Shown here: piece after piece, positions 1 through 64,000 of the stretch
Numbering within the stretch: the first letter of the stretch is position 1
How the letters are laid out: every line of letters begins with the position of its first letter
Origin: Gammaproteobacteria bacterium
Lineage (GTDB): Bacteria; Pseudomonadota; Gammaproteobacteria; Pseudomonadales; Azotimanducaceae
DNA length: 64,000 bases
Assembly: GCA_009846005.1 (NCBI GenBank)
Contig: VXYL01000073.1
Coordinates: 1-64,000 of the forward strand
Reading direction: 5' to 3'
Translations under genes and position numbers: made by a program
The notes under the pieces: generated by a model
What the model was told of the DNA's origin: nothing
Seen by the model: only the letters and a program-made list of their open reading frames with translations
The model's database searches: none

Positions 1-729
1 GTACTGCAGCAGGCGCTTACCGACGGTCCAGCCCTTGCCCCGTTCACCCACGAGATTCCGCTTCGGCACGCGAACGTTGTCGAGAAAGGTCTGGCAGAAC
101 GGCGACGCGCCGCTGATGAGCCGGATTGGCTTGACGCTGACGCCCGGCGTTTCCATGTCGAATAGGATGAACGAGATGCCTTCGTGCTTCGGCGCATCCG
201 GCTCGGTGCGCACTAGGCAGAACATCCAGTCGGCGAAGTTAGCGCTGGAGGTCCAGATCTTCGAGCCGTTGACGATGAAGTCGTCGCCGTCGTCGACGGC
301 CTTGGTCGAGAGGCTCGCGAGATCCGAGCCGGAGCCCGGTTCGCTGTAGCCCTGGCACCACCAGATGTCGCCGCGGACGATCTTCGGCAGGTGTTCGAGT
401 TTCTGCTCCTCGGAGCCGAACTCCAAGAGCGCGGGACCGATCATGGAGAGCCCCATGCCGGTGTGGGCGGGGCGGGCACGGATTCGGCGCATCTCTTCGC
501 CAAGAACGCCCGCCTCTTGCTTGGTGAGGCCACCGCCGCCGTATTCCTTGGGCCAGGTGGGCGCGGTCCAGCCCTTCTCGGCCATGCGGTCGAGCCAGAG
601 CTTGACCTCCGGGTTCGGGTACGTGGCCCGGCGACCGCCGCCGGTGCCTTCGCCGGGTCCTGCCGGCTGACGGATCGTCGGTGGACAGTTGTCTTCCAGC
701 CAATCCCGGACTTCCTCTCGAAAACTCAT
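1..729 (-). CDS. Acyl-CoA dehydrogenase, N-terminal part (3' end outside window)
   Basis: The gene starts at 729 and reads off the left edge; 243 codons are present. The start MSFREEVRDWLEDN is followed by the alpha-helical N-domain and the flavin/substrate-binding middle domain typical of acyl-CoA dehydrogenases. The conserved stretch WWCQGYSEPGSGSDLAS is at about residue 123, followed by KIWTSSA and FCLVRTEP. Family members oxidise acyl-CoA thioesters at C2-C3 using FAD and pass electrons to ETF. Its ATG overlaps the TGA of the upstream amidohydrolase (ATGA), so the two are probably translationally coupled in an operon with the PhyH dioxygenase. The catalytic Glu lies in the missing part, so the substrate class cannot be judged. 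Confidence 0.93.
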   Translation of the reverse strand, partial: MSFREEVRDWLEDNCPPTIRQPAGPGEGTGGGRRATYPNPEVKLWLDRMAEKGWTAPTWPKEYGGGGLTKQEAGVLGEEMRRIRARPAHTGMGLSMIGPALLEFGSEEQKLEHLPKIVRGDIWWCQGYSEPGSGSDLASLSTKAVDDGDDFIVNGSKIWTSSANFADWMFCLVRTEPDAPKHEGISFILFDMETPGVSVKPIRLISGASPFCQTFLDNVRVPKRNLVGERGKGWTVGKRLLQY

Positions 730-1904
730 GCCTGCTGCTTCTCCTCTGTGTCTGGTTTCGCTGGTTCGACCTCCCGCCCCCGGACCACAACCTTGACGGG
801 CTGTTGCAAGGTCTGCAAGTCGAGGAGTGGATTCCCGCGCACGAATAGTAGATCGGCGGACAGGCCTTCGCGCAAGACGCCGGTAACATCGGCAAGGCCG
901 AGCGCCGCCGCGCACTCGCTGGTAGCGCACTTTAGGACTTCGATGGGCTCGAGCTCCGCTAGCCGCGCAAACACCGGTAGCGCCCGGGCCAAATCCTGGT
1001 GACGAACGTTGGGGATTCCGGCATCCGTGGAGGCGACCAGCCGACACCCCGCCGCCTTCATTCCGCGCATGTTCTCGCGCACGGCAACGGCGAACTCTTC
1101 CGGGAAGCGGCCCCAACCGGCGTTGATGGTCGGGGACACCCACACGCCCCGGCGGGCGATCTCAGCGGCGACCACTGGATCGTAGGGTTCGCGTTTGCCC
1201 TCGGCTCCGATCCACGAACAATGCTCGATGCTTCGCACCCCGGCATTCGCCGCGTGACGGATGCCCGGCGTACCGTGGCAGTGGGCGGCGACGTCGTAAC
1301 CGAGTTCGTTTGCCGCCGCGACGATGGCCGTCGTCGTCGCCTGATCGAACTGGGCGTCCTTGGGCTGGCTGTCGGGCGTCTGCATGCCGCCGGTGGCCAT
1401 CAGCTTGATGAGATCGACGCCGTGGGCGTGCTGGCGTTCGATGACTGCTTTCGCCCCTTCCAGGTCGACCGACTCGCCGCCCCAAAAGTGGCAGTGGCCC
1501 TTCATGGACGTGACGGGCTGACCAGCACACAGCAGGCGCGGGCCGAGGATCTCCCCCGCGTTGATTCGATCCCGGAGTTCAAGCTCCAGCCAGTTGCCGC
1601 CGCCGAGGTCGCGGGCCGTGGTGATGCCGTGGCGAACCATCACCTCCGCACGGTTCTTCGTTTTCTTGCGGATCACCCGGGGGCTCTGCGCCAACTGCTC
1701 CTCGAGCGACGCAATGGCCGGATCGAGAACCATATGGACGTGGGCGTCGATGAGCCCAGGAACCACGGTCAGGCCCGTACAGTCCTCGCCCTGCCAGCCG
1801 TTTCCCAGTGCAGCGATCGAATCGCCCTCAACCGCAATGGAGTCGAACGTTGCATAGTCGTCCGCAACCCCATCCCAGATGCGAAGGTTCGTATAGACAG
1901 ACAT
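726..1904 (-). CDS. Metal-dependent amidohydrolase (imidazolonepropionase-like)
   Basis: This is a 392-residue amidohydrolase-superfamily enzyme. It shows the HxH metal motif in VPGLIDAHVHM, a lysine in LIKLMATGG that could be the carboxylated metal bridge, later metal histidines in AAHCHGTPG and SIEHCSW, and the catalytic aspartate in STDAGIPN. The C-terminus has the composite beta-domain return LREGLSADLLFVRGNPL. No signal peptide is seen, so it is probably cytoplasmic. The family hydrolyses amide or cyclic amide bonds; the substrate is unknown. It starts directly after the stop of the PhyH gene with no gap and overlaps the acyl-CoA dehydrogenase by 4 bp, so the three genes form one operon likely dedicated to breakdown of one compound. 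Confidence 0.92.
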   Translation of the reverse strand: MSVYTNLRIWDGVADDYATFDSIAVEGDSIAALGNGWQGEDCTGLTVVPGLIDAHVHMVLDPAIASLEEQLAQSPRVIRKKTKNRAEVMVRHGITTARDLGGGNWLELELRDRINAGEILGPRLLCAGQPVTSMKGHCHFWGGESVDLEGAKAVIERQHAHGVDLIKLMATGGMQTPDSQPKDAQFDQATTTAIVAAANELGYDVAAHCHGTPGIRHAANAGVRSIEHCSWIGAEGKREPYDPVVAAEIARRGVWVSPTINAGWGRFPEEFAVAVRENMRGMKAAGCRLVASTDAGIPNVRHQDLARALPVFARLAELEPIEVLKCATSECAAALGLADVTGVLREGLSADLLFVRGNPLLDLQTLQQPVKVVVRGREVEPAKPDTEEKQQA

Positions 1905-2954
1905 CTAGCGCCCCAACCGCCAACCACCCCACATATCCTCGCCCACCAGTGCGTCTTCGGCGAAGCGTTTGGCGTCCTTGAACCACTCGAACTGCCCGAT
2001 GCGCTTGTGCTCCTCGGGCGAGAGGACTTCCCGGTCCAACGTGAAGTCGGCGAAGACGGCCCAGCGGATGGAATCGCCCATATGCACGCCCGCAGAGTGG
2101 ACCGTCCGTCCGTGCCAGAAGATGACATCGCCCTTCTCGCCCGCGAATTCGACCGGTTCGATCTCGGCCACAATCTGTCTCACGGCGTCGCGGAAGTCCG
2201 GAAGCGGCGACCAGTTCGCCTCGAAGCGATGCGCCCGGAACATGATCTTGTGGCTGCCCGGATACACCGTAAAGCCGCCGCTACGGGGCGGGACATCGTC
2301 GAGATAGGCGCAGGCATTGAGTTGCTGGCAGACCTGATCGGTGTGGGGACCAAGGGGGCGCGTCAATCGCTCGGGGTCGTCCGTATCGACTTCGCCGGCG
2401 TTGGGGAACACCGCATAGACGCCGCGGGTCCGTTCGCTCGGTCTGAGATCGTCGCCGAGCAACACCTTGGCCACCGCGCGGACTCGGGGGTGGTTGGGAA
2501 CCAGGTCCATCAGAAAGTCGGCATTGCCGAGATCGTGTAGCTTGACGGTGTGTCCCCCGTAGACGATGCGCTGCCGCCCCTGGTAGGGACCGGACTCGTC
2601 CGGCCGCGGCATCGGGGCCCACTCGGGGCTCGCCCAAGTCGAGGAGTCGTCGGGTGACGGCGCAGTCGCCCCCCCGGCCATCGGCACCTGGTCTCTCAAA
2701 TACGTCCAAGTCTTACCAAGCGCTTCCTCAACCGCCGCGGCCTCGATCAGGCGCTTCTTGACGAGAAACCCGTTGTCCACGAAGAACTGGATCTCTTCTT
2801 GGGATATCGTCTCGCCAGGGCAGGTCAAATCCGGCGCTTCAAAAACGATGCTCGGCTTCTTCTCGACGGGTCGCAGCTTCGACGCATCCGAGGGCGGACT
2901 TGCGTTAGTCTGTTGCACCGGTACCAAGCCAAATCCCTTCCCCGCAGACTGCAT
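1905..2954 (-). CDS. Phytanoyl-CoA dioxygenase (PhyH) family protein
   Basis: This is a 349-residue Fe(II)/2-oxoglutarate dioxygenase-like protein. The iron ligands are visible as HTD in LGPHTDQVCQQLN and a distal histidine in FWHGRTVHSAG, followed by an arginine in IRWAVFADF that would hold 2-oxoglutarate. The N-terminal helix ISQEEIQFFVDNGFLVKKRLI is typical of PhyH proteins. The ATG at 2954 was chosen because the open frame further upstream runs through a dispersed palindromic repeat and is low-complexity. It is the first gene of a minus-strand operon with the amidohydrolase and acyl-CoA dehydrogenase, and is divergent from the ADP-ribosylglycohydrolase. PhyH enzymes hydroxylate diverse substrates; this one cannot be assigned. 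Confidence 0.9.
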   Translation of the reverse strand: MQSAGKGFGLVPVQQTNASPPSDASKLRPVEKKPSIVFEAPDLTCPGETISQEEIQFFVDNGFLVKKRLIEAAAVEEALGKTWTYLRDQVPMAGGATAPSPDDSSTWASPEWAPMPRPDESGPYQGRQRIVYGGHTVKLHDLGNADFLMDLVPNHPRVRAVAKVLLGDDLRPSERTRGVYAVFPNAGEVDTDDPERLTRPLGPHTDQVCQQLNACAYLDDVPPRSGGFTVYPGSHKIMFRAHRFEANWSPLPDFRDAVRQIVAEIEPVEFAGEKGDVIFWHGRTVHSAGVHMGDSIRWAVFADFTLDREVLSPEEHKRIGQFEWFKDAKRFAEDALVGEDMWGGWRLGR

Positions 2955-2961
2955 ATTAGAT

Positions 2962-3030
2962 CGTAGGGGCGACGCTTGTCGTCGCCCACGCCGAGTCCTG
3001 AGCGGGACGGGACAAGCCCGTCCCCTACGG
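2962..3030. repeat. Composite palindromic repeat, copy 1
   Basis: Full copy of the dispersed element. The left end CGTAGGGG leads into a GGGCGACG/CGTCGCCC hairpin, and the right half is GGGACGGG-ACAAG-CCCGTCCC ending in CCCCTACGG. It lies between the divergent PhyH and ADP-ribosylglycohydrolase genes, close to the start of both. Confidence 0.85.
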
Positions 3031-3094
3031 CACGGATGTGGCCCTTTCTTGCTCAAGCCGTCAAACTAGCTGGCTTTCCGCCACGGAGACGCCC

Positions 3095-5182
3095 ATGCCC
3101 GCCAACCTGCCAGCCGACTACGAGGAGCGCGTCTACGCCGGCGTGCTCGGCAAGATCATCGGTGTCTACCTCGGCCGCCCGTTCGAGGGCTGGCCCAACG
3201 AGCGCATCGAGGAACGCCTCGGCGAGATCGACTACTACGTCCATGACAAGCTCAACCAGCGCCTGATCGTGACCGACGACGACATCAGCGGCACGTTCAC
3301 CTTCATCCGCGCCATGGAGGACTACAACTGCGACCCGGACCTTAGCCCTAAGCAGATCGGCCAGTCGTGGCTCAACTACCTGATCGAGAACCGCACCATC
3401 CTGTGGTGGGGGGGCCTCGGGAATTCCACCGAGCACACCGCGTTCATGCGCCTGGTGTCCGGCATCGATGCGCCGGCGAGCGGCTCCATGGAAACGAACG
3501 GCAAGGTCGTCGCCGAGCAGATCGGCGCGCAGATCTTCATCGACGGCTGGGCCATGGTGTCGCCGGGCGATCCCGACCAGGCAGCCGACTTGGCCCGGCG
3601 CGCGGCGAGCGTCTCCCACGACGGCGAGGCCATCTACGGCGCCCAGGTGCTGGCGGCCATGGAAGCAGCGGCCTTCGTGGAGTCGGACACCAACAAGCTG
3701 ATCGACATTGGGGTTTCCCAGATTCCCGACGACAGCGTGCTCTATCGCATGATCGGCGACATCCGCGACTGGCATGCGAAGCACGGCGACGACTGGCGCA
3801 AGACCTTCGCCGAGATCAAGGCCAACTACGGCTACGACAAGTACGGCGGCAACTGCCACATGGTGCCGAACCACGGCCTGATCGTGCACGGCCTGCTGCA
3901 CGGCAACGACGATTTCCAGCGCGCCCTGATGGTCGTCAACACCTCGGGCTGGGACACCGATTGCAACTCGGGCAACCTCGGTTGCCTGCTCGGCATCCAG
4001 CACGGGCTCGAGGGCATCGACGCGGGTCCCGACTGGCGCGGCCCCTTCGCCGACATCTGCTATATGCCGAGCGCCGACAGCGGCAGCGGCGTCACCGATG
4101 CAGTGACCCAAGCCACCCGAATCGCCTCGATTGGCCGACGCCTTGGCGGGTCGGCGTTCGAGCCGCCGAAGGACGGCGCCCGCTACCACTTCGCCTTTCC
4201 CGGTTCGGTGCAGGGCTTCACCGGTCACCAATGCGTCGTCAACAACCGGGAAGGACCGAGCGGCGGACGTTGCCTGGCCATCCACTTCGATCCACTGGCG
4301 TCGGGCTCCACCGCGCGCGCCACCACGAGCACGTTCGTGGATTCGCTGGAGACCGCCCGCCACTTCGAAGGCCGCGGCTACGGCCTGATGACGAGCCCGA
4401 CGCTGTCGCCCGGCCAGACCGTCACGGCCAATTTGGAACTTGCCAAGAACGTCGACGACGCGGCGGAGGTCTCGATCTGTATCCGGGTGTTCGATGCCGA
4501 CGACAAGCTCATGACGCTACGCAATACGCCGACCACCCTGGACCCCGGTGCCCGCGCCGAACTGACCTGGACGATTCCCGACCTCGGTGGCTACCCCGTC
4601 GCGGCCGTCGGCGTTCAACTGGTTACCGCGCCGTCGGGGGGTACGCTGTACCTCGACCGCCTGCATTGGACCGGCGCTCCCGAGGTCAAGCTTTCGCAGA
4701 TTCCGGGCAGCATGTGGAACCGGGCCTGGGTGAACGGCGTCGACCAGTACCTGCCGAGGTGGGGCGAGTCGTTTCGGCTCGTCCACAACCGGGGCACCGG
4801 CCTGCTCCTGCATGGTGCGCGGGATTGGGAGGACTACCGCATGAGCGCCGATGTGACGCCGCACCTGATACGCCGTGCGGGAATCGCGGCCCGGGTACAG
4901 GGCATGCGCCGTTACTACGCCCTGGTGCTGAATGCCAAGGGTTCCGTGCAGATCGTTCGCGAACTGGATGGCACGACGGTGCTTGCCGAAGCGCCCTTGG
5001 AGGTGGAGTTCTACCGGACGTATCAGATGGAAATCACGGTCTCGGGGAACGCGATCACCGGTGCCGTGGACGGGGAAACGTTGCTGGAGACCGAGGACGA
5101 CGCACTCGCGACCGGCGGGATCGCCCTCCTGATCGACGAAGGACGAACGGCAACGCAAGCCGCAACCGTTAGCGCCGTTTAA
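3095..5182 (+). CDS. ADP-ribosylglycohydrolase family protein with C-terminal beta-sandwich-like domain
   Basis: This is a 695-residue protein. Residues about 8-350 match the DraG/ADP-ribosylglycohydrolase fold: GVLGKIIGVYLGRPFEGWP at the N-terminus, the metal-binding TDDDISGTFTF near residue 70, and the second metal motif NTSGWDTDCNSGN near residue 290. The rest, about 380-695, is a glycan- or jelly-roll-like region with LYLDRLHW, YYALVLNAKGSV and AVDGETLLE, resembling ConA-like or DUF1080-type domains. The ATG at 3095 has GGAG about 8 nt upstream. Family enzymes cleave ADP-ribose or other N- and O-glycosidic bonds. The fused C-terminal domain suggests a carbohydrate or nucleoside-like substrate; that is inference. 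No signal peptide is evident. Confidence 0.88.
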   Translation: MPANLPADYEERVYAGVLGKIIGVYLGRPFEGWPNERIEERLGEIDYYVHDKLNQRLIVTDDDISGTFTFIRAMEDYNCDPDLSPKQIGQSWLNYLIENRTILWWGGLGNSTEHTAFMRLVSGIDAPASGSMETNGKVVAEQIGAQIFIDGWAMVSPGDPDQAADLARRAASVSHDGEAIYGAQVLAAMEAAAFVESDTNKLIDIGVSQIPDDSVLYRMIGDIRDWHAKHGDDWRKTFAEIKANYGYDKYGGNCHMVPNHGLIVHGLLHGNDDFQRALMVVNTSGWDTDCNSGNLGCLLGIQHGLEGIDAGPDWRGPFADICYMPSADSGSGVTDAVTQATRIASIGRRLGGSAFEPPKDGARYHFAFPGSVQGFTGHQCVVNNREGPSGGRCLAIHFDPLASGSTARATTSTFVDSLETARHFEGRGYGLMTSPTLSPGQTVTANLELAKNVDDAAEVSICIRVFDADDKLMTLRNTPTTLDPGARAELTWTIPDLGGYPVAAVGVQLVTAPSGGTLYLDRLHWTGAPEVKLSQIPGSMWNRAWVNGVDQYLPRWGESFRLVHNRGTGLLLHGARDWEDYRMSADVTPHLIRRAGIAARVQGMRRYYALVLNAKGSVQIVRELDGTTVLAEAPLEVEFYRTYQMEITVSGNAITGAVDGETLLETEDDALATGGIALLIDEGRTATQAATVSAV

Positions 5183-5188
5183 ACGGAG

Positions 5189-5968
5189 TCAGTGCATCTC
5201 GTAGCCGCCAGCGACGTTCAATGCGATGCCGGTGACGTTGGGCGCCGAAGCGAGGTAGACGGCCGCCTGGCCCATGTCCTCAACGGTTTGCGGGCGACCC
5301 AAGGGCATGATGTCCGATGTGCGCTTCTGGAACGCGGGGTCGCCCTGGTTGGCCATCAGGTGGTCGTGCCACATGGCGGTGCCCACCATTCCGGGGCACA
5401 GCGCGTTGACCCGGATGCCGTCCGGGGCCAGTTCGTGGGCGAAGGACTGGGTGATGCCGATCACCGCCCACTTCGAGCCGCAGTAGGCCGCGAGCCGGGC
5501 CGAACCGCGCTTGCCGGCGATGGATGCCGTATTGACGATGGCGGCGTCGTCGGATGCCCGCAGGCTCCCCACGGCGGCACGGGTCATTAGGAACACTCCT
5601 TTGACATTGACCGCGAAGATCCCGTCCCACTGTGCTTCCCCGAATTCCTCGATGGGTCCGCTGTCGATGACGCCGGCGTTGTTGAGCAGCACGTCCACGC
5701 CGCCGAAGGCATCGACGGTCGATTGGACGGCCTGTTCGCAGGACGCCCCGTCCGTGACGTCCACCGGCGTGCACTGTACCTCGCCGATCACGGACAACTC
5801 GTCGACCGTGCTCGTCATCTCGCTGTCAGATCCCAGCGGGTAGCGCCAATCGCCGCCTGCCGGCAGATCGGCGATCATCACCCGGTGGCCCGCTTCGAGG
5901 AAGCTCTTCGCCATGCCCTTGCCAATGCCGCGGGCACCGCCGGTAACGAGTACGGTTCGGATGGCCAT
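5189..5968 (-). CDS. SDR family NAD(P)-dependent oxidoreductase
   Basis: This is a 259-residue classical short-chain dehydrogenase. It has the cofactor motif TGGARGIGKG at the N-terminus, NNAG in the middle, the catalytic serine region NTASIAGKRG, and the active-site Y-x3-K in AAYCGSK. The C-terminal VTGIALNVAGGYEMH is the usual SDR ending. The ATG at 5968 is preceded by GGAGGGGG on the coding strand, a clear ribosome site, and fits the family length of about 250. It converges with the ADP-ribosylglycohydrolase, leaving a 6-bp gap, and diverges from coq4. The substrate is probably an alcohol or sugar-derived hydroxyl, but it is not identifiable. Confidence 0.94.
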   Translation of the reverse strand: MAIRTVLVTGGARGIGKGMAKSFLEAGHRVMIADLPAGGDWRYPLGSDSEMTSTVDELSVIGEVQCTPVDVTDGASCEQAVQSTVDAFGGVDVLLNNAGVIDSGPIEEFGEAQWDGIFAVNVKGVFLMTRAAVGSLRASDDAAIVNTASIAGKRGSARLAAYCGSKWAVIGITQSFAHELAPDGIRVNALCPGMVGTAMWHDHLMANQGDPAFQKRTSDIMPLGRPQTVEDMGQAAVYLASAPNVTGIALNVAGGYEMH

Positions 5969-6041
5969 TCCCCCTCCTTCAACAGTCAGTGTGCGCCTTA
6001 AGTTGTTGTAGACTCGCCCCGAACGCGGTCGAGGCCGAGCA

Positions 6042-6763
6042 ATGGACGCGAATTGGCTAAAGAGTATGCGGTTCGGGGTCGCCCTGCGAGCCCTGCGCGA
6101 GTTGATAGACAACCCGGAGGACACGCCTCGGGTCTTCGAAATCGTCCGGGCCCTGGGCCGGCCCGCGCTAAAGCGGAGCTTGCGCCGGTTTCGAACCACG
6201 GAAGTCGGACGGCGGGTGCTGCGTGATCGCGTCGACCTGATCGACACCTTGCGCGACCGGGAGTCTCTCGCCGCCATGCCTACCGGCACGCTCGGGCGCA
6301 CCTACTACGACTTCATCTACGGCGAGTCGCTGTCCGCCGACGGACTCGTCGCCGCGAGCATGGAACACGGCGTTCAGGCGTACAACTTCAAGGATCCCGA
6401 TCTCAAGCGTTTCGGGGAACGGATGCGCGACCAGCACGATCTGTGGCACACCGTCACGCAGTACGGGCGCGACCCGTTCGGAGAACTTTGCCTCTGGCTT
6501 TCTCCTATGCCCAGACGAAGAACCGCGGCATCGGTCTGATCGTCGTCGTGGGGGCGTTTCGCGCGGTGCGGCATCTGGGACCGCGCGCGGTGAAGGCGGT
6601 GTGGCATGCCTACCGGGCGGGGCGGCACGCGAGTTGGCTGCCTGCCGAGGACTGGGCGCGCAACTTGAGCTTGCCTGTCGAGGAAGTCCGCCGGCAGTTG
6701 GCGATCAAGCCGCCAACCGAATACCGAGAGGTCTTAGCAACCGCACAAGCCGCCGCTGCGTAG
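6042..6763 (+). pseudogene. coq4: COQ4 family ubiquinone-biosynthesis protein, interrupted by a frameshift
   Basis: The first frame (6042 to about 6490) encodes the N-terminal COQ4 domain, including the family signature HDxxH-x11-E seen as HDLWH...GRDPFGE. Right after this the meaningful frame shifts by the equivalent of one missing base near 6490 and continues as LAFSYAQTKNRGIGL to the stop at 6761-6763. The two pieces together give about 240 residues, the normal length. COQ4 proteins act in coenzyme Q ring modification. The TAG stop lies in the left end of a palindromic repeat. It may be a genuine pseudogene or a sequence error. A second, deleted relic of the same gene is at 9759-9917. Confidence 0.85.
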
Positions 6764-6838
6764 GGGCGACCATAACGCGGCCGCATCGGCACGTGCGCTA
6801 TTCCCCGGCACGGGACGGGACAAGCCCGTCCCCTACGG
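6759..6838. repeat. Composite palindromic repeat, copy 2
   Basis: The left end CGTAGGGGCGACC contains the TAG stop of coq4. The left hairpin is degenerate, while the right half GGGACGGG-ACAAG-CCCGTCCC followed by CTACGG is perfect. Confidence 0.8.
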
Positions 6839-6862
6839 ACCGCGCCCGACGCCGATCCGCGT

Positions 6863-6968
6863 CGTAGGGGCGACCCTTGCGGTCGCCCGCAAAGGGCGCG
6901 CCGTCGCCGCCGGACGTACCGGCTCCCTCGGCAACGGGACGGGACAACGCCGCCCCAGTCCCCTACGG
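6863..6968. repeat. Composite palindromic repeat, copy 3
   Basis: A second copy directly follows copy 2. It has an intact left hairpin (GGGCGACC, short loop, GGTCGCCC) and a decayed right half that still ends in CCCCTACGGG. Copies 2 and 3 fill most of the 334-bp gap between coq4 and receptor 1. Confidence 0.8.
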
Positions 6969-6969
6969 G

Positions 6970-7097
6970 TTGAACCGCCCAGGGACTAGCGCATATAGTG
7001 CTTACTACCGCAGTTTGGCAAGCACAAGCTACGGCACAAAGCGGGGGAACCCCGCACGTTGTTCCCCCGTCCCATCGCTGGATTAGAGGGGATCACT
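6970..7097 (+). promoter_or_regulatory. Promoter and leader of TonB-dependent receptor 1
   Basis: A candidate sigma70 promoter is TTGAAC (6970-6975), an 18-nt spacer and TATAGT (6994-6999). Seven bases later comes ACCGCAGTTTG (from 7007), the likely transcript start. The leader carries a perfect hairpin GCGGGG-GAA-CCCCGC at 7041-7055, then a ribosome site AGAGGGG before the ATG at 7098. The -10, the 7-nt gap, ACCGCAGTTTG, the hairpin and following bases are all repeated upstream of receptor 4 (21748-21930), which supports function. Confidence 0.6.
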
Positions 7098-9719
7098 ATG
7101 TCCATCACACTATTGAAGCGGATTGCCGCGGCAGCGGCCGCAGCACTCGTTGCATCACCTTGCCTTGCGGCAGACGAAGCAACCGATGAAGACGAACAGT
7201 ACATCGAGGAAGTCATCGTGACGGCCGAGAAACGTGAAGAGAACCTGCTCGACGTACCGGTCACCATGACCGCCTTCAGTGCTCAGATGATTGAAGAACT
7301 CGGCATGACCAACCAGGACGACCTGGAGCAACTCGTTCCCGGGCTCCAGTTCCAGGACGAGGGCCAGCTGACTGGTCAGGGCACGACGATACGCGGTATC
7401 GGCACGAGACTCGCCGGCGAAACCCACCCGGACCTGGCGGTCGCCACCTATGTGGACGGTGTCTACACGCTCGGGGTCTACGGCGATGCGCCCAACATGT
7501 TCGACCTGGAGCGGGTTGAAGTCGCACGCGGTCCGCAAGGCACACTCAATGGCCGGAACTCGATTGCGGGATCGATCAGCTACTACTCCACGAGACCCAC
7601 CGACGAGTGGGATCTTCTGGTACATACCGAGTACACCGATCAGTTTACCCAGCGCTACGGCATTGCCTTCGGTGGCCCGATCACCGAGAACGTCCTCTTC
7701 CGACTCGGCGGTAGCTACTACGAGGGTGATGGCGCACAGAAAAACATTGGCTTCGGCGACGACTACGATGCACCGGATCAGAAGTACATCGCGCCACAGC
7801 TGCGTTTCAGAACCGATCGGATGGACTTGAATCTGCGCTACACCAGGCTGAATGACGACGGCGTTCCCCGAACGCAGGTGCTTCTGACCAACTACGACAC
7901 ATCCAGGGAAACAGATTTCCTCGGGAATACGAACCCGCACTACCTGTGGAACGGCCGGGTGCCGTCCATCTCCGCAGACTGTCCACCGAGAACGCCAGGC
8001 TGGGAGTGTGGTGACATCAAGAACCAAGTCAATGTGAACCGCTCCGCCGTTGGCGCCAGTACCGCCGAAAGGCAGTCCATCGCTTTCAGTTTCGACATTA
8101 GCGACAACTACACGCTGCGCTACAACTTCGGCGACACCGACAACCTTTCCCAGGTGCAGAGAGACCGCGACATGACCAACCGGGTGGCAAGTATCGATGA
8201 CCCCCTCATCGCCTCCGACGCACCGGTACCGCTAAGGGACGAGTCGAATCAAGTTCTGTACGGCTACACAGAGACTTCTCACGAGCTACACCTAGTGTCG
8301 AATCTGGACGGCAAGTTCAACTATATCCTCGGTGCCTATACCTACGAGAATGCCATGGAATGGGTAGTATCCTCCTTCGTCTTCACCAATGCCTGGGCAA
8401 ATGTGTCCGCCGAAGACGCTGCGGCGGCCAGTCGTTTCGGTACTTGTGCGAATGCGCTTTCCTTTCTTGTCGCTATCTTTGGAGCAGCCTCGACGCCGGA
8501 AGAGGCGCAGGCGATGGGCGTACCCGGCAACTACTGGCGATGTCCGGAAGGTGACGACCACAACCAATGGTTGAGTTTCGAGTCGAGAGGCAGCTCAGAG
8601 ACCGACGCCTTTTTCATCAACGGTGACTATCAGATCAACGAGCAGTGGCTCGTCTCCGGCGGTCTTCGCTATACCGAAGATTTGAAGACTCAGGATTTCA
8701 ACGGTGGCTGGGCCAAATTCGGTTTCGGGTTCGTTGGGGGCGTACCGCTTGAAATTCTCTTCGACGATTCAGACCCCAATCCGCGAGTCTGGGACAAGAC
8801 CATTGGCCACGTTTCCCTGGAATACGCCCCAGATGAGGATCGTCTGATCTACGGGCGAATTTCGACCGGCTACCGGGCAGGCAGTTTCAACCCCAAGTCG
8901 GATGCGGTCCCGACGTTCGTCGAGGAAGAGACGTTGATCAACTATGAGCTGGGCATGAAAGGGATGTTCATGGATGGACGCCTTCGCTTGACCTCCGGCG
9001 TCTTCTACAACGATTTCGACAACTATCAGATTACCGGCTCGATCGAGCCCCAGGACTCGAGAGATCGTGTCACCGACGGGCTGTTCAGCCAGTTCTCCGC
9101 ATCGCCCATCATCGAGTTCACGAACAACATCCGGGACACGAAGATATGGGGTGCTGAGGTTGACATCATCTACTTCTTGAACGAGCACGTTCGTCTCAGC
9201 GGTTTCTATGCCTATCTCGACTCCGAAATCGGCCCCCATCTGGAGGTCGTTCGGGGACACCCCAATCCGCAAACGGGTACATGGAATCACATTGACTTCA
9301 ACACCGGCGAGCCAACCACGAGCGAGTATGTTCTCCCCACGGACATGACCGGCAACCAGTTGCCGATGCAGCCGAACCACAAGTTCGCCGTTTCCGCCAG
9401 CTACGAGACGCCGCTGTCGGGTCCAATTGGCGGTCACCTGCAGGTACTCGGGATCTACAGCTGGGTTGACGAACGCGCATCAGACCTCAGCAATTTCGAC
9501 GTCTCGACGTTGCCCGCATACGGGCGATTGGATGTTCGCGGGATCTGGACGTCTCCAGATGAAACCCTGACCGGCACGTTGTTCGTACAAAACGTCTTCG
9601 ATGAAATTGGTGTGATCGAGTATCTGCATCAATCAACCATTGGCGGGGCGCCGGCGTCGGGCACTCTGACTGAACCGCGTACGGTCGGCCTTGAGATTCG
9701 CTGGAGACCGAACTTTTAG
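7098..9719 (+). CDS. TonB-dependent receptor 1
   Basis: This is an 873-residue outer-membrane receptor. A signal peptide (residues 1 to about 24, LVASPCLAA) is followed by an acidic linker and the TonB box IEEVIVTAEK at about 36-45. The plug domain includes TTIRGIGTRL and the strongly conserved RVEVARGPQGTLNGRNSIAG. The remainder is a beta-barrel of the large marine receptor type, ending in the aromatic WRPNF expected for Bam-dependent insertion. It imports a large substrate with TonB energy; the ligand is unknown. It is closely related to receptor 2 (11589-14725) along its whole length but lacks an STN domain, so it is not an obvious sigma-factor transducer. It sits between two damaged coq4 copies. 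Confidence 0.95.
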   Translation: MSITLLKRIAAAAAAALVASPCLAADEATDEDEQYIEEVIVTAEKREENLLDVPVTMTAFSAQMIEELGMTNQDDLEQLVPGLQFQDEGQLTGQGTTIRGIGTRLAGETHPDLAVATYVDGVYTLGVYGDAPNMFDLERVEVARGPQGTLNGRNSIAGSISYYSTRPTDEWDLLVHTEYTDQFTQRYGIAFGGPITENVLFRLGGSYYEGDGAQKNIGFGDDYDAPDQKYIAPQLRFRTDRMDLNLRYTRLNDDGVPRTQVLLTNYDTSRETDFLGNTNPHYLWNGRVPSISADCPPRTPGWECGDIKNQVNVNRSAVGASTAERQSIAFSFDISDNYTLRYNFGDTDNLSQVQRDRDMTNRVASIDDPLIASDAPVPLRDESNQVLYGYTETSHELHLVSNLDGKFNYILGAYTYENAMEWVVSSFVFTNAWANVSAEDAAAASRFGTCANALSFLVAIFGAASTPEEAQAMGVPGNYWRCPEGDDHNQWLSFESRGSSETDAFFINGDYQINEQWLVSGGLRYTEDLKTQDFNGGWAKFGFGFVGGVPLEILFDDSDPNPRVWDKTIGHVSLEYAPDEDRLIYGRISTGYRAGSFNPKSDAVPTFVEEETLINYELGMKGMFMDGRLRLTSGVFYNDFDNYQITGSIEPQDSRDRVTDGLFSQFSASPIIEFTNNIRDTKIWGAEVDIIYFLNEHVRLSGFYAYLDSEIGPHLEVVRGHPNPQTGTWNHIDFNTGEPTTSEYVLPTDMTGNQLPMQPNHKFAVSASYETPLSGPIGGHLQVLGIYSWVDERASDLSNFDVSTLPAYGRLDVRGIWTSPDETLTGTLFVQNVFDEIGVIEYLHQSTIGGAPASGTLTEPRTVGLEIRWRPNF

Positions 9720-9758
9720 TTGCGTAGTGGATTTGACGGCGGCCCCGGGCTATTGGCA

Positions 9759-9917
9759 GAACACGCCGCGGGTCTTCAAGATCGTGCGGGCCCGGGGCCG
9801 GCCCGCGACTGGGCACACCTGAGCTTGCCCGTCCACCAGGTCCGCTGGCAGTTGGCGATCAAACCGCAGAACGAGTACCGCGAGGTGTTGGCGACGGCAC
9901 CGGCCACCGTCACATAG
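9759..9917 (+). pseudogene. coq4 relic with internal deletion
   Basis: The 5' part, in one frame, reads NTPRVFKIVRARGRPA, matching TPRVFEIVRALGRPA of the coq4 at 6042. It joins directly, in another frame, to DWAHLSLPVHQVRWQLAIKP and NEYREVLATA, matching the C-terminal end of the same protein. About 480 bp corresponding to 6168-6650 are missing, and the join is out of frame. This short remnant is therefore a decayed second copy, lying exactly between receptor 1 and the FecI-like sigma factor. Confidence 0.8.
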
Positions 9918-9980
9918 TCAACGGGATTCCCATACCCCGATCCTTGGGTTACGCTGCCGAAATCTCCCGGGAGAGGCGTC

Positions 9981-10502
9981 GTGGCCGGACGAACGAGGAC
10001 CATCGAAACCGGCGTCGTGGCAGCGTTCCGCGAGCACGAGTCCGCGCTGCGGGCTTTCGTCTCGCGGCTCGTGGCATCGCGAGACGACGTGGACGACGTC
10101 ACCCAGGAGGCGTTCCTGCGCGCGTTCAATGCCGAGAAGGCGAGGCGCGTCCGGCGGCCCAGGTCATTCCTGTTCACCATCGCGCGCAATCTGGTACTCA
10201 GCGACTTCGCCAGGAAATCCAATCAATTGACGGAGTCGATGGCGGATTTGGACGACTTGACGGTCTTAGACGACTGCAAGGTTGAAGCCGAGATCCAAGC
10301 CGAGGAGTCTTTCGCCGAGTATTGCCGAGCCGTTTCCCGTCTCCCACTGCAGTGCCGTAGGGTGTTCCTGCTGCGCAAGGTCTACGCCTTGTCGCATCGC
10401 GAGATCGCGAACCGGCTGGGCATTGCGGTGAGCACAGTCGAAAAACACCTTGCGAAGGGCGTGAGAGAGTGCAGCGAGTACCTCGACCGGATGCACAAGT
10501 GA
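9981..10502 (+). CDS. ECF (FecI-like) RNA polymerase sigma factor
   Basis: This is a 173-residue protein with sigma region 2 at about 14-76 (DVDDVTQEAFLRAFNA, SFLFTIARNLVLSDFARK) and sigma region 4 at about 110-165 (LPLQCRRVFLLRKVYALSHREIANRLGIAVSTVEKHLAKG). A GTG start at 9981 has GGGAGAGG upstream. It is followed 10 bp later by a FecR anti-sigma gene and then by a receptor with an STN domain, the classic FecI-FecR-FecA order. In that pathway a loaded receptor signals across the periplasm so that the sigma factor transcribes transport genes. The main target is probably the downstream receptor. Confidence 0.94.
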   Translation: MAGRTRTIETGVVAAFREHESALRAFVSRLVASRDDVDDVTQEAFLRAFNAEKARRVRRPRSFLFTIARNLVLSDFARKSNQLTESMADLDDLTVLDDCKVEAEIQAEESFAEYCRAVSRLPLQCRRVFLLRKVYALSHREIANRLGIAVSTVEKHLAKGVRECSEYLDRMHK

Positions 10503-10512
10503 AGAACACACC

Positions 10513-11592
10513 GTGACCAAAGGTAGAGTCCTCGACTTCGTCGACCGCAACGCGGTCAACAAGGAAGCCTGCGAGTGGCTTGTGCGGCTTGATGGCGAAC
10601 AGCCGCTGTCCAGCCAGGAGTTTCGCGAACTCGTCGCCTGGCTCAAGCGAAGCCCCGCCCATTGCGATGCCCTGGAACGCCATGCGCTGTTGTGGGAACG
10701 CATGGACGCGCTTGCGGCACTGGCGGTTCCGCTGGGCCGTTCGAGGGTTCACTTCTGGCATCGCCTTGCCGCACGAGTGCGGATCCCGCTGGCACGGCCC
10801 GCGCTCGCCATGGGATGCGCGGCGATCGCGCTGGCCCTCGCCATCATGCTTGCACCACGTGGGGTTGATTCGCACGAAACGGCACCGGACGTCGCATCGG
10901 GCGCGTTCGCCACGTCCGTTGGCGAGATGCAGACGGTGACCCTCGCCGACGGATCGACGGTGCAGTTGAACACGGACACGCGACTTCGCGTGAAGGTGAC
11001 GCCGCGGCTTCGCAGCGTGGTTCTCAGCCGGGGCGAAGCGCACTTCGAGGTGGCCCGTGCCCCCGACGTGCCTTTCGTCGTCTATACGGCCATGGGCGCG
11101 GTCCGGGCGGTCGGCACCGCGTTCCGGGTCAGAATCCTGGAAACGGATGTCGAGGTCACCGTGTCGGAGGGCGCGGTCGATCTGGACCGCGTATCGCTCG
11201 TCGGGGCTGCGGGCATCATCGAGGAGTTCCCGGCTATGGAGGAATCGCTCGCCCTGCTTGTCGCCGGACAGACGGTGCGGTTCAACGGTCCAGGCGACCA
11301 CCTCAAGGCGGTTCGGGACCTGAGCGCGTCGGAGGTTGTCAGGTCGCTGTCCTGGCGCGAGGGATTGCTGACGTTCTCCGGCGAGACCCTGGTCGAGGTG
11401 ATCGACGAGGTCGGTCGCTACACCAACACCGAGGTGGTCATCGTCGATCCCGCGATCCGCGACATGCGCATCGGGGGTGTCTTCCGCACCGGCGAGACCG
11501 ATGCCCTGCTGGATGTATTGGAGACCAGTTTCGGCATCCGCGTGTCGCGTACCGACGACCACCGGGTAGAGCTTTCGCGCGGCGGCGAATGA
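10513..11592 (+). CDS. FecR family anti-sigma factor / signal transducer
   Basis: This is a 359-residue protein with the expected FecR layout. The N-terminal cytoplasmic part, about 1-85, has ACEWLVRLDGEQPLSSQEFRE and binds the sigma factor. A single membrane helix is near 97-115 (ALAMGCAAIALALAIMLAP). The periplasmic FecR domain, about 136-210, has TVTLADGSTVQLNTDT and VGTAFRVRI. The C-terminal part, about 270-355, has LSWREGLLTFSGETLVEVIDEV and should contact the receptor's STN domain. The GTG start at 10513 lies 10 bp after the sigma gene. Its TGA overlaps the ATG of the receptor gene (ATGA), so all three are co-translated. Confidence 0.93.
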   Translation: MTKGRVLDFVDRNAVNKEACEWLVRLDGEQPLSSQEFRELVAWLKRSPAHCDALERHALLWERMDALAALAVPLGRSRVHFWHRLAARVRIPLARPALAMGCAAIALALAIMLAPRGVDSHETAPDVASGAFATSVGEMQTVTLADGSTVQLNTDTRLRVKVTPRLRSVVLSRGEAHFEVARAPDVPFVVYTAMGAVRAVGTAFRVRILETDVEVTVSEGAVDLDRVSLVGAAGIIEEFPAMEESLALLVAGQTVRFNGPGDHLKAVRDLSASEVVRSLSWREGLLTFSGETLVEVIDEVGRYTNTEVVIVDPAIRDMRIGGVFRTGETDALLDVLETSFGIRVSRTDDHRVELSRGGE

Positions 11593-14500
11593 CGCCAATG
11601 GTGGAGCCCATTCGCGGGCGTAGCCTCGTCAATGCACTGGCGGGTTTGCCACGACAAACAGTCCTAGTCGATGTGAGTGCGCCGAGAGCGGTCCGGCGGT
11701 CTGTGATCGGGGGATCGTGGCGGGGACTCCGCTGGGTTCTGGCGGCGTGCGCGCTCCCGGTCGCCCTGTTTGCCCATGGGGATGCCGAGGGTCGCCGACA
11801 CGACATCGACATCAGGGAAGCCGACGCGCCAGCTGCACTGAGGAAGCTCGCGGAGCAGACCGAGAGCCTGCTGCTGTTCCCCTTCGAACTCGCCGAGGAC
11901 CGCAGGGCTAACCGGGTGGTTGGGCGCTACACCATCGAGGAAGCGCTGGCACGATTGCTCGACGGGTCGGGTCTGGTGGGTGTGCTCACCAATCAACGCG
12001 TGATCTCGATTGTACGCGTGGAGCCAACAGTTGAGAGGGGTGAACCAATGACCGCCACTACCGAAACCAACGTACTACCGGTCCCTAGTCGGACGCCGCT
12101 ACTGCGCCGCATCGGCGCAACCGTCGCCGCCGTGCTCGCGGCACCGGGAGTCTTCGCCGGCGAATCCGGCGATGCCGGGTCCGGCGAGCAGCCCATTGAG
12201 GTGATAGTCGTGACGGCCGAGAAACGTGAGGAGAACCTTCTCGACGTACCGGTCACCATGACGGCGTTCAGCAATCAGATGATTGAAGAACTCGGCATGA
12301 CCAGTCACGATGACCTGGAGCAGCTGGTTCCAGGTTTGCAGTTTCAAGATGAAGGCACGCAGACCGGTCAAGGCACGACGATACGCGGTATTGGCACGAG
12401 ACTCGCGGGCGAAACGGTCTCGGACTTGGCGGTCGCCACCTATGTAGACGGTGTCTACACGCTCGGGCTCTACGGCGTTGCGCCCAATATGTTCGACCTG
12501 GAGCGGGTGGAAGTCGCGCGCGGTCCCCAGGGCACGTTGCACGGCCGGAATTCGATTGCCGGTGCTATCAGCTATTTCTCCAAAAGACCCACCGACCACT
12601 GGGATCTTCTGGTCCATACGGAATTCACCGACCAGTTCACGCAGCGCTACGGCGTCGCCTTCGGTGGCCCGATCAGCGAAAACGCTCTCTTCCGTATCAA
12701 CGGCAGCTACTACCAGGGCGATGGCGCACAGGAAAATATAGGCTTCGGCAATGATTACGATGCACCGGACCAGACCTTCTTGGCGCCGCAGCTGCGTTTC
12801 AAAACCGATAGGATGGATCTGAACCTGCGCTATACCAGTTTGAATGACGATGGCTCACCGCGAACTCAGGTCCTGTTGGAAAACGTCGATAGGAGCATCC
12901 CCCAAAGCAGAAACCCGAATCCCGCCCAGTCCTTGAACGCGTTCTACCTGTGGGACGGTTCGATTCCCTCCGTACCTGCAGACTGTCCACCTGGCAGGCC
13001 TGCCTGGGAGTGTGGCGATGTTAAGAACGTACTCAATGTGAACCGGAATTCCGTGGGTAGTAGTACTGCCGAGCAAACGACGATCGCGTTCAGTTTTGAA
13101 CTGAACGACAATTACACACTGCGCTACAACTTCGGCGATACCGACAACTTCTCGGACGTTCAAGTTGACCAGGACCAGACCAACCGAGTAGCAAGCGCCG
13201 ACGACCCGTTGAGGGCTGCAGACGCCGATGTACCGTTGGTCGATGAAGAGAAGCACGTGCTGTACGACTACACTGAGCGTTCTCACGAGATACAGCTGGT
13301 GTCAAACCTTGATGGTCAGTTCAATTTCATCGTCGGTGCATTCACTTACGAGAACACCAGTGCGTGGTTCGTACCCTTCTACGTCCATACCAGCCGTGGG
13401 TAAACGTCAATGTTGACGACGCCGCTCGCGCCGCCGGATACGCCGGTGGCTGTCAACAAGCCCTCGGCTTCTTTACCAGCATCATCGGGGCCGCCTCGTC
13501 GCCGGAAGAAGCGATCGAACGGGGCCAGCCGGGAAACTACTGGGCATGTCCAGAAGGTACCGATCACTCGCAATTCTTGGATTTCAGGGTAATTGGCAGC
13601 TCGGAAACCCAAGCGGCCTTCGTCAATGCGGAATATCAGGTCAACGATGAGTGGCTGGTTTCCGGCGGTCTTCGCTACACAGAAGATGAAAAGTCTCAGG
13701 ACTTGAATGGCGGCGTGGCCATATTTTCCTTTGCCTTCATTGGGCCCTTCCCGTTTGCAATCTATTTCGACGACAAAGAACCCAATCCGCGGAGCTGGGG
13801 TGCGACAATTGGCCACGTCTCTCTGGAATACAGCCCGGATGAGGATCGTTTGATCTACGGGCGTGTTTCGACCGGGTACCGCGCGGGTAATTTCCAGACC
13901 AAGTCCGATGCGCCTCCGAGATTGGTCAAGGAAGAGACGTTGGTCAACTATGAGCTCGGTATGAAAGGCCTCTTCATGGATGGACGGCTTCGGTTAACTT
14001 CCGGTGTTTTCTTCAACGACTTCGACGACTATCAGATTAGTGGCTCTATCGAGCCTCAGGGGGGGACTCAAGAACGTATCACCGACGGGCTATTCGACCA
14101 GTACAGCGCCAGCCCCATCATTCGGTTCACCAATAACATCAAGGATACCAAGATATGGGGTGCTGAAGTTGACTTCATCTACTACATCGACGAAAACTGG
14201 CGTCTGAGCGGCTTCTATGCCTATCTAGACTCCGAGATCGGTCCGCACAAAGAGGTCGTTCGGGGCCATCCCAATCCGGAAACGGATTTTTGGGAGCACA
14301 TTGACTTCAACACCGGTGAGACCGTCACCAGTGAGTACATTCTTCCCTCGGATATGACTGGCAACCAGTTGCCTCTGCAGCCGAACCACAAGTTCGCGTT
14401 GACGGCAAGCTACGAGACACCGCTAACAGGTACAATTGGGGGACACCTGCAGCTGCTCGGAACCTACAGCTGGGTTGACGAGCGTGCTTCAGACCTCAGT

Positions 14501-14725
14501 AACTTCGACATCTCGACGATGCCATCATACGGACGATTCGATGTTCGCGGTACCTGGACCTCTCCAGATGAAACCATTGCCGCGACGCTGTTCGTGCAAA
14601 ACGTCTTCGATGAAATCGGTGTGATTGAGTACCTGCATCTATCCACCCACTGGACACCGAGACAAGGCACCCTGACCGATCCGCGTTTGGTAGGTCTGGA
14701 AGTTCGCTGGAGACCCAACTTGTAG
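11589..14725 (+). pseudogene. FecA-like TonB-dependent receptor 2 with STN domain, frameshifted near 13388
   Basis: The first frame (11589-13403) encodes a signal-like segment (RWVLAACALPVALFAHG), an STN signalling domain at about 70-145, then a second signal-peptide-like segment, the TonB box IEVIVVTAEK, the plug (VEVARGPQGTLHGRNS) and the first part of the barrel. The frame ends abruptly at 13401-13403. The barrel resumes in another frame from about 13388 (YQPWVNVNVDDAARAAGY) and runs to WRPNL at 14725, consistent with a single missing base. An internal ATG at 12048 has a good ribosome site and would give a product without STN. The body closely matches receptor 1. It is either inactivated or affected by a sequence error. 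Confidence 0.88.
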
Positions 14726-14751
14726 CCAAAAGGGCCCAAAGCTCTGCCTAG

Positions 14752-14785
14752 GAGCGCACCCCCCAAAGGGGTGCGCTCGCTTTTT
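14752..14785 (+). terminator. Rho-independent terminator after receptor 2
   Basis: Perfect 11-bp stem GAGCGCACCCC / GGGGTGCGCTC (14752-14762 and 14768-14778), loop CCAAA, followed by a TTTTT run at 14781-14785. It lies 26 bp after the receptor stop and ends the fecI-fecR-receptor operon. Confidence 0.92.
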
Positions 14786-14811
14786 GGGGGGAAGGGGGTC
14801 GGAGAAAACAG

Positions 14812-15612
14812 ATGAGACCAGATGCTACCTTTCAGATCGATCTTGCAGAAGAGCAGATCGCCTCTTACCGCGACAACGGGTTTCTCAGCATTGAACGCAT
14901 CACCACCGATGAGGAAGTCGAGTGGCTCAGGGAGATCTACGACCAGCTCTTTGTTGAGCGGGCGGGTGAGGAGAAGGGTATGTACTATGACCTCGCCGCG
15001 CCACGGGGACACTCCGGGCGTGAAGTGCTCCCGCAGGTGCTTGGTCCAGACCTGCGGATTCCGGAGCTCCGCGAGAGCAACCACTACCGCAACGCGCTAA
15101 AGCTCGGTACCCAGCTACTTGGAGTTGACGAGAAGGTCACCGCGGGCGGACACATGATTTTCAAGCCGGCGCAATACGGCGCCGAAACCCCCTGGCACCA
15201 GGATGAAGCCTACTGGAATCCGGATGTTTACCTGAACAGCGTTAGCGTCTGGATGCCTTTGGATGCGGCAACGGTCGAGAGCGGCTGCATGCAGTTCATT
15301 CCGGGCTCGCACAAGGAGGACCTGCGTTGGCATCGCCACATCGACAACGATCCACTGATTCACGGACTGGTGACGGATGACGTCGATCCGTCGCAGGCCG
15401 TTGCGTGTCCACTTGCACCGGGAGGCGCAACCTTTCACCACTCCCGAACCTTGCACCATACGGCCCCGAACACGACGGACAATCCGCGTCGGGCGTACGT
15501 TATTGTGTGCTCCGGGCCGACAAGGAAGCGCGACAAACCTGCGCCCCGCCCCTGGACGGACGAGGAGCGGGAGGCAATCGCTGCAGCCGGAATTGACGTG
15601 AAGGTCTTCTGA
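14812..15612 (+). CDS. Phytanoyl-CoA dioxygenase (PhyH) family protein
   Basis: This is a 266-residue Fe(II)/2-oxoglutarate oxygenase. The facial triad is visible as H129-x-D131 in TPWHQDEAYWNP and a distal histidine at about 215-216 in TLHHTAPNTTDNPRRAY, whose arginine would bind 2-oxoglutarate. The N-terminal QIASYRDNGFLSIERITT is a family hallmark. The ATG at 14812 has GGAG 8 bases upstream. It follows the terminator of the receptor operon and precedes a periplasmic binding protein and a Gfo/Idh/MocA oxidoreductase, so it may modify a compound imported by this locus. The substrate is unknown. It is distinct from the PhyH protein at 1905-2954. Confidence 0.94.
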   Translation: MRPDATFQIDLAEEQIASYRDNGFLSIERITTDEEVEWLREIYDQLFVERAGEEKGMYYDLAAPRGHSGREVLPQVLGPDLRIPELRESNHYRNALKLGTQLLGVDEKVTAGGHMIFKPAQYGAETPWHQDEAYWNPDVYLNSVSVWMPLDAATVESGCMQFIPGSHKEDLRWHRHIDNDPLIHGLVTDDVDPSQAVACPLAPGGATFHHSRTLHHTAPNTTDNPRRAYVIVCSGPTRKRDKPAPRPWTDEEREAIAAAGIDVKVF

Positions 15613-15657
15613 CGGGACCACCGGACCGGCATTCACTGGCTGATCCGGGGCTATCGC

Positions 15658-17505
15658 ATGGAAAAACCCCGCGCCGGCAGCAAAAAGTCCACCCTGTTGC
15701 TGTTCGCCCTGTCGATGAACCATCTGGCGCAAGTCGTTGCCGATCCGCCCCCGCTCGAGTTCCGCTACGGCGTCTCGCAGATACCCAACTACGAACTGAA
15801 GTACCCGGCCGACTTCCCCCGCTTCGGCTATCTCAACGCGGATGCCCCGAAGGGCGGCACGCTGGTACTGCCCTGGCTCAACCCCTTGAACACCGCGTCG
15901 CCGATGTACCAGCCGCCAGGATTCTACCGGTCCTACGATCACCTGATCGAGCGCGCAGGCGACGAACCCGCGGGCTACTACGGCAGTCTCGCCGAGTCGA
16001 TCGCCTTGAGCGCCGACCGCCGGCGAATCGTTTTCCGGCTGCGCCCGCAGGCACGCTGGCACGACGGCAGGCCGATTACCGCAACCGACGTCAAGTTTTC
16101 GTTTGAGACCTTTCGCGCTGACAAAATGGCCCACGGGTGGGCAGGGGCGCTCGGCTGGATTACTGACGTCAATATCGTGAATCCACACACCGTCGAGATT
16201 CGTGCCGACTCGGACGTTGCCAAACAACTCTTCATCCTCGGCTACACGCCCATCGTGCCTGCACATTACTGGCGCGACCGGGACGTGCGTGAACCGCTAA
16301 CGACGCCGCCGCCGCAGAGCGGCCCCTACCGGCTGACACGCGTGTCTCAAGGCCGCTACCTCACATACGAGCGGGTGCCGGACTATTGGGGAAGGGATCT
16401 TCCGGTGAATCGAGGAAAATTCAACTTCGATACCATTCGCTACGAACGTTACCTGGACGCGACGGTCGCCCGCGAAGCCCTTCGCGCGGGACTGCTCGAC
16501 GTGTGGACCGAGACCGACTCGCGGCACTGGCTTAAATCCTACGACGTTCCAGCCCGCGACCAAGGCTGGCTAGTGCTGGGCACACTGGCGTCCGGCAATC
16601 AGAGCGGTTCCCGGTATCGCCTGGCGCTGAATACGCGGCGCCAACCGTTCGACGATCTTCGCGTACGCGAGGCGCTGTTCAGTGCATTGGACTTCGAGTG
16701 GCAAATCCGGGCCTTGCACGGGGGCGAATTGACCCGGGCCAGAAGCTTCTTTGCCGACTCCATGTTCGCTTCCTCGGGATTGCCGGGAGAAGCGGAGAAA
16801 GCGCTTCTCGAACCGCATCGCGCGCAGTTGCCCGCAAAGGTATTCACCCACCCCTTTAGCTTCCCCAGCACGGATGGCGTGGGCGTCGATCGTGACGGAT
16901 TGTCAAGGGCGAGGGTCCTCCTCGCGAAAGCGGGCTACCGGGTCGTAGACGGCGTGATGGTCAACGATGCGGGTGAACCCTTCGTGATCGAGTTTCTGTC
17001 CTTCCTGCGGGACGACCAGCGTATTCTCCTGCCCTACGTGCATTCGCTGTCGATACTGGGCATCGAGGCGAATATCCGCATGATCGACCGCACCGGCTAC
17101 TACAATCGGCGGCGCAAGGCTGACTACGACGCTGTTCTGGTGGGCGGCGGCATCGAGGTACCGCCCTCCTGGGATTTGCGACCCTCTTTCCATTCCTCAT
17201 CGACCCTCTACCTCAACGCGTCCGGCCTCAACGACCCGGCGGTCGATGCCATGGTCGAGGCCGCGCTCAGTGCGACACACCTCGATCAGTTTGTGAGCGC
17301 CTGCCGCGCGCTCGATCGCGTTCTGCTATGGAACTACTACCAGTTCCCGCTGGATGCCCTCGGGGACACCCGCATCGTCTACTGGAACAAATTCGGCAGG
17401 CCTGACCTGCCCGAGGAGATGTATGTAGCGCCGTTCCCGGACGGCTGGTGGTTCGACGAGGAGAAGGCAGTGCGAATGAGGTCTCCAAAGGTAACTATCC
17501 CTTGA
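15658..17505 (+). CDS. YejA-like extracellular solute-binding protein (family 5), copy 1
   Basis: This is a 615-residue SBP family 5 protein with an N-terminal hydrophobic segment (KSTLLLFALSMNHLAQVVA), probably a signal peptide. The stretch KYPADFPRFGYLNADAPKGG is characteristic of YejA, the binding protein of the YejABEF oligopeptide/microcin C importer. Other family 5 features include RLRPQARWHDGRPITATDVKFSFE and SGPYRL. It should bind peptides or similarly sized ligands in the periplasm. No permease or ATPase genes follow, so it is an orphan binding protein. It is more divergent from copies 2 and 3 (24675-28483) than they are from each other. Confidence 0.9.
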   Translation: MEKPRAGSKKSTLLLFALSMNHLAQVVADPPPLEFRYGVSQIPNYELKYPADFPRFGYLNADAPKGGTLVLPWLNPLNTASPMYQPPGFYRSYDHLIERAGDEPAGYYGSLAESIALSADRRRIVFRLRPQARWHDGRPITATDVKFSFETFRADKMAHGWAGALGWITDVNIVNPHTVEIRADSDVAKQLFILGYTPIVPAHYWRDRDVREPLTTPPPQSGPYRLTRVSQGRYLTYERVPDYWGRDLPVNRGKFNFDTIRYERYLDATVAREALRAGLLDVWTETDSRHWLKSYDVPARDQGWLVLGTLASGNQSGSRYRLALNTRRQPFDDLRVREALFSALDFEWQIRALHGGELTRARSFFADSMFASSGLPGEAEKALLEPHRAQLPAKVFTHPFSFPSTDGVGVDRDGLSRARVLLAKAGYRVVDGVMVNDAGEPFVIEFLSFLRDDQRILLPYVHSLSILGIEANIRMIDRTGYYNRRRKADYDAVLVGGGIEVPPSWDLRPSFHSSSTLYLNASGLNDPAVDAMVEAALSATHLDQFVSACRALDRVLLWNYYQFPLDALGDTRIVYWNKFGRPDLPEEMYVAPFPDGWWFDEEKAVRMRSPKVTIP

Positions 17506-17560
17506 TCGACCGTGGCTTCGTTGGTGTACTGAGCGACATCTGATTTGGGGACACAATTGC

Positions 17561-18640
17561 GTGGAGGACAAGAACGTCCTGCCTCCCGAAACGCCGAGGG
17601 ATGTCCGGCTGGGGCTAACCAGGGCTCGAGATGTGGCGTTCCCATTGCGCTGGGGCATCATCGGCGCCGGTGAGATCTCCCGCCAATGGGTCTTGTCATC
17701 CCGTCATTGCGAGGGGGCGACCATGGCCGCGGTGGCCGCTCGATCTGGAGACAGAGCCCGAGCTTTCGCCGCCCAGCATGGGGTGGAAGAGGCCTACGGT
17801 GGCTATGCCGAAATGCTGGCTCGCGCCGATGTGGACATCATCTACATCGGCACTATCGACCGATTGCACAAGGAGCACTGTTTGATGGCCATCGATGCCG
17901 GCAAGCACGTGTTGTGTGAAAAAGCGATGGCGAACAACGTGACAGATGCCCGGGAAATGTATGCTGCCGCCAACAAGAACAACGTGATGCTGCAGGACGG
18001 GGTGTGGACGCGCTTCTTCCCCGCCGTTGAGCATGCACGAAGCCTGATCGAAGACGGTGAGATCGGCGACGTAATGACCGTTCAGGCCGACTTCGATACC
18101 TTCTACACAACGCAAGCCGCAACGTTGGCATTTGGCGATCAGAAGCCAGCAAGAGTGCAGGTCGCGGGCCGGCACTTCGGACCCGGTGGCGCCATGCTGG
18201 AATTCGAGGGCAACCGCTTCGCCGTCCTGACGTTTATCGCCTTTCCCAGTGAGTTCCCGGAAGTGACCGAGTTCATCGGAACCAAAGGCCGTATCACGTT
18301 GGAACAGCCGGCGCACTGCCCTACCCGCTTGACGCTACGGGTACCGCCGCGTACGCCATCTCGCTACTCGGATGCGAATCAACCTTCACCCGAACAGCGG
18401 TTCGACTACCCTCTACCCGACACCATCCATGTGCCCGACGCCTACCCGAACCAGCAGGGATTCATCTATCAGACGGAGGCCATCCATCGCTGTCTGGCAG
18501 CCGGCCTGCGCGAGTGCCCGCAAATGGACCAGCAGGCCTCGCTGCACAATCTGCAAGTACTGGCATCTATTCGTGAACTCAAGGAAGGTCGTTCGCATCC
18601 GGTACCTTCCAAAACCGAGTCGGCGGCCGGCAATTATTGA
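17561..18640 (+). CDS. Gfo/Idh/MocA family oxidoreductase
   Basis: This is a 359-residue NAD(P)-dependent dehydrogenase. It has a Rossmann motif in WGIIGAGEISRQWV, then DIIYIGTIDRLHKEHCLMAIDAGKHVLCEKAMANN, where the family's usual EKP is EKA. VWTRFFPAVEHARSLIEDGEIGDV is typical of the dihydrodiol dehydrogenase-like branch. The annotated GTG start at 17561 puts about 30 residues before the Rossmann strand; an alternative GTG at 17633 would give a more usual length. The family oxidises or reduces sugar, inositol or diol hydroxyls. It is downstream of PhyH and the binding protein and may act on the same imported compound; that is inference. Confidence 0.92.
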   Translation: MEDKNVLPPETPRDVRLGLTRARDVAFPLRWGIIGAGEISRQWVLSSRHCEGATMAAVAARSGDRARAFAAQHGVEEAYGGYAEMLARADVDIIYIGTIDRLHKEHCLMAIDAGKHVLCEKAMANNVTDAREMYAAANKNNVMLQDGVWTRFFPAVEHARSLIEDGEIGDVMTVQADFDTFYTTQAATLAFGDQKPARVQVAGRHFGPGGAMLEFEGNRFAVLTFIAFPSEFPEVTEFIGTKGRITLEQPAHCPTRLTLRVPPRTPSRYSDANQPSPEQRFDYPLPDTIHVPDAYPNQQGFIYQTEAIHRCLAAGLRECPQMDQQASLHNLQVLASIRELKEGRSHPVPSKTESAAGNY

Positions 18641-18685
18641 GCCTACGCGCGCCCGCAAGGCGCGAGTGCCCGCATTGAGGCGTGC

Positions 18686-18763
18686 GGGACGGGACGAGCC
18701 CGTCCCCTACGGAATGCCCGGCACGCCGCGGAAACGTCGTAGGGGCGGGGCTTGTCCCCGCCC
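18686..18763. repeat. Palindromic repeat halves, copy 4 region
   Basis: The 276-bp gap between the oxidoreductase and receptor 3 holds repeat material and no gene. A right half (GGGACGGG-ACGAG-CCCGTCCC then CTACGG) is at 18686-18712. A variant left half (CGTAGGGGCGGGG-CTTGT-CCCCGCCC) is at 18738-18763. Fragments continue to about 18800. Both hairpins could end transcription between the two convergent genes. Confidence 0.75.
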
Positions 18764-18916
18764 GCGGCGGACATCTTCGCTGCCGCGGGTACGGGACGGG
18801 CGCTGGGTCGGCGTGACTCGCTGGACCCAGCAAGAGCAGCGTGGCAAGAACGCAAATTGCGGGGCTCGCCCGGGTTACCCCCGCCCGCTCGGGCGAGGAC
18901 AACCTAGGGTCAAAGC

Positions 18917-21577
18917 TCAGAACCCCGGCCGCCAGCGGACCTGCAGCCCGATCCGCCGCGACTCGGTGAGGCTGCCCATGGTCTGCGACTCGAGGGGTGC
19001 ACTGTACGCCAAGGGAAGGAACTCCACGAGGCCGATTTCATCGGTCACGTTCTGCACGTACCCGGTCACCGACCAGACATCGTTCGCCGACGTCCAGGTT
19101 GCGCGCAAATCCCAGCGTTCGTACCCGGGCATCCTGTAGAGATCGGTGTTACCGATAGTGGGATGACGCGAGCTCGTATAGCTCAAGGTGGAGAGCAACT
19201 GCAACCGCCCCCCGGCGTTGAGGGCTCGCTCGTACACCACCGTGAGCGCCGCCTTGTGCGTCGGCTGCATGGGTAGCCGATTGCCGGTCACATCCTCCGG
19301 CGCCGGATAGGGAGCCGAGTCCGGCTCACCGGCAAGGGTCACGAAATGGTGAATCAGGTAATCGTGGTCCGGATTGCCACGGATGGCGGCCGAATGTGGG
19401 CCGAGGCTGGAGTCCTGGTAGTTGTAATAGCCGTCGACGCGCCAGTGCTCGCTGAGCCGATACTCGGCGCTGAGCTCAAAGCCCGAGAGCTCCGTCCCGT
19501 CCACGTTGGCGGTGTACTCGGTATTTGGGGAGATGTGGTGGGGCTGCAAGAAGCCAGGTGGCACCTCCTGCGTCAAGAGAATCTGGTAGTTCTCGATGTC
19601 GCTGTAGTACACGGCCGCCGTTAACCGCAACCGATCGTCGGCGAATATTCCCTTGACACCCAGTTCATAGTTTATGTTGGTCTCTTCTGCGACGGGATCG
19701 GTGGGTGACGGTGGGTAGATCGGCGATCCTTCGTCGTAGTTGAACCCGCCGGCGCGGTAGCCGGTGGAGAGGCGGCCATAGAACAGCCTGTTGTCAACCG
19801 GCGTGTACTCGACACCTATATGACCGATGGTCTTGTTCCAACTGACGGTTTGACCAGGCTGCAAATGGCCGAACAAATTGGCGAGGTCGAAAAAGACTAG
19901 TACGGGTACACCGGCAAAATCGAGGATAACCGACCCATCGAAACCGGGCCTGTCTTTCGTGTCCTTGGAATAACGCAGCCCGCCCGACACGAGCCACCGC
20001 TCATCGATGCGGTAATCAGCGCTGAAGAACGCCGATCTGTTTTCCGACGTATGCCGCGATAGGAGTTCAAAACTCTGGGTGTGATCGCTGCCCGACGGAC
20101 AAGTGAAAATAAGATCGGGTATGTTCGAATCCACCCCAAACCCGAAGACCTCGAGCATCTCCTGGCACGAGCCGAAGCCAATGGCTTGGGCCGCCTCGTC
20201 GGCTTCCAGAAAGCGGAAAGTCGTGCTGTAAGCGTCTGTCATCGAGTCATAATCGTTTTCGACGTCGTAGTAGAAGACGCCGGCCACGAAATTGAACGGG
20301 CCGTCGAAGTTCGACAACAGCTGCAACTCGTGTGAGGTCTCCTTGTACGGAAAATTCTTCTGCGATCGCTCGTTTTCAAACGGCACCAGGCCGTCGCTCG
20401 CCAGGGTAATGTCATCCGCACTACTGACTCTGTTCGTGTTGTCGGCGTCGCGACTGCTGCTTTGAACAATGTCCGCCCAACCGAAGTTGTAGCGCAGCGT
20501 CAGCGTCTCCGTTAGATCGAACATGGCATAGGCGATTACCGTTTCGCGGTGGCTGTCCTGAATGCCCGGCGCGTTGACATTGGTAATGTTCTTCAACTTG
20601 CCGCACTTGAACCCCACCACGTTGGGCGGACAGTTGGGGTCGATCGACGGCACGGAGCCTTCATAGAGGTACCAGTTGTTGGGATGGCACCCATCGATCA
20701 GGGCGGAATACGTCAGCCCGGGGAATTCGGCGCACTCGACGTCGCGAACGCGATCCGAAATGGAGATATGGGTGCGCGGTGCACCCGTGTCCTCCACGTA
20801 GCCGTAACGGAGGTTCACCTCCAGGCGATCGGTTTCGAACCTGAGCTGCGGCGAGATGCTGCGTTGATCGGGCTCGTCGTAGTCGCCGCCAAAGCCGATG
20901 TTTTCCTGCGCGCCGTCGCCCACGAAGTAGCCGCCGGTGATGCGGAAGCTAAAGAGGTCCGTTAGCGGGCCACCGAAGGCGACGTTCACCCGCTGCGTCG
21001 TTTGATCGGTGACCTCCGCGATGACCAGCGCATCCCACTCGTCGGTGGGTTTCTTGGTGTAGTAGCTGATAGCGCCGGCGATGGCGTTGCGGCCGCGCAT
21101 CGTCCCCTGGGGCCCACGCAGCACCTCAACGCGTTCGAGGTCGAACAGGTGCGCGTGCAGACCGTAGTCGGCAATCGTGAATACGCCATCGACATAGGTT
21201 GCGACCGCCTCGTCGCGCGAGATGTCGATGCCGGCATTGGACCCGCCGCGGGCGGTTCCCATGCCGCGCATGGTGGTGCCGTGGCCGTCCCCCCCGTTGG
21301 GATCGCCGAACTGCAATCCCGGCACGAGCTGCTCCAAGTCCATGAAGTTCTGGATCCCCAGTTCCTCGATCTTGGTGTCGTTCAAGGCGGTCATGGACAT
21401 CGGTACCTTGAGGATGTTCTCTTCGCGCCGTTCGGCGGTGACGATGATCTCCTCGATAATACGATCCTGCGTTTCTGACTCACCTGATTCAGCAGCCGCG
21501 GGTGCGGCCATTAGCACGGAAACGAACACCGTTCCGATGCGCGAGAAGAGCGATTGATTCGCGTGGGTGATAGACAT
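18917..21577 (-). CDS. TonB-dependent receptor 3
   Basis: This is an 886-residue outer-membrane receptor. It has a signal peptide (FVSVLMAAPAAA), the TonB box IEEIIVTAERR, the plug motif TTMRGMGTARGG and RVEVLRGPQGTMRGRNAIAG, and a long beta-barrel ending in WRPGF. The ATG at 21577 is preceded by GGGAGG on the coding strand; the open frame extends further but has no receptor-like sequence. It belongs to the same broad family as receptors 1, 2 and 4 but is clearly more divergent. It is transcribed away from receptor 4, sharing a 353-bp intergenic region. The ligand is unknown. Confidence 0.95.
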   Translation of the reverse strand: MSITHANQSLFSRIGTVFVSVLMAAPAAAESGESETQDRIIEEIIVTAERREENILKVPMSMTALNDTKIEELGIQNFMDLEQLVPGLQFGDPNGGDGHGTTMRGMGTARGGSNAGIDISRDEAVATYVDGVFTIADYGLHAHLFDLERVEVLRGPQGTMRGRNAIAGAISYYTKKPTDEWDALVIAEVTDQTTQRVNVAFGGPLTDLFSFRITGGYFVGDGAQENIGFGGDYDEPDQRSISPQLRFETDRLEVNLRYGYVEDTGAPRTHISISDRVRDVECAEFPGLTYSALIDGCHPNNWYLYEGSVPSIDPNCPPNVVGFKCGKLKNITNVNAPGIQDSHRETVIAYAMFDLTETLTLRYNFGWADIVQSSSRDADNTNRVSSADDITLASDGLVPFENERSQKNFPYKETSHELQLLSNFDGPFNFVAGVFYYDVENDYDSMTDAYSTTFRFLEADEAAQAIGFGSCQEMLEVFGFGVDSNIPDLIFTCPSGSDHTQSFELLSRHTSENRSAFFSADYRIDERWLVSGGLRYSKDTKDRPGFDGSVILDFAGVPVLVFFDLANLFGHLQPGQTVSWNKTIGHIGVEYTPVDNRLFYGRLSTGYRAGGFNYDEGSPIYPPSPTDPVAEETNINYELGVKGIFADDRLRLTAAVYYSDIENYQILLTQEVPPGFLQPHHISPNTEYTANVDGTELSGFELSAEYRLSEHWRVDGYYNYQDSSLGPHSAAIRGNPDHDYLIHHFVTLAGEPDSAPYPAPEDVTGNRLPMQPTHKAALTVVYERALNAGGRLQLLSTLSYTSSRHPTIGNTDLYRMPGYERWDLRATWTSANDVWSVTGYVQNVTDEIGLVEFLPLAYSAPLESQTMGSLTESRRIGLQVRWRPGF

Positions 21578-21747
21578 TTCAAGCACCTCCCTCGTTTCAC
21601 GCGGACCCAATGGGCCGGTGGGCCGGGAGGGGCACTCGCGCCGAGCGCACATGTCAAGAGGGCGGTACCGCGGCATTGCGCCAGTTTCGGGTGTATCTCC
21701 CGATCCACTCAAGCCATACGCCCCTTTCCTTAGCGTGTCAAGGGGGG

Positions 21748-21930
21748 TATGGTGATTGGCACCGCAGTTTGACGTCGCCGCCTGGGAGACTCAGCTTGCG
21801 AAGGGTCGTGCATGCGTGATGCATGCGTTTTTCGTCCCCCAATCCCACCCAGCGACGCAAGCTTCGGCGTAGAGCGGGGGAACCCCGCACCTCGTTCCTC
21901 CGTCCACATCGTTGGGTAAGGGGGAACGTC
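21748..21930 (+). promoter_or_regulatory. Promoter and long leader of receptor 4
   Basis: The 353-bp divergent region (21578-21930) has no gene. On the plus strand, TATGGT (21748-21753) is followed after 7 nt by ACCGCAGTTTG (from 21761), exactly the arrangement upstream of receptor 1. The leader holds a GCATGC-GTGAT-GCATGC hairpin near 21810-21827 that receptor 1 lacks. It then has the shared hairpin GCGGGG-GAA-CCCCGC at 21874-21888 and a purine-rich ribosome site before the ATG at 21931. No convincing -35 is seen. On the minus side only GGGAGG before receptor 3 is clear. Confidence 0.55.
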
Positions 21931-24519
21931 ATGTCCATCAGACCATTTGATCGCGTTGCCGCGGCACTGACCGCAATACTCATTGCATCGCCCTGTCTTG
22001 CGGCAGACGAAGCAACCGATGAAGAAGAGCCCTTCATCGAAGAGATCATCGTCACCGCCGAAAAGCGGGAAGAGAACATCCTCGAAGTTCCCCTCACCAT
22101 GTCCGCGTTCAGCGAACAGATGATCGAGGAAACCGGCATGACCAACAACGCCGATCTCGAGCAACTGGTGCCGGGGTTGCAATTCGGCGACGACCACGGC
22201 ACCTCCATACGGGGCATCATCTCGCAACTGAGATGGGAAGGGCACACCGACCTCGCGGTCGCCGTTTACGTCAACGGTGTCTACACGGTCGACGCCTACG
22301 GGATCGCGCCCAATCTATTCGACATGGATCGGGTCGAGGTCGCCCGCGGCCCGCAGGGCACCATGAATGGGCGCAACTCCATCGCAGGTTCGATCAGCTA
22401 CTTCCACAAGAAGCCGACCGATGAATGGGATGCCGAGATTCTCACCGAATTCACCGATCAGTTCACGCAACGCTACAATGTCGCGTGGGGGGGACCCATT
22501 TCAGACAACCTCAGCTTCCGCATCAGCGGCGGCTATTTCGAGGGGGACGGCGCGCAGAAGAACCATGGGCCAGCCCGCGACTACGATGCGCCGGATCAAT
22601 ACAGCATCGCGCCGCAGCTGCGCTTGAAGACGGACCGCTTCGAGGCGAACTTGCGTTATGAACGCACCGAGGACACCGGCGCACCGAGCGTGCAGGTGTC
22701 TTTGGCGGAGCCGGACAGGACCGACCCGGACTTCGCCGAAGGCGCGTTCTACCAGTACGACAAACCGATCCGTTCGATCACGAACTGTAACGTCGCGCCC
22801 GTTGGGGCAGACCACAGGGTAACGGGCGTTGAGGCGCCCTGCGATGATCCAAAGAACGAGATCGCGACCAATCTGGACGGTCGCCTTGACAACGAAACCG
22901 ACCGATTCACACTGCGAGCCGACTTCGACCTCACCGATACGTTGACGTTGCGCTATATCTATGGCGACACGAGGACGCGTATGTTCCAGACCCGCGACTT
23001 TGATCACACCGACAGGGTGCCAAGCGCGACCGATCCATTAATCGCGGCTGACGCCCCGGTGAAGTTGTTAGACGTGGAGTTCGATTTCCCTTTTGAAAAC
23101 GACGAGACCTCTCATGAGCTGCTGCTTACTTCCAATTACGACGGTCCGTTCAACTTTGTCGCTGGCGCGTTCTCCTACGAGAACCGCACGCTCTTTGGGG
23201 TCGGCGTATATGGTGTAGGACAGCAGCCCCCGTATACCGACACCGACCCCGATGTAGCCGCCCAGGCTATAGGCTTCGAAAGTTGCGAGCAGGCGCTGGG
23301 GGTCTTTGGCCTTCCCTCAGATCCCACGGAGCGGGAGCATTTTTTCTGTCCCAGGCCAGGAATCGATCCCATTGGGAACACATTCCCCGGTTTCCACAAG
23401 TTTTTCACCTTCCTTACCGAAGCCACGCAGGACACCTTCGCGTATTTCGCCAATGCCGAGTATGAGATCAATGATCAGTGGCGCGTATCGGGGGGTCTGC
23501 GTTACACCGAAGATGAAAAGGTTCTGGGACAGAGTATCTTCGAGTTTATCCTCAGCATCGCTGGCATTCCAATTGGCATCCGGGGTCAAAACACCCCCCT
23601 CGACAAGTTTCCCTGGGATAAAACCATCGGCCACATCAGCGTCGAATATTCACCACTCGACAATGCCCTCATCTACGGGCGTATCTCCACCGGCTATCGC
23701 TCCGGCTCACTGAATACTGAGCCTGAGGTCCCCCTGTTGGCAATCATCGGAGAAGAGACGCTCGTCAATTACGAGCTCGGTGTCAAGGGCCTGTTCGCGG
23801 ATGACCGGCTGCTTCTCATGGCGGGCGTGTTCTACAACGACTACGAAGGCTACCAATTCACCGGGACCTTTGAGCCGCCACCCGGCGTGCTACCGATCAC
23901 CGCCGAGGAACCGTACGTGGGAAGCACCGCCAATATCGATGACACCCAGATCTGGGGTGCCGAAGCGGAAGCGACGTTTTTTGTCGATGACAATTGGCGC
24001 ATATCCGGGTTCTACAACTATCTCGACTCGGAAATCGGCCCATTCGGCGCGATTATCCCCGGGGACGCCCAGGGGCCAATGAGGGAATGGACCTACCAGG
24101 ACCTCAACACCCTGGAGATGGTCACCGTCACCCTCCCGGACCAGCGGGATGTTACCGGCAATCAGTTGCCGCAGCAGCCGCACCACAAGCTGTCGTTCCA
24201 GGTGTCCTACACCATGCCGCTTCCGGAAATGGGCTCGCTGCAGCTGTTAAGCATCTACAGCTATACCGGCCCGCGCTGGCCGAGTCTCGGTAACGTTCCG
24301 TCCCTGGAAATCCCCGGGTACTCGCGATGGGACCTGCGCGCCAACTGGACCTCGGATGACGAGCAATGGGCAGTCTCCGGTTTTGTGCAGAACGTGCTCG
24401 ACAAGATTGGGCTACAGGAATTCCTCCCGAGGTCGACGAACGGCAGTCAGCCGATGATGGGCCGGCTCACGGACCCACGTCAGATCGGGGTACAGATTCG
24501 CTGGCGGCCTCAGTTCTAG
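21931..24519 (+). CDS. TonB-dependent receptor 4
   Basis: This is an 862-residue outer-membrane receptor with a signal peptide (ILIASPCLAA), the TonB box IEEIIVTAEK, the plug motif TSIRGIISQL, RVEVARGPQGTMNGRNSIAG, and a barrel ending in the aromatic WRPQF. The first 50 residues and the 5' leader are strikingly like those of receptor 1, while the barrel differs, so the ligand may differ too. The start ATG at 21931 aligns with the signal peptide start of receptor 1. It is followed by two YejA-like binding proteins, suggesting that it could supply the periplasmic ligand they bind. Confidence 0.95.
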   Translation: MSIRPFDRVAAALTAILIASPCLAADEATDEEEPFIEEIIVTAEKREENILEVPLTMSAFSEQMIEETGMTNNADLEQLVPGLQFGDDHGTSIRGIISQLRWEGHTDLAVAVYVNGVYTVDAYGIAPNLFDMDRVEVARGPQGTMNGRNSIAGSISYFHKKPTDEWDAEILTEFTDQFTQRYNVAWGGPISDNLSFRISGGYFEGDGAQKNHGPARDYDAPDQYSIAPQLRLKTDRFEANLRYERTEDTGAPSVQVSLAEPDRTDPDFAEGAFYQYDKPIRSITNCNVAPVGADHRVTGVEAPCDDPKNEIATNLDGRLDNETDRFTLRADFDLTDTLTLRYIYGDTRTRMFQTRDFDHTDRVPSATDPLIAADAPVKLLDVEFDFPFENDETSHELLLTSNYDGPFNFVAGAFSYENRTLFGVGVYGVGQQPPYTDTDPDVAAQAIGFESCEQALGVFGLPSDPTEREHFFCPRPGIDPIGNTFPGFHKFFTFLTEATQDTFAYFANAEYEINDQWRVSGGLRYTEDEKVLGQSIFEFILSIAGIPIGIRGQNTPLDKFPWDKTIGHISVEYSPLDNALIYGRISTGYRSGSLNTEPEVPLLAIIGEETLVNYELGVKGLFADDRLLLMAGVFYNDYEGYQFTGTFEPPPGVLPITAEEPYVGSTANIDDTQIWGAEAEATFFVDDNWRISGFYNYLDSEIGPFGAIIPGDAQGPMREWTYQDLNTLEMVTVTLPDQRDVTGNQLPQQPHHKLSFQVSYTMPLPEMGSLQLLSIYSYTGPRWPSLGNVPSLEIPGYSRWDLRANWTSDDEQWAVSGFVQNVLDKIGLQEFLPRSTNGSQPMMGRLTDPRQIGVQIRWRPQF

Positions 24520-24548
24520 CGAAGCTCCGCGTCATACCGACGAGGCGT

Positions 24549-24626
24549 GCCGTAGGGGCGACCCTTGTGGTCGCCTGCGTCATACGTGGCCCGTGGGGCG
24601 GGACGGGACAAGCCCGTCCCCTACGG
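24549..24626. repeat. Composite palindromic repeat, copy 5
   Basis: A nearly canonical copy. CCGTAGGGG leads into a GGGCGACC/GGTCGCC hairpin, a variable middle, then GGGACGGG-ACAAG-CCCGTCCC and CCCCTACGG. It occupies most of the gap between receptor 4 and the next binding protein. Confidence 0.88.
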
Positions 24627-24674
24627 CCCTTTGTTCCTTGCGCGTCCGCGACCCGGCGCGGGGTGGGCGGAGGT

Positions 24675-26513
24675 GTGCTAGTCAGCTGGTCTCCAAAGCG
24701 TAGCTTTTTGAATCTCGCTGCGGCGCTTGTCGCTACAGCATCTCTTCATGCCGTCGAACCGACGTACAAACACGGCATCTCGTTCTTCCACGAACTGAAA
24801 TATCCCGCGAATTTTTCGCACTTCGACTACATCAACCCCGACGCGCCCAAGGGAGGCACGTTGATCCAGACGGCGCGGCGAGACTTCAATACGCTGTCCC
24901 TGATCTCGGACGTAGGCGTGGCGGCACCCAACATCACCTGGATCTACGACATCCTGGTGTCGTACCGCGCCGAAGAGATTAGCAGCTTCTACGGCTGGCT
25001 CGCGGATGGACTGAGCGTTTCCGACGACAAGCGCAGCCTCTTCATTCGCCTGCATCCCCGGGCGCGGTGGCACGACGGCGTGCCGATCACTGCCCGGGAC
25101 GTGAAGTTCACTCTCGAGCTTGTTCAAGCCACCATATGGCTTCGCGGATATCTCTCGTGGTTGCAATCCGTAGAAATCATAAGCGAGCGTGAAATAGCCC
25201 TACGGCTCGACAGCGAGCTGACCATATCCAACATGGTCCCCTTAAGTTGGTTTCCGATCATGCCGGCCCACTACTGGGAAGGACGGGACCCGACCCGGGC
25301 CTCCCTGGAACCGCCGCTGGGCAGCGGCCCCTACCGGGTCGCCGACGTCAAGCGGGGACGGCATGTCCGTTACGAGCGGGTTCCCGACTACTGGGGACGA
25401 GACATACCCGTCAACAAGGGCCGCTTCAACTTCGATCAGATCCAGTACAACGTCTATCGGGATGCGACGGTCGCCCGGGAGGCACTTCGCAAGGGATTGT
25501 TCGATGCGTGGTTCGAACGGGACGACCGCTACTGGGCGACAGGGTATGACATTCCCGCCCGGGACAAAGGCTGGCTGGTGTTGGACTATCTCGACGACCG
25601 CGAAGAAATCGGTGTCAATCGGGTCATCGCCCTGAACAACCGTCGCGACCGGTTCAAGGATCCGCGGGTTCGGGAAGCATTGACGCTCGCCGTGGACTTT
25701 GAGTGGGAGAACCGCGTACTCCGCCATGGCCTGCTCGACCGGGCATTGAGCAACTTTGCGGGGGCGCCATCATTCGAAGCGCGAGGATTGCCCGGCGAGG
25801 GTGAGCTTGCGTTGCTGGCGCCCTTTCGCGAGCAACTGCCTGCGAGGCTCTTCACCGAGGTCTTCGAATTCCCGCGGTCCACCGGCGTCGGCCGCAATCG
25901 CGCAGCCCTCGAACGGGCCCGAGTGCTGCTGGCACAGAGCGGGTGGCGCGTTGAGGACGGTGTGCTGGTCAACAGCTCTGGCGAGCCTTTCGAGATTGAA
26001 TTCCTGTCGAGGGACATTGCTGATCGGCGTACCCTTCTGCCCTACCTCGACGCTTTGAAGGTGCTTGGGATCGCCGGTCGGATAAGGCTCGTGGAGACCG
26101 CGCAATACATTAATCTCCGCGAGCAATTCGACTACGACGCGAGACTCACCCGGAACGACTTCCACACGCCGCCGATCGTTTTCCTGTCCGCCTTTTTTCA
26201 TTCTCAATCCGCGTCCGAGCACCAAAGCGCCAACGTGGCGGGAGTCGCCGATCCCGTGGTCGACGCGTTGATCGCCAACGCAATCAAGGTGACGACCCAG
26301 GAGGAAATGGCGATCGCCTGCCGCGCCCTGGACAGAGTACTGCTTTGGGGGTTCTTCCAGATTCCCCTCGACGCGATTGCGCCCTTCCGCCTTGTCTATT
26401 GGGACAAATTCGGTCGGCCGGAACGGGAGGACCTGGCGGTCTACAAGTCTCCGTTCCCCGATGGGTGGTGGTACGACGACACCAAAGCGGCGCGGATCGA
26501 GATCAGCCAATAG
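24675..26513 (+). CDS. YejA-like extracellular solute-binding protein (family 5), copy 2
   Basis: A protein of about 612 residues with a signal-like segment FLNLAAALVATASLHA, the YejA motif HELKYPANFSHFDYINPDAPKGG (split across about 35-57), RLHPRARWHDGVPITARDVKFTLE and GSGPYRVADV. The start is uncertain. GTG 24675 was chosen because copy 3 has an ATG at the aligned position inside SPMRS, whereas here that codon is AAG. It should bind oligopeptide-like ligands in the periplasm. It forms a tandem pair with copy 3, offset by about 1970 bp with long near-identical stretches. No permease or ATPase gene is nearby. Confidence 0.88.
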   Translation: MLVSWSPKRSFLNLAAALVATASLHAVEPTYKHGISFFHELKYPANFSHFDYINPDAPKGGTLIQTARRDFNTLSLISDVGVAAPNITWIYDILVSYRAEEISSFYGWLADGLSVSDDKRSLFIRLHPRARWHDGVPITARDVKFTLELVQATIWLRGYLSWLQSVEIISEREIALRLDSELTISNMVPLSWFPIMPAHYWEGRDPTRASLEPPLGSGPYRVADVKRGRHVRYERVPDYWGRDIPVNKGRFNFDQIQYNVYRDATVAREALRKGLFDAWFERDDRYWATGYDIPARDKGWLVLDYLDDREEIGVNRVIALNNRRDRFKDPRVREALTLAVDFEWENRVLRHGLLDRALSNFAGAPSFEARGLPGEGELALLAPFREQLPARLFTEVFEFPRSTGVGRNRAALERARVLLAQSGWRVEDGVLVNSSGEPFEIEFLSRDIADRRTLLPYLDALKVLGIAGRIRLVETAQYINLREQFDYDARLTRNDFHTPPIVFLSAFFHSQSASEHQSANVAGVADPVVDALIANAIKVTTQEEMAIACRALDRVLLWGFFQIPLDAIAPFRLVYWDKFGRPEREDLAVYKSPFPDGWWYDDTKAARIEISQ

Positions 26514-26668
26514 AGCCCATGCGGAGCCTAATCTCCTTGTCCGCTGAGGTGAGCTAGACTCCTTGAGCGGCCTTGATGTTTACACGTGGGTTGCATTTTG
26601 GAACAACGTATCGAATTGCTCTTGAACGGCTCGCGTACTCGCGAGACGCGCTAGCCAGCTGTTCTCCA

Positions 26669-28483
26669 ATGCGTAGCTGTCTGAATCTCGCTACGGCGCT
26701 TGTCGCAGCATCTCTTCATGCCGCCGAGCCGGTGTACGAACACGGCATCTCGTTCTTCCACGAGCTGAAATACCCCGCGAACTTTTCGCACTTCGATTTC
26801 ATCAGCCCTGACGCGCCCAAGGGGGGCGTGTTGATCCGATCGACGCAGACGGACTTCAATACCCTTTCTCTGATCACGGACGTAGGCGCGACAGCACCGG
26901 GCGTGGTCTGGACCTACGACACCTTGGTGTCGTACCGCTCCGAAGAGATGAGCAGCTTCTATGGCGCCCTGGCAGATGGACTAGGCGTTGCCGACGACAA
27001 GCGCACCCTCTTCATTCGCCTGCATCCCGAGGCACGATGGCACGACGGTGTGCCGATCACTGCCCGGGACGTGAAGTTCACCGTCGAGCTCATTCAATCC
27101 AGCATACGGTTTCGCGGATATTTCTCGTGGGTGCAATCCACTGAGATCTTGAGCGAGCGCGAAATTGCCTTTCGGCTCCACAGCGAGCTGACAATATCCA
27201 ACGTTTTCCCCTTGAGTTGGTTTCCGATCATGCCAGCCCACTACTGGGAAGGACGGGACCCGACCCGGGCCTCCCTCGAACCGCCGCTGGGCAGCGGCCC
27301 CTACCGGGTCGCGGAGGTAAGGCAGGGAAGGTATGTCCGCTACGAGCGGGTCCCCGGCTACTGGGGACGAGACATCGCCGTCAACAAGGGCCGCTTCAAC
27401 TTCGATCAGGTCCGCTACGACGTCTATCGGGATGCGACGGTCGCCCGAGAGGCACTTCGCAAGGGATTGTTCGATGCGTGGCTCGAGCGGGACGATCGCT
27501 ACTGGGCGACAGGGTATGACATTCCCGCCCGGGACAAAGGCTGGCTGGTGATGGACTATCTCGACCACCGCGAGGAAATCGGTATCAATCGGGTCATCGC
27601 CCTGAACAACCGCCGCGAACGTTTCAAGGATCCGCGGGTTCGGGAAGCGTTGACCCTCGCCGTGGACTTCGAATGGGAAAACCGCGTACTCCGCTTCGAC
27701 CTGCTCGATCGGGCGTTGAGCAATTTCGCGGGGGCGCCATCCCTCGAAGCGCGAGGATTGCCCGGCGAGGGAGAGCTTGCGTTGCTGGCGCCCTATCGCG
27801 AACAACTGCCAAAGAGGCTCTTTACCGAGGCCTTCGAATTCCCGCGGTCCACCGGCATCGGCCGCAATCGCGAATCCCTCGAACGGGCCCGCGCGCTCCT
27901 AGCAGAGAGCGGGTGGCGTACAAAGGATGGCGTGCTGGTCAACGACGCCGGCGAGCCTTTCGAGATCGAGTTCTTGTCGGTGGATGGTGCCGATCAGCGT
28001 ACCGTCCTGCCCTACCTCGGGGTCCTAAAGCCGCTCGGTATCACCGGTAGGATTCGGCTCGTGGAGGCCGCCCAGTTCGTTCATCTCAGGCAGGAGTTCG
28101 ACTACGACGCGATAATCACCCAGAACGACATTCTCGCGCCGCCGATCGTTTTCCTTGCCAGCTTCTTTCATTCCCAATCGGCCTCCGAGGGCCAAAGCTT
28201 CAACGCATCCGGCATCGCGGATCCCGTGGTCGACGCGCTGATCGCCAAGGCGGTCAAGGTGACGACCCTGGAGGAAATGGCAACTGTGTGTCGTGCCTTG
28301 GATCGGGTGCTACTCTGGGGGTTCTACCAGATTCCCCTCGATGCGATTGCGCCCTTTCGCCTTGTCTATTGGGATAAGTTCGGTCGACCGGAACGGGAAG
28401 ATCTTGCCGTCTACAAGTCTCCATTCCCCGATGGGTGGTGGTACGACGGCACGAAAGCGGCGCGGATCGAGATCAGCAAATAA
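26669..28483 (+). CDS. YejA-like extracellular solute-binding protein (family 5), copy 3
   Basis: A protein of about 604 residues. The ATG at 26669 gives a compact signal peptide MRSCLNLATALVAASLHA followed by the mature start AEPVYEHGISFF. A longer start at 26576 is possible. The body matches copy 2 closely, with HELKYPANFSHFDFISPDAPKGG, EARWHDGVPITARDVKF and EPPLGSGPYRVAEV. The C-terminal PFPDGWWYDGTKAARIEISK is also shared. It is the downstream half of a tandem duplication and the third orphan YejA-like protein in 13 kb. The 155-bp gap before it contains no clear promoter or repeat. Confidence 0.88.
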   Translation: MRSCLNLATALVAASLHAAEPVYEHGISFFHELKYPANFSHFDFISPDAPKGGVLIRSTQTDFNTLSLITDVGATAPGVVWTYDTLVSYRSEEMSSFYGALADGLGVADDKRTLFIRLHPEARWHDGVPITARDVKFTVELIQSSIRFRGYFSWVQSTEILSEREIAFRLHSELTISNVFPLSWFPIMPAHYWEGRDPTRASLEPPLGSGPYRVAEVRQGRYVRYERVPGYWGRDIAVNKGRFNFDQVRYDVYRDATVAREALRKGLFDAWLERDDRYWATGYDIPARDKGWLVMDYLDHREEIGINRVIALNNRRERFKDPRVREALTLAVDFEWENRVLRFDLLDRALSNFAGAPSLEARGLPGEGELALLAPYREQLPKRLFTEAFEFPRSTGIGRNRESLERARALLAESGWRTKDGVLVNDAGEPFEIEFLSVDGADQRTVLPYLGVLKPLGITGRIRLVEAAQFVHLRQEFDYDAIITQNDILAPPIVFLASFFHSQSASEGQSFNASGIADPVVDALIAKAVKVTTLEEMATVCRALDRVLLWGFYQIPLDAIAPFRLVYWDKFGRPEREDLAVYKSPFPDGWWYDGTKAARIEISK

Positions 28484-28495
28484 TCCACGCGGCGC

Positions 28496-29899
28496 CTACG
28501 CCGCACCGGTCACCGCCAACACGGCGTCCCCGAACGCCGCCACCGCTGCCGTTAGGTCGGCAACGCGGTCCCGTCCGACCCGTTCCGTGAAACAGAACGA
28601 CAACCGCAGCTGGTCGTAGCCGGCCTTGGGATTTCGCTCCCGGGCATCCCGCGGGTAGAAGTCGTACATGGGGATGACCACAACGCCGTGCTCGGCAACC
28701 AAGCGGGCGACGAAGTCGTCGTCGGTGACGATGTCCTGGTCCAGGAAAGTGAACACGCTGAAGAACCCTGCTTCGGGCACCGTCCACCGGAACCGGTCCG
28801 CGTGGTCGCCGAGCTTGGCCGCGAGGCCGTCGAGCAGGATGGCGCGGTTCTCCCGGTAGACGGCGAGTTTGCCTTCCGCCACCGGCCACAGCGACTCGCG
28901 ACGCTCAAAGGACTCGTCGACCAGTAGCGACTCGAAGGATCGGAGCGCCAAGGGGTTCTGGAACAGGATGTCCGCGCTCGCTTCGGTAAGCAGCAGATCG
29001 GTCAAGGAGGCACGTTCGCCGCCTTCGATTTCCACAACCGCTTCGGTGTAGATGAACCCGATGCGCGGTCCGGGCAGGCCGATCTTGGATCCCGTGAACA
29101 GGTGAACCGTACGCGTCGGATCCATCGCGAAAAACGGCTGCGGTCTCTCGGCGGCATCCGAGTAGCTGATGTAGACGTACGGCGCATCCTCGACGATCAG
29201 GATTCCCTCTTCCGCCGCGATTTCAAGAACCGTCCGTCGCCGCTCGGCACTGAAGGAAAACCCGGCCGGATTGTGGCCGTCGGGGACTGTGTAGTAGAAC
29301 GGCACGAAGAACCCGTCCGCCCGTGCCCGCCGGATCGCGTTGCGAAAGCCGGTGGGTTCCGGACCCTCGGCATCCAAGTCAACGCTGTAGATCCGCCCAT
29401 GCCGACACAAACCGGCACGGGCCAGGAACCCCGCATAGGTGGGCGCATCGGTGATGTAGGCAACCGGTTTCCCCGGCCGCTCGAACAACGAGCAGACCAA
29501 GCTGATCCCACCCGTCGCGCCCACCGTCGGGATCAGCCGGGCGGGATCCATGTCGAGGCCCCAGTCGTTCCCGTAGACAGCGGCGAAGGACTCTCGCGGT
29601 CCGACCGGTCCGAGCGTGTCGGTATAGGCATAGGACTCGCGCAGGAACTCCGGCAACGCCGCCGGGTCGTTCAATCCCTCGAGCCGGCGCAAATGATCGA
29701 AGTACGCCTGCTCGTGGGCGATGAAGCCCCGGGGATCGGTGACCTCCGGATTCGGATAACCGGCACCGAGATGGTGGATCGTCAGTCCGTTGGCCTCGGC
29801 GACGGCACGCAGTTCGGGGAGCGAGGCGGCCATCTTTCGGGTCACCGAGACCGGTTGCTGAGCTAACGCCGGTGCATGGAGCGCGTGATCGGTATTCAT
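28496..29899 (-). CDS. Aminotransferase class I/II (PLP-dependent)
   Basis: This is a 467-residue fold-type I PLP enzyme. The cofactor lysine is in HLFTGSKIGLPGPRIGF; GYPNPEVTDPRG near the N-terminus, TVGATGGISLVCSLF, YYTVPDGHNPAGFSFS and IVEDAPYVYISY are family hallmarks. The C-terminal GYDQLRLSFCF holds the arginine that normally binds the substrate carboxylate. The ATG at 29899 was preferred over the longer open frame, whose N-terminus is repeat-adjacent and low in recognisable sequence. It resembles the 2-aminoadipate/aromatic group; the exact substrate is unknown. It converges on the third binding protein with a 12-bp gap. Confidence 0.92.
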   Translation of the reverse strand: MNTDHALHAPALAQQPVSVTRKMAASLPELRAVAEANGLTIHHLGAGYPNPEVTDPRGFIAHEQAYFDHLRRLEGLNDPAALPEFLRESYAYTDTLGPVGPRESFAAVYGNDWGLDMDPARLIPTVGATGGISLVCSLFERPGKPVAYITDAPTYAGFLARAGLCRHGRIYSVDLDAEGPEPTGFRNAIRRARADGFFVPFYYTVPDGHNPAGFSFSAERRRTVLEIAAEEGILIVEDAPYVYISYSDAAERPQPFFAMDPTRTVHLFTGSKIGLPGPRIGFIYTEAVVEIEGGERASLTDLLLTEASADILFQNPLALRSFESLLVDESFERRESLWPVAEGKLAVYRENRAILLDGLAAKLGDHADRFRWTVPEAGFFSVFTFLDQDIVTDDDFVARLVAEHGVVVIPMYDFYPRDARERNPKAGYDQLRLSFCFTERVGRDRVADLTAAVAAFGDAVLAVTGAA

Positions 29900-30037
29900 G
29901 GTGGGGTCTTGCGACAAGCGACGAACGTGTTGACCGCGTTTGCCCGGCGCGGTTCCTCTCCCGAGCGCGCCGGAGCATATCACCAACCCCGCATGAGCTT
30001 GACAGTGCCGGGGCTCCCTGAACACACTTCATGGAAC

Positions 30038-30119
30038 CCGTAGGGGCGACCCTTGTGGTCGCCCGTGGCGAAGGTTCGGTTGCCTAAGCACCGGGACGGG
30101 ACAAGCCCGTCCCCTACGG
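30038..30119. repeat. Composite palindromic repeat, copy 6
   Basis: A textbook full copy. CCGTAGGGG begins the left hairpin GGGCGACC-CTTGT-GGTCGCCC, followed by a variable core of about 35 bp and GGGACGGG-ACAAG-CCCGTCCC ending in CCCCTACGG. It lies between the divergent aminotransferase and protease genes. Confidence 0.9.
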
Positions 30120-30142
30120 TCCGGCAGTAACGGTACAGGGCC

Positions 30143-30529
30143 ATGGGAACGTTCAGCATAGGATGCCTCCTGCAGAATCAGCAGGACCGAACCCGGTCGG
30201 TTAGCGTGGCAGAGGTCATGGTCGATACGGGCAGCGAGCTCACGTGGATCAGCGCCGAGACACTTGAGAGCATCGGCGTGGCACCGGAGAAGCGGAATCA
30301 GCAGTTCATCATGGCAAACGGCCAGCAGATAAGCCGTTCGATCGGTTTCGCCATCATCCGTGTCGGGAAGAACCTTACGACGGACGAGGTGGTCTTCGCC
30401 GAAGGTAACGTTATGCAGTTACTGGGCGCGCGCACCTTGGAAGGTCTCAACTTGCGGGTCGACTCACACAGTAAAAAACTCGTAGCCGCCGGTCCCCTCG
30501 TCGCGGCGGGCAATCGCCGACATCACTAG
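30143..30529 (+). CDS. Small retropepsin-like aspartyl protease
   Basis: This is a 128-residue protein with a single catalytic motif in EVMVDTGSELTWIS (DTGS near residue 29). A second conserved stretch, QFIMANGQQISRSIGFAIIRVG, corresponds to the flap region, and EVVFAEGNVMQLLGARTLEGLNLRVD resembles the hydrophobic-hydrophobic-Gly end of clan AA proteases. Proteases of this size work as dimers. No signal peptide is present, so it is probably cytoplasmic. It is followed 8 bp later by a TRAP binding protein gene, possibly in the same transcript. The physiological target is unknown. Confidence 0.8.
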   Translation: MGTFSIGCLLQNQQDRTRSVSVAEVMVDTGSELTWISAETLESIGVAPEKRNQQFIMANGQQISRSIGFAIIRVGKNLTTDEVVFAEGNVMQLLGARTLEGLNLRVDSHSKKLVAAGPLVAAGNRRHH

Positions 30530-30536
30530 GCAAGAA

Positions 30537-31568
30537 GTGTTCCGCTCGTCCCTACTTGCGGCCGCCGTACTCGTCACGGCGACCGCGTTCGGTGCCGAAG
30601 TGGTTGGTCCCAAGCTCAAATGGGATGTCTCGCTCTGGGGCAAGCCCCGACCCGGCACCGCGCTCGTCGACGCCTTGGCGGCCCGCATCGAGGAGGCGAC
30701 CGGCGGCAACTGGCGGTTCGTGCTGCACTATGGCGAGGCGGTGTCCAAGGCCCGGGAGAACCTGGACGGGATCGCCATCGACGCCTTCCAGGCAGCGATG
30801 GTGGCCAACTTCTACCACCCCCAGAAGAACCCCGCACTGATGGTGCTCACCATGCCGTTCCTGCCCATGGAGACCTGGGAGGACAACCGGCGGGTCCGCG
30901 AAGCCGTCTACGCCCACCCCGCCGTCAAGAAGGAACTCGCCCGCTGGAATGCCATGGCGTACACCTCCACGTTCCTTCCCCAGTACGAGATTCTCGGGCG
31001 CGGCAAGCCGCCGTTGGACCTCGACGGCTGGCGGGGACTGACCGTGCGCGCCGGTGGCGGCCTCGGCCAGGCTATGAAGCTCCTCGGCGCCACGCCGACC
31101 AGTTCCACCGCAACCGAGGTCTACACCGGCGTCCAGCAGGGCACGATGGACGCCGCCTCGTTCCCGTTCACCTACGCCCACGTCGCCTACCGCATCCACG
31201 AGGTCACCGATTGGTTCACCGGCAATCTCTCGCCCGGCACGGCGGATTGTCCCCTGGTTTTCTCGATCACGGCCTATGAGGCGTTGCCGGTGCAGTACAA
31301 GAAGCTGCTTGCGGACGTGAAGGAGGACGTCATCGCCGCGCAGATCCAAGCCTACGTGGACTTCGACGCCGAGAACCTGCCCATGCTGAAGGAGAGTCTC
31401 CAGGAAATCCGCTACACGGAGGCTCAGCTTGCGCAGTTCCGGGCGCAGGCGGGCGAACCCGTCATCGAAGCCTGGATCGAGGACAACCAAGACCGGTTCG
31501 ATGCCCGCGGACTCGTCGAGGCGATCTTCGCCGCCGTAGGCCAGAACTATCCCGCGACGTCGAACTAA
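30537..31568 (+). CDS. dctP: TRAP transporter substrate-binding protein (DctP family)
   Basis: This is a 343-residue periplasmic binding protein with a signal peptide (SSLLAAAVLVTATAFGAE). DctP-type features include FYHPQKNPALMVLTMPFLP, LDGWRGLTVRAGGGLGQAMKLLGATP and EVYTGVQQGTMDAAS, which carries the conserved region around the carboxylate-binding site. The conserved arginine in LTVRAGG would bind an organic acid ligand. The start is a GTG at 30537. DctQ and DctM genes follow after an intervening methyltransferase, giving a full tripartite TRAP importer driven by an ion gradient. The ligand is probably a carboxylate but is not identifiable. Confidence 0.92.
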   Translation: MFRSSLLAAAVLVTATAFGAEVVGPKLKWDVSLWGKPRPGTALVDALAARIEEATGGNWRFVLHYGEAVSKARENLDGIAIDAFQAAMVANFYHPQKNPALMVLTMPFLPMETWEDNRRVREAVYAHPAVKKELARWNAMAYTSTFLPQYEILGRGKPPLDLDGWRGLTVRAGGGLGQAMKLLGATPTSSTATEVYTGVQQGTMDAASFPFTYAHVAYRIHEVTDWFTGNLSPGTADCPLVFSITAYEALPVQYKKLLADVKEDVIAAQIQAYVDFDAENLPMLKESLQEIRYTEAQLAQFRAQAGEPVIEAWIEDNQDRFDARGLVEAIFAAVGQNYPATSN

Positions 31569-31585
31569 CGCGCCGTTAACGCTCT

Positions 31586-32314
31586 ATGGCGGAATACGAT
31601 GCAATCGCCCGCGGGTACCAGGAGTCCAAGCGGCTCCCGTTTCGCGAACACATCGAGCGGCACACGCTGTTCCAACTGTTGGGGGACGTGGCCGGCAAGA
31701 CCGTGTTGGACCTGGCTTGCGGAGATGGTTTCTACACGCGCCTGCTGAGGCAGGCCGGTGCTTCCCAAGTGACCGGCGTCGACATCTCCCGAGCGATGAT
31801 CGAACTCGCCGAGGAGCAGGAAAGGCGGCAGCCAATCGGTTGCAACTACGTGCAGGCGGACGTCGCCGCGTTCGAGCCGGGCGAGCGCGTGGACCTGGTT
31901 GTGGCGGTGTACCTCTTCAACTACGCCAAGACTCCCGAACAACTCCTCCGTTTCTGCCGGGTCTGCCACGACGCGCTGCTCCCGGGCGGGCGGCTGGTCG
32001 GCCTGAACAACAATGTACACAACCTCTCGGCCGAACCCAGGTCGTTGCGGAACTACGGTCTGGAGCGCACCTGGGAGCGCCCGCTCACGGAGGGAGATGC
32101 CATCCGCTACACCATGATCAATGCCGACGGGACGCAGGTCCAGTTCGACAACTTCTACCTCGAGCCGGCGACACACGCGGAGGCGTTCGAGCGTGCCGGG
32201 TTCCGGGATTTCCGGTGGGTCGACGTTTCGTTGCACCCGGCCGAGACGGGCAATCCGTTCTGGGACGACTTCATGGCCGAGGCGCCGATCATCGCTTTCG
32301 CGGCCGAGCGCTGA
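31586..32314 (+). CDS. Class I SAM-dependent methyltransferase
   Basis: This is a 242-residue enzyme with SAM-binding motif I in VLDLACGDGFYTRLL (near residue 40), the acidic post-I end VTGVDISRAMIELA, and motif II/III regions DLVVAVYLFNYAKT and LLPGGRLVGLN. Such proteins methylate small molecules. It is unusual in lying between dctP and dctQ in what looks like a single operon (17-bp gap upstream, 49-bp gap downstream), which suggests a link with the TRAP substrate. No membrane segment or signal peptide is seen. Confidence 0.9.
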   Translation: MAEYDAIARGYQESKRLPFREHIERHTLFQLLGDVAGKTVLDLACGDGFYTRLLRQAGASQVTGVDISRAMIELAEEQERRQPIGCNYVQADVAAFEPGERVDLVVAVYLFNYAKTPEQLLRFCRVCHDALLPGGRLVGLNNNVHNLSAEPRSLRNYGLERTWERPLTEGDAIRYTMINADGTQVQFDNFYLEPATHAEAFERAGFRDFRWVDVSLHPAETGNPFWDDFMAEAPIIAFAAER

Positions 32315-32363
32315 TCGCCTTGCCCTTGCCTGTGAACGGTCGTTGCGCGGCCTGGTACCTGTC

Positions 32364-32972
32364 GTGAACGACACATTCGGCCGTCAGCTAGGTCGCATCG
32401 ACCGGATGCTCGGCCGTCTAGAAAACGGCCTCAACCTCTTCGCTGGCAGCCTGATTTTCGCGCTGATGCTGCTCGGCGTGGCCCAGATCCTCCTTCGAAC
32501 GGTGTTCGATAAGCCGATCTTCGGCTACATCGACATCGTGGAGGTGTCGATGGTGGGCTTCGCGGTCCTGTCCATCGCCTTCGTGCAGCGCGTCGGCGGC
32601 CATGTGCGCATGGAACTGGTCATCGGCCGGTTGCAGGGCCGTTGGCTCTGGGGCGCGGAGGCCGTGGGCACCGCGTTGGCGGCGTTCATCGTCGGCGTGT
32701 TGATCCCCTACTCCTGGCGCCACTTCGGACGGGCGTTCGAGTTCGGAGACAGCACCATCGACATCGAACTCGTCACCTGGCCGGCAAAGCTCGCAGTACC
32801 CGTTGCCCTCGCCGTCCTCCTGGTTCGGCTGCTGGTGCAGTTGGCGGGATACCTGCGACTGGTGGCCCGTCCGGACTACGAACCCGTCGCCGTGCCGACC
32901 ATCAAGGACGTCGCTGCCCAGGCCGAAGAGGAGATCCGGCTCGCCGAGGAGCAACAGGGATCGACGCCGTGA
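32364..32972 (+). CDS. dctQ: TRAP transporter small permease (DctQ family)
   Basis: This is a 202-residue membrane protein with four predicted helices (LFAGSLIFALMLLGVAQILL, VEVSMVGFAVLSIAFVQ, GTALAAFIVGVLIPY, PVALAVLLVRLLVQLAGYL). The conserved segment GHVRMELVIGRL follows the second helix, as in DctQ proteins. A GTG start at 32364 was chosen; ATG 32406 is an alternative. The C-terminal cytoplasmic tail is acidic (AEEEIRLAEEQQ). The gene ends in a GTGA overlap with dctM. It forms the membrane complex with DctM. Confidence 0.9.
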   Translation: MNDTFGRQLGRIDRMLGRLENGLNLFAGSLIFALMLLGVAQILLRTVFDKPIFGYIDIVEVSMVGFAVLSIAFVQRVGGHVRMELVIGRLQGRWLWGAEAVGTALAAFIVGVLIPYSWRHFGRAFEFGDSTIDIELVTWPAKLAVPVALAVLLVRLLVQLAGYLRLVARPDYEPVAVPTIKDVAAQAEEEIRLAEEQQGSTP

Positions 32973-34327
32973 CCGGTGTGGACGAACTCTGGATCGGCAT
33001 CGGCGGCGTCGTTCTGCTGATCGCCCTGGTGGCCATCGGTGTTCGGGTCTACGTGGCCGCCGCGTTGACCGGCTTCCTCGGTCTGCTCGCCCTCAGGGGC
33101 TGGGACGTCGCCGCCGCCGTGGCGGGGACGATCCCCCACTCGAAGACCGTCACCTACCCGCTTTCCGTGCTACCGCTTTTCATTCTGATCGGCTTCCTCG
33201 CCTTCCACGCCGGCCTCACGACGAAACTCTTCGAGGCCGCGCGTCGCTGGGTGGGATGGGTGCCGGGTGGACTCGCCGTCTCGACGGTGTTCGCCAGCGC
33301 CGGGTTCGCGGCGGTGTCCGGCGCGTCCACGGCCACGGCCGCCGTTTTCTCGCGCGTGGCCATTCCGGACATGTTGAAGGCTCGCTACGGCAGGCGACTC
33401 ACCGCCGGGGTCATCGCGGCCGGCGGCACGCTGGCATCGCTCATCCCGCCGTCCGCAATCCTCGTCATCTACGCCATCATCGTCGAGGAATCCGTCGGCA
33501 AACTGCTGCTCGGGGGGCTACTGCCGGGCGTCGTCTCGGTGCTGATCTACGCTTCTCTCATCATCGGCATGTGCACGTATCGCCCGGACCTGGGCAAGCC
33601 GATCCACGGCTTTAGCTGGCGTCAACGGTTCGCCAGTCTGCCGGGAGCGCTGCCGATCTTCCTGGTGGTCGGCATCATCTTCGGCGCGCTCTATTCCGGT
33701 GCCGCCACACCCACGGAGGCCGGGGCGCTGGGGGCGATGGTGGTGTTCGCTCTTTACGCCTACCGTGCCTGGCGTGACCGCGCGGCGGCGTTGATGGGCA
33801 AGCGGCTGCGCGAAGCCCTCATGGAGACCGCCAAGCTCACGGTGATGATCTTCACGCTGATCTGGGGCGTGTTCCTGTTCGTGCGGTTCCTGGGTTTCGC
33901 GGGGTTGCCCGAGGCGTTCGCCGACTGGGTCGTCACGCTGGACATGCCGCCGCTCCTCATCATCATCTGCATCCTGCTTGCCTACGCCGTCCTCGGCATG
34001 TTCATGGATGCCATCGGCATGCTGGTGCTGACCCTGCCGGTGGTCTATCCCGCCGTCATCGCCCTCGGCTACGACCCCATCTGGTTCGGCATCGTGGTGG
34101 TCAAAATGGCGGAGATCTGCTTGATCACGCCGCCCATCGGCCTCAACTGCTTCGTCGTGGCCGGCGTCGCCCGGGAACTGCGGTCGGACGACGGCGGGTC
34201 GCTGGCGATTCCGCTTCAGGACGTGTTCCGCGGCATCGGCCCGTTCTTCGTTGCCGACGTGCTGACCGTCGCGGTCTTGCTGGCGTTCCCGGGCATCGTG
34301 CTCTGGTTGCCGCAGACGATGGGGTGA
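32969..34327 (+). CDS. dctM: TRAP transporter large permease (DctM family)
   Basis: This is a 452-residue protein with about 12 membrane segments. DctM hallmarks include PLSVLPLFILIGFLAFHAGLTTKLFEA, GFAAVSGASTATAAVFSRVAIPDM, the hairpin loop AAGGTLASLIPPSAILVIYAI and the second loop GMFMDAIGMLVLTLPVVYPAV. The late motif ITPPIGLNCFVVAGVA is typical. It starts at a GTG overlapping the dctQ stop by 4 bp. Together with DctP and DctQ it forms a secondary importer using a sodium or proton gradient. Confidence 0.94.
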   Translation: MTGVDELWIGIGGVVLLIALVAIGVRVYVAAALTGFLGLLALRGWDVAAAVAGTIPHSKTVTYPLSVLPLFILIGFLAFHAGLTTKLFEAARRWVGWVPGGLAVSTVFASAGFAAVSGASTATAAVFSRVAIPDMLKARYGRRLTAGVIAAGGTLASLIPPSAILVIYAIIVEESVGKLLLGGLLPGVVSVLIYASLIIGMCTYRPDLGKPIHGFSWRQRFASLPGALPIFLVVGIIFGALYSGAATPTEAGALGAMVVFALYAYRAWRDRAAALMGKRLREALMETAKLTVMIFTLIWGVFLFVRFLGFAGLPEAFADWVVTLDMPPLLIIICILLAYAVLGMFMDAIGMLVLTLPVVYPAVIALGYDPIWFGIVVVKMAEICLITPPIGLNCFVVAGVARELRSDDGGSLAIPLQDVFRGIGPFFVADVLTVAVLLAFPGIVLWLPQTMG

Positions 34328-34372
34328 CGTGATAGGTTGTTCCGAGACTGCACCGGCAAGCCCAACGGCAAC

Positions 34373-35215
34373 ATGAGCCCGCCAGCACCAAAAAACGCAC
34401 CCGGGCTACCTAGCAGGGCTCCACCCGGCGGCATTCCGCCTGCCGTATTCGCGGCAATCAACGACCGCCTTGACGAGCTCGAACACGCGAACCGAGTGCG
34501 TATCCTCCTCGCGGTCGAATCCGGCAGCAGGGCGTGGGGATTCCCTTCGACCGACAGCGACTTCGACGTGCGCTTCGTCTACGCCCACGACGTCGACTGG
34601 TACCTGTCGTTGGATACGCGGCGCGATGTCATCGAGCTACCCATCGAGGACGATCTGGACATCAACGGCTGGGACATCAAGAAGGCGTTGTCGTTGTTGC
34701 TCAAACCGAACCCGGTGCTGTTGGAGTGGCTGCAGTCGCCTATCACCTACCGCGTCGATGAGGGTGTCAAGAGCCGGCTCATGGCGCTTGCCGAACGAAC
34801 AGCCCACCGACGGCCCTTGGTGCACCACTACCTTCATCATGGTCGGGCACAGTTTCGTGCCCACATCGATGGCAGGGCCACCGTTTCCTTGAAGCGCTAC
34901 CTCTACGTCGTGCGTCCCGCCTTGGCGCTAAAGTGGATTCGACAACACCCAGACCGCCTCGTGCCGATGGCGTTGCCTCAGTTGCTCTCTGGCCTAGCCA
35001 TGCAGGGGGATGCCGTCAGCGCCATCGAGGATCTGATCGCTAGGAAGACTCGCAGCCGCGAACTTGGCGAAGGGAAGCGTTCCAGCGTGCTGGACGATCT
35101 CGCTCTCACTGAGTTCGAACTCGCCGAGCGAACGGCCCCGGAACGTACGCCGATACCGGCGGACCTTCTGGACTCTGCGAACAGCCTGTTTCGCCAGTTG
35201 GTCAGGGCACCGTGA
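34373..35215 (+). CDS. RlaP/YcgL-like nucleotidyltransferase
   Basis: This is a 280-residue protein of the DNA polymerase beta nucleotidyltransferase superfamily. It shows the signature GSRAWGF followed by DSDFDVRFVY, supplying the two metal-binding aspartates. GWDIKKALSLLLKPNPVLLEWLQSP is typical of the YcgL/RlaP group, which has been associated with RNA repair clusters. The ATG at 34373 was chosen; an in-frame TTG at 34337 is weaker. No RtcB ligase or RtcA cyclase is nearby. Its stop overlaps the GTG of the deacetylase gene by 4 bp (GTGA), so the two are co-translated. The target is unknown. Confidence 0.87.
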   Translation: MSPPAPKNAPGLPSRAPPGGIPPAVFAAINDRLDELEHANRVRILLAVESGSRAWGFPSTDSDFDVRFVYAHDVDWYLSLDTRRDVIELPIEDDLDINGWDIKKALSLLLKPNPVLLEWLQSPITYRVDEGVKSRLMALAERTAHRRPLVHHYLHHGRAQFRAHIDGRATVSLKRYLYVVRPALALKWIRQHPDRLVPMALPQLLSGLAMQGDAVSAIEDLIARKTRSRELGEGKRSSVLDDLALTEFELAERTAPERTPIPADLLDSANSLFRQLVRAP

Positions 35216-36144
35216 CCGCACTGATCACGCATTCCGCGTGCTTGGAGCATGAGATGGATCCCGGCCATCCGGAATGCCCGGAACGTTTGTCGACGGTCCT
35301 TGGTCACCTCAGGCAGTGTGGCATTCTCGACGAGGTCGACGTATACGAGTCGACCTTGGCCCGGCGTTCGGAACTCGCTAGAGTCCATGCCGAGTCCTAT
35401 CTCGATGCCCTGGATCGGGCGGTACCCGAATCGGGACTTGTCCACGTGACCTTGGATACCGCCATGGGACCCCGATCCCTGGACGCCGCCAAGGCCGTCG
35501 CGGGGGCCGCCGTCGATGGCGTCAAGATGGTCCTTAAGGAGCGGGAACAGCGCGTGTTCTGTGCGGTACGACCGCCGGGGCATCACGCCGAGGAATCCGC
35601 GGCGATGGGCTTTTGCTTCTTGAACGGCATTGCCGTCGCCGCGATGGCCGCGCTCGACGACGACCGGGTCGACCGCGTGGCCGTCCTTGATTTCGACGTC
35701 CACCACGGCAACGGCACCGTGGCGGCCTTCATGGACAATCCGTCGGTTCTGGTGTGCTCGAGTTTCCAGCACCCCCACTACCCGTACCGGTACTTCGATG
35801 TGGACCGAGGAAACATCGTCAACACGCCGTTGCCCGCGGGAACCCGAGGCGTCGACTTTCGAAAGGCGGTCGAGCACGCCTGGCTACCCGCGCTCGACGA
35901 CTTCAAGCCGCAGTTGATTCTGGTCTCCGCCGGCTTCGACGGGCATGCCGACGATCCGTTGGGCGACTTCCTCCTGACGGAAGACGATTTCGCGTGGGTG
36001 ACAGGGCTCATCGCCGACGCCGCGAACCGCCACGCCGAAGGGCGAATCGTCTCGGTGCTGGAGGGCGGTTACGACCTGGAAGCGCTCGCCCGTTCGGTTG
36101 CCGTACATCTCACGGTCTTGGGGAGTCGTTCATCGAAAACGTGA
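35212..36144 (+). CDS. Histone deacetylase family protein (acetoin utilization/acetylpolyamine type)
   Basis: This is a 310-residue zinc-dependent deacetylase. The active-site histidine pair is in RPPGHHAEESAAMGFCFLNG, and zinc ligands are in VAVLDFDVHHGNGT and SAGFDGHADDPLG. The start MTALITHSACLEHEMDPGHPECPERL is the usual bacterial class II-like N-terminus. The C-terminus SVLEGGYDLEALARSVAVHL is also characteristic. Bacterial members remove acetyl groups from polyamines or proteins. It is translationally coupled to the upstream nucleotidyltransferase through a GTGA overlap. Confidence 0.94.
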   Translation: MTALITHSACLEHEMDPGHPECPERLSTVLGHLRQCGILDEVDVYESTLARRSELARVHAESYLDALDRAVPESGLVHVTLDTAMGPRSLDAAKAVAGAAVDGVKMVLKEREQRVFCAVRPPGHHAEESAAMGFCFLNGIAVAAMAALDDDRVDRVAVLDFDVHHGNGTVAAFMDNPSVLVCSSFQHPHYPYRYFDVDRGNIVNTPLPAGTRGVDFRKAVEHAWLPALDDFKPQLILVSAGFDGHADDPLGDFLLTEDDFAWVTGLIADAANRHAEGRIVSVLEGGYDLEALARSVAVHLTVLGSRSSKT

Positions 36145-36155
36145 GCAAAGCGAGA

Positions 36156-36170
36156 CCCGCGTAGCGCGGG
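36156..36170. other. Short GC-rich hairpin before the BtuB-like receptor
   Basis: CCCGCG-TAG-CGCGGG forms a perfect 6-bp stem with a 3-nt loop in the 66-bp gap between the deacetylase and the receptor. No T-run follows, so it is only a weak terminator candidate. Confidence 0.4.
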
Positions 36171-36210
36171 ACCCGTTAAGTTGGGACGTTTGCCAACACG
36201 GGATCGGCCA

Positions 36211-38049
36211 ATGCTCAAGAGAACCCTCCCCCTGGCGTCCGTCGCCATACCCGCGTGGACCGCGTTCGGGGCCGACCTCGCGATCGAGGAAATCGTCGTC
36301 ACCGCGAGCCGGATCGGCACCGTGGATCAGCGTGTCGTGGTCATGGATGACGATGAGGTGGACGAGGCTTTCTTCCATGCGGCGGACGCGCTTCGTGTGT
36401 TGCCGGGGCTCGCACTATCCACCAACGGCCACCGTGGCTCGCTGGCCCAGGCCCGGGTGCGGGGAGCCGAATCGAATCACCTGCTGGTGCTGCTCGACGG
36501 CGTGGCATTGAACGACCCGGCGCTCGGCTCCGAGTTCAACTTCGGGGCACTGGATTTCGCCGGCGTCCAGCGCGTGGAGTATCTCGCCGGCCCGCAAAGC
36601 GCGATCTGGGGTAGCGACGCACTGGCCGGCGTCCTGTATCTCGATTCGACGCCTCGCCGGGACGCCAGCCGCCTCGCGCTCGGTGCCGGCTCGCACGGCA
36701 CCGTAGACGCCGATGTCGAATTCGCCCGGGTGTCAGGGGACCGACATGCGGCGGTTGCCGTGGGCCGAGTCGTCAGCGACGGAACGAACCCCGCCCCGAC
36801 GGGCGACGAGGACGACGGCTTCGCCAACACGACGGCGCACGTCAACCTGGGTCGCAGCTGGAATCGCTGGCAGGCGTCAGTCGCCGCACGGCTCACCGAC
36901 ACGGACGTCGACTACGACCCGACCCCCGGACCGCGCTACCTGCCCGCGGATGGCGACCGGCACGCCCAAGGCCGGAGCGAAGTGGTTCATGGCGCGTTGC
37001 GTTTCAGCACTACCGACAACATCGAGTCGTGGCTCACCCTCGCCAGCAGCCGCGACCGGAACAGGCAATACGCGGACGGTGCCTTCACCGATGGCACCGT
37101 CGGCCGGCGCGACACGGCCACGCTGGCCACCAACTTCAGATTCGACCTGCAGCGCGTCAACGTGACCGTCGAACTGGAACGGGAGCGCATCCGACAAACG
37201 GGTGCCGCGAGTCCCTTCGGCGATCCCAACCAGCGGCAGCGGATCAATGGGAAGAGCATCGCTGCCGAGTACCAGGTCGAGGTCGGTCGCTTCGGCTACT
37301 CGGCGTCGGCACGTGCGGATTCGAGCGACGCGTTCGACGACGCCCTTGCCTATCGCCTAGGTGCCACTATCGGCGCGAACCCTCGCTGGTTCGCCAATGT
37401 CGGGCGCGGCGTCAAGAACCCGACCTTCACGGAGCGCTTTGGCTTTACCCCGGACACCTTCATCGGTAACCCGGGTCTCGCCCCGGAGACGTCGCTTGGC
37501 TTCGAGACGGGCGTCGTAGTCACGCTCGGCGCTACCACGGCATCCCTCGTTTATTTCGACACCACCCTCCATGACGAGATCGACGGGTTCTTTTTCGATG
37601 TCGCCCGGGGCGGCTTCACGGCACGCAATATCGACGGGGAGAGTCATCGCCAGGGGGCGGAAGCGACTCTCGATACCCGCCTCGGTCCAGTCGCCTTGAG
37701 CGCAACGTACGCCTACGTGGACTCCACGGCCGACGATGTTCGCGAACTGCGTCGACCGCGTCACATCGGGAACATCGACGCCCGAGTCGCGATCACGCCC
37801 TCGGTCCACGCGAGCGTCGGTGTTGCCGTGAGCGGTTCCGCCTTGGACCGGGACTTCTCGACCTGGCCCGCCACCGATCTCGAGTTGGGCGCGTACCGCC
37901 TCTGGCGCGGTAAACTCGACATCGCCCTCTCGCCCCAGTGGAAGCTCATCCTCAGCGCCGAGAACCTGCTCGGCGAGGACTACGCAACGGTCTACGGTTA
38001 CCGCAGTCCGGGTGCCACGGCAATGGCGACGGTCGTGCTCACCCCGTGA
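36211..38049 (+). CDS. BtuB-like TonB-dependent receptor 5
   Basis: This is a 612-residue receptor, much shorter than the other four and of the BtuB/cobalamin type. It has a signal peptide (PLASVAIPAWTAFGA), the TonB box IEEIVVTASRIG, the plug with LRVLPGLALS, ARVRGAESNHLLVLLDGVALNDP and VEYLAGPQSAIWGSDALAGVLYL, and late-barrel motifs NVGRGVKNPTFTERFG and GNPGLAPETSLGFE. The ATG at 36211 was chosen over an upstream TTG. It ends in VVLTP rather than the usual terminal aromatic. Likely roles are uptake of cobalamin or another small metal complex; no cobalamin riboswitch was recognised upstream. Confidence 0.9.
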   Translation: MLKRTLPLASVAIPAWTAFGADLAIEEIVVTASRIGTVDQRVVVMDDDEVDEAFFHAADALRVLPGLALSTNGHRGSLAQARVRGAESNHLLVLLDGVALNDPALGSEFNFGALDFAGVQRVEYLAGPQSAIWGSDALAGVLYLDSTPRRDASRLALGAGSHGTVDADVEFARVSGDRHAAVAVGRVVSDGTNPAPTGDEDDGFANTTAHVNLGRSWNRWQASVAARLTDTDVDYDPTPGPRYLPADGDRHAQGRSEVVHGALRFSTTDNIESWLTLASSRDRNRQYADGAFTDGTVGRRDTATLATNFRFDLQRVNVTVELERERIRQTGAASPFGDPNQRQRINGKSIAAEYQVEVGRFGYSASARADSSDAFDDALAYRLGATIGANPRWFANVGRGVKNPTFTERFGFTPDTFIGNPGLAPETSLGFETGVVVTLGATTASLVYFDTTLHDEIDGFFFDVARGGFTARNIDGESHRQGAEATLDTRLGPVALSATYAYVDSTADDVRELRRPRHIGNIDARVAITPSVHASVGVAVSGSALDRDFSTWPATDLELGAYRLWRGKLDIALSPQWKLILSAENLLGEDYATVYGYRSPGATAMATVVLTP

Positions 38050-38071
38050 CTACCACCAGGAGGACACGACC

Positions 38072-38425
38072 ATGACGATCAAACGAGAGGACGTGGACCA
38101 TCGGCGAGTCGACTTTCGGGGTGTGACCTCGGGACAGCGGCTTCCGGCAATTCACCCCGGAGAGATATTGCGCGACGAGTTCCTGGTCCCGATGAAGATC
38201 ACCGTGTACCAGCTGGCAAAGGCACTCAAGGTATCGCGCCCGCGATTGAACGACATTGTGCTAGCCCGACGGGCGATCACAACAAACACTGCCTTGCGAT
38301 TGAGCCGTTATTTCGGAACGACGGCCGAGTTCTGGATCAATTTCCAGACCCGATACAACCTAGACGTTGCCGAGGAGACGACACGACAAACTATCGAACA
38401 GGAAGTCGAACCTCACGCAGCCTAG
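38072..38425 (+). CDS. higA: HigA-family antitoxin / XRE-type regulator
   Basis: This is a 117-residue helix-turn-helix protein matching the HigA/VapI group: IHPGEILRDEFLVPMKITVYQLAKALKVSRPRLNDIVLARRAITTNTALRLSRYFGTTAEFWINFQ, with the DNA-binding helix in about residues 45-75. The ATG at 38072 has a strong AGGAGG site. A HigB toxin normally lies immediately upstream, but here the upstream gene is the BtuB-like receptor and only 38 bp follow before the next gene. It is therefore a solitary antitoxin-like regulator, and may simply control its own promoter or the receptor. Confidence 0.92.
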   Translation: MTIKREDVDHRRVDFRGVTSGQRLPAIHPGEILRDEFLVPMKITVYQLAKALKVSRPRLNDIVLARRAITTNTALRLSRYFGTTAEFWINFQTRYNLDVAEETTRQTIEQEVEPHAA

Positions 38426-38463
38426 CCGGTCCACTGCACGCCGTTCCCGGCGACGCGCGGTAT

Positions 38464-39861
38464 TCACGAACCCTTGGATGAGGCGGGTCGCGACGGGCCC
38501 GCCTCCGGGCTGCTGAAATCCCGGGCGTCGAACATCCGCCGGATGGTGGGGTCTGCGTAGCGGTCCACCGCGGTCCTTACGGCGGCTACCAGCTCGCCTC
38601 TCCTGGTCACCAAGGCGTCGATGTCGGCGTTTAAGCGTGCCAGGCGAAGCAGGCTGCGCATCGAGATGAGCAGTTGGGCCTGTTTCTCAAGGACAAACAG
38701 CGTGGCGAAGAAACTCACCGGGACCAGCAGCAGTGCCACGACAGCCCACACCCACCCGAGTCCGACTCCGGCCATGAACGCGAGGAGCGCATACGTCGAG
38801 AACAGCACCGGAACCGCCGTCACGAGCTTCAGGGTGGCGATGTCGTCGATGTCGTAGCTGAACCGCGACCCCACCGTTGCAGCGAGCCATGCGACCGGCA
38901 AGAGGACGATCGCCCCCGGCAGCGCGAACGGCAACAGCACGATGACCAGTGCGGTGCGCCAGACCATTCGTCTAACGGCGTTGCTGGCGCTGACACGATG
39001 CGAGAGTTGGTAGTCCTTCAATCCCAGGCCATCTAACTCGGCCTGATACGCCTCGATCTCGGCACGCAGCCGCTGCACGCCCGGATTTGCGGCGAAGAGC
39101 GCATAGCGTTCCACGAAGCGGCGGCTCAGGTCGACATAACTCGCGGGCGTCAGTCTTGTCGAACGCGGCTTGTACAGACGGCGAGCAGCGTGAATGAAAC
39201 GCAACGTCGCCCAGTCCGGGGCGCTCAGCATGACGTGGGTAATTCGCTCGCGCAGTTCCGCCGTGAGCTGGCGCACCGTCCCCACCTCATCTCGCTGGTA
39301 GGCCTCGAGGAGCGCGTCGTCCATGGGGATCGGCGTCGCGAACTGCAGCAGGACCTGGCTTCTGAACCGGTCACGGTCAAGGTAGGTCAAGCCAAAAGGG
39401 ACGATCGCGACGTCGTTGTCGCCGTGCGCGGCGGCGTGCAGCGCCATTCTCGCGGTGCCGGTCTTGAGTGTCACCAGTCGGCTATCGGCGTGGCTGATGC
39501 CTTCGGGGAAGATCGCCACGCATCCGCCGTCGAGGAGGATGTCGTCCACGCGCGCGAAAGCGGCTCGGTTGTCCGCGTCGCCTCCGTGTTCTTCTCGGCG
39601 CAGGACGGGTATCGCGCCGAGCGCCTCAAGCAGTCCGGAAAGTACCGGGAATCCCCAGAGTCTCGCGTTGCCGAGGAAGTGTATGGGAGACCGATCCGCC
39701 AGGCTGGCCAGCAACAGTCCGTCGATCAACGCATTGGGGTGATTGCCGGCGAAGATCACGGCGCCACTCGGGGGGACGTTTTCCAGGCCCACCACCTCGA
39801 TTCGCCGGTAGAACGTGCCGGCGACCAAGCTCAGGAATCGAACGAAGCCACGGTAGAACAT
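38464..39861 (-). CDS. Lysophospholipid acyltransferase (PlsC family) with C-terminal membrane region
   Basis: This is a 465-residue protein. The N-terminal acyltransferase domain shows the catalytic HxxxxD in FAGNHPNALIDGLL (near residue 40), a GNARLWGFPVLSGLLEALGAIPVLR segment and the substrate motif IFPEGISHAD. The C-terminal half has membrane helices (TALVIVLLPFALPGAIVLLPVAWLA, LFSTYALLAFMAGVGLGWVWAVVALLLVPVSFFATLF). It likely esterifies lysophosphatidate or a related lipid at the inner membrane. The ATG at 39861 begins right before the hydrophobic start; a longer open frame upstream adds nothing recognisable. Confidence 0.9.
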   Translation of the reverse strand: MFYRGFVRFLSLVAGTFYRRIEVVGLENVPPSGAVIFAGNHPNALIDGLLLASLADRSPIHFLGNARLWGFPVLSGLLEALGAIPVLRREEHGGDADNRAAFARVDDILLDGGCVAIFPEGISHADSRLVTLKTGTARMALHAAAHGDNDVAIVPFGLTYLDRDRFRSQVLLQFATPIPMDDALLEAYQRDEVGTVRQLTAELRERITHVMLSAPDWATLRFIHAARRLYKPRSTRLTPASYVDLSRRFVERYALFAANPGVQRLRAEIEAYQAELDGLGLKDYQLSHRVSASNAVRRMVWRTALVIVLLPFALPGAIVLLPVAWLAATVGSRFSYDIDDIATLKLVTAVPVLFSTYALLAFMAGVGLGWVWAVVALLLVPVSFFATLFVLEKQAQLLISMRSLLRLARLNADIDALVTRRGELVAAVRTAVDRYADPTIRRMFDARDFSSPEAGPSRPASSKGS

Positions 39862-39972
39862 GGGCGAACCTACCGCGCGATTTCGATTGCGATCATGGTA
39901 ACAGAGAGCCAGCGTCGGCGAGCGCATTCGAGCGTTGCCCCGGATGGGACCGCGTTTGTTCGAGATAGCCGG

Positions 39973-40002
39973 TTGCCGATCCTAGCTGTAACGCGTTACA
40001 GT
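39973..40002 (+). promoter_or_regulatory. Probable mazEF promoter overlapped by a 16-bp palindromic operator
   Basis: TTGCCG (39973-39978), an 18-nt spacer and TACAGT (39997-40002) make a plausible promoter. The perfect palindrome CTGTAACGCGTTACAG (39986-40001) covers the spacer and most of the -10. It ends 32 bp before the mazE start, the position expected for an autorepressing antitoxin. Confidence 0.6.
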
Positions 40003-40033
40003 TCCGCCCCTAGTCCCAAGTATTAGAACGCAC

Positions 40034-40249
40034 ATGGCCACGCCAGCCAACGAGAGAATGCGAGCTTGGCGCGATCGCCAGCATCGCTCGGGTCGACGTG
40101 AAGTCCGAATGGTTCTTCCGGATGCACGTTTGCCGAGCGTGCGCGAGAGGGTGGCAGCTTCCGTATCCGGTCTCGATCAGCGAGACGAAGAAGACGCGCT
40201 CGGTTGGATCGAGGAGGTCTCCGAATTCGATGCCCATTCGGCGCGGTGA
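40034..40249 (+). CDS. mazE: MazE-family antitoxin
   Basis: This is a 71-residue protein of the short MazE-like (DUF3018) group. It has an N-terminal NERMRAWRDRQHRSGRREVRMVLPD followed by an acidic C-terminus (DQRDEEDALGWIEEVSEFD) that would bind and block the toxin. It overlaps the start of the MazF gene by 20 bp, the usual antitoxin-first arrangement. A palindromic operator lies just upstream. The ATG at 40034 lacks an obvious ribosome site; the leader is probably short. Confidence 0.85.
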   Translation: MATPANERMRAWRDRQHRSGRREVRMVLPDARLPSVRERVAASVSGLDQRDEEDALGWIEEVSEFDAHSAR

Positions 40250-40565
40250 TGTCGTAACCGTCGCGGCGGCGGGTGATTATGGCAAGCCGAGGCCGGCGGT
40301 GGTTGTCCAAAGCGACTCGTTTCCCGCTACACATGCATCGGTCGTCATCTGCCAGATGACGTCGTCGCTTGCCGACGCGCCCGACTTCCGCGTCACCATA
40401 GAGCCGTCCAAGGAGAACGGGCTGCAGAGGATGTCCCAGATCATGGCGGACAAACCGACGACCGTAAGGCGCGAGCGGATCGGCACCCGGACCGGTCGCC
40501 TCCGGGGCGCAGATGTGCGGCGTCTCAACCGGGCCATCGCGTTCTCCCTGGGCTTTGCCGACTGA
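40230..40565 (+). CDS. mazF: MazF/PemK-family toxin endoribonuclease
   Basis: This is a 111-residue protein with the MazF core. IRRGDVVTVAAAGDYGKPRPAVVVQSDSF contains the GDV start and the KPRPAVVVQ motif with the catalytic arginine, then SVVICQMTSSL and a late SQIMADKPTTVRRERIGTRTGRL. The family cleaves mRNA at short sequences. The ATG at 40230 lies inside the mazE 3' end, with AGGAGG about 12 bp upstream. The gene appears intact, so the pair is probably a functional type II toxin-antitoxin module. Confidence 0.93.
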   Translation: MPIRRGDVVTVAAAGDYGKPRPAVVVQSDSFPATHASVVICQMTSSLADAPDFRVTIEPSKENGLQRMSQIMADKPTTVRRERIGTRTGRLRGADVRRLNRAIAFSLGFAD

Positions 40566-40711
40566 TGTGCTTAGGACCAATTTCGCGTGTGTCCGAAGTT
40601 CGGGGAACTGCGGGCTCTCCAAGCCTGGTTCCGCGAGTTCCTAGGAGCACGGGTCGCCATTCGTGTCGTTGAGTTACGCGAGCAAGCCCTTGGAGGAAGG
40701 AACTGACCAAG

Positions 40712-42412
40712 ATGACGACGCCACGATCGCCTACTAGAACGTTATTGTGCTTGGGAGTGTTGGGATCAATGCTCGCTGTGTCGTCCCATTCCGAACACCG
40801 CAAGGTCGACCTGACGCCCGGGGCCCTCGGCTACACCGTTCCTCTCTACTACGCCAAGGAAACGCTATCCACGGAAGGTTGCATTCGCGCCCACGGGGCA
40901 ACGACGTGCGCGGGCGGCTACTACACCGTGAACGCGACGGGCAGCATGCTCGTCCTCACAGCGACGACCGATATTCGCCTCCCTGCGCAGGAGGAGGTGC
41001 TCTATGTGCGGTGGGACTTTCGGGACGCGGTACTGACGAGGGGTTTGTCCGGTCTCGACCAGATGTTCACGCTGGCGGGAGGCGACAGCCTCGATGCCGA
41101 CCGCCGTCCCGTCTATGGAGGCAGTCGGTTGGACAACTCGGTCATTTTCCGTGTTGCGAGCCCCGACGACATTGCGGCGGGTGCGGTACTGGAGTTGAGT
41201 TTGAACGAAGGCGCCGGTGATCCGCACACGCCGGATGATGAGTCGATCGTCGCGGGGTTGGCTGTCAAGGCAACCGATGCGACAGCGCGGCTAAGAATCT
41301 TCGACTCGCTGGCGGCCGCAACGAGGGGCAACAACGCCATTGTCGATTCGCGCGAGCGGACCGTTATTTCCATAAGAAACGCGGTGAGTGTGAAGATCGC
41401 TTCCGACTATGCGGTAGCCGATGTCGAGACAACGGTGGCGGAAGGCGGGCCGTTCCGGTTGTTCAGGCACTTGAACGAAAAGGGTGGAAAACAATCCGGC
41501 GTTCTCGCCAAGGTCGAAACCGAACTTCATGACGAGGTGGTCGTTCCGGGATTCTCGTTTCCGGTCAGACACGCTGTCAGCGGTTTGCCAATCGGACCCT
41601 CGACCGTATCCGGCTTGGATGTCGCTGCGGTTTCCGAGCCCGGCAACTTCGCCGTAGTCAGTCAGGGCGGCAATCTGATCGACTCCAACAAGCAACCTTG
41701 GAAGCTATCGTCGGACATGGGCTGCACGAGCGGGCCGCTGGCGTTCAGCAGAACGGATGGCGACGTCATCGAGGTCTACGCAGAAGACCCGGACGGTGCC
41801 GGATACCTATCGAAGGGCGACCCGACTCCCGTTGGTCTGGCGAGCGTGGACCGCGTTTCGGGAACGGTTTCACCCGCCATCGGAACCCGGTACTTCTGCG
41901 TGTCGGCGACGGGCAACACCGAGCCGATCCCGTTAGTGGGCAACCCCGAAACAAAAAACGAGTACGAACTGCGAATCGATCTGGACTTGGGGGTGGCTGA
42001 CGCGGCCTTTCCACATGCCGCGACGGTGAAGCGCGTCGGTGCAATCGCCCGCAACGGCAGCAGGGTCCACATCCCCTACTTGAGCACTCATGAAGCCTAT
42101 AATCAGCGGTTGGTGATCGTGAACCACAGGTCCCAATCCGTTCGTTTCTGGGTCTTGGACGACGACTTCAGGTTCGAGGGCGACACCACGCTCAGGAGAA
42201 ACGATCTGGGGTGGGACAGCGGGCGCACGATCCCGGGCTATTCGCGTGAGGTGATCCGGGTGCAGGACGAGATTGAGCTCGATGGGCACACTCGCATGTC
42301 GGCTATCTTGACCGTGGCCGCGCCGGGCCGTGACATCGACGTGATGACGGTAGACGTTCATCCGGGAACGGGACAGTCCAACACAACCGTTTACCACACG
42401 GGAGCGCCCTAG
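40712..42412 (+). CDS. Secreted protein of unknown function
   Basis: This is a 566-residue protein not recognised by family. The N-terminus RTLLCLGVLGSMLAVSSHS looks like a signal peptide, so it is probably exported. The sequence is rich in beta-strand patterns. It includes four cysteines that could pair (C57 and C66 early; two later, in DMGCTSGP and RYFCVSA). There is a late segment RLVIVNHRSQSVRFWVLDDDFRFEGDTT that looks like a beta-sandwich. The ATG at 40712 follows GGAGGAAGG. It stands alone between the MazF gene and a converging PPOX gene, with about 145 bp upstream in which no feature is clear. It could be a surface or S-layer-like protein, but nothing proves it. Confidence 0.75.
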   Translation: MTTPRSPTRTLLCLGVLGSMLAVSSHSEHRKVDLTPGALGYTVPLYYAKETLSTEGCIRAHGATTCAGGYYTVNATGSMLVLTATTDIRLPAQEEVLYVRWDFRDAVLTRGLSGLDQMFTLAGGDSLDADRRPVYGGSRLDNSVIFRVASPDDIAAGAVLELSLNEGAGDPHTPDDESIVAGLAVKATDATARLRIFDSLAAATRGNNAIVDSRERTVISIRNAVSVKIASDYAVADVETTVAEGGPFRLFRHLNEKGGKQSGVLAKVETELHDEVVVPGFSFPVRHAVSGLPIGPSTVSGLDVAAVSEPGNFAVVSQGGNLIDSNKQPWKLSSDMGCTSGPLAFSRTDGDVIEVYAEDPDGAGYLSKGDPTPVGLASVDRVSGTVSPAIGTRYFCVSATGNTEPIPLVGNPETKNEYELRIDLDLGVADAAFPHAATVKRVGAIARNGSRVHIPYLSTHEAYNQRLVIVNHRSQSVRFWVLDDDFRFEGDTTLRRNDLGWDSGRTIPGYSREVIRVQDEIELDGHTRMSAILTVAAPGRDIDVMTVDVHPGTGQSNTTVYHTGAP

Positions 42413-42525
42413 TCCCCAGCGTCATGGCAGGCCCCGGTTCCGGGGCATCGTCCGCTCTGGACTCAACCGCGACACTGGGCGGATCGGAACGCCGTCGGCG
42501 AATGGGGGCAAGCGTTGAACCAGGG

Positions 42526-43002
42526 TCAAGCGAGGGAGAACTTGGTTGCGTGTTCGAACACCCCGCTCCAGGTCATGGCCTGGATAGGTCGAAGTACGCA
42601 GGTTTCCTGTTGGAACCACTCGACGGATCCCCAGCCGTACTTGGCTTGGGCACTCTCGGCGAGCAAGCCGGCCAATTCCTCGTCGGGCGTGGTGGTCTCG
42701 ACGATGCCTTCCAGGATGATCGGGCTCTCGGCGTTCTCCAACGTGACGGTGGCCTTGGGGTTGACGGCGAGGTTGCGACGCCACCGGGACTTCGGATCCC
42801 CGCCGAAGTAGAGCGCATCTTGGATCCAGTTGCCGTCCACCGGGCGCGAGATGGGTGCCCCGGTCGGATCAGCCGTCGAAATCCAGTAGTGCAGCGCTTC
42901 GGTCAGACGTTTCACCACGCTGGACCACTCGAGCAAGGGCGAATCCTGCGGGGCACCGTAGATCGCTGGCAGGTAGACACGGCTAACGGCCGGTTCGTCC
43001 AT
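42526..43002 (-). CDS. Pyridoxamine 5'-phosphate oxidase family (PPOX) flavoprotein
   Basis: This is a 158-residue split-barrel protein. The FMN-binding core is visible in HYWISTADPTGAPISRPVDGNWIQDALYFGGDPKSRWRRNLAVNPKATVTLENAESPIILEG. Members bind FMN or F420 and reduce or oxidise small molecules; this one is too generic to assign. It is monocistronic, diverging from the dehydrogenase operon with a 122-bp gap, and converging on the secreted orphan. Confidence 0.9.
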   Translation of the reverse strand: MDEPAVSRVYLPAIYGAPQDSPLLEWSSVVKRLTEALHYWISTADPTGAPISRPVDGNWIQDALYFGGDPKSRWRRNLAVNPKATVTLENAESPIILEGIVETTTPDEELAGLLAESAQAKYGWGSVEWFQQETCVLRPIQAMTWSGVFEHATKFSLA

Positions 43003-43124
43003 AACCCATTCCCTGTATCACCTAGTGCATCGCAAAGTGGCACAGTGGAAAGGCACCGTGCAACAGCCAGCGCGTTCATGCCGTACACTTAAAGGAAACG
43101 ACAAGCGGCGGAGGGGAATCGCGA

Positions 43125-44093
43125 GTGAGCACACCTAGCGACGATGTCCTACTGGACATCCACCGACGGATGGTGCGCATCCGGACATTCGAGACCGAGG
43201 CGGGCCGGATGGCCGAGGCGGGCAAGATTCCCGGCGCCCTGCACCTCTACGTCGGCGAGGAAGCCGTGGCGGCCGGGGTGATGGTGCACCTGTCCAACGA
43301 GGACTGGATCACCAGCACCCACCGCGGCCATGGCCATCTGATCGCCAAGGGCGGCGAGTTCGACCGCATGTTCGCGGAGTTGTTCGGGCGCGCTACGGGC
43401 TACTGCCGGGGCAAGGGCGGCAGCATGCACATCTCCAACATGGACCTCGGCATGCTCGGCGCCAACGGCATCGTCGGTGCCGGGCCGCCGATCGCCGTCG
43501 GGGCGGCGTTCTCCACCAAGTACCGCAACACCGACCGGGTGGCGGTGACGTTCTTCGGCGACGGCGCCAGCAACGAGGGCTCGTTCCACGAGGCCGCGAA
43601 CATGGCGGCGCTCTACAAGCTGCCGGTGGTATTCGTGTGCGAAAACAACGGCTACGGCGAATACACGCCCCAGGCCAAGCACCAGGCCATCGTGGACGTT
43701 GCCGACCGCGCCAGCGGCTACGGCATGCCCGGCGTCGTCGTGGACGGCATGGATGCCATGGCCGTCTACGAGGCTGCGGACGCCGCCATCGAACGCGCCA
43801 GGGCCGGCGACGGACCGACGCTGCTGGAGTGCAAGACCTATCGCTTCTTCGACCATGTCGGCGTGCGCGGCATGGGACTCACCTACCGGACCGACGAGGA
43901 ACTCGCCGAGTGGCAGAAGCGCGACCCCATCCACATGTTCGAGGCACGGCTGGCCGAACTCGACGTGCTGTCGAAGGACTCCGCGCAAGCCATCCACGAG
44001 GAAGTGCTGGCCGAGGTGCGGGCGGGCATCGAGTTCGCGGAGGCGAGCCCAACCCCCGATCCCGACACGCTGCTCGACGACGTGTACGCCTGA
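43125..44093 (+). CDS. acoA: Acetoin/2-oxoacid dehydrogenase E1 component, alpha subunit
   Basis: This is a 322-residue thiamine diphosphate enzyme subunit. The cofactor-binding motif GDGASNEGSFHEAANMAAL to CENNGYGEYTP is at about 145-175. The segment GALHLYVGEEAVAAGVM and STHRGHGHLIAKGG carries active-site histidines, and GRATGYCRGKGGSMHI is typical. The start is a GTG with GGAGGGG upstream. With the beta subunit it decarboxylates a 2-oxoacid or cleaves acetoin and hands the acyl group to the E2 lipoyl arm. The neighbouring AcoX-like gene favours acetoin, though a pyruvate or branched-chain substrate cannot be excluded. Confidence 0.93.
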   Translation: MSTPSDDVLLDIHRRMVRIRTFETEAGRMAEAGKIPGALHLYVGEEAVAAGVMVHLSNEDWITSTHRGHGHLIAKGGEFDRMFAELFGRATGYCRGKGGSMHISNMDLGMLGANGIVGAGPPIAVGAAFSTKYRNTDRVAVTFFGDGASNEGSFHEAANMAALYKLPVVFVCENNGYGEYTPQAKHQAIVDVADRASGYGMPGVVVDGMDAMAVYEAADAAIERARAGDGPTLLECKTYRFFDHVGVRGMGLTYRTDEELAEWQKRDPIHMFEARLAELDVLSKDSAQAIHEEVLAEVRAGIEFAEASPTPDPDTLLDDVYA

Positions 44094-44109
44094 TCCCTAG
44101 GAGATAGAC

Positions 44110-45102
44110 ATGGCCGAGGCCGAACAACGAGAACTGACCTACGTCGACGCCATCATCGAGGGCGCACGCACGATACTGATCGAACAGGACAATGCCTTCA
44201 TCGCCGGCGAGGACGTCGGCGGCGCCGGCGGCGTGTTCGGCTCCTACCGGGGGCTCCTCGAGGAGTTCGGGCCGGAACGCGTGGTGGACACCCCGATCTC
44301 GGAAGAGGGCATCGTCGGGTTGGGCGTCGGTGCCGCCGCGACCGGTCTGAGGCCCATCATCGACATCATGTTCATGGACTTCATGGGCGAGTGCATGGAC
44401 GAGATCGCCAACCAGATGGCCAAGATGCGCTACATGTTCGGCGGTTCCGCCAAGCTGCCGGTCACCGTCGTGACCATGTCCGGGGGCGGCCGGAACCTGG
44501 CGGCGCAGCACTCCCAGAGCCTCGAAGCGTGGCTCTGCCACCTGCCGGGACTCAAGGTGGTCGCCCCGTCCACGCCCTACGACGCCAAGGGTCTTCTGAT
44601 CGCGGCGTCGCGGGACGACAATCCGGTGTTCACGGTGATGAACAAGATGTCGCTGGCGAACCGGGGCGTCGTACCGGAGGCGTCCTACGAAGTCCCGATC
44701 GGCAAGGCCAACGTGGTCCGCGAGGGCGACGACCTCACGATCATCACCTACAGCCGGATGGTGAGCGAGTCTCTCTCCGCCGCCGATGCCTTGGCGCAGG
44801 ACGGTGTCGAGGCCGAGGTCATCGACTTGCGATCCCTGCAACCCATGGATACGGACACGATAATCGAGTCGGTGGCGAAGACCCATCGTGCGGTCGTCGT
44901 CCACGAAGCCGTCCGTTTCGGCGGACTCGGTGGGGAAATCGCGTCGCAGATCCAGGAACTGGCTTTCGACGAACTCGACGCCCCCGTCTCGCGGGTCGGG
45001 GCGCCTTTCTCGCCGGTACCGTTCAGCGCCGTCCTCGAGCAAACCTACCTGCCGAACGCGGACAAGATCGTTGCCGAGTCGCGCTCGCTGATCGGCGCCT
45101 AA
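44110..45102 (+). CDS. acoB: Acetoin/2-oxoacid dehydrogenase E1 component, beta subunit
   Basis: This is a 330-residue transketolase-like beta subunit. It has the N-terminal AGEDVGGAGGVFGSYRGLLEEFG, DTPISEEGIVGLGVGAA, MDFMGECMDEIANQMAKMRYMFGG and the C-terminal domain VIDLRSLQPMDTDTIIESVAKTHRAVVVHEA. It starts 16 bp after acoA, with AGGAGAT upstream. It pairs with the alpha subunit in an alpha2beta2 E1. No unusual residues were noticed. Confidence 0.94.
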   Translation: MAEAEQRELTYVDAIIEGARTILIEQDNAFIAGEDVGGAGGVFGSYRGLLEEFGPERVVDTPISEEGIVGLGVGAAATGLRPIIDIMFMDFMGECMDEIANQMAKMRYMFGGSAKLPVTVVTMSGGGRNLAAQHSQSLEAWLCHLPGLKVVAPSTPYDAKGLLIAASRDDNPVFTVMNKMSLANRGVVPEASYEVPIGKANVVREGDDLTIITYSRMVSESLSAADALAQDGVEAEVIDLRSLQPMDTDTIIESVAKTHRAVVVHEAVRFGGLGGEIASQIQELAFDELDAPVSRVGAPFSPVPFSAVLEQTYLPNADKIVAESRSLIGA

Positions 45103-45108
45103 AACCGC

Positions 45109-46077
45109 ATGCCAAGTCGAGGCGCAGTCGGCTTCGTCGCGAATCCCGCCTCCGGCAAGGACATCCGGCGCGTCACCGCGCGCGCTTCGGTGTTCGACAA
45201 CCAGGAAAAATCCGCCATGGTGCGGCGCTGCCTGATCGGACTGCGGGCAATGAGCGATGCGCCGATTCGATACCTCGCCGATGCCAACCGCCTCGTCGAA
45301 TCCGCGCTAGAGGAACTCGGCTTCGATGCCGACGCCGTGGACGTGGAGACGAACGGAAGCGCGGCCGACACCACCCAGGCGGCCGCGGCCTTGCGTGGCG
45401 CCGGCGCGGTCGTGACGCTCGGCGGCGACGGCACCAACCGGGCGTTCGCAAAGGGCTGGCTCGATGCGCCCCTGATTCCGTTGTCCACGGGCACCAACAA
45501 CGCCTTCCCCGTTATGCGCGAGGCCACCACCGCGGGTGCCGCCGCGGGCCTTCTGGTCAGTCGTGGGATTCCACTCGAGGCCGTGGCAGAGCGCGCCAAG
45601 GTCATCCACGTTGATATCGATAGGGAAGCGGCGGACATCGCACTCATCGACGCGGTGCTGACCGCCGACCGGTTCATCGGTGCCCGGGCACTCGACGATC
45701 CCGGCAAGCTCATCGCCGCGATGTTGACCCGCGCCGACCCCGCAGGCGTTGGCATGACCTCGATAGGCGGATTCACCCGCCCCCTTGCCGCACGTGCGGA
45801 CGCCGCGCTCATCATCGACTTCGACGCGTCTTCGCCCCATCGCGTCGTGGCAGCGCTGGCACCCGGTCGATTCGAGTCGATCGGCCTTGCGCGCACCCGG
45901 ACGGCGGAATTGGGGGAACCGTTGCATTTGACGGGTCCCGGGGTCCTCGCGCTCGACGGTGAACGGGAACGCGTGCTCGGACCCGGACAGGCGGCGACGC
46001 TCCGTACCCTGCGCGACGGACCGTGGGTCGTCGACGTCAGGAGCGTGCTGACCCGCGTCGGTTGCGGTGGTCGGTAG
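45109..46077 (+). CDS. acoX: AcoX-like NAD kinase-superfamily protein
   Basis: This is a 322-residue protein resembling ATP-NAD kinases. It has VGFVANPASGKDIRR at the start, the nucleotide-binding LGGDGTNRAFAKGW near residue 104, and STGTNNAFPVM, which matches the NAD kinase/AcoX signature. AcoX is found in acetoin catabolic operons (acoXABC), and its role is unsettled. Here the order is A-B-X-C, starting 6 bp after acoB. This gene is the main argument for an acetoin rather than pyruvate dehydrogenase. It is cytoplasmic, with no signal peptide. Confidence 0.85.
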   Translation: MPSRGAVGFVANPASGKDIRRVTARASVFDNQEKSAMVRRCLIGLRAMSDAPIRYLADANRLVESALEELGFDADAVDVETNGSAADTTQAAAALRGAGAVVTLGGDGTNRAFAKGWLDAPLIPLSTGTNNAFPVMREATTAGAAAGLLVSRGIPLEAVAERAKVIHVDIDREAADIALIDAVLTADRFIGARALDDPGKLIAAMLTRADPAGVGMTSIGGFTRPLAARADAALIIDFDASSPHRVVAALAPGRFESIGLARTRTAELGEPLHLTGPGVLALDGERERVLGPGQAATLRTLRDGPWVVDVRSVLTRVGCGGR

Positions 46078-46112
46078 CATCCAAGCGAACTCGAGGAAAG
46101 GAGGATAAGCCA

Positions 46113-47312
46113 ATGCCATCGGAGATTTACCTCGTCAAGGTCGGCATGACCATGGAGGAGGGCACGGTGGAGGAGTGGTACATCGCCGACGGCGCCCGCG
46201 TCGAACCGGGGGAAATGCTGTATCGGCTGGAGACGGAAAAGGTCAACCTCGATGTCGATGCCGAAACGTCCGGGACCGTGAGGCATCTGGCGGACGCCGG
46301 AACGACGTGCAAACCCGGCGACGTCGTCGGCTTCATCTACGCCGACGACGAGGTGATTCCCGACGTGCTCCCGACGCCCAAGCCGAAACCCGACATCGCG
46401 GTGGCGAGCGACACGGTAGGGGACGACAAATCCGCAAAACCTGTGGTGGCAAAACCCAAGCGGGCCGGGGGGCGCATCGCCGCGTCGCCGGTTGCCCGCA
46501 AACTCGCCGGCGAACTCGGCATCGACCTCGCCAACCTCACCGGCACGGGCCCGAGGGGGCGCATCACGAAGGAGGATGTCCAGGCGGCGGCAGACGCGGC
46601 GGCGACAGCGCCAGCCGGTCCCCAATCCGGATCTTCGACGCCGCTCACCGGCATGCGCCGAACCATCGCCGAACGCATGCACGGCAGCTTGCGGGACACC
46701 GCCCAACTCACCATGGACATGGAAGTGGCCATGGACGATGCCGTCAAGCTACGTCGCGACCTTCTCGCCGAGTGGGAAGGCGACGGCATCCGCGTGACCT
46801 ACACCGATCTCGTGCTCGCCGCGGCAACCAAGGCGCTTGGCAGATATCCCGCCATGAACTCCGCCCTCCAGGCCAATGCACTGGTGCGATTCGAAGCGGT
46901 CCACATCGGCCTCGCCGTCGCCCTTGAGGAGGGGCTTATCGTGCCGGTCATCAAGGATGCGAACTCGAAAACGCTTAGGGAATTGGCGAGTGTCTCCGCC
47001 GACCTCGCGAAGCGTGCCCGCGACGGCAAGCTGACACTCGCCGACGTCGAAGGCGGCACTTTCACGGTCACGTCGCTCGGCATGTACGGCGTCGACACCT
47101 TCACGCCGATCCTGAATCCGCCCCAAGCCGGCATCCTCGGCGTCGGACGCATCTACGACGGCGTTCGATGGGCGGGCGATACGGCCGTCAAAGCCGCCAT
47201 GATGCGGCTGTCCCTGACATGGGACCACCGCGTCCTCGACGGCGCCCCGGCCGCGGAGTTCCTAGCGGCGGTGCGGGACTTTCTCGAGTCACCCTACCGG
47301 CTGCTGGTCTAG
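46113..47312 (+). CDS. acoC: Dihydrolipoamide acyltransferase (E2) component
   Basis: This is a 399-residue E2. The lipoyl domain at about 3-75 has the lipoylated lysine K43 in RLETEKVNLDVD. The peripheral subunit-binding domain is at about 120-158 (IAASPVARKLAGELGIDLANLTGTGPRGRITKEDV). The catalytic domain runs to the C-terminus with the active-site histidine and aspartate in WDHRVLDGAPAAEF. A proline- and alanine-rich linker separates the first two. The ATG at 46113 has AAAGGAGG upstream; the longer open frame is not needed. It completes E1alpha-E1beta-E2 but there is no E3 gene in the window. Confidence 0.94.
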   Translation: MPSEIYLVKVGMTMEEGTVEEWYIADGARVEPGEMLYRLETEKVNLDVDAETSGTVRHLADAGTTCKPGDVVGFIYADDEVIPDVLPTPKPKPDIAVASDTVGDDKSAKPVVAKPKRAGGRIAASPVARKLAGELGIDLANLTGTGPRGRITKEDVQAAADAAATAPAGPQSGSSTPLTGMRRTIAERMHGSLRDTAQLTMDMEVAMDDAVKLRRDLLAEWEGDGIRVTYTDLVLAAATKALGRYPAMNSALQANALVRFEAVHIGLAVALEEGLIVPVIKDANSKTLRELASVSADLAKRARDGKLTLADVEGGTFTVTSLGMYGVDTFTPILNPPQAGILGVGRIYDGVRWAGDTAVKAAMMRLSLTWDHRVLDGAPAAEFLAAVRDFLESPYRLLV

Positions 47313-49214
47313 ATGCCGGGAAGAAGGGGATATCGCGACGCGGGTCGCCGAGTTTCGCCGAACCGGGTGATCGAACGCCGCCCCCCGGGGCTCGCGCGCT
47401 TGCTGCTCGGCGAGGAGAAGTTCCTCACCGAGCGCGATTGGACGGCCATCAAGATGATGGCGCCGTTCTTCCTCGAGTTCAGGGGCCGGCTCGCCCTCGC
47501 CTTCGGCTGCCTCGCGGCGATCCAGGCGACCCAGTTCACCGTGCCGTGGCTTCTAAAGCTCATCGTCGACAGCCTGGACTCCACACAGGCGCAGATCGTG
47601 GCGTTGCCGGTGGGCTTGCTGATTGTGTACGTGCTCGTGCGTTTCGGCTCAACCGCGCTGCGCGAGCTTCGCGAGGCCGTGTTCGGCACGGTAACCGTCC
47701 GTGCCATGCGGCGTCTGTCGCTGACGCTGCTCGACCACCTGCTCGGCCTCGACCTCGAATACCACGTCGCGCGCCGCACCGGTGCCGTGAGCCGGGACAT
47801 GGACCGCGGCGTCATGGCCATCACCTCGCTAATGCGCATTCTCACCTTCCAACTGCTGGCCATGTTCATCGGCGTGTTCGGCGTCGCCGGGATCATGGTG
47901 GTCTTCTTCGACTGGAGCTACGCGGCCATCATTCTCGCCGCGGCGGTGTTCTACGCCGTCTACACGGTCAAGGTGACGGCCTGGCGCACGCCCTTCATCC
48001 GCGAATCCAACGAGGCGAACTCACGTGCCAACACCCGCGCCATCGACAGCCTGATCAACTACGAGACCGTCAAGACCTTCGGCAACGAGGGCATGGAAAC
48101 CACCTTCTACGACGAGGATCTCGCGATCTGGGAGAAAGCCCGGGCCAGAAACCGCTATTCGCTGGCGGCGCTCAACGTCGGCCAGTCGTTCATCGTTCAC
48201 ATCGGTCTGCTCGGCATGATGATCATCGCCGCCATGGCCGTCGTCGACGGCTCCATCAGCATCGGCAGCCTGGTCGCCATCAACGGCTATGCCGTTCAGG
48301 TCTTCGTCCCGTTGAACGCCCTCGGGTCCATCTATCGGCAGTTGAAGAACGCCTTCACCGACGTCGAGCTCATGTTCGACATCCTGGAGACATCGCCCAA
48401 GATCGTGACACCCCGGTCGCCTGCGGCAATGCCGCCCGGCGACGGTCCCATCGTGTTCCGGGACGTAGCCTTCGCCTACCAGCCCGAACGAGAGATCCTC
48501 ACGGGCATCGACTTCTGCATCGAGCCGCACCAGACCCTCGCCCTAGTCGGGCCGAGTGGCAGCGGCAAGTCGACCATCGCCCGGCTGCTGTTCCGGTTCT
48601 ACGACCCTAACCGGGGGGCCGTCCTCGTCAACGGCAGGGACATTCGCATGATCGACGTCGCGAGCCTCCGAGGCGCGTTCGGCGTGGTCCCGCAGGACGT
48701 CACGCTGTTCAACGACACGCTCTACCACAACATCGCCTACGGCCGGCTGGACGCCACCGAGGCCGATGTCCAGGAGGCAGCCATTCTCGCCCGTCTCGAC
48801 GAACTCATCGACCGCCTGCCGAACGGATTCGACACCGTGGTGGGCGAGCGTGGGCTCAAGCTCTCCGGTGGCGAGAAGCAGCGCGTCGCCATCGCCCGGG
48901 CGATCCTCAAGGATCCCACGTTCCTGATCTTCGACGAGGCCACGTCGTCCCTCGACACGGTCACGGAACGCGCCATCATGCACGCCATCAACGAGGTCTC
49001 CGCCCGCCATACGACGCTCCTCATCTCGCACCGGTTGAGCACCGTGGTGGACGCCGATCAAATCGTATTGCTCGAGGACGGCGCAGTCCTCGAGACCGGA
49101 AACCACGCCCAGTTGCTGGCCCAGCAGGGCAAGTACGCCGAGATGTGGACCGTGCAGCGCAAGGAGCGAGCGGCCACGGAGACGTTGGACAGCTTGGATA
49201 CAACAATCGCGTAG
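47313..49214 (+). CDS. Atm1/HMT1-type ABC exporter (fused membrane and ATPase domains)
   Basis: This is a 633-residue half-transporter. The membrane domain, about 55-340, has six helices with the Atm1-typical NYETVKTFGNEGMETTFYDE loop. The ATPase domain, about 365-610, has Walker A GPSGSGKST near 412, signature LSGGEKQRV near 516, Walker B FLIFDEATSSLD near 537 and the switch histidine in LLISHRLSTV. Atm1-like exporters move glutathione-sulfur or metal-thiol compounds. It starts on the base after the E2 stop, so it belongs to the same transcript. It converges on a 2Fe-2S ferredoxin. Its TAG stop is in a CGTAGGGGACGG repeat-like end. Confidence 0.93.
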   Translation: MPGRRGYRDAGRRVSPNRVIERRPPGLARLLLGEEKFLTERDWTAIKMMAPFFLEFRGRLALAFGCLAAIQATQFTVPWLLKLIVDSLDSTQAQIVALPVGLLIVYVLVRFGSTALRELREAVFGTVTVRAMRRLSLTLLDHLLGLDLEYHVARRTGAVSRDMDRGVMAITSLMRILTFQLLAMFIGVFGVAGIMVVFFDWSYAAIILAAAVFYAVYTVKVTAWRTPFIRESNEANSRANTRAIDSLINYETVKTFGNEGMETTFYDEDLAIWEKARARNRYSLAALNVGQSFIVHIGLLGMMIIAAMAVVDGSISIGSLVAINGYAVQVFVPLNALGSIYRQLKNAFTDVELMFDILETSPKIVTPRSPAAMPPGDGPIVFRDVAFAYQPEREILTGIDFCIEPHQTLALVGPSGSGKSTIARLLFRFYDPNRGAVLVNGRDIRMIDVASLRGAFGVVPQDVTLFNDTLYHNIAYGRLDATEADVQEAAILARLDELIDRLPNGFDTVVGERGLKLSGGEKQRVAIARAILKDPTFLIFDEATSSLDTVTERAIMHAINEVSARHTTLLISHRLSTVVDADQIVLLEDGAVLETGNHAQLLAQQGKYAEMWTVQRKERAATETLDSLDTTIA

Positions 49215-49230
49215 GGGACGGATCCTACCG
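49210..49230. repeat. Minimal repeat-end palindrome shared by two convergent stop codons
   Basis: CGTAGGGGACGG followed by ATCCTACCG forms a degenerate short version of the composite repeat ends. Its left TAG is the stop of the Atm1-like gene, and its right CTA is the TAG stop of the ferredoxin gene on the other strand. Confidence 0.55.
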
Positions 49231-49539
49231 ACCGACGACTTTCACCCGCAGGCCGTCCAGTTCATCGGTTAGTTCGATCTGGCACGACAGTCGACTGGTC
49301 GGGGCGACTTCACCGTCGAACTCCAGCATGTCCCGTTCGATCTCGCTCGGCGGCCCGACAATCGGCATCCAGTCGGAATCGACATGCACGTGGCACGTCG
49401 CGCAGGCGCAGCCGCCGCCGCATTCGGCGTCGATGCCTTCGATGCCCTCGGCACGGGCCAATTCCATCACGATGTCGCCGACGTCGCCCTGGACGGCCAC
49501 GACGTCGTTGTCGAGTGTCTCAAAGTAGACGGTTGCCAT
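49225..49539 (-). CDS. 2Fe-2S ferredoxin (adrenodoxin-like)
   Basis: This is a 104-residue ferredoxin. Cluster ligands are C40, C46 and C49 in the pattern C-x5-C-x2-C (ECGGGCACATCHV), with the fourth ligand C86 in SRLSCQIEL. The ATG at 49539 gives MATVYFETLDND, the usual ferredoxin start. It carries electrons for a P450, oxygenase or iron-sulfur assembly. No partner reductase is adjacent; the facing gene is the Atm1-like exporter. Its stop falls in a short repeat-like palindrome. Confidence 0.95.
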   Translation of the reverse strand: MATVYFETLDNDVVAVQGDVGDIVMELARAEGIEGIDAECGGGCACATCHVHVDSDWMPIVGPPSEIERDMLEFDGEVAPTSRLSCQIELTDELDGLRVKVVGR

Positions 49540-49653
49540 CGCGTCTATCGTAGACTCGCAGGGCAAGAACAGAAAGCATGGCAGGCGTCGCCCCTTGATT
49601 AGGGACGCCGACCGCGCTCGTTGTCATACTTCCAAGACGGGAAAGCGCTCGCA

Positions 49654-52600
49654 ATGGTGCGTAGATTTGCCGCCGGGTGTTTCGCCGCTGCTGGCGTGGG
49701 CTTAGCAGCGCAGGCGCAACCGATCGACAGCTTGTTCCGGGATGTCGACGGCCCGGCACCGGACATCGCGGCCTCCCAAGCGACCGAACTGCGTGGCCTG
49801 ACTGCGCGGGCGATTCGAACCCGTATCGTACGAGTCGACCTTGAAACGCTAGCCGCGATGCGTCGCGCGCTCCTGTTGCCGGGCCGCGACCCCGGAACGT
49901 TGAGCCTCTTCGACGACACCGAGTTCGAAGTCATCTTCGAAAAATCGGTACCCGCGGTATCGGGATACGCGCTGCAGGGTCGTCTGCTCGGCATCGAATC
50001 CGGCATCGTCACGTTCGTCGTGCGCGGGCAAACGGTCACGGGAACCGTCACCACATCGAATGGGCGCTACACGATCACACCCGGTGCGGACGGCACGCAC
50101 GTCATCACAGAAGTCGATTGGACCCTGGCCCCGGAGGGCGAACCGGTCCCGCCTGAGGATTCCCCGGAGTACGTGTTCGACCAGGCGGAAACGATGCCGA
50201 CCCGACGTAGGCGAGCGGAGACCGTTGTGCCGCCGACCGCCCGGTCGGATCCGCCGCCGATGTCCGCGACACGCCGGCTTCCCACGGTCAACTCGAACGC
50301 CTGGCTGCCCCAGGGTCCGGGCGCGACGGGCCGGAACGGCGGCCTATTGGACGGGCAGGTCGAAAACGTCGAGCCGAACAATGCGGTGATCGGCGCCATT
50401 CACACCGTGCTCGCGCATCCGACCGACGCCGACATCCTCTACATCGGTGCCGTCAACGGCGGCGTATGGAAGACAACCAACGCGACGGCAACCGACCCGG
50501 ACTGGACACCCCTGATTGACGATATGGGCGCGATGTCGATCGGCGCCATGGCCTTCGACCGCACCGACCCGGAAACCGTCCTCGTCGGTTTCGGCCGTTA
50601 CAGCAGCTTTTTTCGAAGTGGCGGCGACCGCAATGGCCTGCTCCTGACGAAGGATGGGGGGGCCACCTGGACGAAGCTCGACGACCCGCTGCTGATCGAC
50701 ATGAACGTGTCGGGCTTGTCGATCGACGGCGACCGCCTTGTCGTCGCCGGGAGCCGGTACACCGTCCGAGAGGGCCACCGGGGCGTGGTGCGCAGCGCGG
50801 ACGGCGGCGTGACCTGGAGAGCCGTTGCCGAGTCCGACGGGCTACCCGAGAGCAGTAGTGTCCTTGACATGGTGGACGATCCGTCGAACGCGGATCGCTT
50901 CTATGCGTCCGTCCAGTACACCGGGATTTTCCGCAGCGACGATGGTGGCGCCACTTGGTCGCATGCCTCCGCAAACGACGCGGCGATCCAGGCCGTGATG
51001 ACCCACTGGTACAACAACAATGCCGAGATGGCCGTCGCCCACGACGGCCGACTCTACCTGGCGGCGATGATCGGCGGCCAAGCGCAATACATCGGCTACA
51101 CAGACGACCAGGGGGCAACATGGACGGAGATGGACCTGCCTCAGACACCCGAGTCCGATGGCGACATCGAAGGCTTGAACCCCCGTTTCAAGGCCGGCGC
51201 CCAAGGCTACATACACTTCTCGATCCGGGTCGACCCCCTGGATGCCGACGTCGTGTACGTCGGCGGCGACCGCCAGGACGCACCTTTCCCGAACTACATC
51301 GGCGCCCGGGACTACACGGGGCGGCTGTTCCGCGGCAACGCCTCCGTTGAAGCCACAGGCGAGGTGCCTTCGCCGCAGTGGAAGCACTTGACCCACAGCT
51401 CGTTCATCGCCGGGATCCCGGGGGGCGGCACGGCGAGCAACAGCGCCCCCCATGCCGACTCCCGGGAAATGGTCTTCGATGCCGACGGAGATCTCATCCA
51501 GGTCGACGACGGTGGCATCTACCGGCGCACGTCTCCCGGCAGCTATACCGGGGATTGGTTCTCCTTGAACGGCAATCTCCAGGTCACCGAGATGCACGAC
51601 GTTGCCTACGACACGCTGGCGAACGTAGTCGTCAGCGGCAACCAGGACGTGGGCAATTCGCACCAGACCACGGGCGGGAGCCTCTACTGGGACTCCCTGA
51701 CTCACGCCGACGGCGGCGATGTCGTGATCGATGTCAGGGAGGCGGAGGGCCGGTCGATACGCTACCTCAGCCTCCAGTACCTGCGCCGATTCAACGGCCA
51801 CATCTATGACGCCAACAACGAGCGAATCGGTTTCCTGGCGCCCGCCATGCTGGTGAACGGATCGATCCGCCTGTCCGAGTGGGAACCCAACCTGCGGTTC
51901 GTGCAGCGGTTCGAGTTAAATGCGGTCAATCCGAACCGCGTGGTGCTCGGTGCCTCCGCCCTCTACGAGAGCTACGACCAGTTCGAGACGTTCGAGGAAT
52001 CGTTCGTTCTGGATTTCGACCTCGACCCCTTCGACTTCGTCCGAGCCACCGCCTACGGGTGCGCCGGCGATCCCGATTTGCTCTACGTCGCCCACGGCGT
52101 CCAGCAGGGCCCGCGAATCGACGTCAGAGCTCGCCGGCTTGCCGCACCCGACTTCGTGCAAACCGGCTACCCCGGCGGCAGCCCCAGGGACATCCTCATC
52201 AACCGGGATACCTGCGAAACCGTCTACGTCATCGACGCCGAAAACGTGTGGTCCTCCACCGATACCGGTGAGACCTGGCAGGACATTACCGGCAACCTCC
52301 TCGACGATCCGGTCAGGTACCCGGACCGTCAGAAGCTGGAGTTCATCCCCGCCGGCGAGATCTTCGCCCAAGCCGCCATCGCCGTCGCCGGCCGGGGCGG
52401 CGTCCACGTGATGGAGGTAACCGCGCCGGGCGAGTGGTACGACCTTGGGGCCAGTCTACCGGACGCCCCGGTTTTCGATCTCGACTACGATCCAGATGAC
52501 CGGCTGCTCGTCGCGGGAACACTGGGCCGCGGCGCCTGGCTCATCCTGTCCGCCGCCCCCGTGGTCCAGATCGGCATCCTGGACCAGGACATGGAAGTCG

Positions 52601-54696
52601 ACGATGAATCGACGTTGGACATCTCGAACCTCTTCTACAGCACCGACGAGACATTGGCGTACACCGTGTCGTCCAGCGACGCGTCGGTCGTTGCGGCGTC
52701 GTTGACCGGGACCGGGTTGGTTCTGCGTGCCAACCGGGCCGGCGCTGTCACCATCACCGTGGTGGCCACGGACGACGACGGGCTGACGGGCGCCCATACG
52801 TTCACCGTGACCGTCGGAACCGTGGTGTCGTTCGCCGCCGCAGCCGAGGCGGTTGCAGAAGGCGCCAGAGCCTCGTTCACGATCGAGTTGAACCGCTCTT
52901 CAACGACCGCGATCAATGTCGACTATTCGATCGTGCCCGGCGACGGTGCAGGTACCGCTCCCGCCGACGCGGACGACCATACCGGCACCGACGGCACATT
53001 GTCTTTCGCCGCCGGCGAGACCAGCCAGAGACTCGACATCCGCATCAGCGACGACGACGCCATCGAACCGGTGCGCGAGGCGTTCACGATCCGCCTCGAG
53101 CCACCCACGGAAGACGACGCCTGGGGTCTTGGCATAGCACCGGCAGCAACGGTACAAATCAAGGAAGGCGTGTGCGATCGAACACCCGCCGTGCGCGATG
53201 CATTGAGCCCCCGGGTCGACTGCAGCGAGGTCTCCGAGTTGGACATCGCATCCATCCGCCGCCTCAAGCTCGAGAAGATCGACTCGTTCAAGCCCCGGGA
53301 CCTCCTCGGACTCGCCGGACTGTCGCGTCTCGAGATCGTGGACGGCTCGTTCACGTCGTTGCCGGAGGCGCTTTTCGGCGGGCTAGCCAGCCTGGTGACC
53401 ATGGAGATGACGGGCAACGACCTGGAGATGCTTCCCGGGAGGATCTTCGACGGCCTGTCGCGCCTCAAGACCCTCCGACTCGCCAGCAACCAGCTAACGG
53501 ATATGCCTGAAGCCGTGTTCGAGGGCGTACCCGCGTTGGAGCGCCTTGAGGTCACGGGCAACGCGTTGACCGAGTTGCCCGGGCGCGTATTCGGTGGCTT
53601 ACACGCCCTGAAGGTTCTACGCCTCGACAATAACCAACTCCTCGAGTTGCCGGAGGGGATATTCGATTCGTTGACCGCCCTCGCCTCCCTCGACGTCGCC
53701 GAGAACCAATTGACCGCGTTGCCGAGCGACGTATTCGACAACCTCACGGAACTCGGCGCCCTGGGCCTCGACCGCAACCAATTGGCCCGATTGCCGGACG
53801 GCGTCTTCGACGGACCCCGCAAACTCGGCCTGCTCACGCTCAACGACAATCATCTGGCGGAGTTGCCGGCGGGCGGGTTCAGCGGCCTAGGGTCGCTGTC
53901 CCGCCTCTACGTCAACGACAACCAGTTGACCGCCCTCCCGGCGGGCGTGTTCGAAGGCACCGAATCCCTGACCCTGGTCCATCTCCAGGACAACCCGGGC
54001 GCGCCATTCCCGCTGACGGTACGCCCCGTACGTACGGACTCCGCCGCTCTGACGGACCCGGGGCCGGCCACCCTTGAGGCGAGCGTGGCCGAAGGCGCGC
54101 CGTTCCCCATGTCGGCGGATCTCGCGGTCGCCAATGGAACGCTTTCGGAGGACAAGATACGCCTCGCCCCCGGACAGACAGCAAGCGAGTCGTTCACCGT
54201 GACGGAAGAGAATGGCAAGGCCATCGTGGAAGTCGTCGAGGTAACCCGCGTCCCACCCACCCACTGCGGGATCAGCGGCGCGTGTTTTCAAGGCATCGAG
54301 ACCTTCGCCGGGGACGCCGTCGTGTTGTTCGAAGGACCGGGGGTCGTGAATGCGATCATCGATCAGAGCATCGACTCCATCGGCGACAGTCTGGTCTTCG
54401 AATTGAGCGACCTGTTCTCGGCGGAGCCTGGCACGACCCTCACGTTCTCGGTCGTCACGAGCGATGCCGCGCTCGTGACGGCGTCGCTGGACGGTAGCGT
54501 GTTGACGATCGCCGCGGCCGGCGAAGGCGACGCGACCGTGGCCGTCACCGCCACCGACGACCTCGGCCGCATCGCGACCTTCGAGTTCGACGTGACAGTC
54601 GGATTGCCCCTCGGCAGCCTTCGGGGTTGGCGACTCGGCGTGCTGGCCAAGGAGGCCAACGCAGCCGAGGAAGACGACGAGGCAGCGGCTCCGTAG
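49654..54696 (+). CDS. Giant secreted BNR-propeller / Calx-beta / leucine-rich repeat protein
   Basis: This is a 1680-residue exported protein. A signal peptide (residues 1-22, FAAGCFAAAGVGLAAQAQ) is followed by an N-terminal region to about 200. A sortilin/BNR-type beta-propeller spans about 210-970, with Asp-box motifs TKDGGATW, SADGGVTW, SDDGGATW, TDDQGATW and STDTGETW. An Ig/cadherin-like domain is at about 970-1055 and a Calx-beta domain at about 1056-1165. Nine 24-residue leucine-rich repeats occupy about 1220-1435 (pattern LxxLxxLxLxxNxLxxLPxxVFxG). A second Ig-like domain is at about 1565-1655 before an acidic tail. The LRR type resembles those of many eukaryote-facing marine bacteria. 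It probably acts outside the cell in adhesion or recognition. The TAG stop lies in a palindromic repeat. Confidence 0.9.
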   Translation: MVRRFAAGCFAAAGVGLAAQAQPIDSLFRDVDGPAPDIAASQATELRGLTARAIRTRIVRVDLETLAAMRRALLLPGRDPGTLSLFDDTEFEVIFEKSVPAVSGYALQGRLLGIESGIVTFVVRGQTVTGTVTTSNGRYTITPGADGTHVITEVDWTLAPEGEPVPPEDSPEYVFDQAETMPTRRRRAETVVPPTARSDPPPMSATRRLPTVNSNAWLPQGPGATGRNGGLLDGQVENVEPNNAVIGAIHTVLAHPTDADILYIGAVNGGVWKTTNATATDPDWTPLIDDMGAMSIGAMAFDRTDPETVLVGFGRYSSFFRSGGDRNGLLLTKDGGATWTKLDDPLLIDMNVSGLSIDGDRLVVAGSRYTVREGHRGVVRSADGGVTWRAVAESDGLPESSSVLDMVDDPSNADRFYASVQYTGIFRSDDGGATWSHASANDAAIQAVMTHWYNNNAEMAVAHDGRLYLAAMIGGQAQYIGYTDDQGATWTEMDLPQTPESDGDIEGLNPRFKAGAQGYIHFSIRVDPLDADVVYVGGDRQDAPFPNYIGARDYTGRLFRGNASVEATGEVPSPQWKHLTHSSFIAGIPGGGTASNSAPHADSREMVFDADGDLIQVDDGGIYRRTSPGSYTGDWFSLNGNLQVTEMHDVAYDTLANVVVSGNQDVGNSHQTTGGSLYWDSLTHADGGDVVIDVREAEGRSIRYLSLQYLRRFNGHIYDANNERIGFLAPAMLVNGSIRLSEWEPNLRFVQRFELNAVNPNRVVLGASALYESYDQFETFEESFVLDFDLDPFDFVRATAYGCAGDPDLLYVAHGVQQGPRIDVRARRLAAPDFVQTGYPGGSPRDILINRDTCETVYVIDAENVWSSTDTGETWQDITGNLLDDPVRYPDRQKLEFIPAGEIFAQAAIAVAGRGGVHVMEVTAPGEWYDLGASLPDAPVFDLDYDPDDRLLVAGTLGRGAWLILSAAPVVQIGILDQDMEVDDESTLDISNLFYSTDETLAYTVSSSDASVVAASLTGTGLVLRANRAGAVTITVVATDDDGLTGAHTFTVTVGTVVSFAAAAEAVAEGARASFTIELNRSSTTAINVDYSIVPGDGAGTAPADADDHTGTDGTLSFAAGETSQRLDIRISDDDAIEPVREAFTIRLEPPTEDDAWGLGIAPAATVQIKEGVCDRTPAVRDALSPRVDCSEVSELDIASIRRLKLEKIDSFKPRDLLGLAGLSRLEIVDGSFTSLPEALFGGLASLVTMEMTGNDLEMLPGRIFDGLSRLKTLRLASNQLTDMPEAVFEGVPALERLEVTGNALTELPGRVFGGLHALKVLRLDNNQLLELPEGIFDSLTALASLDVAENQLTALPSDVFDNLTELGALGLDRNQLARLPDGVFDGPRKLGLLTLNDNHLAELPAGGFSGLGSLSRLYVNDNQLTALPAGVFEGTESLTLVHLQDNPGAPFPLTVRPVRTDSAALTDPGPATLEASVAEGAPFPMSADLAVANGTLSEDKIRLAPGQTASESFTVTEENGKAIVEVVEVTRVPPTHCGISGACFQGIETFAGDAVVLFEGPGVVNAIIDQSIDSIGDSLVFELSDLFSAEPGTTLTFSVVTSDAALVTASLDGSVLTIAAAGEGDATVAVTATDDLGRIATFEFDVTVGLPLGSLRGWRLGVLAKEANAAEEDDEAAAP
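53311..53958 (+). repeat. Nine 72-bp leucine-rich repeat units
   Basis: Nine consecutive 24-codon units encode the LRR region, each ending in LP-xx-(V/I/L/G)F-x-(G/S/N). A tenth partial unit follows to about 54020. The unit length is constant, so copy changes would keep the reading frame. Confidence 0.85.
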
Positions 54697-54786
54697 GGGC
54701 GACCCTATCGCGCCCGTCAGGGCGCGCCGCCCGTGCCGAACATCCGATTGCCACGGAAACGGGACGGGAAAACGCCGCTGCTAGGT
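54691..54786. repeat. Composite palindromic repeat, copy 7 (decayed right half)
   Basis: CCGTAGGGGCGACC at the left contains the TAG stop of the LRR protein. The right half GGGACGGGAAAACGCCGCTGC is degenerate but aligns with the standard right half, so its CTA (54781-54783) corresponds to the CCCCTACGG end and is the aldolase stop codon on the minus strand. It fills the whole gap between the two convergent genes. Confidence 0.7.
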
Positions 54787-55665
54787 CGCGGAGGCGGCAG
54801 CGATCGAAGCGATGGCACCGTCTAGCATCGCCGTGAAGGCCGCATCGTCCAAGTCGACGCGGAGACCTTCGGTCAACGCCCGGGAAAAACTCGCGATAAC
54901 GCCGGTGTTGGCAGCGAGTTTTTCGTTCGAGACTTGGCGCGAGTAGCCGCCCGACAGCGCAACCACGCGCAACACCTTGGGATGGCCGCACAACTCCCGG
55001 TAGTGGTTCGCCTCATCGGGCAAGGTCAGCTTGAACACGACGGGCGCATCGCCCTTGAGGTCGTCGAGCCCCTTGTGCAGGTGGTCCCGCAGGATGTCCT
55101 CGCACGCCGGCTTGTCCTCGGCATGGATGTCCACCTCCGGTTCGATGATCGGCACTAGGCCGTGGTCGCGGACTTCATCGGCGAAGGCGAACTGCTGCTC
55201 GACTACCCGGGCGATACCGGCTTCGTTCGGCGCCTTGATAGCCGAGCGCATCTTGGTGCCGAACACGCATTTCGCGCGTGCCGCTGGCAACCGTTCCGCG
55301 AGGTCCGGTATCGGTTTCATCACCTGAACGCCGTCGGCTTCGTCTGCCATGCCGTAGTCGATCTTGAGGAACGGCAGGATGCGCTTCCTTCGCCAAAGGT
55401 ACTCGCTGGTGGGCATGCCGGCCACGTCGCGGTCCAAGGTGTTCTGGAACAGGATCGCGCCCAAGATTCGACTCCCATCGAACCTCGGATTGGTCATGAT
55501 CCGACTCCGCATGGCGTGCACCGCGTCGAACATCTCGTCGTCGTTCGAGTACGCCGACTCGTCGACGCCGTAGAGCGAGAGCGCCTTGGGCGTGCTGCCG
55601 CCGCTTTGGTCCAGCGCCGCGATGAACCCGGCATCCGATCCCATGCGTTGAATTTGCTCCGACAT
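54781..55665 (-). CDS. Class I fructose-bisphosphate aldolase
   Basis: This is a 294-residue class I aldolase. It has ALDQSGGSTPKALSLYG at the start, GAILFQNTLDRDV, FLKIDYGMADEADGVQVMKPI with the substrate-contacting lysine, IIEPEVDI, the Schiff-base lysine in PVVFKLTLP, and RVVALSGGYSR for phosphate binding. It cleaves fructose 1,6-bisphosphate in glycolysis or makes it in gluconeogenesis. The length fits the short bacterial class I type. It is monocistronic, divergent from the sulfatase, and its stop lies in the right end of a palindromic repeat. Confidence 0.95.
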   Translation of the reverse strand: MSEQIQRMGSDAGFIAALDQSGGSTPKALSLYGVDESAYSNDDEMFDAVHAMRSRIMTNPRFDGSRILGAILFQNTLDRDVAGMPTSEYLWRRKRILPFLKIDYGMADEADGVQVMKPIPDLAERLPAARAKCVFGTKMRSAIKAPNEAGIARVVEQQFAFADEVRDHGLVPIIEPEVDIHAEDKPACEDILRDHLHKGLDDLKGDAPVVFKLTLPDEANHYRELCGHPKVLRVVALSGGYSRQVSNEKLAANTGVIASFSRALTEGLRVDLDDAAFTAMLDGAIASIAAASAT

Positions 55666-55712
55666 CGCGCCACCCTAGATGCTGTCTTTCCTGCCTAGCG
55701 TACCGTAGCGAT

Positions 55713-57089
55713 ATGACCAATCCCAACATACTGTTCCTGATGACCGACCAGCAGCGCTGGGACGCGATGAGTTGCGCCGGCGACTGGGTCGAGACGCCGG
55801 CCCTCGACCGGATCGCCGCCGAAGGCGTGCGCTTCACCCAGTGCGTCACCACCACGCCCATCTGCATCCCGGCACGGGTGACTCTCGCCACGGGGCGCTA
55901 TCCGCACAACAACGCGGTCTGGAACAACCTGCAATACACCATGCCGCCCGATGCCCCGACCTGGATGCGCGCGATCCGCGACCTCGGCTACCGCACTAGC
56001 CTGTTCGGCAAGACCCACCTGCACCCGCACCAAGGCGACCTGCGCGAACGCGAGCATCTCCTGAACGCCTATGGTTTGGATGACATCGACGAGATCGGCG
56101 GTCCCCGGGCCAGTGCCCAGGTGATGAGCCATATGACGGCGGGCTGGGAAGCCAAAGGACTGCTCGAAGCATACCGCGAGGACTACGCGGAACGGTTCGC
56201 CAACAAGCCCCATGTGGTTCGCCCGTCGGTGCTGCCGCTCGAGGACTACATCGACGTCTACGTCGGCCAGCAGGCGAAGCGCTATCTCGAGAACTACAAC
56301 CGGGACGAGCCGTGGTGCTGCTGGGTCAGCTTCGGCGGCCCGCACGAGCCCTGGGACGCCCCGGAGCCCTTCGCCAGCATGTACGACCCGGAGGCGATGC
56401 CCGCGCCCGTGGCCCGCCCCGTCGACGACCGCCCCCGGCCGCGCGGCTGGCTAGATGATCGAATCGAACATGGCAGTCCCACGTTCGAGCCCGGCGACGA
56501 GGCCGCCATGCGCGCCAACTACGCCGGCAACGTTACCCTGATCGACGATCAGATCGGCCAGATCCTCGCCGTCATCGAGGAACGGGGCGAACTCGACAAC
56601 ACCGTCATCGGTTTCACGTCGGACCACGGCGAACTGAACGGCGACTGGGGCCTCATCTACAAGATGGTCTTCCTCGACGGTTCAGTGCGCGTGCCGATGC
56701 TCGTTCGCACCCCCGAGACCGCGAAGAACGGCGGCGTGGTCAGCGATGTGCTGGTCGAGAACTGCGATTTAGGCCCAACACTCACCGAACTTGCCGGCGG
56801 CGAGCTGACGCACCGGCAGTTCGCCCGTTCGCTATGTCCAGCGCTCGGCGGCAACGGCGAGCACCGGGACACCGTCACCTCCGAGATCCGCGGCGAGTTC
56901 ATGTTGATGACCCGGGACTGGAAGATGGCGCTGAACGACGACGGCCAGTGCTACCTTCTCTTCGACCGCAACGACGATCCCCAAGAGACGCGCAATCTGG
57001 CCGGGCTATCCGAGTCCAAGCCGGTCGAGGACGAACTTCGGTTGATGGCGCTGGAACGGCTCGCCCAGACCCAGCTCAAGGAACCGTAG
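55713..57089 (+). CDS. Type I sulfatase
   Basis: This is a 458-residue sulfatase. The formylglycine signature C51-I-P-A-R is in TTTPICIPARVTLATGRYP; metal-binding residues are in NILFLMTDQQR (D12) and FTSDHGELNGDWG. KTHLHPHQ and FGGPHEPWDAPEPF are typical of the family. No signal peptide is seen, so it may act in the cytoplasm or be exported another way. It hydrolyses a sulfate ester, perhaps from a marine polysaccharide or sulfolipid. The required maturase is not in the window. The last codon CCG and the TAG stop come from the left end of a palindromic repeat. Confidence 0.95.
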   Translation: MTNPNILFLMTDQQRWDAMSCAGDWVETPALDRIAAEGVRFTQCVTTTPICIPARVTLATGRYPHNNAVWNNLQYTMPPDAPTWMRAIRDLGYRTSLFGKTHLHPHQGDLREREHLLNAYGLDDIDEIGGPRASAQVMSHMTAGWEAKGLLEAYREDYAERFANKPHVVRPSVLPLEDYIDVYVGQQAKRYLENYNRDEPWCCWVSFGGPHEPWDAPEPFASMYDPEAMPAPVARPVDDRPRPRGWLDDRIEHGSPTFEPGDEAAMRANYAGNVTLIDDQIGQILAVIEERGELDNTVIGFTSDHGELNGDWGLIYKMVFLDGSVRVPMLVRTPETAKNGGVVSDVLVENCDLGPTLTELAGGELTHRQFARSLCPALGGNGEHRDTVTSEIRGEFMLMTRDWKMALNDDGQCYLLFDRNDDPQETRNLAGLSESKPVEDELRLMALERLAQTQLKEP

Positions 57090-57163
57090 GGGACGGGCTT
57101 GTCCCGTCCCGCCAGCCCACGAGGCGCACAAGACGCGGGCGACCACAAGGGTCGCCCCTACGG
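57084..57163. repeat. Composite palindromic repeat, copy 8 (inverted orientation)
   Basis: The order is reversed relative to other copies. CCGTAGGGGACGGG-CTTGT-CCCGTCCC comes first, and GGGCGACC-ACAAG-GGTCGCCCC-TACGG comes last. The left end provides the sulfatase stop. The Uma2 gene on the other strand ends 47 bp further on. Confidence 0.88.
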
Positions 57164-57209
57164 ACCTTCATCAATAGATTCAAGGGATTATGGATTTGTT
57201 CCATGCGAG

Positions 57210-58265
57210 TCATCCGCGAACGAGGTCCTCGAAGTCGGCGTCGTCCCGGCAAGCCATGCTCGCCGACACGATGTCCGCCGTCGATGCCTCGGCAAGCGCC
57301 GCGAGACTGGATTCGCAAGGGAACCCGGGCGACATGGCCACGCGACGTTCCCGCAAGGTCGCGAGCACCATTTCGACGCGTTCGCGCAACCGGCCTTCCC
57401 CGATGCCTTCCGTTCGCCCCTCGGTCCTTCCTTCAACCCTTCCTTCGGCCCTTCCTGCCGCCCGGCATTCCTGACGATGCGCGCGCAGCAGCGGATCGTC
57501 CTCGGGCCCGGTGCCGTCCCGCTTGCCCAATGCCGCGCCCACCCGCCGCAGGATCGCGCCGGCGCCCTCCGTGATCACCAGCTCGTTCATGGCGGCGTGA
57601 ATCTCGTCGGCTTGCCAGCCCGGAAACGCACGGCTCGCCAGCGCTGGCTCGTACTCGCCATCGGCATTCAGCAGATAAATGGCCAACCCGGACAGGCGGC
57701 GCCGGCGACGCGTCGGCGGCTCGGCGGCGGGCACCTCCACCCACAACTCCGGAAACCCCCACGACTGGTAGACCCTGAGCTTGCCGCGACGCACATCCGT
57801 GGTGTGGTCGATCTCCACGACGACATCGGGTGGATCGCTCTCGCCAACGATCAGGGAACCGCCTGCGGGGAGGTTCGCCCGATCCGGATAAAGGTATAGG
57901 CACTCGTCAGGTTCCATCGCGCGACGAAGCCCCCGGGTGTCGTACCGGAGCAGCGACACGGCGCAGAAACGCCCGATGCGTGCGCCCCGTTCCTGGGCGA
58001 TCCGTTCCACGACGCCGGCCAGCAGCCCGCGCGGTTCCTCGTGGCCCAGGCCGGGCGAGTCGGCGATCATGGCGACTCCGGCGGCTTCGTCCCAGAACTC
58101 GACGTGCTGCTCGGACGCCTCGTACTGGACGCTCGACATGGGCACCTGCTCGCAGCCGGGAAACTCCAGCCCGTCGAGCACCGGAACACCTCCGGCGTCG
58201 CCACGACCTTCGTCCCTCGGGTTTCCGGGACGATTTTCTACAGGTCTGGACCTCACCTGACGCAT
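57210..58265 (-). CDS. Uma2 family (PD-(D/E)XK-like, DUF820) protein, copy 1
   Basis: This is a 351-residue protein. The nuclease-like core is PPDVVVEIDHTTDVRRGKLRVYQSWGFPELWVEV, with the acidic residues and lysine expected of Uma2 proteins. A charged C-terminal segment contains tandem xEGR units (AEGRVEGRTEGRTEGIGEGR) and ends in LAEASTADIVSASMACRDDADFEDLVRG. The ATG at 58265 has GAGGTG upstream. Uma2 proteins are often multi-copy and their function is poorly known; nuclease activity is assumed from the fold. The gene is in tandem with copy 2, with about 325 bp of the centre identical at the DNA level. Confidence 0.85.
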   Translation of the reverse strand: MRQVRSRPVENRPGNPRDEGRGDAGGVPVLDGLEFPGCEQVPMSSVQYEASEQHVEFWDEAAGVAMIADSPGLGHEEPRGLLAGVVERIAQERGARIGRFCAVSLLRYDTRGLRRAMEPDECLYLYPDRANLPAGGSLIVGESDPPDVVVEIDHTTDVRRGKLRVYQSWGFPELWVEVPAAEPPTRRRRRLSGLAIYLLNADGEYEPALASRAFPGWQADEIHAAMNELVITEGAGAILRRVGAALGKRDGTGPEDDPLLRAHRQECRAAGRAEGRVEGRTEGRTEGIGEGRLRERVEMVLATLRERRVAMSPGFPCESSLAALAEASTADIVSASMACRDDADFEDLVRG

Positions 58266-59330
58266 TCGTACACCTCTGTTCGTTCTCAATGACCCGTACC
58301 GGAATCCGGACGGCAGCACCTCGGATCACCCAAACATAGCACCGTCCGATCCCGATCGGACAAGGCCCCGGGGAACGTCGGATCGGACTCCAAATCAGCT
58401 CGAGGACACCTGTAAGGCGTTGATTTACAGACAAACCGTTGCCGGCGGAGGCGCGCCAAAATCAGCCGCGAACGAGATTCTCGAAGTCGGCAGCGTCCCG
58501 GCAAGCCATGCTCGCCGACACGATGTCCGCCGTCGATGCCTCGGCAAGCGCCGCGCGACAGGATTCGGAAGGAAACGCGGGTGACATGGCCACACGACGT
58601 GCCCGCAAGGTCTCGCGCACCATTTCGACGCGTTCGCCCAGCCGGCCGTCTCGACGATGCGCGCGCAGCAGCGGATCGTCGTCGGGCCCCGTGCCGTCAC
58701 GCTTGCCCAATGCCGCGCCCACCCGCCGGAGGATCGCGTTGGCACCATCCGTGATCACCGGCTCGTTCACGACGGCGTGAATCTCGTCTGCCCGCCAACC
58801 CGGAAACGCACGGCTCGCCGACGCCACCTCGTATTCGCCATCGGCATTCAGCAGATAGATCGTCAACCCGGACAGGCGGCGCCGGCGACGCGTCGGCGGC
58901 TCGGCGTCGGGCACCTCCACCCACAACTCCGGAAACCCCCACGACTGGTAGACCCTGAGCTTGCCGCGACGCACATCCGTGGTGTGGTCGATCTCCACGA
59001 CGACATCGGGTGGATCGCTCTCGCCAACGATCAGGGAACCGCCTGCGGGGAGGTTCGCCCGATCCGGATAAAGGTATAGGCACTCGTCAGGTTCCATCGC
59101 GCGACGAAGCCCCCGGGTGTCGTACCGGAGCAGCGACACGGCGCAGAAACGCCCGATGCGTGCGCCCCGTTCCTGGGCGATCCGTTCCACGACGCCGGCC
59201 AGCAGCCCGCGCGGTTCCTCGTGGCCCAGGCCGGACGAGTCGGCGATCATGGCGACCCCGGCGGCCTCGTCCCAGAACTCGACGTGCTGCTCGGACGCCT
59301 CGTACTGGCCGCTCGACATGGGCACCTGCT
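57728..59330. repeat. Tandem duplication containing a long identical segment
   Basis: The segment 57728-58053 recurs at 58908-59233, offset 1180 bp, with no difference that I could find. Flanking gene parts and the upstream regions (58266-58390 and 59443-59570) are similar but diverged. This points to recent duplication or gene conversion of the two Uma2-type genes. Confidence 0.85.
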
Positions 59331-59442
59331 CGCAGCCGGGAAACTCCAACCCGTCGAACACCGGGACACCGCCCTTGCCGCGACCATCGTGCCTCGGGTT
59401 TCCGGGACGAACACCTACAGGTCTGGACCTCACCTGACGCAT
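58462..59442 (-). CDS. Uma2 family (PD-(D/E)XK-like, DUF820) protein, copy 2
   Basis: This is a 326-residue paralogue of copy 1, with an identical central core (from YQSWGFPELWVEV back through the conserved N-terminal half). It lacks the xEGR repeat segment; RRDGRLGERVEMV replaces the longer charged stretch of copy 1, which accounts for most of the length difference. The N-terminus MRQVRSRPV is the same as in copy 1, supporting the start at 59442. It is probably not essential; duplicates of this family accumulate in many environmental genomes. Confidence 0.85.
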   Translation of the reverse strand: MRQVRSRPVGVRPGNPRHDGRGKGGVPVFDGLEFPGCEQVPMSSGQYEASEQHVEFWDEAAGVAMIADSSGLGHEEPRGLLAGVVERIAQERGARIGRFCAVSLLRYDTRGLRRAMEPDECLYLYPDRANLPAGGSLIVGESDPPDVVVEIDHTTDVRRGKLRVYQSWGFPELWVEVPDAEPPTRRRRRLSGLTIYLLNADGEYEVASASRAFPGWRADEIHAVVNEPVITDGANAILRRVGAALGKRDGTGPDDDPLLRAHRRDGRLGERVEMVRETLRARRVAMSPAFPSESCRAALAEASTADIVSASMACRDAADFENLVRG

Positions 59443-59461
59443 TCGTACACCTCTGTTCGTC

Positions 59462-59800
59462 TCAACAAACCGGCCCCGGAATCGGAGCGGCAACGCCGTA
59501 GATCACCCAAACATAGCACCATCCGATCCCGGGCGAACAAGGTACGCAAGAAAGGTCGGATCGACTCGGCGTTTCGTTCGAATGCCTCGCAAGGCCTTGA
59601 TTCGGCGGTTCTTCGAGAACGCGCCCGACGTGCACGGCGCTGAACGGTGGCACGCGGGTGACGCCGCTAAGCCCGAAGGAGTAGCGTAGATCGTAGTGGT
59701 CCTTGACGTGGAACCATCCGGGCGAGGTTTCATCGTTGCGAACGTGGAAGGACAGATGAAACCGGGGCGTGCCGTCGCGTGCGTCTTCCCACCTCGACAT
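59462..59800 (-). CDS. Doubtful hypothetical protein or gene remnant
   Basis: The 487-bp gap between the second Uma2-type gene and the peptidase holds one doubtful open frame of 112 codons. Its first about 60 codons have high third-position GC and plausible sequence (PRFHLSFHVRNDETSPGWFHVKDHYDLRYSFGLSGVTRVPPF). The C-terminus runs into the duplicated upstream region of the Uma2-type gene and is not convincing. No family was recognised and no ribosome site is clear. It may be a fragment of a lost gene. Nothing else was seen in this gap. Confidence 0.25.
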   Translation of the reverse strand: MSRWEDARDGTPRFHLSFHVRNDETSPGWFHVKDHYDLRYSFGLSGVTRVPPFSAVHVGRVLEEPPNQGLARHSNETPSRSDLSCVPCSPGIGWCYVWVIYGVAAPIPGPVC

Positions 59801-59929
59801 TTTGGCTGGTGAGACGAGCAGTCCCGCGCAGTCACTCGATGTGATCCACGCGCACGCTCGGCGCGTCGGAATGCGACACGAGCGTGTCTTGGAGGGGCGT
59901 TTTGGGGAACGGCATCTCGGTCCGGCGCT

Positions 59930-61273
59930 TTAGCCGTCGAGCGGCAGCTTCTCGACGATCTCTTCGCCGAGCCAAATCTGCGGCTCGGAATGCTTGTAGC
60001 CCTTGCTCTCCTCGCGTTCCCGAACAAGCGGCACCGCGCGCTCGAACGCAGCCCGGTAGTCCCCGTCGGTCAGGCTGTCCCGGTAGTAGGCTTCGCCGAA
60101 ATAGGTGTACTCCCGGCCGTTTTCGCAGCCGAACGACGTCCGGTCTGCGCTGGCGGCGGTAATGACCATGGCGCGCGGTGACTTCAGGTCCTCGATGTAG
60201 CCCCCCGAGAAGCAGGCTGATACCACGACAACGAGCCACGGCAGGCCCGCACCGTTGACGATCTCGCCGAGCCGTTTCGCGGAAAGATCATTGAGGCGCA
60301 TCGACTCGAACAGGACCGAGAACTTGTGGTCCTTGGAGCCGTGGGAGGTCATATGCAGGAACAGGACATCCTCGGGTCCCATCTTCCCGGCAAACCCCTT
60401 GAGGATGGATTCGAGGTTCGGACCGTTCGCAAGCGGCAACTCGTCCATCGTGTTCCGGCTGTTGACCAGTATCGCCGTTCGGCCCTCGGCGCCAAGACGC
60501 TCCCGGAACAGCGACTCGATATGCTTGACCTCGTTCTCGAAGACGTCCTCCTTGGCGCTCGAAGCGAAGCCAACGAAGTAGGTCTCGGGCACGCCGTCTT
60601 CCGAGGCGAGCACGTCGGCCAAAGCGGTTTGGACCAGCCGTGGCTGGTCGTAGTAGATGGTCTCGACATCGAGTGGCGGCCGCTTTGGCCCGGGCGTCAC
60701 CACCAACGGCACCGAAGGGCCGCGGCAGGCGACCAGGCCGGCGAGCGCCGCAAGGGCGATGGCGGCGGCAACCGCGCGACGAAGCCAGGTCACATCGAGC
60801 TCCCTGAACACGACCCGTGCCGCAACGGCGGCGATGACGTAGGCGAGCACCGTGTTGGCGATTTGCGACTCGAACGCATGGACGACAGCGTAAACCACCA
60901 CGCCGCCGATCTCGACCGCTAGCACGCCCGCCAAAAGATGGGCGAGTCGTTCGATCCGCGCAAGACCCATCGCAAGCATCAGGAGCACCGTGAGCTTCGC
61001 GAATAGCGTGGCGCAGAGTGCATACATCCCCCAGCGCTGGAACACCGCGCCCCGTCCTGCATCCACGTAGTCGACGACGAACGTGAGTCCGACGAGGACC
61101 AGGAGCGCGGCGAGGATCACGCGCACGTCCCCGCTGAAGCGCCGCTTCAGCGGCACGGGCAGGAAGAGCGCGAGGCCGAGAAGGACATCGCGGCCGATAT
61201 CCTCGAACAACGAGCGTGTCCGCGCGGTCGGTGATTGCGGCGCCTGCGGTTCCCAGATTCCAACGTCCGCCAT
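59930..61273 (-). CDS. Membrane-anchored C13 (legumain/caspase-clan) family peptidase
   Basis: This is a 447-residue protein. The N-terminal 190 residues hold about five hydrophobic helices (VILAALLVLVGLTFVVDYV, LFAKLTVLLMLAMGLA, LAGVLAVEIGGVVVYAVV, TVLAYVIAAVAARVVF, AVAAAIALAALAGLVA). The C-terminal half is a clan CD cysteine peptidase with the catalytic histidine in FLHMTSHGSKDH and the cysteine in VVVVSACFSGGYIEDL, the C13 pattern. These enzymes cut after asparagine or aspartate in eukaryotes; bacterial roles are mostly unknown. It diverges from the LLM oxidoreductase across a 270-bp regulatory region. Orientation of the peptidase domain was not determined. Confidence 0.87.
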   Translation of the reverse strand: MADVGIWEPQAPQSPTARTRSLFEDIGRDVLLGLALFLPVPLKRRFSGDVRVILAALLVLVGLTFVVDYVDAGRGAVFQRWGMYALCATLFAKLTVLLMLAMGLARIERLAHLLAGVLAVEIGGVVVYAVVHAFESQIANTVLAYVIAAVAARVVFRELDVTWLRRAVAAAIALAALAGLVACRGPSVPLVVTPGPKRPPLDVETIYYDQPRLVQTALADVLASEDGVPETYFVGFASSAKEDVFENEVKHIESLFRERLGAEGRTAILVNSRNTMDELPLANGPNLESILKGFAGKMGPEDVLFLHMTSHGSKDHKFSVLFESMRLNDLSAKRLGEIVNGAGLPWLVVVVSACFSGGYIEDLKSPRAMVITAASADRTSFGCENGREYTYFGEAYYRDSLTDGDYRAAFERAVPLVREREESKGYKHSEPQIWLGEEIVEKLPLDG

Positions 61274-61328
61274 CGCACCGGTCCACAGGTGAGTCGACGG
61301 TCATTGTACGACTCGTTGGAAACATTGC

Positions 61329-61356
61329 TTGCACTGACGAATCAACTGCGTATAGT
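61329..61356 (+). promoter_or_regulatory. Sigma70-like promoter of the LLM leader
   Basis: TTGCAC (61329-61334), a 16-nt spacer and TATAGT (61351-61356). Transcription would start near 61363, giving a leader of about 180 nt before the LLM oxidoreductase. Confidence 0.6.
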
Positions 61357-61391
61357 CCGGCGACGTGTTGGGCGGAATAAGGAGGTGATCA

Positions 61392-61424
61392 GTGCAATCT
61401 TTTGTTGGGGGCAACCCCCTCTGA
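61392..61424 (+). CDS. Ten-residue leader peptide candidate
   Basis: A GTG start six bases after GGAGG begins MQSFVGGNPL and stops with TGA at 61422-61424. The ribosome site is the strongest seen in the window, yet the ORF is only ten codons. It lies inside the LLM leader. It was not recognised as any known leader peptide, and an out-of-frame reading is also possible. Confidence 0.35.
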   Translation: MQSFVGGNPL

Positions 61425-61468
61425 CTCCTTAACTGGATCTCGAGGGAGGTTGATTCCCTCACCAAACC

Positions 61469-61505
61469 ACCGGGGTGGTGCCGGATGCGGCACCACCCCG
61501 GTTTC
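61469..61505 (+). terminator. 14-bp hairpin before the LLM gene (possible attenuator)
   Basis: ACCGGGGTGGTGCC (61469-61482) pairs perfectly with GGCACCACCCCGGT (61489-61502), with a 6-nt loop and then TTT only partly (61502-61504). It is a strong hairpin but has a short T-run. It lies 39 bp before the LLM start, so it could block transcription or translation. Confidence 0.55.
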
Positions 61506-61543
61506 ACGTCCGGGACCCGCAGAGCATTGCACAAGGCAACGTC

Positions 61544-62461
61544 ATGAAACTATCGGTCGAGTTTCCGAGCGTCAGCTATCGCGAAGGCGGTGATGGCGTT
61601 CGACGCCTAGCGCAGAGCATCGAGGCGATCGGCTTCGACCAGCTCGACGTCTTCGACCATGTCGTCATGGGCTTCCCCACCCCCACCCGGGAGGCACCCA
61701 TGTACCCCCCGAAAATGCCGATCCTCGAAGCACTGATGGCGCTGTCGCATCTCGCCGCGGTCACCGAGCGCATCGGGCTCGGCACCGAAGTCCTTGTGCT
61801 GCCCCAGCGTCAACCCGTACTCGTCGCGAAACAGGTCAGTACGCTCGACACCCTATCCGGTGGCCGCGTCCGCCTTGGCATTGGTGTCGGCTGGCAGGCG
61901 TCCGAATACGACGCCCTGGAAGAGGACTTCCACACCCGCGGGCGCCGCATGGACGAGGCCATCGAACTCATGCGCGCGTACTGGTCCGACGAGAACGTCG
62001 ACTACCAGGGCCGGTTCTACACCTCCACCGCGATGGCCATGGAGCCGAAGCCGCCCCAAGGTCGCCGGCTGCCGATCTGGATCGGCGGCAATTCCGACCG
62101 CGCCTTGAGACGCGTGGCCGAGTACGGCGACGGCTGGCTGGCCACCGCCATCACCGATGCCGACGTCGCGGCACGATGTAAGGCCAAGATCGCCGCCTAC
62201 GCCGAAGCGGCAGGGCGCGACCCCGACGAGATCGGCTACCAGATGATGCTCGACGTGCCGCCGCGGGACGAAGCGGGCAAGCGTTTCTACGCCGAGTTGG
62301 ACCGTGTCCGCGCCCGCGCCGCCGAGGTCAGGGCGATGGGCTTCGGCTGGGGCGCGCTGAACGCCACGGCCATCTTCCAGGCCGGGGCACGCAGCATCGA
62401 GGCGATGGTCGATGTGCTCGGGCGAGCCCACGACGCGATCCGCAGCGAGGTCGGCAGTTGA
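61544..62461 (+). CDS. LLM class flavin-dependent oxidoreductase (F420-type)
   Basis: This is a 305-residue luciferase-like enzyme with a TIM-barrel flavin fold. It has MKLSVEFPSVSYREGG, FDQLDVFDHV, RIGLGTEVLVLPQRQPVLVAKQVSTLDTLSGGRVRLGIGVGW, the typical second half RRLPIWIGGNSDRALRRVAEYGDGWLA, and a C-terminal DVLGRAHDAI. Members reduce or oxygenate substrates with FMN or F420. The ATG at 61544 has AAGG upstream. It follows a structured leader. No partner gene is adjacent, and the substrate is unknown. Confidence 0.92.
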   Translation: MKLSVEFPSVSYREGGDGVRRLAQSIEAIGFDQLDVFDHVVMGFPTPTREAPMYPPKMPILEALMALSHLAAVTERIGLGTEVLVLPQRQPVLVAKQVSTLDTLSGGRVRLGIGVGWQASEYDALEEDFHTRGRRMDEAIELMRAYWSDENVDYQGRFYTSTAMAMEPKPPQGRRLPIWIGGNSDRALRRVAEYGDGWLATAITDADVAARCKAKIAAYAEAAGRDPDEIGYQMMLDVPPRDEAGKRFYAELDRVRARAAEVRAMGFGWGALNATAIFQAGARSIEAMVDVLGRAHDAIRSEVGS

Positions 62462-62463
62462 GA

Positions 62464-62497
62464 GACGGGCGTCGCGACGCGCCTTGTCCCGTCCCGC
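62464..62497. repeat. Partial palindromic repeat (single half)
   Basis: GACGGGCGTCGC...CCTTGTCCCGTCCCGC immediately after the LLM stop matches the right half of the composite repeat in reverse, without the CCGTAGGGG end. The rest of the gap to 62556 shows nothing clear. Confidence 0.5.
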
Positions 62498-62556
62498 ACG
62501 CCCATCGGGCGCGTTTCGAGAATGCACGTTTCTCGTGACAACCGACGCCTTGCAGG

Positions 62557-63624
62557 TCAGAACAACACGACGACGGCCGCCAGCGCACCGAGCAACATCG
62601 CGGCGAGCAGCATCGAATAGAGCCACGTCAGGAACAGGAAACCCGCGACGGTCCCGAAAACGCCCGTGGCGTAGAAGCGCTTGAGCGCCATGAAGTAGTA
62701 ACCCGTCAGCGCCAACAGAAGGATCTGGTCGACCCAGGGCCAAGGCGGCGGGGTCAACAACGCGACACTGAACACCACAAACGCGATGGTATGGATGTGC
62801 ATGCTGAACACGAGGTGCTCGGCGTAGAAGCGGTGACGCCGGATGAACAACACCTTCAACATCAGGGCATAGATCGGTAGCACGAAGAACATGGCAACGG
62901 GCAGATAGCCGACGAAACGGTCGCGAACCACCGTGGTCGGGGCGTGAAACACGTCCACGAGTTGACCGGCGACGAACAAGTCGATCGGTTGGTCGAGGCC
63001 TTCGTCTCCCCCCGCGAGCCCTTCCGCGTTGACGGCGAGCAGCATGCGCGAGACCGTCGATTCGGGGCGTGCCAGGATCTCGTCGATCTTGCGGGCTCGC
63101 TCCTCGCCCAGGCTGCGCTTCAGGACCTCGATGGCTTCGGAATTCGCTGCGGCATCCCCGAAGTCGAGATTCGCGACAGCGTCGTCCTCGTCGTCCTCGT
63201 CGTCCTTGCCGTCCTTGCCGTCCTCCGACGCGCCCACTTGGATCAGGGGCGGGCCGTCGCCGGGTTCGCGGTCGTCGACGGTCAACGACAACACCAGGAA
63301 GAACAGCAGGCTCGTGAACAGGTACAGCCGAAACGGCGACAGGTAGCGGGCGCGGCGGTTGCGCGAGAACTCGAGGGAGAGCAACCCCGGATGGAGGAAC
63401 AGCGCGCCCAGCGTCCGCCACACCCGAGAGTCGGCCTCGAAGGTCTCCGCCAGGACCTGGTAGAGAACCGGAAACAACGACCGCAGGTAGTCGCGGTCGT
63501 TCTGGCCGCAGACCGCGCAGAACCTGCCCTGCTTCAGAGCACCGCAGTTGGGACATGCGTTCGGCGCGGACGTCGTTTCCGTGTCCGCAACCGGTTCCCC
63601 GTCGCTGCCTGCCGACTCGTCCAT
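62557..63624 (-). CDS. DUF3667 domain membrane protein with zinc ribbon
   Basis: This is a 355-residue protein. A zinc ribbon C-x2-C-x11-C-x2-C (CPNCGALKQGRFCAVCGQ) near residue 24 is followed by the DUF3667 helix ETFEADSRVWRTLGALFLHPGLLSLEFSRNRRARYLSPFRLYLFTSLLFFLVLSL. An acidic, low-complexity insert (GKDGKDDEDDEDDAV) is encoded by triplet repeats near 63180-63222. The C-terminal half has four hydrophobic helices. It lies in the inner membrane and its function is unknown. It converges on the LLM gene and diverges from the acyl-CoA-dehydrogenase-like gene. Confidence 0.88.
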   Translation of the reverse strand: MDESAGSDGEPVADTETTSAPNACPNCGALKQGRFCAVCGQNDRDYLRSLFPVLYQVLAETFEADSRVWRTLGALFLHPGLLSLEFSRNRRARYLSPFRLYLFTSLLFFLVLSLTVDDREPGDGPPLIQVGASEDGKDGKDDEDDEDDAVANLDFGDAAANSEAIEVLKRSLGEERARKIDEILARPESTVSRMLLAVNAEGLAGGDEGLDQPIDLFVAGQLVDVFHAPTTVVRDRFVGYLPVAMFFVLPIYALMLKVLFIRRHRFYAEHLVFSMHIHTIAFVVFSVALLTPPPWPWVDQILLLALTGYYFMALKRFYATGVFGTVAGFLFLTWLYSMLLAAMLLGALAAVVVLF

Positions 63625-63674
63625 GCGCGCATCTTACCCGCCAACGTCCGAAGCAGCGGGTTACACTCGTTGGC

Positions 63675-64000
63675 GTGATCCCGCCGAACCACATCAAGGC
63701 AACCGAGAGCCTTGCGCCCTTGATCCGCCGTCACGCCGACGAAGCCGAGCGCATCCGCCACCTGCCCCAGCCGGTCGCCAAGGCCTTCGCCCGGCACGGT
63801 CTTTACCGCCTTGCCGGCACTAGGGACATCCACGGTGCCGATGCCGATCCCATGACCCAGATCGGCGTCATCGAGGCGGCGTCCCGGGCCGACGGCAGCG
63901 CCGGCTGGAACCTGATGATCGGTATCGAGACGTTCGGGCTGATCGGCCCAGGATTCAAGGACCGGTGTCCCGAACTGATCGCCGATCCCATGACCATCAT
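63675..64000 (+). CDS. Acyl-CoA dehydrogenase-like flavoprotein, 5' part (cut by window end)
   Basis: From the GTG at 63675 there are 108 codons to the window end with no stop. The protein starts MIPPNHIKATESLAPLIRRHADEAERIRHLPQPVAKAFARHGLYRLAG and continues TQIGVIEAASRADGSAGWNLMIG. This is the N-terminal helical region of the flavin-dependent monooxygenase/acyl-CoA dehydrogenase branch (HsaA/DszC-like). Catalytic residues lie outside the window. The start is less certain because no clear ribosome site precedes it. Confidence 0.8.
   Translation, partial: MIPPNHIKATESLAPLIRRHADEAERIRHLPQPVAKAFARHGLYRLAGTRDIHGADADPMTQIGVIEAASRADGSAGWNLMIGIETFGLIGPGFKDRCPELIADPMTI

Follow-up and report, generated by a model that had tools for sequence, protein, structure and literature searches.

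Insertion behind existing TAG codons as one probable route by which REP/REPIN ends come to overlap stop codons in an uncultured gammaproteobacterial genome

Repeat ends coincide with TAG stop codons in the genome analysed here, and comparisons with orthologues suggest that insertion of the repeats behind an already existing TAG was probably one main route to this overlap, followed by later capture of stops. Judged by their sequence, the repeats around the stops of the window (the whole stretch of DNA that was analysed, 64,000 nt) are GTAG-tagged REP/REPIN elements of a known bacterial type.

Each REP consists of GTAG followed by an 8-bp stem around CTTGT; inverted pairs are frequent, and stem variants change in both arms (judged by eye). 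For a strict REP end, GTAGGG had to be accompanied by an 8-nt arm containing no more than one mismatch. This resulted in 152 ends, each with GTAG directly 5′ of the palindrome, across a genome sample of 864 kb comprising the window and 40 stretches chosen non-randomly; 142 of them were located outside called coding sequence. The sample contained 44 inverted REP doublets, of which 19 had a length of 70-79 bp. In the genome, CGTAGGGGNNGG matched 400 times compared to 29 matches of the reversed pattern. In the window, CCGTAGGGG with at most one mismatch was found 33 times against 18.3 expected, a number reached by 1 of 100 shuffles. The following repeats and associated genes were located in the window:

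2963-3028, plus strand: REPIN, neither end being a called stop
6443-6763, plus strand: ORF without Pfam match
6760-6836, plus strand: REPIN with decayed left and intact right REP; its TAG at 6761-6763 ends ORF 6443-6763
6864-6966, plus strand: REPIN, neither end being a called stop
18686-18710, minus strand: single REP with GTAG at its right end
18739-18763, plus strand: single REP with GTAG at 18739, tail-to-tail with REP 18686-18710
24552-24624, plus strand: REPIN, 32 nt 3′ of the stop of ORF 21823-24519
30040-30117, plus strand: REPIN between divergent called genes
49211-49221, plus strand: REP fragment GTAGGGGACGG (11 nt) lacking the second arm; the exporter gene 47313-49214 has its stop TAG here, at 49212-49214
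54693-54733, plus strand: decayed long-loop REP (right border set by eye); the LRR gene 49621-54696 terminates at its TAG, 54694-54696
55713-57089, plus strand: sulfatase gene (Pfam PF00884, E 3e-45) with stop TAG 57087-57089
57086-57161, plus strand: intact REPIN composed of GTAG, GGGACGGG-CTTGT-CCCGTCCC, a spacer and an inverted GGGCGACC-type REP ending in CTAC

A preliminary description of this DNA had placed six stops in repeat ends, and four of these were retained. The reading (C/G)CG TAG GGG in the same phase was reproduced at 6761-6763, 49212-49214, 54694-54696 and 57087-57089. An intact repeat is present at only one of the four, the sulfatase stop, which is the left TAG of its REPIN (57086, a strict REP end); decay is seen in the repeats at 6760 and 54693, the one at 49211 being a fragment. 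The ferredoxin and aldolase stops had to be removed from the list, as they read CGG TAG GATCC (minus strand, 49227-49225) and ACC TAG CAG (54783-54781), respectively, instead of GTAGGGG. Two convergent pairs with both stops in repeat ends had also been described; no such pair exists in the window, and four were found elsewhere in the 864-kb sample. The stop at 6761-6763 had been attributed to coq4 and belongs to ORF 6443-6763, the Coq4 domain being located in ORF 6042-6539 in a different frame. A stretch at 9817-9917, similar to the region of REPIN 6760-6836, carries a matching TAG (9915-9917) with no repeat behind it. For the LRR gene no orthologue was present at this place in the relatives G010, G011 or G001.

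The proposed comparison with random intergenic placement was run in the 864-kb sample and confirmed the enrichment: a stop TAG was located inside 37 of the 152 strict REP ends, against 0.78 expected for random placement within the same intergenic segments (20,000 simulations, maximum 8). Within 60 nt, every other REP-to-stop offset was represented by at most 3 cases. A strong special affinity for stops is not needed, because a REP was present at 37 of 130 GTAG sites at stops and at 105 of 533 other intergenic GTAG sites; within coding sequence the share was 10 of 4562.

Orthologue ends were compared in relatives of the same genus whose own stop has no REP-like sequence after it; such orthologues were available for 19 of the 37 REP-stop genes. 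Pairs with less than 65% identity or less than 70% coverage were left out, and ends were regarded as the same when the unaligned tails were equal and at most 6 residues long. The exporter gene and C41a gene 83 are outside the REP-stop set because the second arm is absent. A first orthologue set (GTAG|GGG, no hairpin test) was superseded by this stricter and larger one. Before its final filtering, the stricter set gave same ends for 12 of 20 genes; in 11 of its 71 pairs REP-like sequence was located behind the relative's stop, and these 11 pairs are left out of the final figures. Such REP-like stretches were often a mutated REP and once ATAG with an intact hairpin.

A same-end orthologue was found for 9 of the 19 genes, with TAG in at least one for each, and the suggestion that the element inserts at stop codons was supported for these nine. 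The 35 same-end pairs comprised TAG in 26, TAA in 9 and TGA in none, compared to TGA in 32 of 134 pairs of control genes with an own TAG and no REP (Fisher p 4e-4 by pair, the pairs being non-independent); by gene, TGA was found in 0 of 9 REP-stop and 19 of 55 control genes (p 0.048). If the share of 9/19 is applied to all 37 REP-stops, about 17 are left, still against 0.78 expected. When the flank at stop REPs was compared on one side only, 87 comparisons without GTAGGG showed GTAG in 34 cases, another TAG in 16, TAA in 14, TGA in none and other sequence in 23. At non-stop REP ends aligned to a REP-less relative, GTAG was present in 0 of about five (counted by reading), where the compared ends possibly represent the outer end of the element itself; several non-stop 'REP ends' of relatives looked like coding GTAGGGC matches and were excluded by eye. 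Exact empty sites were identified for the sulfatase (GAACCGTAG^TCA in G003), whose relatives without the repeat end in CCG TAG at the same residue, and for C5 gene 172 (CCGTAG^CGGTCA versus CCGTAG+25 nt+CGGTCA). Searching for empty sites with both flanks of all REPINs returned 18 matches, distributed over 11 REPINs; rapid divergence of intergenic DNA left few clean ones.

Ten of the 19 genes had no same-end orthologue; among control TAG genes this held for 7 of 62 (Fisher p 4e-4). The repeat has therefore probably altered or supplied some stops. For one of the ten, C5 gene 181, the difference is a one-residue tail only. In all five pairs with a REP-stop in the relative only, the ends were not the same. 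C41a gene 90 has lost the TGA that is kept in G003 and G011 and reads about 6 codons on to the REP TAG (by eye), and C5 gene 183 is 3-4 residues shorter than its orthologues. The exporter orthologues end in GCG TGA in G010, G002, G011 and G001, with TGA also in G005; in G003 and G008 the end is GCG TAG, and GGG comes next. It looks as if in the exporter a TGA had been replaced by TAG together with a REP fragment. These cases would be expected if, as the main route, a GTAG-carrying REP landed randomly near gene ends and its TAG became the stop in one of three frames, a view worded likewise in Di Nocera 2013 (PMC3733652), where GTAG REP ends are already stated to form TAG stops. As the main route, random landing is nevertheless rather unlikely, since it predicts neither REP-free orthologues with the same codon in 9 of 19 genes, with TAG present and TGA missing, nor the exact empty sites. 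Provision of stops by the repeat, as put forward in the preliminary description, is likely for some genes; for those nine, a repeat-free orthologue with the same TAG end is the very observation that the description had named as refuting it.

That selection sets the position, REPs behind stops being retained for a role in bidirectional termination, mRNA stabilisation or the modulation of translation, is distinctly improbable. Convergent orientation relative to the next gene prevails among the REP-stop genes (26 of 37, versus 190 of 668 other genes), and in E. coli, REPs at most 15 nt from a stop reportedly cause ribosomes to stall (PMC12306157). However, selection for function does not predict the exact GTAG/TAG overlap without a peak at other short offsets, and the stem type at one and the same stop differs between species. 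The bidirectional terminator of the preliminary description gained no support either: a scan of 49000-57400 for intrinsic terminators (G+C-rich stem plus T run) returned 2 sites, neither of them at a repeat, and the repeat hairpins lack a T run by eye. A mere effect of composition, with TAG being common at gene ends (264 of 708 called stops), is refuted by the 37 overlaps, far above the simulation maximum, and has a negligible probability.

For the favoured route of insertion behind an existing TAG, the REP/REPINs would presumably be moved by the putative RAYT-type Y1 transposase of the genome. Its gene gives the only PF01797 (Y1_Tnp) match in the genome (37.8 bits, cut-off 23), an HUH motif is read as HVH in MPNHVHG of the translation, and the gene is flanked by inverted REPs, its own end CCG TAG GGGCAACC being a repeat TAG. 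A sequence search against the PDB gave no match. As a point against this reading, PF01797 gave none in the relatives G005 (162 pattern matches) and G011 (58). IS200/IS605 transposons such as IS608 insert behind a short fixed sequence, chosen by guide sequences. In a similar manner the element might enter directly behind (G)TAG, with the GTAG of the REP perhaps pairing with CTAC of the opposite strand. Few GTAG sites other than TAG stops would accept an insertion without damage to the protein, and the fixed phase would therefore follow. In the shifted half, the TAG of the repeat could become the stop through an outer GTAG borne by the element or once the old stop had decayed. Recombination between REPs at neighbouring stops could leave a convergent gap occupied by a single REPIN; the gap between C41a genes 80 and 81 is filled by one REPIN, and the same gap in G010, with a REP at one stop and a REPIN at the other, is a possible intermediate.

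About 400 half-copies, 15 congeners and orthologous empty sites together provide a read-out of REP arrival sites, which would explain TAG stops from GTAG REPs without invoking function. A more general proposal is put forward tentatively: the GTAG of REPs may be target-derived at one end, through RAYT guide pairing with CTAC, TAG stops may act as natural safe harbours, and transposition chemistry, not function, may be what links bacterial GTAG REPs to TAG stops. Caution is also indicated, as a stop codon within a repeat may not derive from the repeat. GTAG REP ends as TAG stops are already in print in the 2013 paper (PMC3733652); the orthologue and empty-site comparison is added here. In the literature searched, no empty-site evidence or stated insertion target for GTAG REPs was found, and an earlier statement is possible.

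The repeats share with published GTAG-tagged REPs and REPINs (Di Nocera 2013, PMC3733652; Nunvar 2010, PMC2817692; Bertels and Rainey 2011, PMC3116915) the GTAG plus short palindrome, the inverted pairs, the high copy number, the location mainly 3′ of genes and the complementary stem changes. Specific in comparison to these are the stem and loop of GGGACGGG or GGGCGACC around CTTGT, the uncultured gammaproteobacterial host genus and, by orthologues, a TAG older than the repeat in roughly half of the genes compared. In common with RAYT/TnpA-REP systems, as presented in PMC2817692 and PMC8266576, there is a single Y1/HUH gene with cognate REPs flanking it and a REP at its own stop; in contrast, the gene found here scores 78.5 bits (E 4e-22) against NCBIfam REP_Tyr_transpos NF047646, with a cut-off of 80, and is a candidate RAYT. 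IS608 of the IS200/IS605 family serves as a working analogy only, in that a guide beside a hairpin chooses the site (PMC8266576) and insertion takes place without larger target duplications (PMC2817692). It differs from the present case, where no evidence for a mobile autonomous copy was found and the proposed target is GTAG/CTAC.

The repeat consists of GTAG followed by a hairpin, most commonly GGGACGGG-CTTGT-CCCGTCCC or GGGCGACC-CTTGT-GGTCGCCC, and occurs singly (REP) or as inverted doublets (REPIN); in stem variants both arms were altered together, as judged by eye. The pattern CGTAGGGGNNGG had 400 matches in the source genome versus 29 for the reversed pattern, and 6 to 400 matches per genome were found within the genus. 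The window has 63% G+C, and the nearest named records, based on the sulfatase, are metagenome-assembled Gammaproteobacteria/Pseudomonadales, the source bacterium being uncultured. In three REPINs of the source genome (C5:222434-222545, C5:351270-351399 and C40:218010-218134) a piece of one hairpin stands in tandem in three to four copies, as if copied by slippage.

Genes were called with a hexamer model in 864 kb of the source genome, which yielded 708 genes (stops TGA 381, TAG 264, TAA 63). TAG was a called stop in 37 of 152 strict REP ends (GTAGGG plus an 8-nt arm with at most one mismatch), versus 0.78 expected when the ends are scattered at random over these intergenic segments and at most 8 in 20,000 simulations; in this sample the repeat is thus strongly enriched at stop codons. 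Within 60 nt, other offsets between REP end and stop never occurred more than three times. A REP was present at 37/130 GTAG sites at stops, 105/533 other intergenic sites and 10/4562 sites in called coding sequence; the true advantage of stops over intergenic GTAG is probably larger, because the intergenic figure counts outer ends brought by the elements. Moreover, 26 of the 37 REP-stop genes were convergent with the next gene, versus 190 of 668 others (three genes at sequence ends have no neighbour).

The preliminary description had attributed six stops in the window to repeat ends, including both stops of two convergent pairs. The following four are as described:

57087-57089: sulfatase stop, the only one of the four with an intact repeat
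54694-54696: stop of the LRR gene, repeat decayed
49212-49214: exporter stop, repeat reduced to an 11-nt fragment
6761-6763: 'coq4' stop, repeat decayed

The ferredoxin (GGTAG followed by GATCC) and aldolase (CCTAG followed by CAG) stops are not repeat ends; convergent pairs with both genes stopping in REP ends do exist, four in the 864-kb sample. The TAG at 6761 is present, but the gene name is doubtful because the Coq4 domain is encoded in a different frame (ORF 6042-6539); the ORF behind it (6443-6763) may reflect a broken gene, a frameshift, an assembly error or two genes. Positions 9817-9917 resemble this coq4-like C-terminus and have TAG at the matching position, but no repeat.

Several other genes of the window were recorded. 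The 5-kb gene 49621-54696, between ferredoxin and aldolase, carries LRR, sortilin/BNR and Calx-beta domains, and its flanking genes are neighbours of each other in the congeners G010, G011 and G001. Four long, mutually similar genes (7059-9719, 11589-14725, 18917-21712 and 21823-24519; repeat families D1-D2, inverted repeats) look like TonB-dependent receptors, the second consisting of two overlapping frames (11589-13403 and 13364-14725). On the minus strand, 57210-58319 and 58462-59493 are tandem paralogous ORFs with 82-90% DNA identity over long stretches.

For the order of arrival of TAG and repeat, 1.2 Mb from ten congener genomes (seven close, three more distant) with 1043 called genes gave 656 orthologue pairs. 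In 71 pairs (20 own genes) only the own stop, not that of the relative, carried a strict REP; 11 pairs with REP-like sequence behind the relative's stop were left out, leaving 60 pairs and 19 genes. In 35 of these the ends were the same (equal unaligned tails of at most 6 residues), the relative's stop being TAG in 26 (GTAG in 17), TAA in 9 and TGA in none. Among control pairs, with TAG as own stop and nothing REP-like on either side, 134/183 were same-end (TAG 88, TAA 14, TGA 32). The absence of TGA is unlikely to be due to chance (p 4e-4 by pair, although pairs are not independent; by gene, 0/9 versus 19/55, p 0.048). A same-end orthologue without the repeat was found for 9 of the 19 genes, all nine with TAG in at least one orthologue. 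The other ten had no same-end orthologue, versus 7/62 control TAG genes (p 4e-4); changed ends are thus commoner in REP-stop genes, and some REP-stop TAGs were probably supplied or captured by the repeat. Pairs with a REP-stop in both genomes were same-end in 8/11 cases, and those with one in the relative only in 0/5.

Single loci illustrate both courses. At the exact empty sulfatase site of G003 the end GAACCGTAG abuts the convergent TCA stop; the own gap holds a REPIN plus about 45 nt. C5 gene 172 likewise has an exact empty site: it reads CCGTAG CGG TCA in G003 and CCGTAG, a 25-nt single REP and CGG TCA in the source genome. Among 26 sulfatase relatives (part of 80 loci, mainly matches reaching the last residue; seven from genomes already compared), 20 stop at the same residue, eight of these with CCGTAG, one of the eight with an intact REP behind. 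The exporter ends in GCG TGA in G010, G002, G011 and G001; in the source genome and G003 its end is GCG TAG, with REP-like DNA behind. In C41a gene 90 the TGA of G003 and G011 is lost, by eye, and reading continues to the REP TAG; C5 gene 183 falls 3-4 residues short of its orthologues. C5 gene 181, counted among the ten, ends in GACGAGTAG in G011, G008 and the source genome, with one extra residue upstream; its orthologue on G010_C13 has ATAG in place of GTAG immediately ahead of an intact REP hairpin, the stop still being TAG. At the sulfatase and C41a gene 81 stops, stem types differ between the source genome and G010, which suggests repeated arrival or turnover. In the REPIN of C5 genes 182/183 (source genome, G010, G002) the right REP is constant and the two arms of the left REP differ together between genomes, which suggests that one REP type turned into another by gene conversion or with the hairpin as template.

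A REP-associated transposase (RAYT) candidate is encoded by the single PF01797 match of the source genome (NCBIfam REP_Tyr_transpos, 78.5 bits, just under the cut-off of 80). The gene has REPs on both sides and ends in CCG TAG GGGCAACC, a REP in its own right; ahead of it lies:

L031:2047-2342 (own contig C12): REPIN array of about four near-identical copies, with a 10-N gap

An adjoining 1047-aa gene also ends in a REP TAG. REP abundance across the genus loosely tracks PF01797 hits: in G006 and G007 the hits are weak and pattern matches few, and no hit was found in G005 and G011, though both have REPs.

For the same-end half, insertion by the RAYT directly behind (G)TAG is most likely. GTAG and CTAC are perfectly complementary. 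The target would be CTAC on the non-coding strand, cut between C and T, which fits the published proposal that GTAG acts as a guide sequence with that cleavage (PMC8266576). At about five aligned non-stop REP ends no GTAG was found in REP-less relatives, so the target claim is confined to stops for now. Insertions at coding GTAG would be purged by selection, so that those at TAG stops and at intergenic GTAG are left. Provided that the tested genes are typical, the same-end share by itself (about 17/37) exceeds what random placement predicts some twentyfold. Recombination between REPs at two stops could give the one-REPIN convergent gaps; G010 has a two-element arrangement at a convergent pair where the source genome has one REPIN.

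Published evidence of the stop preceding the repeat was not found in the literature searched. GTAG ends forming TAG stops have been described for GTAG-tagged REPs by Di Nocera et al. 2013 (PMC3733652), and the repeat is, by its sequence anatomy, one of these GTAG REPs and REPINs.
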